Assembly: GCA_028284545.1 (NCBI GenBank)
Contig: JANQRN010000100.1
Span: forward strand, 1-40,668
DNA: 40,668 nt
Reading direction: 5' to 3'
From: Rhodothermales bacterium
Lineage (GTDB): Bacteria > Bacteroidota > Rhodothermia > Rhodothermales > JABDKH01
Positions 1-40,668 of the stretch are shown one piece after another. Numbering within the stretch: position 1 is the stretch's first letter; every line of letters starts with the position of its first letter. The position numbers were made by a program, and so were the translations under genes. The notes below the pieces were generated by a model. That model made no database searches and was not told the DNA's origin. It worked only from the letters and a program-made list of their open reading frames with translations.

Positions 1-702
1 GGCGACGACCATGGCGAACAACGGGAGCAGAATAGCTGCCGCGGTCGCGTTCTTCTTTCGAATGCGTTGAAGCTCTGACCGTATTGTTACCTGGCAGGAT
101 TCGGCATCCATGGGGTGGATCGACACAAAAATCTGCTTGAACCCGGCGTGGGCCATGCTCATCGAAAACGGTGTATAGCCAGTCGATCCATCGCCTCCGT
201 AGACGCTCGGAAGGTTGAATACGAGTAGCCGGTCTTCCGTGCCCTCGCCAACGACGTCCGCGAGCTCCAGGCTGTACTTGGACGATGAAAACACGCGACG
301 CATCGCCTCGTAGACGTCATCTGGGCTCGCTCGGATCAACCGGCTGACCTCTAGTGAGCGCTCGGTGTGATTCAAAAAGCGTTCGCTCCAACCGTCAGCC
401 TCGGCGGGCGACACTCCGGCGGCTCGATGCGCTTTCAGGCGAACCATCGCCAGGTCGACAAATTCGCGCGAGATCCCGGCGGCTTCTGCTATTGCTCGCA
501 CCTCGTCTGCGACGAATGCTGACGGGTGATCGTGTTCGCCGATTTCACGGGAGTCGGCCAGCTCGATTGACCGTTCCTGAAGTTGACGCGCCGCCTCTGC
601 CTGCAACTGTGCCGCGTCACGCCAGATCAGCTCTGCGTCCTCACTGTCAAACCCATCCGGGTCTTCGGATGCGGTCGGTTGCCTTGATCGCTGCCGCTCC
701 AT
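1..702 (-). CDS. Partial membrane protein with helical N-terminus and START-like region (3' end outside window)
   Basis: The reading frame is open for 234 codons from an ATG at 702 down to base 1, where the window cuts it. It begins 2 nt after the stop of the esterase gene, so the two are probably co-transcribed; an AGGA lies directly before the ATG. Residues about 20-95 look helical and hydrophilic, with a segment near 63-93 (EVRAIAEAAGISREFVDLA) that resembles the short helical modules seen in some envelope or regulatory proteins. Residues about 115-210 could form a START/SRPBCC-like fold, judging only from the pattern around IRASPDDVYEAM. A basic stretch (RIRKKN) and a hydrophobic segment from about 219 suggest the first membrane helix. 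No catalytic motif is seen and the function is unknown. The domain resemblances are weak inference. Confidence 0.72.
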   Translation of the reverse strand, partial: MERQRSRQPTASEDPDGFDSEDAELIWRDAAQLQAEAARQLQERSIELADSREIGEHDHPSAFVADEVRAIAEAAGISREFVDLAMVRLKAHRAAGVSPAEADGWSERFLNHTERSLEVSRLIRASPDDVYEAMRRVFSSSKYSLELADVVGEGTEDRLLVFNLPSVYGGDGSTGYTPFSMSMAHAGFKQIFVSIHPMDAESCQVTIRSELQRIRKKNATAAAILLPLFAMVVA

Positions 703-704
703 TC

Positions 705-2450
705 CTACCGCACCCCATTCTCGGCAAAGTGCTGTCCGACCACCTGGACAAACTCGATGTTGGTGATGTCTTCGCCCGAGCCTGAGGGGCTGTATCCGGT
801 CCAGCAATGTGGCTTGCGACGACCGTATTCAACGTGATAATCGATCCTCGGCCGCGCCTCGGTGCCGAGGTACTCGTCCATCAGGTATACGGCGTTGTCC
901 AGGTAGTAGCTGTCCATGTCGCCAACCGCGATGTGCAGTTTTCCGTCGAGCTTCGCCGAGAGGGTTTCCCAGTTCGTGCGGAGGTGATGGTGCAGGTCGA
1001 AGTTCTCGCGCCAGTAGTCTGCCGTTGTACGGTCGATCTCGCCTGACACCGGGTCCCAGATCGGCGCCGGATAGCCGTCTTCGCCTACGGGTCCGAACAC
1101 CGCCTCCCATATCGCCCATTGACCGCCGGAGCGGGAATTGGGTCCGGCAGCGTATTCCATGTGGTTCTCCTGGCGTACGGTTGACCGCACATTTCCATCA
1201 AATCGTCTGGCGTTCGGGCGCTCGACCTGATGCCATTCGTTTCCGCTGAAGTACGCGTTCTCGTCCTCGTACACGTTCACGATCTGGTAGTAATTGAAAT
1301 CCACGGGATCGGGGCACCAGCCCCATGCGCCCCCAAAATCATCCGGGTAGTAGATCTGCATTGCGAGCGCCTCCCATCCGCCCGTGGACCCACCCGCGAC
1401 TGCGCGTGCGGACGCGTTGGGTATCATGCGAAACTCAGATTCCAGAAACGGGATGAGTTCCTGCGTAATCGCGTCACCGTAAGGGCCGAGGTTCTCAGAG
1501 TTCACCGAGTACGCGGTGTCGTAGTACGGATTCGCGTCACGGATGGAGACGGCGATCATTTTCGGTGCGGCACCCGACGCCCAGTATTCGGCGAACCCTG
1601 CACTGCGGCCGCGTCCCTCAGAGTCAGCGACAAACCCCAGTGGCGCCCGGGCTCCCGGAAAATGACCCTGCATGTAGAGAACGGGGTATTGACGACGGGT
1701 GTCGACGGTGTAATCCGCCGGGAGAAGCACGTTGGCTCCGATGTACATATCGCGCCCCCAGAAGTCCGACAGTAGCTCGCTCCGGATCTTGACGTACTTG
1801 ACCCATGGCGTGTCGATCGGATTACCCTGTTGCAAAACGTCGCCCTCGGCCAGCGGATTTGCCGGTGGGATCACCTTGTCCAGCGTAAGCGAGACTTGCT
1901 TGGTCGCCGGAAGCGAAATCTTCTTCGCAGTTGAGTACACGTTGCCGGGTGCCCGCCACTTGTTTTGGCCTGCGCCGGAATTCAGGTGCATGTGGACGGT
2001 GTGGCCGTCTGCGCGATCGAACCGGGTATACACATTGAGAAGTGCCTGGACATGGTAGTCTCCAGCCGGCAGCTCGCCTAGATCAACGAATGGGTACCCG
2101 CGAACATTAGAAGCGCCGGAGGCAATTACCACGGAGGCGCCAGGTTGCAGGTCTTCGAAGTCGGAGCCCCAGAATGGTACACCGCTGACACCGGTCTGTA
2201 GCCTCGGCTCTCGTTCGTCGTCACGGGACACAATCACGAAGGCACGCCCGGACAGCGGCGTGTCCAGGCCGAGGTCGGCCACCTCGTCGTACGCGGCCTG
2301 ATCGATCGAAATTGCGAACGAAACCTGATGAACCGGCTCTCCCTGTTGGACGGAGCTGTTGCAGGCAGCAACGGTCAGGAGCGCGGCAACGAGCGCAGTT
2401 CGCGTGAGCAGCACGCTGGCGTGTGTCGCTTGGAGATTCCCGTAATCCAT
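705..2450 (-). CDS. Secreted esterase-family alpha/beta hydrolase lipoprotein
   Basis: This 581-residue protein starts with a hydrophobic stretch ending in LLTVAAC, a lipobox with Cys30, so it is probably an outer-surface or periplasmic lipoprotein. Residues about 45-200 form an N-terminal beta-rich region, and about 215-575 match the putative esterase family (esterase D/enterochelin esterase type, PF00756). The nucleophile elbow GGSTGG puts the catalytic Ser at about 355. A late Asp (GDMDS, about 511-513) and His548 (KPHCW) complete a plausible triad. The substrate is not predictable; ester-linked sugars or siderophores are typical for the family. The ATG at 2450 has only a weak GGGA upstream; a GTG about 12 codons in is an alternative. 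It is divergent from the oxygenase gene and followed at 2 nt by the partial membrane protein. Confidence 0.9.
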   Translation of the reverse strand: MDYGNLQATHASVLLTRTALVAALLTVAACNSSVQQGEPVHQVSFAISIDQAAYDEVADLGLDTPLSGRAFVIVSRDDEREPRLQTGVSGVPFWGSDFEDLQPGASVVIASGASNVRGYPFVDLGELPAGDYHVQALLNVYTRFDRADGHTVHMHLNSGAGQNKWRAPGNVYSTAKKISLPATKQVSLTLDKVIPPANPLAEGDVLQQGNPIDTPWVKYVKIRSELLSDFWGRDMYIGANVLLPADYTVDTRRQYPVLYMQGHFPGARAPLGFVADSEGRGRSAGFAEYWASGAAPKMIAVSIRDANPYYDTAYSVNSENLGPYGDAITQELIPFLESEFRMIPNASARAVAGGSTGGWEALAMQIYYPDDFGGAWGWCPDPVDFNYYQIVNVYEDENAYFSGNEWHQVERPNARRFDGNVRSTVRQENHMEYAAGPNSRSGGQWAIWEAVFGPVGEDGYPAPIWDPVSGEIDRTTADYWRENFDLHHHLRTNWETLSAKLDGKLHIAVGDMDSYYLDNAVYLMDEYLGTEARPRIDYHVEYGRRKPHCWTGYSPSGSGEDITNIEFVQVVGQHFAENGVR

Positions 2451-2595
2451 TCGTAGTCCCGAAATGGGAATAGTCTTGTGAGGCCCGCCAAAAACCGGGC
2501 AGAATCGACGCCAATGACCGATTGATCAAAGCGGCACGATTGCTGACGAAAGGACCGCTTTTGGATCAGCAGCCTTCGGACAACAGCGAAAAGTA
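2451..2595. promoter_or_regulatory. Divergent intergenic region between esterase and oxygenase genes
   Basis: This 145-bp non-coding gap separates two divergent genes and must carry both promoters. I see no convincing TTG/TAnnTTTG pair, operator palindrome or RNA element in it. The assignment rests on position only. Confidence 0.4.
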
Positions 2596-3459
2596 ATGAA
2601 CGTCATTCAATGCGGAGCAACTTTTGAGACCCGCGACCTGCGCCGCCGGATATTTGCAGGCGACATAGTGATCGTAGGCCCCACGAGGCACAGCCTCAAG
2701 TTGGCGGCGTTTGCCCGCGACCTCTTGTGGGAGGAGTTCACTCCGCTCAACCCGGTCGATGCGCACCGAAGCATAACATCGGCAGACTGCGCCGCCGTCC
2801 TCTCAAAGTCAAAATCGAGGTTGGCCGCGCACCCTGAAGCGCGCCGGCTCGTGAGCGCCGTCCTCGCAGATCTGAAATGCGACCCAACGAACACGTTCGT
2901 TACCGCACCGCGCCTACAGACAATGACCAACTGCGAGTATCTCGCTGACGGTCCGGCTGAACCCGCTCGTCCGCACCGGGACACATGGTTTGCCGCCCCG
3001 GGAATGCAGGTGAACTGGTGGATGCCGGTCTTTGAGATGTTCGCCGAAAATGGAATAGCCTTCTATCCCGAAAAGTGGAGCGAGTCGGTTCAGAACAACT
3101 CGGCGCAGTACAATCATGACGAATTTCTCGCCGGCCACGGGCCCCGCCCCGGTACGCAGGTCTCACTTGACGAGAGCAAATCGTTCAGACCAGTATTGCA
3201 GCCTGGTGGTATTGTACTCTTTTCGGCTGCCCACCTGCACGCGACCGTCCCGAATGACTCGGTCAGAACACGCTACAGTATCGACTTCCGTACCGTGGAT
3301 CTCGACGATGTGGGCGCATTTGACGGGGCCGACAACTTCGACGCAGAATCTACGGGCACTACCCTCCGCGAATTCTTCAGTGCAGAGGGATCTTCTCCGC
3401 TACCCGGCCACCTCGTCACTCCGTACGATACCGGCGCACCTGTAGTCGCTCCTGCGTAG
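2596..3459 (+). CDS. Putative 2-oxoglutarate/Fe(II) (PhyH-like) dioxygenase
   Basis: The 287-residue protein has the layout of a non-haem iron dioxygenase. An HxD pair, His127-x-Asp129 (PHRDTW), is followed by a distal His at 213 or 215 (AAHLHATVPN) and by Arg226 (RTRYSIDFRT), which would bind 2-oxoglutarate. This order and the final RYSIDFRT strand resemble phytanoyl-CoA dioxygenase-like enzymes. The segment WWMPVFEM between them is consistent with the core jelly roll. There is no signal peptide, so it should be cytoplasmic. The substrate is unknown and no biosynthetic partners lie beside it: the neighbours are a divergent esterase and a convergent sugar dehydrogenase fusion ending 4 bp away. 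The family assignment is from motif spacing and not from a search. Confidence 0.75.
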   Translation: MNVIQCGATFETRDLRRRIFAGDIVIVGPTRHSLKLAAFARDLLWEEFTPLNPVDAHRSITSADCAAVLSKSKSRLAAHPEARRLVSAVLADLKCDPTNTFVTAPRLQTMTNCEYLADGPAEPARPHRDTWFAAPGMQVNWWMPVFEMFAENGIAFYPEKWSESVQNNSAQYNHDEFLAGHGPRPGTQVSLDESKSFRPVLQPGGIVLFSAAHLHATVPNDSVRTRYSIDFRTVDLDDVGAFDGADNFDAESTGTTLREFFSAEGSSPLPGHLVTPYDTGAPVVAPA

Positions 3460-3463
3460 GGCC

Positions 3464-6400
3464 TTACTGGGCGCGCAGTTCGATATAGTCGAGGTTGGCC
3501 ACGTACTGGTCTTCAGCATCAGAATTAAACACGAAGTAGAGTGACCCACGCTCGTGGTCAGTCAGCTTCGATGCGTCAAGGGTGACCTGTCGCTCACGGA
3601 AGACCGGCTTGGATGACCGATGCGCGACCTTGACCGATCCGAGTAGCGGGCCGTCGGGCGCTTGCGAGTGCACGGTGATCTCGCCCTCGTAGCCGAGCCC
3701 ACCAGAGAAATGCAGGCGCAGCACAATTGCGCGCATCTCAGTTAGATCGACGGACCGCCAGCCTACATGTCGCCCCGACGACAGGCCACCGAGCATCGTG
3801 GCGCCATCCGCTTCTGCGACCGTCACGTCGGTCCCTATCACATTAGCGCGCTCAGCCTGCATGCGGGGAGACACCAGAGCCTTCCGCGACGTGGCTGTCA
3901 ACGCTCTCGCGCCAGCTGCACCCGCATCGGTGTAGGTGGCTGTGAGCGTGATCTGCGTCGCATCGACCACATCCGTCCCGAGTCTCATGGATCCGTCAGG
4001 CGGAACCGGCTGACTGTTGGCGGGACGCCCGGTCGAGAGGATGTAATTCACTATCGTCTCTACCTCGTTCGTCGTCAACTGCGGGTGGGCAGCCATCGCT
4101 GTCTCTCCCCACACACCTGTGCCGCCGGTGATGATGCGATTAGTCAGATACTGGACGTCGTCGAGCGTGTACTTTGCCGCAACTTCGCGCCACGACGGAC
4201 CGTTGATTCTTCGGTCCAACGCGTGACAGGCCGCGCAGTCCGAAGAGTTGATCAGCTCGGCACCGGCATACGACTGCTCCTCCTGCGGTATCGCTTCCGG
4301 GCTAGACCGTTGGCCATCGTAAGGCTCGACCAGTAGGAGCGCGGTGATTTGCTCGTCGGATATTCCCGAACCCCGCGTGCCGTCTTCTGAGTCGATCACC
4401 GAGGTCGTCCAGTTGAGCCGCCGACGTGGCCAGAAAAACTGTTGGTTTCCGGTGAGTCTCAAGTTGACCGCTGGAGGGTCGTTCCCGGCGACAAGGTCGA
4501 CAGAGGCCCGCCCCGATAGTCCGTCTGCATCCGTTACCATTACGGACAGCCGATGCTCACCGGGCTCTGTGAGCGTTATCTCAATCGCGCTATCTGCCCC
4601 ATCGAGTGTTTCGCCATCCAGGGACCAATTGTATTCAAGCGCATCGTCGTCGGGATCGGTCGATGCGGAAGCGTCCGCTCGAACGACAAACGGTAGGGCA
4701 CCTGCCAGCGACGGAGTCGAGATATAAGCCGTCGGCGGTCGGTTGCCCGCAGCGAATGTAATCCGGTTGAGGCGCGCGTCTTCGTTCTGCGCAAACCACT
4801 CCTCGCCATACTCGAGAACATAAAGTGAGCCGTCGGGCCCAAACGCCATGTCGGTCGGATTGCTGAACGCGGTGTTCGTAAGGATGGGGTCCGCTCGCTC
4901 GAAATCGCCATTCTGTGACAGCGTGATCGCGACGATCCAGTCGCGCATCCATTCATACGCGATCAACTTGCCGTCGAAGTAGTCCGGGAACCGCCCGGGC
5001 ACGTCAGGAAAAGCCGAGGATTCGAACACTGGACCAGCCATGGCCGTTCGGCCTCCTTCCCCGGTCCACGGAAACTGCGCACTCTCGCCGTACGGGTACC
5101 AGACAAATGGCTGCGCGACGGGTGGAAGTTCGCTCAGACCAGTGTTGTTGGGGGACTCGTTAATTGGAGCGTCTGGGTTGAACGGCTCGCCCGACAGCGC
5201 TTGCGCGAAGTCGTAGTCGTTGTACGGTTGCCTGTTGCCGCGAACGTACGGCCAGCCGAAGAAGCCGGGGCCACGTGCCTGATGAATTTGGTCGTAGCCG
5301 CGTGGCCCGCGGTCGGGACTGTCCTCGCCGGCGTCGGGCCCAACATCACCCCAGTAGAGGTACCCTGTGTACGGGTCGATCGATATGCGGTATGGGTTGC
5401 GCAATCCCATGGTGAAAATCTCCGGCCGCGTTCCATCGGTACCCGGCGCAAACAGGTTACCGTCAGGGATCGAGTAGCTCCCATCTGCTTCCGGCCGTAT
5501 GCGCAGAATCTTTCCACGCAGATCGTTGGTGTTTGCGGCTGATCGCTGGGCGTCCCACGGAGCGCGTCCCTCCCGTTCGTCTATTGGCGCGTACCCGTCA
5601 GATGCAAACGGATTGGTGTCGTCACCAACGGAGATGAAGAGGTTTCCTTCGGAGTCGAATTCAAGCGACCCACCAGAATGGCAGCACTCGTCCCGTTGAG
5701 TTGGGATTTCAAGGACGACAACCTCTGAGTCGAGATCGAGCTCGTCACCGACCATTGTAAATCGGGAGACGTGTTGCCGCGATTGTTCGTCGTCTCCAAG
5801 AACCGGTGAATAGAAGAGGTAAACGTAGCCGTTGTCTTCAAACTGCGGGTCACGGGTTATGCCGATCAGGCCATCCTCTTGCCCGGTGTAGACGGGGATC
5901 TCGGCTGCCGTGGTGAGTGCTCCTGTTTCCCTGTTGAAGAGCCTGAGCCGCCCGGCGCGTTCGACAAAAGCGATGCGGAACTCGTCCAGCACTTCGAGCT
6001 CCATCGGTTCGTGTAGCGACGTGGCGAGGATCTCCCTGTTGAACCGATCCGTGTCGGGGAAGCGGGCTGTGCGCGCTTTGCTATAGTTGCGTTTGTTGTT
6101 GCCGACGATCCAGCTAATGGCACCGTCCAGCATGCCGAGGAACAGCGAATCGCTGAACGACTCTTCGGTATGTCCCATGGCGGTGTAGAAGGCGCGCCCC
6201 CCGTCGTATTCGTGCGACCAAACTACCGGGTGGTCACCGTCCATCGTACCGCCGTTGTAGGAGTCCTCGTCGATGGAGGCGAGGATGTCGACGTGTGTTG
6301 GCCGCTCCACGAAGTTGTACCACTCGTCGGCTCGGGACCAGACGGCCGGAAGGTGGCGCGTAGCGAGGTGTGACCGGTCTGTGACCTGTATTTCTGCCGG

Positions 6401-6817
6401 CTGAATTTGCGGATGACTCTCGAAGTAGGCGCCAACGAGCTGCCCGTACCAGGGCCAGTCATACTCGGTGTCTGAGGCGGAGTGGATACCCAGGTAGCCG
6501 CCCCCTGCCTGGATGTAGCGCTCGAAATCGGACTGTTGAGCTGCATTCAGCACGTCACCAGTGGTGTTGAGGAATACTACAGCGGCCACTGACGCAAGAG
6601 AGTCTTCCGTGAACCAGTTGGGATCCTCGGTGTGGATCGGGATCAAATCATGGTTCTCGGCAAGGCGCTTCAGCGACTCGGCACCGGCCTCGATGGAGGC
6701 ATGCCGATAGCCCGCGGTGTGCGAAAAAATGAGGAGTTGCGAAGGCGGAGCGGGCTTGCAGCCGATAGCGACCAGCAGAACGCACGCGAGGGCGGCGCAC
6801 AATTGTATTCTTCTCAT
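3464..6817 (-). CDS. ThuA - glucose/sorbosone dehydrogenase - PKD - cytochrome c - CBM6 lipoprotein
   Basis: This 1117-residue multidomain lipoprotein has a lipobox (VAIGC, Cys20). Domains in order are: ThuA-like, about 27-240 (LLIFSHTAGYRHASIEAG, GGGYLGIHSASD); PQQ-type glucose/sorbosone dehydrogenase propeller, about 265-690 (HSGGSLEFDSEGNL, FTMGLRNPYRIS, DVGPDAGED); PKD domain, about 692-778; class I cytochrome c, about 848-930, with CAACH at 861-865 and a likely Met908 axial ligand; and a C-terminal CBM6-like module, about 985-1117. The protein would oxidise a sugar or polyol outside the cytoplasm and pass electrons to its own haem, while the CBM holds carbohydrate. ThuA domains are tied to sugar (trehalose) utilisation. 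Related fusions are known in Bacteroidota and Planctomycetes. It is divergent from the sigma factor gene and convergent with the oxygenase gene. Confidence 0.92.
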   Translation of the reverse strand: MRRIQLCAALACVLLVAIGCKPAPPSQLLIFSHTAGYRHASIEAGAESLKRLAENHDLIPIHTEDPNWFTEDSLASVAAVVFLNTTGDVLNAAQQSDFERYIQAGGGYLGIHSASDTEYDWPWYGQLVGAYFESHPQIQPAEIQVTDRSHLATRHLPAVWSRADEWYNFVERPTHVDILASIDEDSYNGGTMDGDHPVVWSHEYDGGRAFYTAMGHTEESFSDSLFLGMLDGAISWIVGNNKRNYSKARTARFPDTDRFNREILATSLHEPMELEVLDEFRIAFVERAGRLRLFNRETGALTTAAEIPVYTGQEDGLIGITRDPQFEDNGYVYLFYSPVLGDDEQSRQHVSRFTMVGDELDLDSEVVVLEIPTQRDECCHSGGSLEFDSEGNLFISVGDDTNPFASDGYAPIDEREGRAPWDAQRSAANTNDLRGKILRIRPEADGSYSIPDGNLFAPGTDGTRPEIFTMGLRNPYRISIDPYTGYLYWGDVGPDAGEDSPDRGPRGYDQIHQARGPGFFGWPYVRGNRQPYNDYDFAQALSGEPFNPDAPINESPNNTGLSELPPVAQPFVWYPYGESAQFPWTGEGGRTAMAGPVFESSAFPDVPGRFPDYFDGKLIAYEWMRDWIVAITLSQNGDFERADPILTNTAFSNPTDMAFGPDGSLYVLEYGEEWFAQNEDARLNRITFAAGNRPPTAYISTPSLAGALPFVVRADASASTDPDDDALEYNWSLDGETLDGADSAIEITLTEPGEHRLSVMVTDADGLSGRASVDLVAGNDPPAVNLRLTGNQQFFWPRRRLNWTTSVIDSEDGTRGSGISDEQITALLLVEPYDGQRSSPEAIPQEEQSYAGAELINSSDCAACHALDRRINGPSWREVAAKYTLDDVQYLTNRIITGGTGVWGETAMAAHPQLTTNEVETIVNYILSTGRPANSQPVPPDGSMRLGTDVVDATQITLTATYTDAGAAGARALTATSRKALVSPRMQAERANVIGTDVTVAEADGATMLGGLSSGRHVGWRSVDLTEMRAIVLRLHFSGGLGYEGEITVHSQAPDGPLLGSVKVAHRSSKPVFRERQVTLDASKLTDHERGSLYFVFNSDAEDQYVANLDYIELRAQ

Positions 6818-6865
6818 CCTGAAAGATGCCTCAATCGGGCTATCTTCAGCAAATCGGGCGTTTCC

Positions 6866-6873
6866 TACGTTTT
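6866..6873 (+). promoter_or_regulatory. Possible Bacteroidota -7 element before the sigma factor gene
   Basis: TACGTTTT matches the Bacteroidota -7 consensus TAnnTTTG at seven of eight bases and ends 8 nt before the proposed ATG. I see no good -33 TTG at the usual distance. If used, transcription would begin almost at the start codon. This is weak evidence. Confidence 0.22.
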
Positions 6874-6881
6874 CTTGCTGT

Positions 6882-7469
6882 ATGAGAGTTCAGTCCAATA
6901 CGAACGCATCCGCGGCCCAGGCGCTGTCGATAGACCGACTACTCGAGCGCGTGCGCGACGGGGATGGCTCGGCGCTGGACGAGCTCCTGCCGGTGTTATA
7001 CGGAGAGCTTCGTAGGCTGGCACATCGCGTGCGCGCTCGGAATCCGGCCTCACCAACCCTCAACACCACGGCACTCGTGCACGAGGCCTACGAACGAATT
7101 GCTGATCACGGTAGGGGCTGGAACGATCGGGCGCACTTTTTTCGCGTCGCGGCCCAGGCAATGCGGCACGCGCTAGTCGACTATTCGCGACGGTCGCGCG
7201 CCCAAAAACGCGGAGGGGATTCAGTCCCGGAGTCGCTCTCGTCATTTGAGCTCGTGGCAGAAGAAAAGACCGCAGAGGTCATTGCCCTCGACGAGGCGCT
7301 GGGTCGGTTGGCGACCGTGGATCAGCGACAAGGCGAGATCGTCGAATTACGGTACTTTGTCGGCCTGACGATTGAAGAAGCGGCTGACGTGCTGTCGCTT
7401 TCGCCGACGACCGTGAAGCGCGAATGGACCGCGGCGCGTGCGTGGCTGTATCGTGAGATCACGCGGTAG
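6882..7469 (+). CDS. ECF-type RNA polymerase sigma factor (TIGR02999-like)
   Basis: This is a 195-residue sigma-70 family protein. Region 2 holds [14 protein letters not shown] and [19 protein letters not shown], signatures of the ECF subgroup that sits beside Ser/Thr kinases in Bacteroidota, Planctomycetes and Acidobacteria. Region 4 holds [30 protein letters not shown], a helix-turn-helix for -35 recognition. I chose the ATG at 6882 because a longer frame from 6717 would run into the divergent lipoprotein gene and adds non-family sequence. The kinase gene follows after 9 nt, so the two are probably one operon, and the kinase may control sigma activity by phosphorylation in place of an anti-sigma factor. 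That link is known for similar pairs but is inferred here. Confidence 0.93.
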
Positions 7470-7478
7470 AGACTGCTC

Positions 7479-9767
7479 ATGGGTCAAGACTGGATTCGTA
7501 TCAAGACGCTCCTTCTGGAGGCACTTGACCAGCCCGACGATAATCGCGAAACGTGGATCCGGCAGCAATGTGGCGATGACGAGGCCCTCGTCGAGGAGCT
7601 CACGGAGCTTGTCGAATCGCACCGGCAGGCCGACAGCGGGCAAGTGCTGGAAGTGCCCCCGGCAGCACTACTTGACCCTGAGCCTTTGAGGCTTGAACGC
7701 GGCGCACGGGTCGGTCCCTGGGAGGTAGGAGATCTTATTGCGGAAGGCGGCATGGGAAGCGTCTACCGCGGCGAACGGGCCGACGGGGCCTATGAACGAA
7801 CCGTGGCGATCAAGGTGCTGCGGCCCGGACGTCGGCAGGCCGAAGCGCTCAAAGAGCACCTGCATCAGGAGGGCCGAATACTGGCGCGACTCGAGCACCC
7901 GAACATCGCGCGTTTCTACGACCTCGGCGTGGCCACGAACGGTATGCCCTGGATCGTGATGGAGCTAGTTGACGGTGACCCGATAACCGAATGGGCGAAC
8001 CGCACGGGAGCCGGAGAAGCGCGTCGTCTGGATCAGTTCCTGGCAGCATGTTCGGCCGTCACGCATGCTCATCGAAACCTGATTATCCATCAGGACCTCA
8101 AGCCCTCGAACGTGCTTGTTGACTCCCAGGGCGATGCAAAACTGCTTGACTTTGGCATTGCCCAGATCTTCGAAGTCCTTCCCACCAAGGAGGACAAGCG
8201 CGACGAACAGGCACGCGGCATCGGGCTAACGCCGGGCTACGCCGCGCCAGAGCAAATCGATGGCGGGTTGATTACTACGGCAACAGACGTTTACGCGCTC
8301 GGAGTTGTCTTGCTAGAGCTACTGACGGGCGAACGAGAACTGACCCGCGGTCGACTCGACCGTGAGCTCGGCGCGATTGTGAACAAGGCGTTGGCGACAG
8401 ACCCCGAAGATCGTTTTGCGACCGTTTCGGATCTGGCAAACGATATCCGTCGGTACCGTGAAGGCTTGATGGTAAGTGCTGTGCCCAACACGGCCTCTTA
8501 TCGAGCGCGTACCTTTGTTCGGAGAAACAAGAAACTCCTTGTCGGTGTCGCTGTGCTGCTGGTCGCTCTTGTGGGTGGGCTGGCCGGCACGCTATACCAG
8601 GCCAGCATTGCCTCTCGGGAACGTGACTCAGCGGAACGCAGGTTCGATGTGGCGCGCAATGTCGCTGGGGATCTGATGTTCGATTTACACGACCGTCTCG
8701 CAGAGATCCCCGGAAGCACGCGCGCACGCGAAATGGTGCTCAGGCGTTCGCTCGCGTATCTCGACAGTCTGGCCGCGGAGCCAGATCGGGACGAGGTTCT
8801 CCGTCGCGACATCGCCCAGGCGTACCTGCGAATCGGCAATGTCATGGGCAGCCCGATAAATGCCAACCTGGGTCTGCTCAACGAAGCCCGGAACAGCTTC
8901 ACGAAGGGCATGTCGGTCCTGCAGGGCCAGTCGACCAGTGCGGGTCCGCGCGCACTACCCATGGTCGATCAAGAAACTTACGCCCGGCTGCTGGAGGCGA
9001 TGGGCGCGGTGTTCGCGTCGATGGGTCAACCCGACTCCTCGGTCGTCAGCCTTGCTGAAGCCGTGTCGCTGTTCGAATCGCAACGCGAGCAGCACCCTGG
9101 CGACCCAGCCGCGTTGTTTCGGTTAGCGACCGCGCGGGTCAAATTGGGTGATTATCTCGGGAACCCGAATTTCCCTAACACGGGTGACAGAGCGGGTGCG
9201 CTAACTCACTATCGCGAAGCTGAACGACTTCTCGACGAAGCGGTCCGCCTCGGCGACGACGGTGATCCCACACTTCGACAGGAGGGAATCGTCTTCGAAC
9301 GTCTCGGAGTGCTCTATGCCGCTGCTGACAGTTTTGAGGCGGCCGGAGCCGCCTACCGGAGATCGTTTGAGATACGTCGCGAATTGTTTAGCCGGAATCC
9401 GAACCACCTCAATATCTATCGCGACCTTGGGATTGGACACGAGAAGCTGGCGCTCATGTACCAGAATGCGGGACAGCTTGACTCTGCGCTGGTCGAATTT
9501 GAGCGGTCAGAGGAAGTCTACCGGGACCTGACGGAAAGTGACCCCGTCAACGTGCAGGCAAAACAGACACTGGCTATCGGGCTACTACATCTGGGAGACC
9601 TTTTTCACGCTCCCGACATGCTGAACTTCGGTGACGCCGCCGCCGCCCGGCGGTACTTCTCGGAAGGGCTCGAACTGCTCGAGTCGACGGTCGAAATCGA
9701 TACGTCCAACGTGCGTACACGTCGTCTGATAGAGATCTTCGAAAACCGCCTGGAGCGAACGAAATGA
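7479..9767 (+). CDS. Membrane Ser/Thr protein kinase with TPR-like C-terminal region
   Basis: This is a 762-residue PknB-type (Hanks) kinase. The glycine loop is [11 protein letters not shown] (about 89-98), the ATP-binding lysine is Lys112 (VAIKVL), the catalytic loop is HQDLKPSN at 204-211 with Asp206, the metal-binding motif is DFG at 224-226, and the APE-like motif is AAPEQ. The usual HRD arginine is Gln205, so this is a non-RD kinase. One transmembrane helix (about 353-372) follows, and then about 390 residues of helical TPR-like repeats ([47 protein letters not shown]), probably extracytoplasmic. It probably senses or scaffolds outside the membrane and phosphorylates cytoplasmic partners such as the adjacent sigma factor. 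The ATG at 7479 has no clear Shine-Dalgarno. Confidence 0.95.
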
Positions 9768-9829
9768 ACGGAAAACCGTATATTCATCGTCCGCCGCCGG
9801 GCTCCCGGGAAAGCCCCCAGAATAGTTGA
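9764..9829 (+). CDS. Possible 21-residue ORF overlapping the kinase stop
   Basis: An ATG overlaps the kinase TGA (ATGA) and opens a 21-codon frame ending at TGA 9827-9829. The peptide is Arg/Pro rich, with PPPG in the middle. ATGA overlaps are typical of translational coupling, but a frame this short can arise by chance. A small inverted repeat (GGGCT 9799-9803 with AGCCC 9812-9816) lies inside it. The rest of the gap to gyrB (9830-9952) shows no other gene. Confidence 0.2.
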   Translation: MNGKPYIHRPPPGSRESPQNS

Positions 9830-9952
9830 ACGGGAAGACCCTGCTCAGATCGAAGTTCCGAGAGTGGCGTCCGATTGAGCCTCTGAATTTGTCCTGAAGC
9901 ACGCCGCGCTCAATCCGGTCCAGGCGGACGGGAACCGCCAAAAAACCACCGC

Positions 9953-11908
9953 ATGAGCAAGTCTACGAACGGGAAGGAGTCGTCATATTCGGCCTCCAAC
10001 ATCCAGGTCCTCGAAGGCCTCGAAGCAGTCAGGAAACGTCCGGCAATGTACATCGGCGATGTCGGTGTGCGAGGTCTTCATCACCTGGTATTTGAGGTTG
10101 TCGACAACTCGGTCGACGAGGCGCTTGCCGGGCACTGCGACAACATCGACGTTGTCATCCACGAGGACAATTCGATCTCGGTGATCGACAACGGTCGTGG
10201 AATCCCGGTAGCTGAGCATCCGAAGGAAAAGGTCTCGGCGTTGCAGGTTGTGATGACCACACTGCACGCGGGTGGGAAGTTCGACAAGGACACATACAAA
10301 GTCTCGGGTGGGTTGCATGGCGTCGGGGTCTCCTGCGTGAACGCCCTCTCGTCTCGACTTGTCGCCGAAGTCCGTCGCGACGGGCACCTTTGGAAGCAGG
10401 AGTACGAACGCGGTAAGCCTGATGCGCCCACCGAGAAGATCCGTCCCCTGGCCGAAGACGAAGGGACCGGTACCTACGTGCGCTTCTGGCCCGACGCGAC
10501 CGTGTTTCAGGTGACCGAGTTCAGGATGGACACGCTCGCTGAGCGCCTGAGAGAGCTTGCGTTTCTAAACAGGGGCGTTCAGATCTCGATCAGGGATGAG
10601 CGTGAAGAAGATCCGTCGTTTAATCACGAAGTCTACCACTTCGAAGGTGGAATTGTGGAGTTCGTCGACTACCTCGACGAAGCCCGCGTGGCAGTAAACG
10701 ACGAGATCATTTACATGGCCGACGAAGACGGTTCAGTGCCGGTCGAGGTCGCCATGCGGTACAACGAGGTGTACAACGAAAACGTGCTCTCGTTCGTCAA
10801 CAACATCAACACGCACGAAGGCGGGACGCACGTCTCGGGTTTTCGCCGCGCACTGACGCGAGCGATCAAGAACTACGCAGATCAGAATAACCTCTTCAAG
10901 AACACGAAGGTTGAGTTGTCTGGTGACGACTTTCGGGAAGGCATCACCGCCGTACTGTCTGTCAAGGTAGCCGAGCCGCAGTTTGAGGGACAGACGAAGT
11001 CAAAGCTCGGCAACTCCGAAGTCGCCGGCGCGGTTGAGAGTGTGGTCTACGACAAGTTGTCGCAGTGGCTGGACGACCACCCGAAGGAATCAAAGAACAT
11101 CGTCTCGAAGGTCACACTGGCGGCAGAGGCGAGGTCGGCGGCCCGCAAAGCGCGAGAGCTGGTGCAGCGCAAGAACGCGTTTACCTCGGGAGGCCTGCCC
11201 GGCAAGCTGGCAGATTGCGCGTCGCGAAAGGCCGAAGAATGTGAGATCTATCTGGTTGAGGGAGATTCAGCCGGCGGCTCAGCGAAACAGGCTCGCGACA
11301 GGCACTTCCAGGCAATCCTGCCGCTGCGTGGGAAGATCCTCAACGTCGAGAAAGCCCGACTTGATCGAATCCTGGGCAACGAGGAGATCAAGAACATGAT
11401 CACGGCGCTTGGGACGTCGGGCCTCGCTACAACCGGCGACGAGTTCAACCTCGAGCGGCTGCGGTATCACAAGATCATTCTCATGACCGATGCCGATGTC
11501 GACGGGGCGCACATCCGCACGTTGCTGCTGACGTTTTTCTACAGGCAAATGCGACCGCTCATCGAACACGGATATGTGTACATCGCGCTTCCGCCGCTCT
11601 ACCAGGCGAAGCGCGGAAACAAGGTTCGGTACGTCTGGACGGATGAACAGCTGGCTGAGGCCGTCAAAGAGTTCGAGGATGGCGGCAAGCACAAGGTCGG
11701 TGTTCAGCGATACAAAGGTCTTGGCGAGATGAACCCAGACCAGCTGTGGGAGACGACGATGAACCCCGACACGCGCAGGTTCCACCAGGTTACGATCGAA
11801 GATGCGGCCGCAGTTGATCGTGTCTTCAGCACGCTCATGGGTGACGCAGTCGAGCCGCGGCGCAAGTTCATCGAGCGAAACGCCAAGTACGCCACGCTTG
11901 ACGTTTGA
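9953..11908 (+). CDS. gyrB: DNA gyrase subunit B
   Basis: This 651-residue protein has normal GyrB length for bacteria lacking the large insertion. The GHKL ATPase has DNSVDEALAGHCD, DNGRGIPV and GGLHGVGVSCVNALS. The transducer shows EGGTHVSGFRRALTR and QTKSKLGNSEV. The TOPRIM domain has EGDSAGGSAKQARDR, PLRGKILNVEKA and DADVDGAHIRTLLLTFF, and the C-terminal end has QRYKGLGEMNPDQLWETTM. With GyrA it introduces negative supercoils using ATP. GyrA is not in this window. Its 3' end is 14 nt from the glycosyltransferase ATG, so gyrB appears to lead the heptose/glycan gene run. The ATG at 9953 has no strong Shine-Dalgarno, only a purine-poor leader. ParE is the alternative; the motifs and length fit GyrB better. 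Confidence 0.95.
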   Translation: MSKSTNGKESSYSASNIQVLEGLEAVRKRPAMYIGDVGVRGLHHLVFEVVDNSVDEALAGHCDNIDVVIHEDNSISVIDNGRGIPVAEHPKEKVSALQVVMTTLHAGGKFDKDTYKVSGGLHGVGVSCVNALSSRLVAEVRRDGHLWKQEYERGKPDAPTEKIRPLAEDEGTGTYVRFWPDATVFQVTEFRMDTLAERLRELAFLNRGVQISIRDEREEDPSFNHEVYHFEGGIVEFVDYLDEARVAVNDEIIYMADEDGSVPVEVAMRYNEVYNENVLSFVNNINTHEGGTHVSGFRRALTRAIKNYADQNNLFKNTKVELSGDDFREGITAVLSVKVAEPQFEGQTKSKLGNSEVAGAVESVVYDKLSQWLDDHPKESKNIVSKVTLAAEARSAARKARELVQRKNAFTSGGLPGKLADCASRKAEECEIYLVEGDSAGGSAKQARDRHFQAILPLRGKILNVEKARLDRILGNEEIKNMITALGTSGLATTGDEFNLERLRYHKIILMTDADVDGAHIRTLLLTFFYRQMRPLIEHGYVYIALPPLYQAKRGNKVRYVWTDEQLAEAVKEFEDGGKHKVGVQRYKGLGEMNPDQLWETTMNPDTRRFHQVTIEDAAAVDRVFSTLMGDAVEPRRKFIERNAKYATLDV

Positions 11909-11922
11909 CCACGGAACAACAG

Positions 11923-12879
11923 ATGGAAAGGCCTGATGTCAGCGTCGTAGTTCCGGTCTTCGATGAGGCGGCGTCGCTTGGCGAACTGACCGAGGGTGTC
12001 CGCACGAGCTGCCAGGGGGCCACGCTTTCTTTTGAGCTGCTTCTGGTCGACGATGGATCCAAAGACGGATCGTGGGAGATCATCACCAGACTGGCGGCAG
12101 AGGATCCGCGGATCGTTGGTATTCGCCTTCGACGAAACTTTGGTAAGTCTGCCGCGCTCTCGACCGGCTTCCACGCAAGTCGCGGCGAATTCGTTGTCAC
12201 GATGGACGCCGATCTACAGGATGATCCTGCAGAAATACCAGGGCTGATTGAAGTGCTACGGGACGGGAACGATCTCGTCAGCGGTTGGAAGAAGCGGCGT
12301 CGCGACCCCCTCTCCAAGACTATTCCGAGCCGCTTCTTCAACTTCGTCACGCGCGTGCTATCGGGCATACCGCTTCACGACTTCAATTGCGGATTGAAGG
12401 CCTACAAGTCGGATGTCGTCAAGGACGTCAGACTATACGGTGAACTGCACCGCTACATCCCGCTGCTCGCGCGCAACGAGGGGTTCACGAAGATCGCCGA
12501 AAAAGAGGTCCTGCACCATCCCCGGAAGTATGGCCGGACCAAGTTCGGTCTTGAACGATACCTTCGAGGCTTCCTGGACCTGCTGACCGTCCAGTTCCTG
12601 ACGAGATTTGCGTCACGGCCCATGCATTTCTTCGGCTCGCTCGGCAGCCTCGCCTTTCTGGGTGGTTTTGCGGTGAGCCTTTACCTCAGCATCGACAAGC
12701 TGGTCTATGGGAATCCCATCGGCGACCGACCACTGCTTCTCTTTGGGGCAATCCTGCTCCTTCTTGGCGCTCAGATGTTCTTGACCGGCTTGATCGGTGA
12801 GATCATTATTCGAGAACGGATGGAGAATCCGTCGACGTACGCTGTGGCCGAACGGACCGATACGGCTGCTCGGGTCTGA
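11923..12879 (+). CDS. Family 2 glycosyltransferase with C-terminal membrane helices (DPM1/ArnC-like)
   Basis: The protein is 318 residues from the ATG at 11923. A TTG at 11905 overlapping the gyrB stop would add six residues and cannot be excluded. The GT-A fold is clear: VSVVVPVFDEAASLGEL at the N-terminus, LLVDDGSKDGS at about 40-50, and the metal-binding DAD motif (MDADLQDDP, Asp95/Asp97). Two hydrophobic helices near the C-terminus (FFGSLGSLAFLGGFAV and LLLFGAILLLLGAQMFL) make it like polyprenyl-phosphate glycosyltransferases such as dolichol-phosphate mannose synthase or ArnC. It probably transfers a sugar to a lipid carrier at the inner membrane. The next gene starts at its stop (TGATG), so the two are translationally coupled. 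Confidence 0.92.
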   Translation: MERPDVSVVVPVFDEAASLGELTEGVRTSCQGATLSFELLLVDDGSKDGSWEIITRLAAEDPRIVGIRLRRNFGKSAALSTGFHASRGEFVVTMDADLQDDPAEIPGLIEVLRDGNDLVSGWKKRRRDPLSKTIPSRFFNFVTRVLSGIPLHDFNCGLKAYKSDVVKDVRLYGELHRYIPLLARNEGFTKIAEKEVLHHPRKYGRTKFGLERYLRGFLDLLTVQFLTRFASRPMHFFGSLGSLAFLGGFAVSLYLSIDKLVYGNPIGDRPLLLFGAILLLLGAQMFLTGLIGEIIIRERMENPSTYAVAERTDTAARV

Positions 12880-14027
12880 TGCCCGCCGCGCGAAAACGCC
12901 TTGCGCTACTGGGCCCTGCCTACCCCTATCGCGGCGGGATTGCGCACTTTCTCGAGCACATTGGGGAAGGCTTGCGGGAAAGAGGCCACGACGTCCGCGT
13001 GTTCACTTTTACGCGCCAGTACCCTGACGTGCTGTTTCCGGGCAAAACGCAGATGGCTCCGGAGGCGTCTTCTGAGGGCGCGGAGGGGGAGCTCATTCCT
13101 GACCGGGTCCTGGACACCCTCAACCCGATCTCCTGGTCGCGCACCGCATCCAGCATAGCGGAATTCGGTGCTGACGCCCTCGTCCTGAAATACTGGATGC
13201 CGTTCTTTGCACCTGCCTTCGGCAGTATTATCCGAAGACTTCGCCGGCGGGGTATTCCGTCTGTAGTTGTCGTGGACAATGCCATCCCGCACGAACGCAG
13301 GCCCGGTGACATCGTGCTCGGGCGCTACGTGCTGCGCGCCGCCTCGGGCCTGGTTGCAATGTCAGATAGCGTTCGCAAAGACATCGAGGATCAGATTCGC
13401 GTCAACGTCCCGGTCACGCAACGGGTGCACCCCATCTACGACAATTTTGGGGCGCACATGTCAAAGCAAACGGCGCGCGCGGCACTCGGCATCAAGGCCG
13501 ACGTACCATTGCTGTTGTTCTTCGGGTTCGTGCGCCGCTACAAGGGATTGGATGTCCTATTGCGCGCAATGCCGCGGATACTCGAGCAGCTTCCCGATGC
13601 GCAGCTCCTCATCGCCGGAGAGAGCTATGGTGAGGCGGACGAATATCGCAAGCTCATCGCGGCGCTGCCTGGTGGTGCTGCCCGCTGGGATGCCGACTAT
13701 ATCCCCGATGATGGTGTCGGCGCCTACTTCTGCGCTGCCGACGTAATCGTACAGCCCTACGTCTCAGCGACGCAGAGCGGCGTTGCTCAAATTGCGTATC
13801 ACTTCGAACGGCCGATGATCGTTACTAATGTCGGTGGGCTTCCAGAGGTCGTGGCACACGGCGAAGCGGGACTCGTCGTACCGCCCTCTGACCCTGACGC
13901 ACTGGCAGATGCGGTGATCAAGTACTTTCGCGAGCGCATGGAAGACGCCCTTGCCGCGCGGGTCGCCATAGAGAAACAGAAGTTCGGCTGGGATCCGTTC
14001 TATGAAGCAATCGAATCCCTTGTCTGA
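12879..14027 (+). CDS. Family 4 (GT-B) glycosyltransferase
   Basis: This 382-residue retaining glycosyltransferase has an N-terminal acceptor domain starting RLALLGPAYPYRGGIAHFLEHIGEGL and a C-terminal nucleotide-sugar domain. That domain includes LLLFFGFVRRYKGLDVLLRAM, AQLLIAGESYG and the EX7E-like region ending PMIVTNVGGLPEVVAHGEAGLVV. There is no signal peptide, so it is cytoplasmic or peripheral to the inner membrane. The ATG overlaps the preceding stop as TGATG, and the 3' end overlaps the nucleotidyltransferase by 26 nt. In this setting it may use GDP-heptose made by the next three genes, but donor and acceptor are inferred from neighbourhood alone. Confidence 0.93.
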   Translation: MPAARKRLALLGPAYPYRGGIAHFLEHIGEGLRERGHDVRVFTFTRQYPDVLFPGKTQMAPEASSEGAEGELIPDRVLDTLNPISWSRTASSIAEFGADALVLKYWMPFFAPAFGSIIRRLRRRGIPSVVVVDNAIPHERRPGDIVLGRYVLRAASGLVAMSDSVRKDIEDQIRVNVPVTQRVHPIYDNFGAHMSKQTARAALGIKADVPLLLFFGFVRRYKGLDVLLRAMPRILEQLPDAQLLIAGESYGEADEYRKLIAALPGGAARWDADYIPDDGVGAYFCAADVIVQPYVSATQSGVAQIAYHFERPMIVTNVGGLPEVVAHGEAGLVVPPSDPDALADAVIKYFRERMEDALAARVAIEKQKFGWDPFYEAIESLV

Positions 14028-14772
14028 TACTCCGACGACAGCCGTTGTGCTATGCGGTGGACTCGGGAGCAGACTGCGTGCGGCAGTCTCCGATCGGCCC
14101 AAGGTGCTCGCACCAATCGCCGGGAAGCCGTTGCTTGAGCATCAGCTTAGACGATTGGAGGATCTCAATTTCCATCGCGTGATCCTGAGTGCGGGCTATA
14201 GGGCCGAGGCAATCGAGGAGTTCGTCGGCGGCTGGGAGTCAGCCTCTTTGCGGGTCGAGGTTCTGGTTGAGCCGCTGCTCCTTGGCACCGGTGGCGCGAT
14301 TGCGTTTGCGGCGCGCCGTAAGAACTTGAAGAGGGCGTTCTACGTGTTGAACGGGGACACCCTCGCGAACATCAACTACAAGGCGCTCTGGGCGCTGCAC
14401 AAGACTCATCGCAACGCGCTCGCGACAATTGCCCTTGTTCAGATTGAGGACCGCGCCGCCTACGGAAGCGTCGCAATTGATGGGGCTGGACGCGTTGTTG
14501 CGTTTACCGAGAAGGTTGCAATTTCGGACGACGACAAGGCATCCCCCGGCTGGATCAATGCCGGCGTATACATCCTGGAACCTGAGGCGCTGGCGACAGT
14601 GCACGACGGCCACAAGGTGTCAATAGAGCGAGACCTGTTTCCGACCTGGGCCGGTACGCGTTTGTATGCTCTAGCAGACCCAGCAGCGCGGTTGCTGGAT
14701 GTTGGGACGCCCGACGACTACGCCCGCGCATCAACCTGGATGGAAACCCACGGATGGCAGAGCCAACAGTAA
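14002..14772 (+). CDS. hddC: Sugar-1-phosphate nucleotidyltransferase, probable D-glycero-alpha-D-manno-heptose-1-P guanylyltransferase
   Basis: This 256-residue NTP transferase has the glycine-rich nucleotide loop LCGGLGSRLRAAVSDRPKVL (about 18-36), with the activating Lys34, then the LLGTGGAI loop near 94-100 and the metal-binding NGD at 117-119 (YVLNGDT). The length and motif order fit HddC, which makes GDP-D-glycero-alpha-D-manno-heptose from the 1-phosphate and GTP. The general fold also fits mannose-1-P or glucose-1-P transferases. The heptose call rests mainly on the following hddA-like kinase and gmhB-like phosphatase genes. The ATG at 14002 lies inside the preceding gene (26-nt overlap), and the next gene overlaps by 19 nt. 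Confidence 0.85.
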   Translation: MKQSNPLSDTPTTAVVLCGGLGSRLRAAVSDRPKVLAPIAGKPLLEHQLRRLEDLNFHRVILSAGYRAEAIEEFVGGWESASLRVEVLVEPLLLGTGGAIAFAARRKNLKRAFYVLNGDTLANINYKALWALHKTHRNALATIALVQIEDRAAYGSVAIDGAGRVVAFTEKVAISDDDKASPGWINAGVYILEPEALATVHDGHKVSIERDLFPTWAGTRLYALADPAARLLDVGTPDDYARASTWMETHGWQSQQ

Positions 14773-15779
14773 TACGCGCTCGAGCACCATTGCGGATCAG
14801 CTTTGGAGGCGGGGGCACCGACGTTGCGCCATACGTGTTGGAGCGGGGTGGCCGGGTAATGAACGCGACGATTAATCGGTACGCCTACGTTACAATCAAG
14901 CCACGAGCAGACCGGCGTGTAGTCCTTCGTTCACTTGACTACGAAGAGTCAACCGAATACACGCTGGACGACATACCGGAGACCGAGTCGGGTAGCCTCG
15001 TCTTGGCACACGGTGTGGTGAAGCGTTGCGCAGGCCTTCTCAAACAGGGCCTCGAGCTCTACACACACGTTGACTGTCCTCCAGGATCAGGCCTTGGATC
15101 GTCGTCGACGCTGGTCGTCGCCCTGATCGGCGCCGTACTGCGCTTCGCACGTGAATTACGATCTCCGCACGAGATCGCGCAGCTGGCGTTTGACGTAGAG
15201 CGAGTCGATCTGGCGATCAGCGGTGGAAAGCAGGACCAGTTCGCCGCGGCCTATGGCGGCTTCAATTTCCTGGAGTTCGACGGGGGCGATACACGGGTGC
15301 TTCCCGTTCAACTGACGGATCAGGGTATCGCCGAGTTGGAGTACTCGCTTGTACTCGCCTATACCGGAACCAGTCGCGCTTCATCGCAGATCATCAAGGA
15401 TCAGATGCGGAACTTCGAGGAGCAGGAGGCTGACGCGGTATCAGCGATGGACGAGACGCGCGCGATTGCCTTTCGGATGCGCGAGGCCCTGGAGTCGGGA
15501 GCGTTCGAGGAGTTCGGATCGCTGCTGAATGAAGCGTGGTCGGCGAAGAAGCGCATGTCACATCGGATCAGTTCACCGGAGATCGATAGCATGTACGACG
15601 CGGCGCGTGCAGCAGGCGCTATGGGCGGCAAAATCTCTGGGGCCGGTGGTGGAGGCTTTGCCTTCTTCTTCTGTGGCTTCGATCACCGAGAGGCTGTCGA
15701 GATGGCCTTGCGCGAGCACGGAGCCGCCGTTGTTGATTTCGGCTTCTGTACACGGGGGTTACAGACGTGGACGCGCTGA
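14754..15779 (+). CDS. hddA: GHMP kinase, probable D-glycero-alpha-D-manno-heptose-7-phosphate kinase
   Basis: This 341-residue GHMP-family sugar kinase opens with IRARAPLRISFGGGGTDVAPYV, the sequence typical of HddA and related sugar-1-kinases. It has the ATP loop PPGSGLGSSSTL (about 109-120), and ends with the third GHMP motif GGKISGAGGGGFAFF. HddA phosphorylates D-glycero-D-manno-heptose 7-phosphate at C1. A fucose or galactose kinase of the same subfamily is the alternative, but the GmhB neighbour supports heptose. It overlaps hddC by 19 nt and gmhB by 13 nt, consistent with one polycistronic message. Confidence 0.9.
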   Translation: MAEPTVIRARAPLRISFGGGGTDVAPYVLERGGRVMNATINRYAYVTIKPRADRRVVLRSLDYEESTEYTLDDIPETESGSLVLAHGVVKRCAGLLKQGLELYTHVDCPPGSGLGSSSTLVVALIGAVLRFARELRSPHEIAQLAFDVERVDLAISGGKQDQFAAAYGGFNFLEFDGGDTRVLPVQLTDQGIAELEYSLVLAYTGTSRASSQIIKDQMRNFEEQEADAVSAMDETRAIAFRMREALESGAFEEFGSLLNEAWSAKKRMSHRISSPEIDSMYDAARAAGAMGGKISGAGGGGFAFFFCGFDHREAVEMALREHGAAVVDFGFCTRGLQTWTR

Positions 15780-16351
15780 GGAACAACGGTCGCGCCGCAG
15801 TCTTTCTGGACCGCGACGGCACCATAAACGAAGATCGAGGGTACGTCTATTCGCCTGATCAGTTTGTCTGGATTGAGGGTGCCATCGACGCCATTCGCAG
15901 CCTTAACGACGCCGAGCTGCTAGTTGTCGTTGTCACTAACCAGGCCGGCGTCGCACACGGCTACTATTCAGAGAGAGATGTTGATGCGCTGCACCGATTC
16001 ATGGAGACTGGACTGAGCAGCCGTGGGGCCCACGTCGATGCCTGGTACTACTGCCCGTTTCACCCCCAGGGGAAGGTCGATGAATACCGCCGGGACGCCG
16101 AGTGTCGAAAGCCGAGGCCGGGCATGCTCGTCGAGGCATCTGCCGCGCACGGCATCGACCTGCGCAATTCATGGCTTGTCGGCGACAAAGTCTCAGATAT
16201 CGACGCTGGGCGCAACGCGGAAGCGCATACTGTGCTGGTGCGCACTGGCTACGGTGCCGAGCATGAGCCAAATGCCAACGCAGATCATGTAGTCGACACC
16301 ATTGTCGAGGCCACCGAACTTATTCTTGACGCATGGACTACGATCCGGTAA
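15767..16351 (+). CDS. gmhB: HAD-IIIA phosphatase, D-glycero-D-manno-heptose-1,7-bisphosphate 7-phosphatase
   Basis: This 194-residue protein of the GmhB/HisB-N HAD-IIIA family has the nucleophile motif FLDRDGTIN (Asp15, Asp17), motif II VVTNQAG, motif III CRKPRPGML and motif IV GDKVSDIDAG. It would remove the 7-phosphate from heptose 1,7-bisphosphate, the step between HddA and HddC. The start is a GTG at 15767 inside hddA, giving 13-nt overlap. The zinc loop common in enterobacterial GmhB appears altered: Cys96 (CPFH), His99 and Cys113 are present, but a second Cys beside Cys113 is Ala111. Loss of the zinc site is inferred from memory of the E. coli sequence. Confidence 0.9.
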   Translation: MDALRNNGRAAVFLDRDGTINEDRGYVYSPDQFVWIEGAIDAIRSLNDAELLVVVVTNQAGVAHGYYSERDVDALHRFMETGLSSRGAHVDAWYYCPFHPQGKVDEYRRDAECRKPRPGMLVEASAAHGIDLRNSWLVGDKVSDIDAGRNAEAHTVLVRTGYGAEHEPNANADHVVDTIVEATELILDAWTTIR

Positions 16352-17148
16352 AGGACAAACTTGGCTTGTGGGCGAATCGCAGCACGGCGCTCCAAAGACT
16401 GTTCTTCTCAGCATTGGGCGCGGTGTTCTTGCGAAACTGGTACATCCGGCGGGCCCTCCGCGAGGCCTTCAGAAAGGCTGCCGGCAAACGCGTCAACGTA
16501 CTGGACGCTGGCACGGGGTTCGGTCAGCACGCCTACTGGATAGCCAAGAGGTATCGGGCCGCAACCGTACACGCCGTCGACATCAAAGAAGACTATCTGA
16601 CCTCTGCTCGAAAGCTGATCACAGCACGCGGACTGTCTGAGCGTGTCGAGTTTGCCGTCGATGACCTGACAAGCCTTTCGGCGCAGGGGCCGTTCGACGT
16701 CATCGTGTCAGTCGACGTCATGGAGCACATAGAAGATGACGTGGCCGTCTTTCGCAACTTCGCGAACGTGCTCTCGACAGACGGAGTCGTGTTCATAACG
16801 ACGCCGTCAGATCAAGGGGGATCTGCTGTGTCGCACGAGAGCGACGAGAGTTTCATCGGAGAACACGTTCGCGACGGCTACAGCGTGAACGAGATCGGCG
16901 AAAAACTCAGTACCGCCGGATTGAAGGCGACGGACGTGTCCTTCACGAACGGAATCTGGGGCACACGAGCTTGGCACCTACTCGTCAAGATCCCGATCCA
17001 GCTCCTGGGCCGTTCGTTCTTGTTCGCGATCCCGCTTGCCGTCTACTACCTGGTTGCCTTTCCTGTCGGGATGATATTCAACGCCCTCGACGTCGCCAGG
17101 CCGAACAAGACCGGCACGGGTTTGCTAGTTACGGCAACGCTCCGCTAG
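16333..17148 (+). CDS. Class I SAM-dependent methyltransferase with C-terminal membrane segment
   Basis: This 271-residue methyltransferase has motif I VLDAGTGFGQHAYWIAKRY (about 56-74), an acidic residue after strand 2 (HAVDIKED, Asp83), motif II-like FDVIVSVDVMEHIEDD and motif III-like GVVFITTPSD. The C-terminal 50 residues carry hydrophobic runs (LLGRSFLFAIPLAVYYLVAFPVGM), so it may sit at the inner membrane. It overlaps gmhB by 19 nt and ends the heptose gene run. Its probable job is to methylate a glycan or glycolipid intermediate made by the operon; the acceptor is unknown. Confidence 0.9.
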   Translation: MDYDPVKDKLGLWANRSTALQRLFFSALGAVFLRNWYIRRALREAFRKAAGKRVNVLDAGTGFGQHAYWIAKRYRAATVHAVDIKEDYLTSARKLITARGLSERVEFAVDDLTSLSAQGPFDVIVSVDVMEHIEDDVAVFRNFANVLSTDGVVFITTPSDQGGSAVSHESDESFIGEHVRDGYSVNEIGEKLSTAGLKATDVSFTNGIWGTRAWHLLVKIPIQLLGRSFLFAIPLAVYYLVAFPVGMIFNALDVARPNKTGTGLLVTATLR

Positions 17149-17294
17149 TTCCCATAACACTCTTCGTCGCCGTGGCAGTCTTTGGGCTCCGTGGTGCTAC
17201 AGCCGGGCAAAACCGTCAGTGCGGCGAAAACGAATAGTATTGAGGCAAAGATTGCGGATCTGCCAAAGGTGAAGCGTCGCTTTAGCTGAGACAT
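17145..17294 (-). CDS. Small 49-residue lipoprotein
   Basis: A complete 49-codon frame starts at ATG 17294 and ends at TAG 17147-17145. The sequence has a basic N-terminus (MSQLKRRF), a hydrophobic helix (about 13-30) and a lipobox-like LPGC with Cys32. A short polar Cys-containing tail follows (STTEPKDC...EECYGN). That is the plan of a small bacterial lipoprotein. Its stop overlaps the methyltransferase stop on the other strand by two bases. It lies 82 nt downstream of the DUF5916 gene on the same strand and could be co-transcribed. Pro at -2 of the lipobox is unusual. No function is recognised. Confidence 0.6.
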   Translation of the reverse strand: MSQLKRRFTFGRSAIFASILFVFAALTVLPGCSTTEPKDCHGDEECYGN

Positions 17295-17313
17295 CGGTGA
17301 TCACGAGTTTCAT

Positions 17314-17333
17314 TGGAGTGGCTACGTACTCCA
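17314..17333 (-). other. Short inverted repeat between DUF5916 gene and small lipoprotein gene
   Basis: TGGAGT and ACTCCA form a 6-bp stem around an 8-nt loop, 44 nt past the DUF5916 stop. There is no T run after it on either strand, so it is not a convincing intrinsic terminator. It could be a processing or attenuation hairpin. Confidence 0.25.
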
Positions 17334-17376
17334 CTATAAGGGGAAAATCTGATCGATTTGTGTCACAGACGCGCTT

Positions 17377-19689
17377 TTATCGCCTGAAGAGGTACTGAAG
17401 CTTCAAGAATAGCTGTCGATTGCGCTGCCGAAAGAATTGCTCGTTCGGGTCGTTCGTCCGCGGATAGCTGTCCAGGTCGTGGGTCGAGCCAACGTACAAC
17501 GCACTGAACGCATTGATCTTGTAGGTAACAAGCGGGTCGATCTCGAGTCTCTCTGCGAAGTCGTTGTACTGGACAACAACTCGCGCAAATAATCGTCGCG
17601 TGAACTGGTAGTTGGTTCTCATCCGGAGGATGTAGCCGCTGAAGAACTCTTCTTCGGTGTCCCGGTCTTTCAGGCGCGAGTAGGAGATCGACGGCCGCAG
17701 CACGAGTCGCTGTGTGGGTCTGATCGTGGCGTTTCCCTCGACGTTCAGGCTGTTTCCGATTTCCGGCGTCTCCAGGTTTCGGGCGATACTACGGCCGGTG
17801 CGAAGGGATACTCCCGCTTGAACGGGTTCGCTGAAATTGGAGAACAGACCGAACATGATGTTCGAGAGGTTGCGGAACTCGGTACCGCGAAACAGCTCGT
17901 TCGAGAAGAAAGCGTCAACGTTCACGTTTGTCTGTCGCTTCATCCGCATCTGGACCCCGCCACCGGCCCACTCGTCTTTGCGAACGCCGTCGAAATTCCA
18001 GATTCGCGCGACCTGCATCCTCGGGAAGATGCGGTCGATGAACGAGATGTTCTCGGGGTACAGCGTTACGCCCTGGAAGAAACTGAACCGGTGCTGGTCG
18101 TTGCCTGTCACAAATCCGTTGTCCGTTCGGAACGTCGGATTTGTGCCCCAGTAGTCGAAATCGAAAACCCAGTGTCGTGCATTCCGCTCAAAACTGGAGT
18201 ACAGTGCGTAGCCGGTGAAGGACTCGCCGTCCAGTGCGACGGTATGCTTCCCACCGTCGAATGTGGCGTCCCCCAATCGCGCGGATAGATCAGCACTATT
18301 CGGTTCGCGCGTCTGGCTACCAGCGACCTGCGCTTCAAGCTGATACTTCTGTCCGAACCGGATAAGGCCGTCGAGCGAAAGGACCGACCCCGAGCCGCCG
18401 TCATCGAGACGTCGGTCAGTTGCGAGTAGTCCGATGAATGAATTACCGGGCAGATTGTGTTGGACGCGGAGAATGTTTGAGAAGCTCTTCCCTGCGTCTG
18501 GCACGACTTCGCTGCTCTCCTCAAGCGGAATGAGTATTGGCGACGCCTCGTCGCGACCACCGATGTACGCTATGTTGGTACGGCCCACGCGACCCGTGAG
18601 TTTGGAGGCGAGGAGCGGACTGTTCAGCGAGCGGGTGTAGACGACATTGATCCAGGTGTCAAACAAATCGCCACCCTCCTGGAAGAACGGGCGTTGTTCA
18701 GGAAAGAACAGCGCGAACGTGCTGTTCACGTCCACCTGCGCCGCGTCGGCTTCGATCTGCGAAAAGTCCGGGTTCAGCGTGACGTCTGCGGTGAGGTCTG
18801 ACGTGATCCCGTACTTCACGTTGAGCGACGGTTCACCCTGAATGCGCTCGTTTTGGAACGCCGATCGCGGATCCTGGGAGTTTGACAGGCTCCCGAACTG
18901 AGTTGCGGTGACGCTCGGCAGTATCTCGAGATTTTTTCCCGCTCGAACGCCGCGAAGGCCGGTCAGCGTTCCGAAGTTGCACGTGAAACAGGAGTCGTCG
19001 CGATCAATCGCTGCCCAAGAGTACGTGTTGCGACTGGATCGGGGGCGCGTGATCCAGAACGTAGCACTCCAGTTCTGAACCTCAGCCGCGGGGAAGCGAA
19101 GACTGCGGAACGGTATCGCCATCTCAACCTGGTACCCTGTTTCCGTGATCTGTCCCGCACTACGAAAAATGAGATTGAAAGAGTCGTCTTCACCCTGTCG
19201 GCTGATGCGCGTGTCGCCCTGAATACCGTGTGGGTTAGCGGCGATGAAATACTGTGTCGCGCCATCGTTGTTCGTGTCCAGCAGCATCCCCACGTAGTCG
19301 TCCTGCCAGATGTTGTCGCGGTCGCTCATGTGCACGCGAATCTCGTCTGGGTCATCATCGATTTCGTAGAACAGGTAAAGATTTGCGTCGTCGTACATGG
19401 TGTAAACACGAATGCCGACCGGCGGTCGCGTCTGGTCACCCGGAAACGTCTCGGAAAAGTTGGTCGCGAGGCCCGCGAACTCCCATTCGGATTCTCCTCT
19501 GACGCCATCGATCTCAACCGCGCCAGCGGCTCGCTGTACGGTGAGCGATGGATTTACGTTCGGGACGAAATCGGTCGCAAGGCTGGGGACGTCAGGCTCG
19601 GCGTTCCGGGATGACTGAGCCATGGAGGCGAGGGGTGCCATGCTCATAAGCAGGGCCGCCAAGATGGCTATTTCGCGGTTCTTTGGCAT
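17377..19689 (-). CDS. DUF5916 outer-membrane protein with CBM9-like N-terminal domain
   Basis: This 770-residue exported protein has a signal peptide (hydrophobic ILAALLMSMAPLASMAQ, cleavage near 25). Residues about 45-215 form a carbohydrate-binding family 9-like domain (VEIDGVRGESEWEFA, NLYLFYEIDD, DNIWQDDYVGMLLDTNNDG). The rest matches DUF5916, with many alternating beta strands ending in an aromatic-rich strand (LKLQYLFRR), as in outer-membrane barrels. FPEQRPFFQEGGDLF is a characteristic DUF5916 segment. These proteins are common in Bacteroidota and often lie near peptidases or TonB receptors; their role is unknown. A TACTTTTT sequence on the minus strand at 19719-19712 might be its -7 promoter element. 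Confidence 0.93.
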   Translation of the reverse strand: MPKNREIAILAALLMSMAPLASMAQSSRNAEPDVPSLATDFVPNVNPSLTVQRAAGAVEIDGVRGESEWEFAGLATNFSETFPGDQTRPPVGIRVYTMYDDANLYLFYEIDDDPDEIRVHMSDRDNIWQDDYVGMLLDTNNDGATQYFIAANPHGIQGDTRISRQGEDDSFNLIFRSAGQITETGYQVEMAIPFRSLRFPAAEVQNWSATFWITRPRSSRNTYSWAAIDRDDSCFTCNFGTLTGLRGVRAGKNLEILPSVTATQFGSLSNSQDPRSAFQNERIQGEPSLNVKYGITSDLTADVTLNPDFSQIEADAAQVDVNSTFALFFPEQRPFFQEGGDLFDTWINVVYTRSLNSPLLASKLTGRVGRTNIAYIGGRDEASPILIPLEESSEVVPDAGKSFSNILRVQHNLPGNSFIGLLATDRRLDDGGSGSVLSLDGLIRFGQKYQLEAQVAGSQTREPNSADLSARLGDATFDGGKHTVALDGESFTGYALYSSFERNARHWVFDFDYWGTNPTFRTDNGFVTGNDQHRFSFFQGVTLYPENISFIDRIFPRMQVARIWNFDGVRKDEWAGGGVQMRMKRQTNVNVDAFFSNELFRGTEFRNLSNIMFGLFSNFSEPVQAGVSLRTGRSIARNLETPEIGNSLNVEGNATIRPTQRLVLRPSISYSRLKDRDTEEEFFSGYILRMRTNYQFTRRLFARVVVQYNDFAERLEIDPLVTYKINAFSALYVGSTHDLDSYPRTNDPNEQFFRQRNRQLFLKLQYLFRR

Positions 19690-19711
19690 CGAGAGGTGCG
19701 CTTGTCTGCTA

Positions 19712-19719
19712 AAAAAGTA
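19712..19719 (-). promoter_or_regulatory. Possible -7 promoter element of the DUF5916 gene
   Basis: Read on the minus strand this is TACTTTTT, seven of eight matches to TAnnTTTG, ending 22 nt upstream of the ATG. That leaves a normal short leader. A clear -33 box is not evident. Confidence 0.25.
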
Positions 19720-19808
19720 GCACTACGAGCGGTTTGGAATCGGGTTGCACTCCAACTCAAGACACCGATTCGTGACGATTGGTTTACACGAGTATTGCCG
19801 CTGAGGGC

Positions 19809-19816
19809 TAACTTTG
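19809..19816 (+). promoter_or_regulatory. Perfect Bacteroidota -7 element (TAACTTTG) before the CxxC-ChrA genes
   Basis: TAACTTTG is an exact match to the Bacteroidota TAnnTTTG element and lies 4 bp before the ATG at 19821. A weak -33-like TTGGTTTA lies about 22 bp upstream of it. With the usual spacing, transcription would begin at or just inside the ATG, giving a leaderless message, or else a later start codon is used. Confidence 0.35.
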
Positions 19817-19820
19817 TTGG

Positions 19821-20381
19821 ATGATCGCCCGCCTCGCCGACATACCCCGCGAACTGTATTCGACCGAAACGGGCGCTCCGTTCAGCGAGTGCCTCGTATG
19901 CGGTCGCCCGCTCGGCGAGTCGGCCGAGTATATGGTCGAGAAAGCAGTACGCAAGTATTCGGACTACGACCTGCAAGACACCGTCTTCGAATATGCTGTC
20001 TGCATCGCCTGCTACCAGACCCTCTCGGCCAGCTTCTCGATGGAGTCGCGTCAGGCCGTCGACGGATTCTTCGCTGAGCGAGTCGACCAGCAGGAGCGGC
20101 TCGAACGCCTGTCAGACGTGCCCACGAATGACCTCGCGCCGTGGATTGGGTCTTGTTTACTGACTGGTACACCGGCTGACAGTCTCGAGGAGTACCAGAT
20201 TGTTGCTCACTGTTTCGGTGAGCACCTTGTTGTCGGCCCCGCTCCGTTTCTCATCGGCGGACCTGCAATCGACGAGATTACCGGACTGTTGTCAAATGAG
20301 ACCCTGGACGAACTCGGCGGATTCCGAGACCAGTACTTCGGTCTTCCTCCGGAGCTGCAGCCACAGGTCGTCTTCTTATGA
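19821..20381 (+). CDS. Double-CxxC putative zinc-binding protein coupled to chrA
   Basis: This 186-residue protein has no recognised family. Two CxxC pairs, Cys24/Cys27 (ECLVCG) and Cys61/Cys64 (CIACY), could bind one zinc as a treble-clef or ribbon. The middle is acidic and helical, and a HCFGEH segment may add metal ligands near residue 145. There is no signal peptide, so it should be cytoplasmic. The last codon and stop overlap the ATG of the ChrA-type transporter (ATGA), so the two are translationally coupled and probably work together, perhaps as a sensor or accessory. That role is inference only. Confidence 0.8.
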   Translation: MIARLADIPRELYSTETGAPFSECLVCGRPLGESAEYMVEKAVRKYSDYDLQDTVFEYAVCIACYQTLSASFSMESRQAVDGFFAERVDQQERLERLSDVPTNDLAPWIGSCLLTGTPADSLEEYQIVAHCFGEHLVVGPAPFLIGGPAIDEITGLLSNETLDELGGFRDQYFGLPPELQPQVVFL

Positions 20382-21583
20382 TGGAAAGCACCGAGGCACG
20401 GTCAGGGTCAGTCGGTGAAGTAGCTCGTTTGTTCTTTCGGCTCGGCTGCGTCGCTTTCGGCGGCCCAGCCGCGCACATCGCGATGATGGAGGACGAATTT
20501 GTTACGCGGCGGAAGTGGATGACGCGCGAACATTTTCTGGACCTCATCGGAGCCACGAACCTCATCCCCGGTCCGAATTCCACCGAGATGACCATGCACG
20601 TGGGGTTCGAGCGGGCGGGTTGGCGCGGTCTCTTTGCGGCCGGTGCCTCATTTATCCTGCCGGCCGCGACGATCACCGGCATTCTGGGATGGCTGTACGT
20701 CAAGTACGGCACGCTGCCGGACGTCGAGCCGTTTCTGGTTGGAATAAAGCCAGCCGTACTTGCTGTTATCGCCGGGGCACTCTGGAAGCTGACAAAGAAA
20801 GCTGTCAAGGGTTGGCGGACCGCAGCGGTCGGCCTCGGCGCGCTCATCGCGATTGCCCTCGGTGTTTCGGAGATCTCCGCGATGATTCTTGGCGGGATCG
20901 TCGGAATGCTCTTCATTCGGCTGTCGGAACCGCGTTTTGACGGTGGCGATTCGGCTTCATCGGCTAAACGGGGCGAACCGGAATCACCATTGCGCAAGGG
21001 CTTCCTCTTTCCAATCGTGGCGGGAGGCGTGGCTACGGGTGTTGCCGTAGGGACGGTTTCATTGTGGAAGCTCGGACTCTTCTTCCTAAAAGTTGGCGCC
21101 ATCCTGTACGGAAGCGGTTATGTCCTTTTCGCTTTCCTCGAGGGAGACCTTGTCAACACGTACGGTTGGCTGACAAACGAGCAACTCGTTGACGCGATAG
21201 CGATTGGTCAGTTCACCCCCGGCCCCGTGCTGTCGACGGCTACCTTCATCGGATACGTACTGGCCGGATGGCAGGGTGCTGTTGTCGCGACTGTCGCCAT
21301 TTTTCTGCCGTCCTTTTTCTTCGTCCTGGTACTCAACCCGATCATCCCGAAACTTCGACGATCTGTGTGGATGGGCGCCTTTCTTGACGCAGTTAACGTC
21401 GCAGCCGTCGCGCTCATGGTATGGGTGTCCTATCGTCTCGGTGTCGCTACGCTGACTGACTGGACGGCGTGGCTGATCCTGGTCCTTGCGGCCATCGCGC
21501 TATTCCGCTTCAAGCTCAACGCAGCCTGGATCGTTTTGGGAGGCGCCCTGGTGGGAGTCGTGCTAACGCTCCTCTCGGTTTGA
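20378..21583 (+). CDS. chrA: ChrA-type chromate efflux transporter (two-domain CHR family)
   Basis: This 401-residue membrane protein is the usual size of long-chain CHR transporters with two homologous halves. The first half has LFFRLGCVAFGGPAAHIAMMEDEFV and LIGATNLIPGPNSTEM; the second has the matching FFLKVGAILYGSGYVLFAFL and IGQFTPGPVLSTATFIGYVLAGWQGA. About ten to twelve hydrophobic helices are visible, with a polar linker near 185-205. The family exports chromate using proton-motive force, though many members are untested. Two adjacent ATGs (20378, 20381) are possible starts; the first overlaps the upstream stop. It ends 9 bp from the convergent DUF1501 gene, with no visible terminator. 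Confidence 0.92.
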   Translation: MMESTEARSGSVGEVARLFFRLGCVAFGGPAAHIAMMEDEFVTRRKWMTREHFLDLIGATNLIPGPNSTEMTMHVGFERAGWRGLFAAGASFILPAATITGILGWLYVKYGTLPDVEPFLVGIKPAVLAVIAGALWKLTKKAVKGWRTAAVGLGALIAIALGVSEISAMILGGIVGMLFIRLSEPRFDGGDSASSAKRGEPESPLRKGFLFPIVAGGVATGVAVGTVSLWKLGLFFLKVGAILYGSGYVLFAFLEGDLVNTYGWLTNEQLVDAIAIGQFTPGPVLSTATFIGYVLAGWQGAVVATVAIFLPSFFFVLVLNPIIPKLRRSVWMGAFLDAVNVAAVALMVWVSYRLGVATLTDWTAWLILVLAAIALFRFKLNAAWIVLGGALVGVVLTLLSV

Positions 21584-21592
21584 CGAGCCCGG

Positions 21593-23215
21593 TTATCGCA
21601 GGTGCATCATCGAGACCGTACGCGTTCGGTCACCTGCAGACAATCTGCAGAAGTACGGCCCGCTAGGTAGTCTATCGGGTACCCATGCCACCTCGTGTTC
21701 GCCCGCGTGCCGCTGCTCGTCGACGAGCGTGGCGACGAGCCTACCACGCACGTCAAATACCTCGAGGCGTACGTAAGCCTGGTCGTCCAGTGCGTACTTG
21801 ATGCGAGTTCTCCCGGCGAACGGGTTCGGGTAGTTCTGCTCGAGCCCGAACTGGGGCCCATCGGCCGCCTCGTTTACTGCGGTGCTTGTGGACAGGAAGC
21901 CAAGCGAGTCAAACGAACCCGTTAGCGCAGCATCGGTGGTAACGTCGTCCGCACCAAACCAGTCGCGCAGGATCGTTGCGTACGCGTGCCGAAAGTCGAT
22001 GTCGTAGATGAGGTTGTCTTCCGCGTCACGCTGCGAAAGATCAGGGGCAGGCCCGTAGAGGCCGCCGTTCACATTCTTGCCGATGACAAAGAGCGGTGCC
22101 GACGTGCCGTGGTCGGTGCCGTCGGAGCCATTCTGGTTTATTCGCCGACCGAATTCAGAGAACGTCGCGATGATCACGCGGTCTCTAACGCTCTCCGGGA
22201 GATCAGCCATGAACGACGTGACTGCGCTGGAAAGAGCTGAAAGCAGTGCCGCATGATCGTCGGCTTGGTTTGCGTGGGTGTCAAATCCATTCAGCGAGAC
22301 CATATAAATCCGCGTTTCGAGGTCGCCCTTGATCAGCTTTGCTGCGATCGAGAGGCTCTCAGCCAGGTGGTGATCGTCGTAGTTGACATCGTTTGTGCCG
22401 GCATTGGCAGCCGCACGGATTGCCTCGCCATACCGGAACGCCGAGTTCACCACGTTGCGCAGAAACCACATTTCGTCGCCGTAAGCTGTAGACGGCAGGC
22501 TGTCCAGCGTATAGAATCGGCCGGTCTCCGCGAACTCGTTGAAGCGATCGAGGTCCCGGATTGCCATGCCCATATTGACCTCTGGGCCCTGAAATACAAG
22601 GCTTGGACCTCCAATTTGCACCGCGAGCGGATCGACGGGCGGGTTCGTGACTACGTCAGGGTGCACGGTACTGAGGTACCGACCGGCCCAACCCGTGGTA
22701 AGTGACTCGTCGGAGTCACTTGAGGTGGTCCATATGTCGGTCGAACGGAAATGCGACAGGTCGGGCGCATCATAACCGACGTTTTGCAAGACGGCCATCT
22801 CGCCATCGTCGAAGATGTCTCTGAACCCGGCCAGAGACGGGTGCCAGCCCAGTTCGCCGGTAAGCGGCAGCGTCTGATTTGCCGGTATGGCAAGCGACGG
22901 CCTGGCACTGTAGTAGAGGTCGTTCGTCACGGGCACGATGGTGTTGAGTCCATCGTTGCCTCCCTCTAGTTGTATCAGTACCAGAATCCGATCCGTGTTG
23001 GCCGCAGCCACTGCGTCTAGCCATGGGGTTCGAGCAAAAGCCTGCACCGGCCGGCCCGCCAACATCATCGAACCGCCTACGGAAGCGGCGCCCATTGTAC
23101 TGAGGAAGTGGCGGCGCGACCACATGGAATGGTCGGCCTCGTGCGCCTCGCCGTGCGCAAGTGCACTGCCCGGCCGAGTCTTCGCCGTCAGTTTCAATTT
23201 GTGTTCGTCACACAT
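21593..23215 (-). CDS. DUF1501 protein with Tat signal and T9SS type-A sorting domain
   Basis: The ATG at 23215 is chosen because GAGGA lies just before it and it starts 7 nt after the DUF1800 stop; a longer frame from 23266 overlaps DUF1800 by 44 nt. The 540-residue product has a twin-arginine motif (SRRHFL, 33-38) followed by a hydrophobic AASVGGSMML stretch. It then has the DUF1501 body (LIQLEGGNDGLNTIVP, FSEFGRRINQNGSDGTDHGTSAPLFVIG). From about residue 456 there is a T9SS type-A tail (FGLEQNYPNPFAGRTR ... ending SMMHLR). DUF1501 proteins belong to the alkaline phosphatase/sulfatase-like fold. It probably crosses the inner membrane folded by Tat and the outer membrane by T9SS. No substrate is known. 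Confidence 0.94.
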   Translation of the reverse strand: MCDEHKLKLTAKTRPGSALAHGEAHEADHSMWSRRHFLSTMGAASVGGSMMLAGRPVQAFARTPWLDAVAAANTDRILVLIQLEGGNDGLNTIVPVTNDLYYSARPSLAIPANQTLPLTGELGWHPSLAGFRDIFDDGEMAVLQNVGYDAPDLSHFRSTDIWTTSSDSDESLTTGWAGRYLSTVHPDVVTNPPVDPLAVQIGGPSLVFQGPEVNMGMAIRDLDRFNEFAETGRFYTLDSLPSTAYGDEMWFLRNVVNSAFRYGEAIRAAANAGTNDVNYDDHHLAESLSIAAKLIKGDLETRIYMVSLNGFDTHANQADDHAALLSALSSAVTSFMADLPESVRDRVIIATFSEFGRRINQNGSDGTDHGTSAPLFVIGKNVNGGLYGPAPDLSQRDAEDNLIYDIDFRHAYATILRDWFGADDVTTDAALTGSFDSLGFLSTSTAVNEAADGPQFGLEQNYPNPFAGRTRIKYALDDQAYVRLEVFDVRGRLVATLVDEQRHAGEHEVAWVPDRLPSGPYFCRLSAGDRTRTVSMMHLR

Positions 23216-23235
23216 GGCTTCCTCACGTGGCGTTG
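23205..23235 (-). promoter_or_regulatory. Shine-Dalgarno deciding the DUF1501 start
   Basis: On the minus strand TGAGGAAGCC directly precedes the ATG at 23215. The GAGGA core is well spaced (about 5 nt) and much stronger than for most genes in this window, supporting the shorter start. Confidence 0.6.
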
Positions 23236-24875
23236 TACTCTGGCAAACGCGTGATGTACATGACAAAGTTGCGTAGCAGGTACCCCAGTTGTTCGTTGTA
23301 GGGGCTCCACTCGTACCATGGCACCCAATCCAGAAGCAGCTTGGCGAGGTTAGTCATGTAGGCGGGACCATTCACGACGAAATCCGGAATCGGGTTGTTC
23401 GTCAGGTCCCCTGCGAAGTCTCGAGAGACCGTCTCTATGTCCAACTCCGAGATCGGTACCCCAACGAGGTGTTCGACAAGAGCCGGGCCCACCCGAAACG
23501 CGAGGTGCGGATCCGTGGTGTCGACGAGGCTTTCCAACAGACCGACGAAATCAAGCGGAGCAGTGGTTTCGTCTGACCAGATCAGCCACCCCAGGGCGTT
23601 CCACCGTTCGGCAATCGACTGCGTCGACACCCAGTTGCGATGGCGAGGCCAGCCGTTTACGCTCGGAATGTTCATCAGGACCTGTTCCAGCCCCCATGAC
23701 GTCCAGAAGATCATCCAGAGATGCGTCGAGTTGTATCCGCCGATCTCCTTGAGGAATCGGAGCGAGAGCTCAACGGGGCTGGCGATCTTGGCACCGTGTA
23801 CCACCGCGTCAAAAAAGTGCTCGCTCTTCAGCAGCGCCCGGACCACGGGCTCGATGTTCCAGTTGGTGGCCAGCAGCAGTGACGCCATGGCATCGACGAC
23901 GTCGGGAGCGGGAGCCTCGTACACGAACTCCTGATACAACTTGGAACATATGTACCAGGCAGTCTCAGCGGCCCTCTCCTGAAAGACAATGTCGACAACG
24001 TCGTCGTAACCATAGTTGCCCGTCTGTCCGAAGAAGGACTTCTGACCGTTGTCAAATCGATTCGAGTTGTGCCAACTGGTGAAGTTGCTCCAGTTGATCT
24101 GCCAACCGGTCAGGCAGCGCGCGATGTTCTGGATGTCATCCTCGGAGTAGTTGGGCTGATTGTTCTTGTCGACAATGCCGCAAGTGAACAACTCCAGCAG
24201 CTCGCGCGCGTAGTTTTCGTTTGGTGCGGACTCCTCGTTGTCGACTCCGTTCAAGTAGATCAGCATTGCTGGAGCAAGTCCAACCGCGTGCGTGAAGTCC
24301 TTGAAGTTGCCGAGAGCGTGCTCTCTAAGCAACGCCAGATACCGGTAGCCAAACTGCGTGTGGTAGTAGGTCTCCTGATTCGTAACAAAATGATCTAGCC
24401 AGAACAGCGTCAGCTTCTCGCGCAGGCCCCGGTCGATCATCAACTGCATCCAGTCCACACGCAGTTGATCAAGCCACTCGAATACCAGGTCGTTATATGC
24501 CTGCCACTCGGCGTCTGTCGCGTTGGGTCCGGGTGGCGGATGATTGATCCACGAAGGAGGCGTTGGGGCTTGCCACCCGGCTGCCGCGTTCACGATCTCG
24601 TCAACAACCTCTGACGCGCTGCGACCGACAATGGCGTCTACGCCGACCTTGTCGGCGCCAAACGCCGTGCGACGTAGAAGATGACGTGCCGACGCCACGT
24701 CCAGTGTGCCCGTGTACGGGTCCAGTCCGGCATTCGTCGCTAGCGGCGCGAGCTGAGCGTTCAGGTCTGGCTTACCGGGGTCGCTCGCCGTTGATCGTTG
24801 CCTGGTGGCTCGCTCCTTCCTGAGGTGTTCTGGTACAACACCCGGTTGTGCGGAGGCGGACGAGGGAGGGTACAC
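23223..24875 (-). CDS. DUF1800 domain protein
   Basis: This 550-residue protein of the DUF1800 family includes ASARHLLRRTAFGADKVGVDAIVG, the LTLFWLDHFVTNQ segment, NENYARELLELFTCGI and the ARCLTGWQI/KSFFGQTGNYGYDDVVDIVF blocks typical of the family. It is nearly always found next to DUF1501, as here (7-nt gap), and the pair is thought to act together outside the cytoplasm. The start is a GTG at 24875; no ATG/GTG/TTG is in frame closely upstream, although the frame stays open. No signal peptide is visible from this start, so export may depend on the Tat-bearing DUF1501 partner. That idea is inference. Confidence 0.92.
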   Translation of the reverse strand: MYPPSSASAQPGVVPEHLRKERATRQRSTASDPGKPDLNAQLAPLATNAGLDPYTGTLDVASARHLLRRTAFGADKVGVDAIVGRSASEVVDEIVNAAAGWQAPTPPSWINHPPPGPNATDAEWQAYNDLVFEWLDQLRVDWMQLMIDRGLREKLTLFWLDHFVTNQETYYHTQFGYRYLALLREHALGNFKDFTHAVGLAPAMLIYLNGVDNEESAPNENYARELLELFTCGIVDKNNQPNYSEDDIQNIARCLTGWQINWSNFTSWHNSNRFDNGQKSFFGQTGNYGYDDVVDIVFQERAAETAWYICSKLYQEFVYEAPAPDVVDAMASLLLATNWNIEPVVRALLKSEHFFDAVVHGAKIASPVELSLRFLKEIGGYNSTHLWMIFWTSWGLEQVLMNIPSVNGWPRHRNWVSTQSIAERWNALGWLIWSDETTAPLDFVGLLESLVDTTDPHLAFRVGPALVEHLVGVPISELDIETVSRDFAGDLTNNPIPDFVVNGPAYMTNLAKLLLDWVPWYEWSPYNEQLGYLLRNFVMYITRLPEYNAT

Positions 24876-24925
24876 GGGGATTGGCGTTGGGTTGGCCTGA
24901 GTATCGGCGAAATCAACTCCGGGCC

Positions 24926-25504
24926 TTAAGGCGCAAAGAGACCCAGTTGCTTGCCCGGCGCGGCTTCAGATTCGAAGAGTACGAGTCGGAACCGTTTGTC
25001 GTATCGTCCACCGCTGTGCCGTCTGCAACAAGCAGCGCATGCCGCTGGTCTTCTCGGGCGTCGATGAAACTCGGCCCGATCGTGACACACGGGACAGACC
25101 GCGACAAATCGTGCCGGCAGGCGGACAGATTCGTCTTCGTAGAGTCGCGCGGGATCGGCCCCACAGCGCACCGCCCATCGCCTCCATGTTTCGCTGTGGT
25201 CGGTCGTCATCCGCTCATCGACGTCCAGGGCATGCGCGATTTCGTGCCGCATGACGTCTTCCATGAGCGACCAGCCGTAAGCTTCCGTAAACGGTTTTGA
25301 AATGCTGATCACCTTAGACGTGATACGCCTCCCGGGGGAGTAGCTGCAGCAGCCAAGCCGCGTACGCGCGCGGTCAAATTTGAAGCGCCAACCGGTTGCC
25401 TGCAGCGTCTGCCCGCGAAGTCGCAAGCCAAGATCCGCCATCAACCCGCGCGCGTTGTCGGCAACTTCCTCTACGTCGTGAGTCCCGGCAGCAGTAGTCG
25501 TCAA
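24926..25504 (-). CDS. SprT-like zinc metalloprotein
   Basis: This 192-residue SprT-family protein has the zinc site HEIAH (His87, Glu88, His91), and a likely third ligand His103 (TDHSETW). A C-terminal zinc ribbon has Cys137/Cys140 (CPVC) and Cys156/Cys159 (CAACC). The fold resembles Spartan/SprT proteases that cut DNA-protein crosslinks; bacterial SprT-like proteins are mostly untested. The start is a TTG overlapping the upstream stop (TTGA) with GAGGG before it, so it is coupled to the VCBS lipoprotein gene. An ATG at residue 22 is an alternative. It is a cytoplasmic protein in a run of exported proteins, which is odd. Confidence 0.88.
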   Translation of the reverse strand: MTTTAAGTHDVEEVADNARGLMADLGLRLRGQTLQATGWRFKFDRARTRLGCCSYSPGRRITSKVISISKPFTEAYGWSLMEDVMRHEIAHALDVDERMTTDHSETWRRWAVRCGADPARLYEDESVRLPARFVAVCPVCHDRAEFHRRPRRPAACAACCRRHSGGRYDKRFRLVLFESEAAPGKQLGLFAP

Positions 25505-27393
25505 TTACCCTCGAAATAGAACAGCCCGCCTCCAGTAGCGCCCGCAACCACGTCAAGGTCGCCATCTGCATCCAGGTCCGTCAGACTGACAGTCGAGAAT
25601 TCGGGTGTCTCGAATGACAGCATGCCGTCTGCTTCAAAATTCGGGAAGTCGCTCGACCCATTGTTGCGCAACAGCAACGGAGCGCCTTTGTCGCGACTGA
25701 CAATCATGTCCTGATCGCCATCTCCATCAAGATCGGCAAACTCAATGAAGCTCCGCCGCCCAGCGTCGACGTCAGCGTACTTGTCGGATACAAAGGAGAA
25801 GTCCGCTTTTTCAGGCGTACCGATGTTCGCGTAGAAATTGATGTCGCCTGAAGACTCGCCTGCAAATAGGTCGAGGTCGCCGTCTGCGTCAATGTCCACG
25901 AGCCGCGGTGTCGCGTTGCTGCCCCGTGTCAGCTTTAGGAACTCGTCGTTCTCAAGGACAAACTCGGGTGCTGATGGCGTTCCGTTGTTTCTGACCAGCA
26001 TCATTCCCTTCGTCCAGGTCCCGATGATCATGTCCAGATCTCCGTCCCGGTCGAGGTCACCAAACGTTGGCGCCGCGTGATAAGACTCGCCAAAGTAAAG
26101 CGTATCGACCAACTGGAATGAGGGTTGTACCGGTGTGCCCTGGTTCTCGAAGTAGTACATGAGGGAGCGCCTGCCGTCTACGGGATCAATCTTATTGGTA
26201 ACGTACAGGTCCAGGTCACCATCTCCGTCTGTGTCGGCGAGCGAGGGAATGCTCTCCGTACCAAGGTCGATGCCGTAGAGAAACCTCTCGGTGACAACCT
26301 CGAAGTCTCGACCTTCGGCATGACGAAGGAGAAACAGGTTGTCGGCCCCAGTGGTGCTCGGATTGAACGCACCGCCGAGCACACCGACAATCATGTCGGG
26401 GTCACCATCGTTGTCAAGGTCACCCACGGCCGGTGCGTTGTAGCCGCTCGTGCGGATCGGGGCGTTTCGCGGAAACCGCACCGGTTCGTTTTGCAGCGCC
26501 GGCGCATTGCATGACCCGGAATTCTCGATGAGGAGGAGCCCTGACTCAAAAAAGTCGCCCCAGAACAGGTCCTCATCGCCATCGCCGTCGTAATCAGCGA
26601 ATGCCATGGTGTTGGCCCCGTGCAGGCTTGCGCCGACCTGAATCTCGCCAATGATTTCGATGTCCTCGAAGCGCGTCGTTACCAACGCGAACTGTGGCAT
26701 CCCCTGATTATCTGTACCGCCGGCCTCGTAGCGGTATATCGTGCCGTCAACTCGACCAACGAAGAGATCAAGCTTGCCATCGCAGTCGATGTCGGTGACG
26801 TTCGGGATGTTCTGCCTGTCAGAGAAGAGCTCTTCGCCGTCTGTGTCCTTAAGTGCGTAGAGCGTAGCGTCAAACTGGGCAGCCTGCGCGCTTCCGGTGT
26901 TTTCGAAATACCGAATGTGGCTGAAACGTTTCTCCGCCAAAATGTCGTAGTCGCCGTCCTGATCCAGATCCACGATGCGATACCACTCACCGATGTCGAG
27001 ATCCATGTACGCATCGGTAACAAACGTGTACCTGGACTCAGCGGCAGTGCCGGTGTTCTCGAAGTACATGAGCAGGCCAGTGTACTCCTGCAGGAAGAGG
27101 TCGAGATCCCCGTCTGCGTCGATGTCGACGAGTTGCGTGCGGGGCACGTTGATACCGCCGAGGAACGGAAACTCATACGGCGTGCCTTCCCCGTCCCGCA
27201 CCTCGAAGGGTACGACTTTCCTTTCCCAGACCGATGGCGCCGTTGGCGCGCTCGGCGCGGGTGTCAGCAACTTCCGTCCGCTGCGCTGCTGATCATCGCC
27301 GGTAGAGACAACCTCACCCGAGCCGGCGCCGCAGCCTGTGAGAATGATGACGCAGGCCGCGGCAACAGCCGCGGTCTTCGAAAAAATTGACAT
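25501..27393 (-). CDS. VCBS/FG-GAP repeat lipoprotein (ten Asp-rich repeats)
   Basis: This 630-residue lipoprotein has lipobox ILTGC (Cys21). It carries about ten DxDxDGDxD-type motifs at regular spacing, from VDIDADGDLDLFLQ near residue 90 to TDLDADGDLDVVAG near the C-terminus. These are calcium-binding VCBS/FG-GAP blades that fold into beta-propellers. No enzyme domain is seen. It probably sits on the cell surface as a binding or adhesion protein. It starts 23 nt after the propeller lipoprotein gene, and its stop overlaps the SprT-like TTG start. Confidence 0.93.
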   Translation of the reverse strand: MSIFSKTAAVAAACVIILTGCGAGSGEVVSTGDDQQRSGRKLLTPAPSAPTAPSVWERKVVPFEVRDGEGTPYEFPFLGGINVPRTQLVDIDADGDLDLFLQEYTGLLMYFENTGTAAESRYTFVTDAYMDLDIGEWYRIVDLDQDGDYDILAEKRFSHIRYFENTGSAQAAQFDATLYALKDTDGEELFSDRQNIPNVTDIDCDGKLDLFVGRVDGTIYRYEAGGTDNQGMPQFALVTTRFEDIEIIGEIQVGASLHGANTMAFADYDGDGDEDLFWGDFFESGLLLIENSGSCNAPALQNEPVRFPRNAPIRTSGYNAPAVGDLDNDGDPDMIVGVLGGAFNPSTTGADNLFLLRHAEGRDFEVVTERFLYGIDLGTESIPSLADTDGDGDLDLYVTNKIDPVDGRRSLMYYFENQGTPVQPSFQLVDTLYFGESYHAAPTFGDLDRDGDLDMIIGTWTKGMMLVRNNGTPSAPEFVLENDEFLKLTRGSNATPRLVDIDADGDLDLFAGESSGDINFYANIGTPEKADFSFVSDKYADVDAGRRSFIEFADLDGDGDQDMIVSRDKGAPLLLRNNGSSDFPNFEADGMLSFETPEFSTVSLTDLDADGDLDVVAGATGGGLFYFEGN

Positions 27394-27416
27394 CGGAGAT
27401 TAGAAATTCGTCTGTG

Positions 27417-28487
27417 TCAGCGCGGACGCGTGCCGATACCGGAAGGGTTTGTCCCAACCTCGATCGTCTTCAGGATCTGATGGGTCGACGGGTCAATCAC
27501 GACTACATTGCCCGTTCCGTCTTTGGCATCGCCCGAACTCGGCGTAAACGCGCCATCACCGTTCTGATTGGAGATGAAAATGTACTTCCCATCCGCGGAG
27601 ATGGCCGACCCATGCGGCTGGGCGACGCTCGGACCTTCGATCAGGTGGGCGACCGACCTGTCGTCGGCATTAAGCACCGTTATCGTATTGGCCATCTTGT
27701 TGCCGAAGAAGATGAACTGTCCGTCTGCCGAATAGACCGGGTGCCATGGTCCGCGATTGACCTCTAGCTCACCTTTGAGCTTTGGGGCGTCGGCATCGGC
27801 GATATCGAAGAATGCCATCTTGGCATCCATGTGGCCGCCCGCAACCATCTCTCTGCCGTCGGGTGATATCGCAAACTGGACAAATGACCTGTTCATTCCG
27901 CCAAGGTCCGTCAAATTCGTCTGCTCAGAGTCGACATCGATCGCCATGATCTTGTTCTCGGCGAGACTGGCCGTGTAGACCGTCTTGCCGTCGGGGGAGA
28001 GCATGAGCGCGTGAGGCCGGGGGAAGAAGACGTCCAACTCCTCAACTTCCATCGCACCACGTTGGATGACGCCGACGCGAGACGGTGGATTGACGGCAGT
28101 CATGGACCTTCCCACAAACAGCTCGTCGCCCTCGGGGTCGAGGACGAGCATTCCCGGCACCTCGAATTCTACGGAGCCAACGATCTCGTTTGCGCGGTTC
28201 ATTTTCAGAACGCGCGACTCCCCGATGAGTGACAGGTACCAGAACTCGCCAGACGGCTCGACTGCGATATGGTGCGGTTTTGCAGTGCTAGAAAAACCGA
28301 GTTGTTGCAGGTCGACCGTGTCGACGACTTCGAGTGTCGCAATGTCTATTACAGATACGGTCGCGCCACCCTGGTTGGCAACGTACAGGTAGTCTGGCGA
28401 GTCAGACATTCCGGCATTGCGCGAACCGGAGCATCCGGCCAGGAAAACGAAAACGGCTAGCAACGCCAGGCGGGAGAACACTTTCAT
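27417..28487 (-). CDS. YncE-like beta-propeller lipoprotein
   Basis: The ATG at 28487 is chosen because GAAGG precedes it and the upstream sequence is a transcription terminator; a longer frame to 28559 crosses that hairpin. The 356-residue product has lipobox FLAGC (Cys17). It repeats motifs such as LYVANQGGATVSVIDIATLEVVDTV, FISPDG-like strands and YIFISNQNGDGAF, typical of YncE/cytochrome d1-type seven-bladed propellers. It ends with VVVIDPSTHQILKTIEVGTNPSGIG. The ligand is unknown. It is the first gene of the run down to DUF1501. Confidence 0.9.
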   Translation of the reverse strand: MKVFSRLALLAVFVFLAGCSGSRNAGMSDSPDYLYVANQGGATVSVIDIATLEVVDTVDLQQLGFSSTAKPHHIAVEPSGEFWYLSLIGESRVLKMNRANEIVGSVEFEVPGMLVLDPEGDELFVGRSMTAVNPPSRVGVIQRGAMEVEELDVFFPRPHALMLSPDGKTVYTASLAENKIMAIDVDSEQTNLTDLGGMNRSFVQFAISPDGREMVAGGHMDAKMAFFDIADADAPKLKGELEVNRGPWHPVYSADGQFIFFGNKMANTITVLNADDRSVAHLIEGPSVAQPHGSAISADGKYIFISNQNGDGAFTPSSGDAKDGTGNVVVIDPSTHQILKTIEVGTNPSGIGTRPR

Positions 28488-28523
28488 AACCTTCTTGATC
28501 GGGTATTGGGACAGAGAAGGAAC

Positions 28524-28559
28524 AAAAAAATGGGGAGAGAGGCTGCCCCCTCTCCCCAT
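28524..28559 (-). terminator. Strong intrinsic terminator after the FG-GAP/choice-of-anchor-B gene
   Basis: On the minus strand, 12 nt past the stop at 28571, ATGGGGAGAG (28559-28550) pairs with CTCTCCCCAT (28539-28530) around a 10-nt loop. Seven T residues follow (28530-28524). The 10-bp GC-rich stem plus T run is a textbook Rho-independent terminator for the 30982-28571 gene. Confidence 0.92.
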
Positions 28560-28570
28560 ACGGTCGGAGT

Positions 28571-30982
28571 CTAGATGTCGACTTGACGCTTCTTGACGAC
28601 GAAGAGGCCTTCGCTGCCACTCGTCACGAGCACACTGCCGCTCTTGAAGAACGGATAGTTACTCCACGAACCTCCGAAGCCCGGCGTGTCTGTGCCGTAG
28701 GGAACGGTGTCAAAGAAGCCTACCGGAACCGGATTGGCTGCATCCGAGATGTCGAAAATACGCAGTCCGCTCTGGTAGTTCGACTGGTACATGAAGTCGC
28801 CCTTTATGTACAGGTTGTGATCAGAGGATTTGTTTGTCGACACGTACTCGCGCACAAGCTGCGGGTCGTCGAGATCAGAAACATCCCAGATCATCGTGCG
28901 CGTCCCGTCGGTCTTGCCGCTGAGCTCGTCAAGTTCATCGTTCAGGTAGAAGAACCGATGATCCTCCGTGATCCAGCCCTGGTGTGCGTAGCCAACGTTC
29001 GGGTAGGAAGCGGTGGACAACGCTACGGTCGCGGCCTTGTCGGTCACGTCAGCAATTGACAGAGCGGTCTCGTTCGAACCAAAGCAGATCTCTTTGCCCT
29101 GGTGCTGTGCGTCGGGCCCGTTGTAGGTGATGCACATGGCATCATGCGAATACCCGGTGCCCGAGCGCCCGGTAGACGGGTCCGCAAAGCAACCCACAAA
29201 CTCTGGATTCGCCGGATCCTGGATGTTGATGATGTGTAGACCGCCCCCGCAGGTCTCGCCGCCGGAGCTGTTGCCAACCGTGTAGGCGTATCCAGTGTCT
29301 TCGTTGATTACGATGTTGTGGGAGCTTGCGATCTTGTCGTAGTGAGTTGTGGCCGTGAACTCCACAGGCTCATCTCCCACCTCCCTCAGCAGCGTCAGGT
29401 CAAGCACCTGCATGCCATGATTCTGCGCGCCGTCTGCAACGATATAGACGTGGTTCTTGTACGTCTTCATATCGCGCCACGTACTCGGGGGCGTGCCCTC
29501 CGTTCGCGTGAGGTTGCCTTTGTATACCGGGTTGTTGGGGTCGGTTACGTCTACGAACGATGTGCCGTCAAGGCGACCTACGATCGCGTACTCGCGGTCA
29601 GTCTCCGGGTCGGTCCAACCCCAGACGTCGTTGACCCGCACTCCGCGACCACCGCCGAGTTCATGTACCGGCATGAACGACAGCAGGTCAACTTGCTCGC
29701 AGCCGAACTCGCTGGCCATGCCGTCGGTGCAGTCAACCCTGTCTCCAAAGACGGCCATTAGGTTGTCGACCTTGCCCATGATTGCAGAGGCCGGTGACCA
29801 TGCGCCATCCATTCGCTCGTAAACGCGACCAGAACCGGATCCAAAATCATCTCCAGCAACTCCGGCGACAAATACGTCGCCCGCCGCTGCAAGGGCTGAC
29901 GAGAACCCGTCACGCGAGTCAAGATCTTCAGGCGCAATCATCGCAGGGGCCATGTCGCTTCCGAACGTGTAGACCATGACTGCACCAGCCCGTTCGTTGG
30001 AGCCAGGGGAGCCAACGATCAAGTCGTTGCCCGCAACGGCCAGCGACTGCCCGAAGAAGTCACGTCCGCCCTCCTCGCTTTCAGCCGGGGCGTGCGTGTG
30101 GTCCAGCGTCCATCCTGAATCGCCGGCCATATATATTGCGACAGCACCTGCGCCTTCGTTCGCGCGCGGTGCGCCTACGATGAGGTGCGGTCCGTGGGTG
30201 GCCAATGAGGAGCCGAAGAAACCGCCTTCACCGACGTCTGCCCCCTCGAGTTTTGCCGACTGGCTCCAGCTCTCTGCTGCGCCGTCCCAGGAGAAGACAT
30301 AGACCGTGCCGTCGCCGGCGTTATGCCGAGGTGCCCCGACGATAACGTTCTTGCCGTCGGTGTGTACAACGGTACCCATTCTGTCGCCCTCTTCGGCATC
30401 CGCCGCAGAGAGGACGCCGGCTGACGACCAAACTCCGGTCCGGTCATCGCGCATGAAAACGTATGCGACGCCGGTGCGATCATTTGCGCCCGGGGCACCG
30501 ACGACCGCCATGTTTCCGCTAACCGACACGGCTGCTCCAAACATCTCGCCCTCGGCCGACATGTCGGAACTCAGCCTGGCTGTCTGCATCCATCCACCGT
30601 TGTCGCCGCGCGAAAACGCAAAAACGACGCCGGCGTTTTCATCGCCCGCGGCACCGACCAGAACGGTGGATCCATCAGCGGCAACGCTCTGGCCAAATCG
30701 ATTACCGATTTCGCCACCCTCTGCCATGATTTCGGCTGACTGGTACCAGCTTCCGTGCTTGACACCACGGCTGAATACGTGGACCACGCCCGGCTTGGTA
30801 TTGTTGGCGGGTTCGCCAACGAACACATTGCTTTCGCCAACCGCGACGGCGCGTCCAAATCCGGCGCGCTCAGCAGCCGCGGATCCCGCCATGGACTGCG
30901 CCCAGACAGGGGCAGCGACGAGGCTGCCCGCAAAAAGCAGCGCCAGTACGAATGGATTGTGTAGTCTCGAACTCCTGATCAT
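28571..30982 (-). CDS. FG-GAP seven-repeat propeller fused to choice-of-anchor-B (LVIVD) domain
   Basis: This 803-residue exported protein has a signal peptide ending near PVWAQ. Residues about 35-400 hold seven FG-GAP repeats of the form FGxxVAVxGxxxxVGAPGANxxxG (for example FGAAVSVSGNMAVVGAPGA and FGQSLAVAGNDLIVGSPGS), enough for a seven-bladed propeller. The C-terminal part, about 430-803, matches the choice-of-anchor-B family with LVIVD-type strands (MQVLDLTLLREVG, GLHIINIQDPANPEFVGCF, GLRIFDISDAANPVPVGFF). These are surface or secreted proteins. No T9SS tail is seen. It is transcribed alone from the divergent region and ended by a strong terminator. Confidence 0.92.
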   Translation of the reverse strand: MIRSSRLHNPFVLALLFAGSLVAAPVWAQSMAGSAAAERAGFGRAVAVGESNVFVGEPANNTKPGVVHVFSRGVKHGSWYQSAEIMAEGGEIGNRFGQSVAADGSTVLVGAAGDENAGVVFAFSRGDNGGWMQTARLSSDMSAEGEMFGAAVSVSGNMAVVGAPGANDRTGVAYVFMRDDRTGVWSSAGVLSAADAEEGDRMGTVVHTDGKNVIVGAPRHNAGDGTVYVFSWDGAAESWSQSAKLEGADVGEGGFFGSSLATHGPHLIVGAPRANEGAGAVAIYMAGDSGWTLDHTHAPAESEEGGRDFFGQSLAVAGNDLIVGSPGSNERAGAVMVYTFGSDMAPAMIAPEDLDSRDGFSSALAAAGDVFVAGVAGDDFGSGSGRVYERMDGAWSPASAIMGKVDNLMAVFGDRVDCTDGMASEFGCEQVDLLSFMPVHELGGGRGVRVNDVWGWTDPETDREYAIVGRLDGTSFVDVTDPNNPVYKGNLTRTEGTPPSTWRDMKTYKNHVYIVADGAQNHGMQVLDLTLLREVGDEPVEFTATTHYDKIASSHNIVINEDTGYAYTVGNSSGGETCGGGLHIINIQDPANPEFVGCFADPSTGRSGTGYSHDAMCITYNGPDAQHQGKEICFGSNETALSIADVTDKAATVALSTASYPNVGYAHQGWITEDHRFFYLNDELDELSGKTDGTRTMIWDVSDLDDPQLVREYVSTNKSSDHNLYIKGDFMYQSNYQSGLRIFDISDAANPVPVGFFDTVPYGTDTPGFGGSWSNYPFFKSGSVLVTSGSEGLFVVKKRQVDI

Positions 30983-31273
30983 TATTTACCTCAGTATCAC
31001 TTTTCGCGCTTTTCCCCTCATCGAAGGTCGCCTCTTGGGTTGGGCGGCTTGTAGTACGATTTGTCGGATCCCGGAGGGAGATGCCGGATTCCCAGGATAC
31101 GGCGTTGCACGTCCACAGCGGCCAGAAGATTCGCCACAATCGGCAATTTTCAACTCACCCGTCCCGGATTACGGGCCTTTTATTGCGTCGATGAATAGTG
31201 TATCATCGTCGCCTCAGGTTTCATTGCCGGCCGCCAAAGTCAGAATCGCATCACAAACCCCTTGTTTCATCTT
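30983..31273. promoter_or_regulatory. Divergent ~290 bp intergenic region
   Basis: This is the longest non-coding gap in the window, between the FG-GAP gene (minus) and the TonB receptor gene (plus). It must hold both promoters. I see no exact TAnnTTTG, no long palindrome and no recognisable riboswitch or RNA. Short frames here are not protein-like. Confidence 0.4.
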
Positions 31274-33553
31274 GTGAACGGCAAACGGCTGGTGCGCCTG
31301 GCATTGATCGCCAGCTTCTCGTTGGCCGCACTCCCGGCGGCGGCTCAAACGGCGACTCTTCGTGGGCTTGTCAGGGATGCAGACGACGGACTTGCTCTAG
31401 TCGGCGTCAACATCGCTCTCGATGATGGCCAGGGCGGACTCTTCGGAAACGCGTCCAACCTTGACGGCTTCTACACGGTTAGCCGCCTGCCTCCCGGGCG
31501 CTACTTCCTGAGCGCCTCCTACCTGGGCTACGCGACGCATCGCGATACGTTGGACCTCGCGCCTGACGAGATCCTCACCTACAACATCGAGATGACCACC
31601 GACGATCAGGTGCTGGACGAGATCCTGATCGAAGCTGAAAAGGAGACGGTTGGTGCGGCTGCGGTCTCTGCTGGATTACAGACTATTCGGCCGGCAGACA
31701 TCGACAACGTCCCGACACCAGACGTCTCCGGTGACCTTGTCTCCTACATTCAGACGATTCCCGGCGTGGTCTCGTCTGGTGACCAAGGCGGACAGCTCTT
31801 CATCCGCGGTGGCGAACCCAGTCAGAACATGGTCCTCCTGGACGGCATGCTCGTGTACCAGCCGTTCCACCTGATCGGGTTCTACTCTGCCTTTCCGTCG
31901 GATATCCTGAACTCGAGCGACGTCTATGCCGGTGGATTTGGGGCAAGATTTGGTGGCAAGATCTCGTCGGTGATAGATATTTCGGCTCGATCGGGGTCAA
32001 AGCGCCGGTTCGGCGGTGCGGTGTCGCTCGCGCCGTTCGTAAGTGGTGTTCTGTTTGAGGGACCGCTCGCGCGCGATCGTGTTTCGGTGCTGCTTTCTGC
32101 ACGCACCTCAGTCATCGAACAGGGCGCGTCTCGGCTCATTGATGAGCCGCTGCCCTACTCGTTCAACGATCAGTTCGGCAAACTTCACGTCAACGTTTCT
32201 CAGAATCATCAGGCGTCTGTCACGGCGTTGCGGTCGTATGACCGAGGTACTGTTGGACAGGTGCTTGCCGATGACCCGAACTCGCGCGTCGACGAAGTGG
32301 TCTGGCGAAACGAGGCAATAGGCGCACGCTACATCCTCCTGCCCGTACGGTTTCCGGTTGCGGCCGAAGTGCTCCTGTCCCGGTCTCGCGTGACCAATGA
32401 GTTCGGCCCGTCGCTTTCGCCGAGCCGGTTCTCCGAGTCCAGTCAGTTTGAGGCAGCGACAAACGTCACCCACTACCTCGGGAGGACCGACGTTCGGTGG
32501 GGCGTGTATCTGCGTTCCTCACAGCTCGAAAGTGAGTTTGGCGGCACGTTCCAGAATTTGTCGTCTGATGTTGAGTTTGTTACTGAGGCCGGCGCGTATC
32601 TGGAGCCCGAGTTTCAAGTCGACTTCGGTTCGGGCCTCGTCGTCCAGCCGGGCCTTCGGGTGCAGACCTTCCCAAGCAAGAGCCGGACTTTCCTCGAGCC
32701 ACGTTTCCGTTCGGTCTTGAACTGGGGGTTCCACCGGCTGAGCTTTGCCGCCGGCATCTACCATCAGGAGATCATCGGGATCACCGACAGGCGTGACGCC
32801 GGCGACGTGTTCACCGCGTGGACGACAAGCAGGTTCATCGACGTTGCCGAGGCGGTTCACGTACTCGGGGGATACCAACTCAGTCTGCCTTTCGGACTCA
32901 AGTTCTCGCTGGAAGGCTATATAAAAGACCTCCGGAATCTGTCTACGGCTGAGTGGACCGCGTTTCCCCGATTCACGACTCGCCTGCAGCCCGCAGACGG
33001 AGATGTGCGGGGCGCGGACGTGCGGGTGGAGCTATCCGCCGGTCGATTCTACGGCTTCGCCAACTACGGATATGCGGAAGTTGAGTACCGCGCACGGCAG
33101 GCCTCTCTACCACTATGGTACGGCGTAGACGAGCTCGTTTTCACGCCGCCCCATGACCGCCGTCATCAGGCCAATGCGCTCGCCAGCATCACCATCGAGA
33201 AATTCAAACTTGCGATGAGATGGCAGTACGGGTCGGGACTGCCGTTCTCAGAGGCGCTCGGCTTCGACGAGTACCTGTTGCTGGACGGGCCTTCAGATGT
33301 CACCAGCGATCCCGGAGAGACGCGCGTCTTGTATGGTCTTCCGTATCAAGGTCGACTGCCCGACTATCACCGTATCGACGTATCGTTGGAGCGCCCGCTG
33401 AATATCAGCGACAACGTGGCGGCCACAGTTCAGGTTGCTGTCACCAACGCGTACGACAGGAATAACGTGTTCTACGTCGACCTCTTCACCCTCCGTCGTG
33501 TGGATCAGCTCCCGCTGATTCCGTCGGCCGGCATCAAACTTGAGTTCAAGTGA
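31274..33553 (+). CDS. TonB-dependent receptor with carboxypeptidase-like regulatory domain
   Basis: From a GTG at 31274 the product is 759 residues. A TTG at 31262 would add four residues; both lack a clear Shine-Dalgarno. The signal peptide ends near LPAAAQ. A carboxypeptidase-regulatory-like domain follows (TATLRGLVRDADDG ... DGFYTVSRLPPGRYFLSASYLGYATH), then a plug (about 130-235, LFIRGGEPSQNMVLLDGMLVY, GGFGARFGGKISSVIDISARSG). The rest is a beta-barrel ending ...LIPSAGIKLEFK. It is an outer-membrane importer powered by TonB-ExbBD, with unknown substrate. The stop overlaps the start of a lipoprotein gene as GTGA, suggesting a receptor-lipoprotein pair like SusC/SusD or a DUF4249 partner. 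Confidence 0.94.
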   Translation: MNGKRLVRLALIASFSLAALPAAAQTATLRGLVRDADDGLALVGVNIALDDGQGGLFGNASNLDGFYTVSRLPPGRYFLSASYLGYATHRDTLDLAPDEILTYNIEMTTDDQVLDEILIEAEKETVGAAAVSAGLQTIRPADIDNVPTPDVSGDLVSYIQTIPGVVSSGDQGGQLFIRGGEPSQNMVLLDGMLVYQPFHLIGFYSAFPSDILNSSDVYAGGFGARFGGKISSVIDISARSGSKRRFGGAVSLAPFVSGVLFEGPLARDRVSVLLSARTSVIEQGASRLIDEPLPYSFNDQFGKLHVNVSQNHQASVTALRSYDRGTVGQVLADDPNSRVDEVVWRNEAIGARYILLPVRFPVAAEVLLSRSRVTNEFGPSLSPSRFSESSQFEAATNVTHYLGRTDVRWGVYLRSSQLESEFGGTFQNLSSDVEFVTEAGAYLEPEFQVDFGSGLVVQPGLRVQTFPSKSRTFLEPRFRSVLNWGFHRLSFAAGIYHQEIIGITDRRDAGDVFTAWTTSRFIDVAEAVHVLGGYQLSLPFGLKFSLEGYIKDLRNLSTAEWTAFPRFTTRLQPADGDVRGADVRVELSAGRFYGFANYGYAEVEYRARQASLPLWYGVDELVFTPPHDRRHQANALASITIEKFKLAMRWQYGSGLPFSEALGFDEYLLLDGPSDVTSDPGETRVLYGLPYQGRLPDYHRIDVSLERPLNISDNVAATVQVAVTNAYDRNNVFYVDLFTLRRVDQLPLIPSAGIKLEFK

Positions 33554-34605
33554 GCGCACCGGCGTGCTCAACATATCCAGGTAACGGCGCGGTTGCTCCC
33601 AACGGGCTTCGGATGCTCGTGTTGTCGCTTGCTCTTGCCGTGGCTGCTGTCCTGCTTGGCGGCTGTGATGACACGGTAAACGCCATCCTGGAGAGCAACC
33701 GCAATATCTCGATGTACGCGACGCTCGACATGAACGCTGACACGCAGTTCGTGCGAATCGTACCCATCCGTGAGACTATCGACGAAGTAGTCGATGGTTC
33801 AGACTACGCGGTACGTTCGATTGACCTGGACAACAACTCGATCGTCGAGTGGCAGGATTCGCTAGTTACATTCAGTGACGGATCGCAGGGCCTGGTCTTC
33901 TTCGCTCCGCTGCGTCTCTTCCCACAGCACACGTATCGGATCGAGGCGAGCGGGGGCGGATCAAATCTCGTAACGTCTGCCGAGACACGGATACCTCCGA
34001 TTCCATCGGTGACGATCGGGGAAGACTCGGCCGAGAAGTTCGTCACCCCGAATGGGTTCTTCGTTGTTTCGAAACAGGCCGTCGAGTGGACCGGTCTCGA
34101 GAGGGAACCGCTGTCGATCGAACAGTGGTACAGGTTCCGGCGCACGCCGAGGTCAGCGTTCACCGACATCAACTTTCCCTTTCCTCCAGACCCCGAGCTG
34201 CAAGGAGATCGGATCGCATTCGAGCTCGACCTTGCGGCGGACAAGATTTCGCTTGAGGATTCCGTAGACACGAGGCGCACGGCGTTCATCGGGATCGGGA
34301 TGCGCATCACGATTCTGAACGCCGAGTTTGTTCCACCCGGTGGGGTCTTCGATTCCGAGTTACTCGTCCAGCCCGGCACGTTCTCCAACGTCGAGAATGG
34401 CTTCGGATTCATCGGCGCCGTTGGTCGCTTCTCGGTCGAGTGGGTGATCAGTGAGCCAACCGTGCGAACGCTTGGTTACCTCCCCGTGAGCGACGCGTTT
34501 GGCAAGCGGCCATCAGAGCCAGCTGGCTACGGGATCACGAAGCTTTGCTCTACCGTGAAGGGCGAAGTTGTGCCTGACGGGTCGATCGCCTGTACTGCCC
34601 AGTAG
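33550..34605 (+). CDS. Lipoprotein partner of the TonB receptor (DUF4249-like position)
   Basis: The 351-residue frame starts at GTG 33550, overlapping the receptor stop. An ATG at 33613 gives a shorter form whose signal lacks a basic residue. A hydrophobic segment leads to a lipobox (LLGGC, Cys39). The mature part looks beta-rich (PHTYRIEASGGGSN, TPNGFFVVSKQAVEWTGLE) but I recognise no named domain. By position it resembles the DUF4249 lipoproteins that accompany TonB receptors. Its 3' end overlaps the convergent VCBS-FnIII gene by 79 bp, so the last ~25 residues share DNA with that gene. Confidence 0.85.
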   Translation: MSAPACSTYPGNGAVAPNGLRMLVLSLALAVAAVLLGGCDDTVNAILESNRNISMYATLDMNADTQFVRIVPIRETIDEVVDGSDYAVRSIDLDNNSIVEWQDSLVTFSDGSQGLVFFAPLRLFPQHTYRIEASGGGSNLVTSAETRIPPIPSVTIGEDSAEKFVTPNGFFVVSKQAVEWTGLEREPLSIEQWYRFRRTPRSAFTDINFPFPPDPELQGDRIAFELDLAADKISLEDSVDTRRTAFIGIGMRITILNAEFVPPGGVFDSELLVQPGTFSNVENGFGFIGAVGRFSVEWVISEPTVRTLGYLPVSDAFGKRPSEPAGYGITKLCSTVKGEVVPDGSIACTAQ

Positions 34606-36122
34606 TAGGTACCCGACGCCAAGCCGCTTAGTGTCCACGTCAGCTGATGGTCGACATTGCCGCGTGCGGTTTGTAGCCTCTTCGAAGTCACCGGATTGGA
34701 CATCGCCGGGACTACCTCGTTACCGCCTGGCGTTGTTCCCACGCGCACGTTATACGTGAGACCGGCTGCAGGTGTCTGGCCGTCAGACGCGGCGCCCCAC
34801 GAAAGCACAACAGTCGCAGGGCCAGGTGTTGCAATGGGTAGCGACGGGGCGTTCGGCGGCGTGTTGGAGTGTGCAAGCTCGTTGCGGTACTCACGCGAGA
34901 AAAGCCCTGCGTTCGTGATGTTGCCGAAAATGAAGACGTCGACGTCACCGTCCATGTCGTAGTCCCCAAGCGCAGCGTCCCCGAACAGACCGCCTCCAAA
35001 GCGCTCATCTCGCGTGAACGACCCGCTGTCATTGCGGTACGTGAAGCCAGCGACCTCACCGCTGATGCGACCCGCTCCGGAGGAGAAAGCATCCAGGTCG
35101 CCATCGTTGTCGTAGTCGATCCACGCGGCGGTCCCGTGTAGCATCCCGTCGAACACGGTGGCTTCAGTGTACGCCCCGGCGTCGTTGCGATACACGCGCG
35201 ACAGGCCACCAACAACAAATGGGTGAAGCTGGCCGCCGGCAACGAGGATATCCAGGTCGCCGTCAGCATCGTAGTCGCCCCAGTCCGCGGCGGCAAACAG
35301 CACACCGCGGATACCGGCGTTTGCGGGCGTGAAGGTGCCACCGCTGTTCCGGTAGATGCGCACGATATTCTGCTGGTCGTTGCCGACTCCAGAGACCAAC
35401 AGGTCGCGATCGCCGTCCTGGTCATAATCGCCCCAAACCACACGGCCGAAGGCCGCACCCTCCAACAATCCGGCGGGCGTCGTCAGCGTCCCGTTCCCAT
35501 CGTTAACGGCCAGCCAGAGTCGCGCCTCACCATTTTCGTCCAGGCCCGATATCGCCAGGTCGAGGTCGCCGTCGTTGTCTGCATCACCCCACGCGACGCT
35601 CGAAGAACGCAGTCCCTCGAAAGACTGGGTGCGAGTCAGTGATACCGTGTTGTTGCCAGCATTCAGGTAGATATCAGTTCTAAGGTCCCCGGTACTCGTA
35701 ATTCCGGAAACTGCCAGATCCAGAAACCCGTCACCATTTGCGTCGCCCATAGCGTTCCCGCCGTCCCACAACATCGAATCCGGACTGGCGAAGAGCGGTA
35801 TGTACGTTGTGACATACGTGATCGATGGCGGACCGTCTGGGACCCTGGGGGGGCCAAGGAAGAAGGTGTCGCCGTCATTGCGATAGAACTGTTGGACAGG
35901 CGCAGGCTCAGCGCGCGTATTGCGATTGCCCTGTATTACCAGGTCCATGTCACCGTCACGATCAAGATCACCCCATTCGAAATGCCCGAACGTGACCGGG
36001 ACGACTTCGCCCTCCATGAAACAGAAGTTCGGTCGGGCCTGATCCTCGCAGACGAGCGGGTCGACCTGGGCGCGCGCGGGGATCGCGACTATCAGTAACA
36101 ATACCAGAAATGTGTACCGCAC
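34527..36122 (-). CDS. Secreted VCBS/FG-GAP - FnIII protein lacking a T9SS tail
   Basis: The GTG at 36122 gives a clean 531-residue secreted protein (signal LVLLLIVAIPARAQ). An AGGT Shine-Dalgarno precedes it and the upstream stop is 2 nt away; a longer frame to 36221 is rejected. Seven Asp-rich repeats (GDLDRDGDMDLVIQG through GDYDMDGDVDVFIFG) form a propeller, followed by a fibronectin III-like domain (TYNVRVGTTPGGNEV ... YYWAVQAIDPSG). It ends FTVEQSFVIP with no sorting signal. It is a tandem paralogue of the next gene and is coupled to it. The final 79 bp overlap the convergent lipoprotein gene. Confidence 0.9.
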   Translation of the reverse strand: MRYTFLVLLLIVAIPARAQVDPLVCEDQARPNFCFMEGEVVPVTFGHFEWGDLDRDGDMDLVIQGNRNTRAEPAPVQQFYRNDGDTFFLGPPRVPDGPPSITYVTTYIPLFASPDSMLWDGGNAMGDANGDGFLDLAVSGITSTGDLRTDIYLNAGNNTVSLTRTQSFEGLRSSSVAWGDADNDGDLDLAISGLDENGEARLWLAVNDGNGTLTTPAGLLEGAAFGRVVWGDYDQDGDRDLLVSGVGNDQQNIVRIYRNSGGTFTPANAGIRGVLFAAADWGDYDADGDLDILVAGGQLHPFVVGGLSRVYRNDAGAYTEATVFDGMLHGTAAWIDYDNDGDLDAFSSGAGRISGEVAGFTYRNDSGSFTRDERFGGGLFGDAALGDYDMDGDVDVFIFGNITNAGLFSREYRNELAHSNTPPNAPSLPIATPGPATVVLSWGAASDGQTPAAGLTYNVRVGTTPGGNEVVPAMSNPVTSKRLQTARGNVDHQLTWTLSGLASGTYYWAVQAIDPSGTTSPFTVEQSFVIP

Positions 36123-36124
36123 GG

Positions 36125-37987
36125 CTACCTGACAATAACGAGTTTGGTCACGGCCGACTCCGCGCCAGCCGTCAGCTTGACGAAATAGAGGCCTGCAGCT
36201 ACTTGCGGTTCCCAGCGCCATTCCCCCGTGCCTGAGCGCGCAGGAAGCAGGGCCCGGCTGACGACGGCACCACGTGCGTCAAAAACAGCGATAGCGGGAG
36301 CAGTATCGGGGTTGATCTCGTCCAGGGAGTATGGAATGACAACGGCGCCGGCGGCCGGATTGGGATAAGGTTCATCCAGGGCAAACGCTTGCCCGTCCGC
36401 GTTCTCTTCGGTGTCTGTCGATGTGTCTTTACCAGTCACGTTGACGGAGCCCTCAGCTGCGAACTCAGAGGCTGCGAAACCAGCATCTATCGCCTGAACA
36501 CTCCAGAAATACGAACCGTTCGGCAGGTTGAGCAGCAGGCGCGTCGACTCGCCCGTATTGCCGCGATCTGAGACGAGCCTGCGATGCCCTCCAGCTACAG
36601 TCGTTGACGGCAAGACATCATCGCCTCCCGATGTTGTGCCAACGCGAACGTTGTAGGTCAGTGACCCCTGGCCCGACTGCTCGTCAGTCGCGGCATCCCA
36701 GGTCAGCGTCAGCACCCCCGATGCAAGTGAAGACTGAAGGTTGGAGGGCGCCGAAGGAGCGGTGTTGGGTACGCGATAATCGTTGCGATAGAGACCAAGG
36801 ATCGTGGATCGCTCGCGATCAAGCCCGGTCACGAGCACATCAGGGTCGAGGTCGCCGTCGTAGTCTGAAAAATCGGCACTCGCAAAGGCGAGGCCGGTCA
36901 GGAAGATCCGCTCGACAAAGCCAGAAGCGCCCTCGTTGGCATAGATCCGTACAGCCTTGTCTCCAACGGCGCCTTCGGCTCCCGCAGCCAGGATGTCAGG
37001 GTCACCGTCACTGTCATAGTCACCCCACCGCGCCTCGCCGTAGAAGCTGGGCACCAACTCTTCGTGCAGCGTGAGCGTCCCCGCGTCATTTCGATAGATA
37101 TGCAGGAGTCCGTCGAAGATCAGCGGACTAATTTCGCCGCCCGAGAGGAGAAGATCCGGGTCGCCGTCGCCGTCGAAGTCGCCCCAGTCAGCAGACGAGA
37201 AAGCCGGCTGCGAGAGTTGTGCACCAAGGGGTGAAAACTCATTGTCCGTATTGATGAATACGTCGGTGACAAACGTGCCGTCGGATGTCGCGCCACTCAA
37301 GAGCACGTCTGCGTCGCCATCCAGGTCGAAGTCTGTCCAGGCAATGTCACCGAACGCGAGGTCGGGAAGGCTGGTGTCAAACTCGACAAAAGCACCTCCG
37401 TCATTGCGTAGCAGGAGCGTCTGAAACTGATCACTTGACTGGGCACCAATCAGCAGAAGGTCCAGGTCCCCGTCACCATCGAAGTCTGACCAGGACGCGG
37501 CCGACCCGTAGAGCCCGGGTAACGTGACCGCGGATGGTTCTAGCTGTGATCCGTTGTTGACGAGCAGTACAGTCGTGCCCGCGTAGGGCTCACTCGTGCC
37601 GTTGGCCCCGGTGGTGACGGCATCGAGGTCGCCATCACCGTCGTAATCCGCCCACGCAATGCCGCCATGCCAGAGCCCGATGGGCAGATTCGCTACTTCA
37701 AAGTCAATTCCCCACAGGCCGCTGAAGCTGTCCCTAAGCTCAGCGCGCGTAAATGCCTGGTACGTTGTCGGCAGAAATGGGCTGTTGGCATTCGAATTAC
37801 CAACGGCGAGGATGTCCATGCGGCCATCCCCATCAATGTCTCCGAAGCTCGCGTCGCCGTAGTTCGTGAACGGCGCGGCCGGTTCTACATATGTAAACGC
37901 GAACGGCTGAGCGACGAGTCGTCCAGAGAAACCGCCAACAGCCAGAAGGACGCAAACTACCGCGAGCCTGGGTAGAGATCTGAACAA
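36125..37987 (-). CDS. VCBS/FG-GAP - FnIII protein with T9SS type-A sorting domain
   Basis: This 620-residue secreted protein has signal peptide MFRSLPRLAVVCVLLAVGGF...LVAQ. Seven Asp-rich VCBS/FG-GAP repeats span about 45-400 (GDIDGDGRMDILAVG, SDFDGDGDLDLLLIG, GDYDSDGDPDILAAG). A FnIII-like domain follows (TYNVRVGTTSGGDDV ... YFWSVQAID). The C-terminus is a T9SS type-A sorting domain starting near EPYPNPAAGAV and ending LYFVKLTAGAESAVTKLVIVR. It is probably exported and anchored on the cell surface, binding calcium. The downstream paralogue begins 2 nt after this stop, so the pair is an operon. Confidence 0.93.
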   Translation of the reverse strand: MFRSLPRLAVVCVLLAVGGFSGRLVAQPFAFTYVEPAAPFTNYGDASFGDIDGDGRMDILAVGNSNANSPFLPTTYQAFTRAELRDSFSGLWGIDFEVANLPIGLWHGGIAWADYDGDGDLDAVTTGANGTSEPYAGTTVLLVNNGSQLEPSAVTLPGLYGSAASWSDFDGDGDLDLLLIGAQSSDQFQTLLLRNDGGAFVEFDTSLPDLAFGDIAWTDFDLDGDADVLLSGATSDGTFVTDVFINTDNEFSPLGAQLSQPAFSSADWGDFDGDGDPDLLLSGGEISPLIFDGLLHIYRNDAGTLTLHEELVPSFYGEARWGDYDSDGDPDILAAGAEGAVGDKAVRIYANEGASGFVERIFLTGLAFASADFSDYDGDLDPDVLVTGLDRERSTILGLYRNDYRVPNTAPSAPSNLQSSLASGVLTLTWDAATDEQSGQGSLTYNVRVGTTSGGDDVLPSTTVAGGHRRLVSDRGNTGESTRLLLNLPNGSYFWSVQAIDAGFAASEFAAEGSVNVTGKDTSTDTEENADGQAFALDEPYPNPAAGAVVIPYSLDEINPDTAPAIAVFDARGAVVSRALLPARSGTGEWRWEPQVAAGLYFVKLTAGAESAVTKLVIVR

Positions 37988-38088
37988 TGGATCGGTCGGA
38001 GGAATGGCTGTGGTGCGACGACAGGTCGCCTAGTATCCGGATTCCGGTGCCCGCGTGCAAGCCAGAAACGACTCATCGCGTTTCGGAA

Positions 38089-40317
38089 CTAGCTCTGCCG
38101 GCTCATGACGATCATGGGCCGAGCAGTCCTCTGCGCGACTTCCCGGATAAATCCACCAAAAAGGACCTTATTTCGACTAAGCCGCTGGACGCCTAGAATC
38201 GTCACGTCAGCGTTGTCTGCACGCTCGACTATCGATTCTACAGGTGCGTCCGAACGGATAACGTCTACCGAGGCGCGGTGCCGAACCTCATCGGCAGCGA
38301 GCCTGCCGAGTTCGCGGCGGACGCGGCGTACCTCGTCTGCCGACGCGGATGTCGGCACAACTCGAACAAACGTGATTTCTCGTTCAGCCGTTCGGGCCAA
38401 ACTGCCGAGTAGCATCGCGCGGAGATGGTCGTGGCCGCCCTTGCCACCAACCGGCACCAGGATTCGTCTAGCGCTATACACATCCCAGTCAGGCGTCGCG
38501 CGTAGCACGACAACGTCAGCGTCTAGCTCGCTCAAGAGCGATTCCAGTTGCACGTTCTTTTGCTCAGCCCCGATCTCGCTGAGGCCGACAAGTACCGATT
38601 CGCACCGATGAAGGTCAGCGACCCGCACGATCTCGCGCATGGGGTCATCAGACACGGTTACAAGTGTCTCGGCACGCACGCCAAGACGTGCATTCGCGCG
38701 GATGAGCTCGCCAACGACGCGCTGGCCATCTTCGACTGGTGACGGATCCGACTCAGGCGACCACTCCCTCGGCGCGGTGACGACGGTCAGCAGGAGAACG
38801 CGTCCGACGTGACCCGGTACCAGTGCGTCAGCCAGTGCAACCATCGCAAGCGAATTGTTTGGGTTTGCAATGGGAACCAGTACAAGCGGCGTTCGGCCGC
38901 GCAGCGTCACAAGCTCGGGATTGAGGGCTTCGCTGAAGGCGCCCTTCACCCGCGCTCGGTGCGCGAAGAGACCCAGGAATAGCAGTAATCCGACGGCGAG
39001 CCAGACGAGCGCAATCGTTCCCGCCGATGGTACGGCGAAGCCCTGGAACACAGCGAGGGCAATGCACGCGAGTCCGCCAACCACGGGGATCAGCGGGAAC
39101 GCAGGCGTGCGGAACGGCGGAGGTCGAAGTACTGACCGCTGCCTTATTAGTATCGCAATGAAGTGTGCTAGCGCGAACGTTACCAGGAAGATGAGACTGG
39201 CGGCCGCGCCGGCCGTTGCGACATCGGGTAGGGCCGCGAGAATGGCGACTACCAGTGCGGCTGTGACGACGATCGCGATCGCCGGCGTACCGGTGCGCCG
39301 GCTGGCAGAACCGAGCGGCGAGGGAAGTACACGATCAGCAGCCATGGTCTGCGCGATGCGCGAAGCGGCAAAGAGATTTGCATTCAGCGCCGAGTACATC
39401 GATAGGATCGCCGCCGCGATGACGAGCCAGTATCCGAATCCACCCATATAGGCGCGCGCTGCCACCGCGACGATTCCCTCGGGATCGGCGGCGGCGGCGT
39501 CGGCAATCGACTGACCTGCGGGGGTCCCGACAACGGTGATCACGAACAGCAGCGGGACGTAGGTCGCAAGCGCGATGACGAGAGACAGGATCATCGCTCG
39601 CGGGACCGTTTTCGCCGGGTTTTTCACCTCGCCGGCAACCGCCGCGACGAGATCGAAGCCCTGGAGTGCAATGAACGTATATCCCATCGCCTGAATGAGT
39701 CCGCGAAATCCGTCGGAGAAGAAAGGGCGCAGGGACGAGCTCAGGTTTCCGGACCCACCGCTAACGACGGCCACGAGTCCCGCCAGGATTAGCACAGAAA
39801 ACACCGCGAGCTTGCCTGCATTTGCCCACGCGCCGCCGCCGGCCGGCTTGCGCATCAGCTCGGCGGCCAGCAACGCCGTCGAGAGGGCGGCAAAGATCTT
39901 GACCGACCGGCCGTCGCGAACCCATCCGGGAGTCGACCCCGCCACCGCAGTCCAGATGTCAGACACCATGATGGAAACGAAGTGGGCAAACCCGAGCGCG
40001 TAGAGGACGGCAGCCACGACTGACGCAAACCACACGACCCACCCAACTCCAAAGGAGGCCTCGACGGAGAGTACTTTTTGGGCAAACCTGTACGTCCCGC
40101 CGGATTCAGGAAACTTGGATGCCATTTCGGCGAAACTCATCGCAGTCAACATCGCGATTCCACCGTTAAGTGTGAACGCGAGGACGGCCGCAGGGCCGGT
40201 TGATGAAAACGCAACGCCCGCGAGTGCCAGGATTCCACCGCCAACGATTGCGCCGACGCCAACTCCAGTGGCGCCGACGAGACCTAACACGCGCTTGTTC
40301 GAGTTGTGTGGATCCAT
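38089..40317 (-). CDS. APC amino-acid permease fused to two universal-stress (UspA) domains
   Basis: The ATG at 40317 (MDPHNSNKRVLGLVGATGVGVGAIVGGG) is chosen because the preceding 100 codons up to 40617 do not look like protein. The product is 742 residues. Residues about 10-440 carry roughly twelve membrane helices of the APC family (GAIVGGGILALAGVAF, EMASKFPESGGTYRFAQKVL, QAMGYTFIALQGFDLVAAVAGEVKNPAKTVPRAM). The cytoplasmic C-terminus holds two UspA-like domains, about 475-610 and 617-742 (second: RRILVPVGGKGGHDHL, ending RTARPMIVMSRQS). Such fusions are thought to tune transport to nucleotide or stress state. The amino-acid substrate is unknown. It is divergent from the gene at 40408. Confidence 0.93.
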   Translation of the reverse strand: MDPHNSNKRVLGLVGATGVGVGAIVGGGILALAGVAFSSTGPAAVLAFTLNGGIAMLTAMSFAEMASKFPESGGTYRFAQKVLSVEASFGVGWVVWFASVVAAVLYALGFAHFVSIMVSDIWTAVAGSTPGWVRDGRSVKIFAALSTALLAAELMRKPAGGGAWANAGKLAVFSVLILAGLVAVVSGGSGNLSSSLRPFFSDGFRGLIQAMGYTFIALQGFDLVAAVAGEVKNPAKTVPRAMILSLVIALATYVPLLFVITVVGTPAGQSIADAAAADPEGIVAVAARAYMGGFGYWLVIAAAILSMYSALNANLFAASRIAQTMAADRVLPSPLGSASRRTGTPAIAIVVTAALVVAILAALPDVATAGAAASLIFLVTFALAHFIAILIRQRSVLRPPPFRTPAFPLIPVVGGLACIALAVFQGFAVPSAGTIALVWLAVGLLLFLGLFAHRARVKGAFSEALNPELVTLRGRTPLVLVPIANPNNSLAMVALADALVPGHVGRVLLLTVVTAPREWSPESDPSPVEDGQRVVGELIRANARLGVRAETLVTVSDDPMREIVRVADLHRCESVLVGLSEIGAEQKNVQLESLLSELDADVVVLRATPDWDVYSARRILVPVGGKGGHDHLRAMLLGSLARTAEREITFVRVVPTSASADEVRRVRRELGRLAADEVRHRASVDVIRSDAPVESIVERADNADVTILGVQRLSRNKVLFGGFIREVAQRTARPMIVMSRQS

Positions 40318-40407
40318 AAAGCTTTTCGAGATGCCTCTAGGATAGCGCCGTTGTGTATCATTGGCGAATTGCCTGAGCACCAGGAAACCACAATCACATC
40401 GCGAGCC

Positions 40408-40668
40408 GTGAAGGACAGTAACTCCGGGACGAGGTCCATTCGAAGCCTGATTCAGGTCGGGGCTCGGCTGGCATGGTACCCTGGCATCAGGCGGGCGCTT
40501 GGCAGTCCGACGGGCGTACCCGTGGGCCGCGCCATACAGAACGCGCTGTCGCCGCCGGCCGCCGACGAGGCAGGCTGGTTCGTGCGCATTGAGCACGAGC
40601 GATCCTCGCTGGCGCAAATTGCGGAGCGCGTGGAAGTAACAGATTACGGTGCCGGCGCGTCCGCAGGT
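40408..40668 (+). CDS. Partial unknown protein, possibly a methyltransferase (3' end outside window)
   Basis: A GTG at 40408 opens a frame of 87 codons that runs off the window. The residues (SIRSLIQVGARLAWYPGIRRAL ... ADEAGWFVRIEHERSSLAQIAERVEVTDYGAGASAG) look like the N-terminus of a class I SAM methyltransferase, with a possible motif-I glycine run starting at the edge. No signal peptide is visible. It is divergent from the APC-Usp gene with about 90 bp between starts. The family call is low confidence; the frame itself is well supported. Confidence 0.5.
   Translation, partial: MKDSNSGTRSIRSLIQVGARLAWYPGIRRALGSPTGVPVGRAIQNALSPPAADEAGWFVRIEHERSSLAQIAERVEVTDYGAGASAG

Follow-up and report, generated by a model that had tools for sequence, protein, structure and literature searches.

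A five-gene run in a Rhodothermales bacterium: a propeller module beside a SprT-like gene and a DUF1800–DUF1501 cassette

The five-gene run described here is a composite rather than one machine: a propeller module, a SprT-like gene and a DUF1800–DUF1501 cassette that have met in a single lineage. Among the genomes searched, the propeller module stands beside the SprT-like gene and the DUF cassette in one family only. As an explanation of the whole, we lean, by somewhat better than an even chance, towards such a composite in which DUF1501 would leave the cell by Tat and then by the type IX secretion system (T9SS), with DUF1800 as its hitchhiker. The window, by which we mean the whole stretch of DNA that was analysed (40,668 nt), is the whole of contig C3 in a draft genome of 3.85 Mb that is 81% complete.

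The run and the propeller unit at its upstream end

The five genes lie on the minus strand, all co-directional, and span 28487-21593 with spacings of 23, -4, 50 and 7 nt. The number, single direction and gaps given in the initial annotation are thus exact in the ORF calls and the sequence, and its family names hold as well, with Pfam scores above the curated cut-offs. Such short gaps are typical of an operon, and co-transcription of the run is likely. The strong terminator claimed ahead of the run can also be seen, as an intrinsic-terminator-like hairpin (28530..28559, minus strand) of 13 pairs followed by a T run, with a folding energy of -25.6 kcal/mol (z -3.6), placed between a choice-of-anchor-B gene and the five genes. 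It has the longest stem among the 10 terminator-like sites in 20000-30000, a number that is not unusual given a shuffle mean of 8.1. A strong hairpin is present in G005 too, and the one ahead of the run was looked for in G004 and not found, so the idea of a conserved regulatory element was rejected. A search of the window for known RNA families (at the gathering threshold) and tRNAs found none.

The first two genes of the run encode propellers. One is a YncE-like lipobox beta-propeller (27417..28487, minus strand, ATG start; Lactonase PF10282, 56.7 bits, cut-off 21.7) that also scores above the cut-off of beta_rpt_yvtn, and the other is an FG-GAP lipobox propeller (25501..27393, minus strand, ATG start; PF13517, FG-GAP_3, 124.4 bits, cut-off 26.9) with many DxDxDGDxD loops (alignment A1). 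As read from the sequence, the N-terminal signals of both end in lipobox-like LAGC and LTGC. Adjoining the run upstream, outside the coordinates of the initial annotation, is the gene for a choice-of-anchor-B protein with FG-GAP_2 repeats and LVIVD (28571..30982, minus strand; TIGR04312, 443.5 bits, cut-off 100), which belongs with the propellers.

Searching for the parts of the run in 99 genomes, a set made up of the window's genome and its relatives up to order rank, returned relatives of the FG-GAP propeller in 87 and of the YncE-like protein in 84 (both at E <= 1e-20). In 71 of the 81 genomes that have both, YncE is the immediate upstream neighbour of FG-GAP, on the same strand and within 1 kb; in nine of the remaining 10 the two are on different contigs, and in G013 they share a contig and are far apart. 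Of 43 propeller stretches (the window, 2 and 40 more, out of the 87 genomes with an FG-GAP match), 21 have a choice-of-anchor-B gene as the next gene upstream of YncE and/or FG-GAP; several of the others stop at the end of a contig, and 3 lack a usable anchor ORF. Together, the coordinates and the survey of stretches make choice-of-anchor-B, YncE and FG-GAP the conserved unit, and the run as initially annotated begins inside it. In a wider sample of the phylum, FG-GAP relatives (E <= 1e-60) occur in 26 of 148 genomes. Nine of these belong to the order, the window's genome among them, another 7 fall elsewhere in the class, and 10 lie further away.

Some relatives of the YncE-like protein carry an addition. 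For example, a CxxCH motif is found in the N-terminal extension of 6/27 YncE-type ORFs examined, and all five of these six that were scanned pass the PSCyt1 cut-off. About seven further ORFs have an extension of this kind that lacks the haem motif; among three of these that were scanned, one gave a PSCyt1 match below cut-off and two gave no match at E <= 0.01. The window's own YncE-like protein does not have the PSCyt1 haem domain. The propeller module may be a lipid-anchored outer-surface assembly, with a possible redox link in those relatives whose YncE keeps the domain. Our literature search returned nothing on 'choice-of-anchor B' and nothing on PSCyt1 together with a beta-propeller.

Neighbourhoods of the SprT-like gene and the DUF pair

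The third gene encodes a SprT-like protein (24926..25504, minus strand, TTG start; PF10263, 36.8 bits, cut-off 25.6) with a HEIAH motif, and its start overlaps the FG-GAP stop as TTGA. The C-terminal part is Cys-rich, and the zinc ribbon PF17283 falls narrowly below its cut-off (25.4 against 28.1 bits) with the Cys pairs present. No export signal was seen on reading the sequence, and the protein may be a cytoplasmic bystander. PMC10706128 deals with a sprT gene in Bacillus. Relatives of the window's SprT (E <= 0.001) occur in 28/99 genomes. Just three of 30 SprT loci lie within 10 kb of FG-GAP (G000, G001 and G004, all of the window's family), and two lie within 10 kb of DUF1800 (G000 and G004).

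The two remaining genes form a pair that is widely distributed, DUF1800 being present in 55 and DUF1501 in 68 of the 99 genomes of the order-level set. Named genomes were scanned at 79 loci with flanks of up to 10 kb, many of them cut by contig ends; they represent the top scores among at least 590 relatives and come mostly from Bacteroidota, so that other branches are under-sampled. In these best-scoring loci, 78/84 DUF1800 genes have a DUF1501 gene immediately downstream on the same strand, which bears out the earlier statement that such pairs are common. The six exceptions include L144 and L188, which end at or near a contig end, and L133, where three DUF1800 genes stand in a row. The neighbour survey that the initial annotation had proposed as a check went against it, with relatives of SprT, FG-GAP and YncE near DUF1800 in none of the same 79 loci and choice-of-anchor-B-like matches in 2. 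Recurrent neighbours resemble metG and serS, as judged from their sequences, and we take them to be housekeeping genes. Six Rhodothermales loci also have tandem lipoproteins of one cluster near the DUF pair, and all four that were scanned, from two loci, are WG-repeat proteins. On plasmids the same order can be found, DUF1501 following DUF1800 in 6/6 annotated regions (7 of 53 matching records were surveyed, and one of the 7 is without annotation and not counted). In these surveys the DUF1800–DUF1501 pair is a stand-alone cassette.

Measured from the other side, 2 of the 88 DUF1800 places compared, out of 100 listed, have FG-GAP within 10 kb, and the 12 further places have no contig in common with the FG-GAP, YncE or SprT matches compared. 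The full order was seen in just one further genus of the family (G004), where it includes the choice-of-anchor-B gene and where a 488-nt spacer, repeat-rich by eye, separates FG-GAP from SprT. In G001, of the same genus as the window, FG-GAP and SprT are followed immediately by a convergent chromate-transporter gene and the DUF pair is missing at this site; with a fragmented draft that is 72% complete, faulty assembly could account for its absence. In the other genomes searched, the propellers, SprT and the DUF pair were not seen within 10 kb of one another. With SprT, the propellers and the DUF pair unlinked in other genomes, the neighbour surveys show no conserved linkage outside the family, either for SprT or for the propellers relative to the DUF pair, and a single five-gene system was dropped as the main reading.

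The tree built from 24 DUF1800 proteins pairs the window with G004 (support 95/90), and the two are joined by G005_C56 (100/99), the closest relative after G004, which sits at another site where the propellers and SprT are not beside the pair. A tree of 17 DUF1501 proteins also groups window, G004 and G005 (97/95); inside that group it joins G004 to G005 (91/87) and so differs in detail from the DUF1800 tree.

How far the five genes work together can be weighed from these neighbourhoods. If all five products served together to attach the cell surface or to degrade polymers, this would fit the tight spacing with its one overlap, the same gene order in another genus (G004) and the surface-type signals on three products. 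Against this are the linkage that was not found outside the family, the DUF pair that is absent at the G001 site, the repeat-rich 488-nt spacer within the G004 run and a SprT protein that, on reading, has no export signal, and we consider such a system improbable. The surface theme of the initial annotation does stand in part, for the two lipobox proteins and the T9SS-tailed one, as judged from their sequences; this covers three of the five products. A stronger candidate, though one to which we give less than an even chance, is that the SprT–DUF1800–DUF1501 block is a chance neighbour, functionally unrelated to the propellers or, in the case of the pair, to SprT. The related DUF pairs that G005 and G010 have elsewhere and the repeat-rich spacer in G004 would be expected from this, whereas the block is co-directional in both genera and SprT remains with FG-GAP in three genomes. 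The chance-neighbour explanation overlaps with the composite and is compatible with the export mechanism proposed below. Given the operon-like gaps and the recurrence in G004, some selection for the full order is possible. The neighbour survey keeps SprT and the propellers out of any reading of what the DUF pair does.

Signals and predicted structures of DUF1501 and DUF1800

The last gene of the run (21593..23215, minus strand, ATG start) encodes a DUF1501 protein (PF07394, 76.5 bits, cut-off 27) with a predicted alkaline-phosphatase/NPP-like fold. Two sorting features can be recognised at its ends, neither of which appears in the initial annotation's finding. At the N terminus is a twin-arginine-like signal (WSRRHFL..., 23036..23122, minus strand; sequence and alignment A6), preceded by a Cys/His-containing extension; by reading and by regular expression, the signal is twin-arginine-like instead of Sec-type. 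At the C terminus is a T9SS type A sorting domain (21614..21832, minus strand; TIGR04183, 27.7 bits, cut-off 23), found at the same place in a whole-genome scan. Both features recur among the relatives surveyed. In alignment A6 (77 DUF1501 proteins), R34 is invariant and R35 is present in at least 90%, and within the adjacent pairs of the 79 best-scoring loci (of at least 590) an RR motif occurs in 76/78 DUF1501, with a His-x-x-[WYSN]-x stretch just ahead of it in 64/78. The TIGR04183 tail (E <= 0.001) is found in 56/77. The NCBI TAT_signal_seq model TIGR01409 matches just 1/77, and the putative Tat assignment is drawn from the RR motif, its position and the moderately hydrophobic residues that follow. 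Two of the six plasmid DUF1501 proteins have no RR motif at the annotated start. As a control, 121 tail-bearing ORFs in the loci were compared, giving RR in 88/92 DUF1501 against 0/29 others; this control is soft, since the 29 include one truncated DUF1501 and several ORFs that are cut or have over-extended starts. The window's genome contains TatC and PorU and has 106 TIGR04183 matches, 105 of them above cut-off.

Structure comparison can add a candidate activity. The structural model of DUF1501 (pLDDT 81.6) gives its best VIA-align match to 7cba (Z 18.6 over 248 residues at 3.4 A), with NPP-type phosphodiesterases at the top and 466 of 991 chains at Z >= 8, and by its modelled fold the protein falls in the alkaline phosphatase superfamily. 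The likeness to NPP and alkaline phosphatases (7mw8 and 7cba, Z 18.4-18.6) is one of predicted fold; sequence identity in those rows is just 10-15%, and the metal site is putative. Residues invariant in the 77 proteins (D88, S154-H155, D312, H314, E354 and D368-H369) include Asp, His and Glu that fit such a putative site, and a metallohydrolase role is plausible on the strength of the model.

The DUF1800 protein (23223..24875, minus strand, GTG start; PF08811, 301.5 bits, cut-off 26.1) is without a recognisable signal peptide. Its AlphaFold2 model is confident (pLDDT 91.5) and mostly helical. A sequence search of the PDB gave 0 matches at E <= 1, the best Foldseek match (E 1.2) is not significant, and the best VIA-align match reaches Z 3.0 over 149 residues, again not significant; kinship with a solved fold was rejected on all three. 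Since VIA-align may miss single domains of a 550-residue model, a new fold is not proven.

Signals on DUF1800 were called by reading, regular expression and hydrophobicity rules, which are crude. In the adjacent pairs of the best-scoring loci (79 of at least 590), an RR motif was flagged in 5/78 and a hydrophobic stretch in 4/78. Three of these nine (L117, L126 and L133) look like genuine signals on reading, and in the other six the feature falls within the domain itself or belongs to a start called too far upstream or to a truncated gene, so a clear signal is missing in 75/78. One of the DUF1800 genes at L133, with no DUF1501 directly beside it, encodes a Tat-like signal. Within the window's order, five of 21 DUF1800 proteins (one each at L097 and L101, and those of L102, L105 and L108) have an N-terminal RR-x-F/L-type motif but no clear hydrophobic stretch. 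Both DUF1800 proteins of L113 have Sec-like signals by eye, as do those of 3/6 annotated plasmid loci, and the proteins of the window and of G004 have neither an RR motif nor a Sec-like signal. Because some members bear their own Sec-like or Tat-like signals, the DUF1800 family appears to work outside the cytoplasm, which argues that signal-less members travel with DUF1501.

A candidate export route and its meaning

In the route that we propose, DUF1501 would fold in the cytoplasm as an alkaline-phosphatase-superfamily-like metallohydrolase, cross the inner membrane in its folded state via Tat and then, by virtue of its C-terminal tail, be taken on to the surface by T9SS. DUF1800, which has no signal of its own here, would bind folded DUF1501 and be exported as a Tat hitchhiker. 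For DUF1501 itself, Tat export is a putative reading of motif and context. On reading, the window's pair sets a protein with no signal of its own beside a neighbour with a putative Tat signal, as do 75 of the 78 adjacent pairs. The arrangement resembles the Tat hitchhiker export of Rodrigue 1999 (cited as reference 179 in PMC9251779); here, unlike that precedent, hitchhiking is predicted from sequence and the carrier would continue through T9SS. With T9SS type A cargo the likeness is the C-terminal sorting domain on DUF1501 and the presence of PorU in the genome. The difference is at the N terminus, where T9SS cargo is given a Sec-type signal in the portions consulted of PMC5445135 and PMC9251779 and the signal of DUF1501 is twin-arginine-like. 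A DUF1501–DUF1800 tandem has been linked to bacterial chitin synthase, with the twin-arginine motif on DUF1501 noted (PMC5122149, in the part available), so the same two families stand in tandem there. Relative to that account, the window's DUF1501 adds a T9SS tail and the neighbours are propellers and SprT. Pfam scans of 26 ORFs of the window found no chitin synthase family, and that link was rejected here. Co-export of DUF1800 and DUF1501 is not proposed in those parts of the DUF1800/DUF1501 literature that were available.

Extended to the family, the proposal is that DUF1501 is a widespread surface metalloenzyme that takes Tat and then T9SS and carries a mostly signal-less DUF1800, a folded complex passing two membranes through two machines in series; in this general form we give it less than an even chance. 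Some observations speak against hitchhiking. The RR motifs on 5/21 DUF1800 of the order could act as weak Tat signals in their own right, which would make hitchhiking unnecessary there. At L154 and L159, DUF1800 was seen with no signal and no DUF1501 beside it, and two of the six plasmid DUF1501 lack an RR motif at their annotated start. Alternatively, DUF1800 could be a cytoplasmic factor dedicated to folding DUF1501 or loading it with metal ahead of Tat export, with DUF1501 alone leaving. Such a factor would account for the lack of a clear signal on most DUF1800 proteins and for the fixed order with DUF1800 first (78/84 in the best-scoring 79 of at least 590 loci), and the conserved Cys/His N-terminal extension before the DUF1501 twin arginines could be read by a maturation factor. 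However, some DUF1800 proteins bear Sec-like or Tat-like signals, which a cytoplasmic chaperone would not need, and we regard this alternative as unlikely.

The propeller module, with its occasional haem domain, merits study of its own. DUF1800 and DUF1501 are a common yet uncharacterised gene pair. If true, a route through Tat and T9SS with a hitchhiker would open the cell biology of this pair to direct tests and extend the range of possible T9SS cargo.

Paralogous propellers and the haem-type domain

A second, paralogous set of YncE-like and FG-GAP propeller genes, once more adjacent to each other, occurs in seven of the surveyed genomes (contigs C152 of G002, C174 of G004, C61 of G005, C267 of G012, C233 of G033, C13 of G078 and C52 of G087). 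YncE-like propellers at six loci, namely L058, L060 (the G004 set), L081, L082, L086 and L087, are fused to an N-terminal domain with a CxxCH motif, which was PSCyt1 in all five of the six that were scanned. A comparable N-terminal extension without the haem motif is retained in other YncE-like relatives. In G004, from another genus of the window's family, 488 nt separate FG-GAP from SprT (4783-5270 of stretch L035); this spacer is repeat-rich by eye and contains an inverted GAATGAAAGAATGAAGG-like motif.

Other genes of the window and further pairs

Elsewhere in the window lie two additional, mutually overlapping FG-GAP genes (34527-37987), one of which carries a T9SS tail. A large protein (3464-6817) combines ThuA, GSDH, PKD, cytochrome c and CBM6 domains, the CBM6 match being under its cut-off, and an ECF sigma factor gene is followed by a Ser/Thr kinase-TPR gene (6717-9767).

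Tandem lipoproteins of WG-repeat type, as assigned from four scanned at two loci, neighbour further DUF1800-DUF1501 pairs of the order (L054, L096, L097, L099, L101 and L102). Some of these pairs also lie near what we take to be a serS-like gene, and two pairs stand in tandem at both L097 and L101.

The N-terminal extension of DUF1501

DUF1501 proteins, in the window and in relatives, bear a Cys/His-containing extension (23122-23215 in the window) ahead of the twin arginines, which are preceded by a His-x-x-[WYSN]-x stretch in 64 of the 78 proteins from adjacent pairs. This extension could act as a metal or maturation checkpoint.
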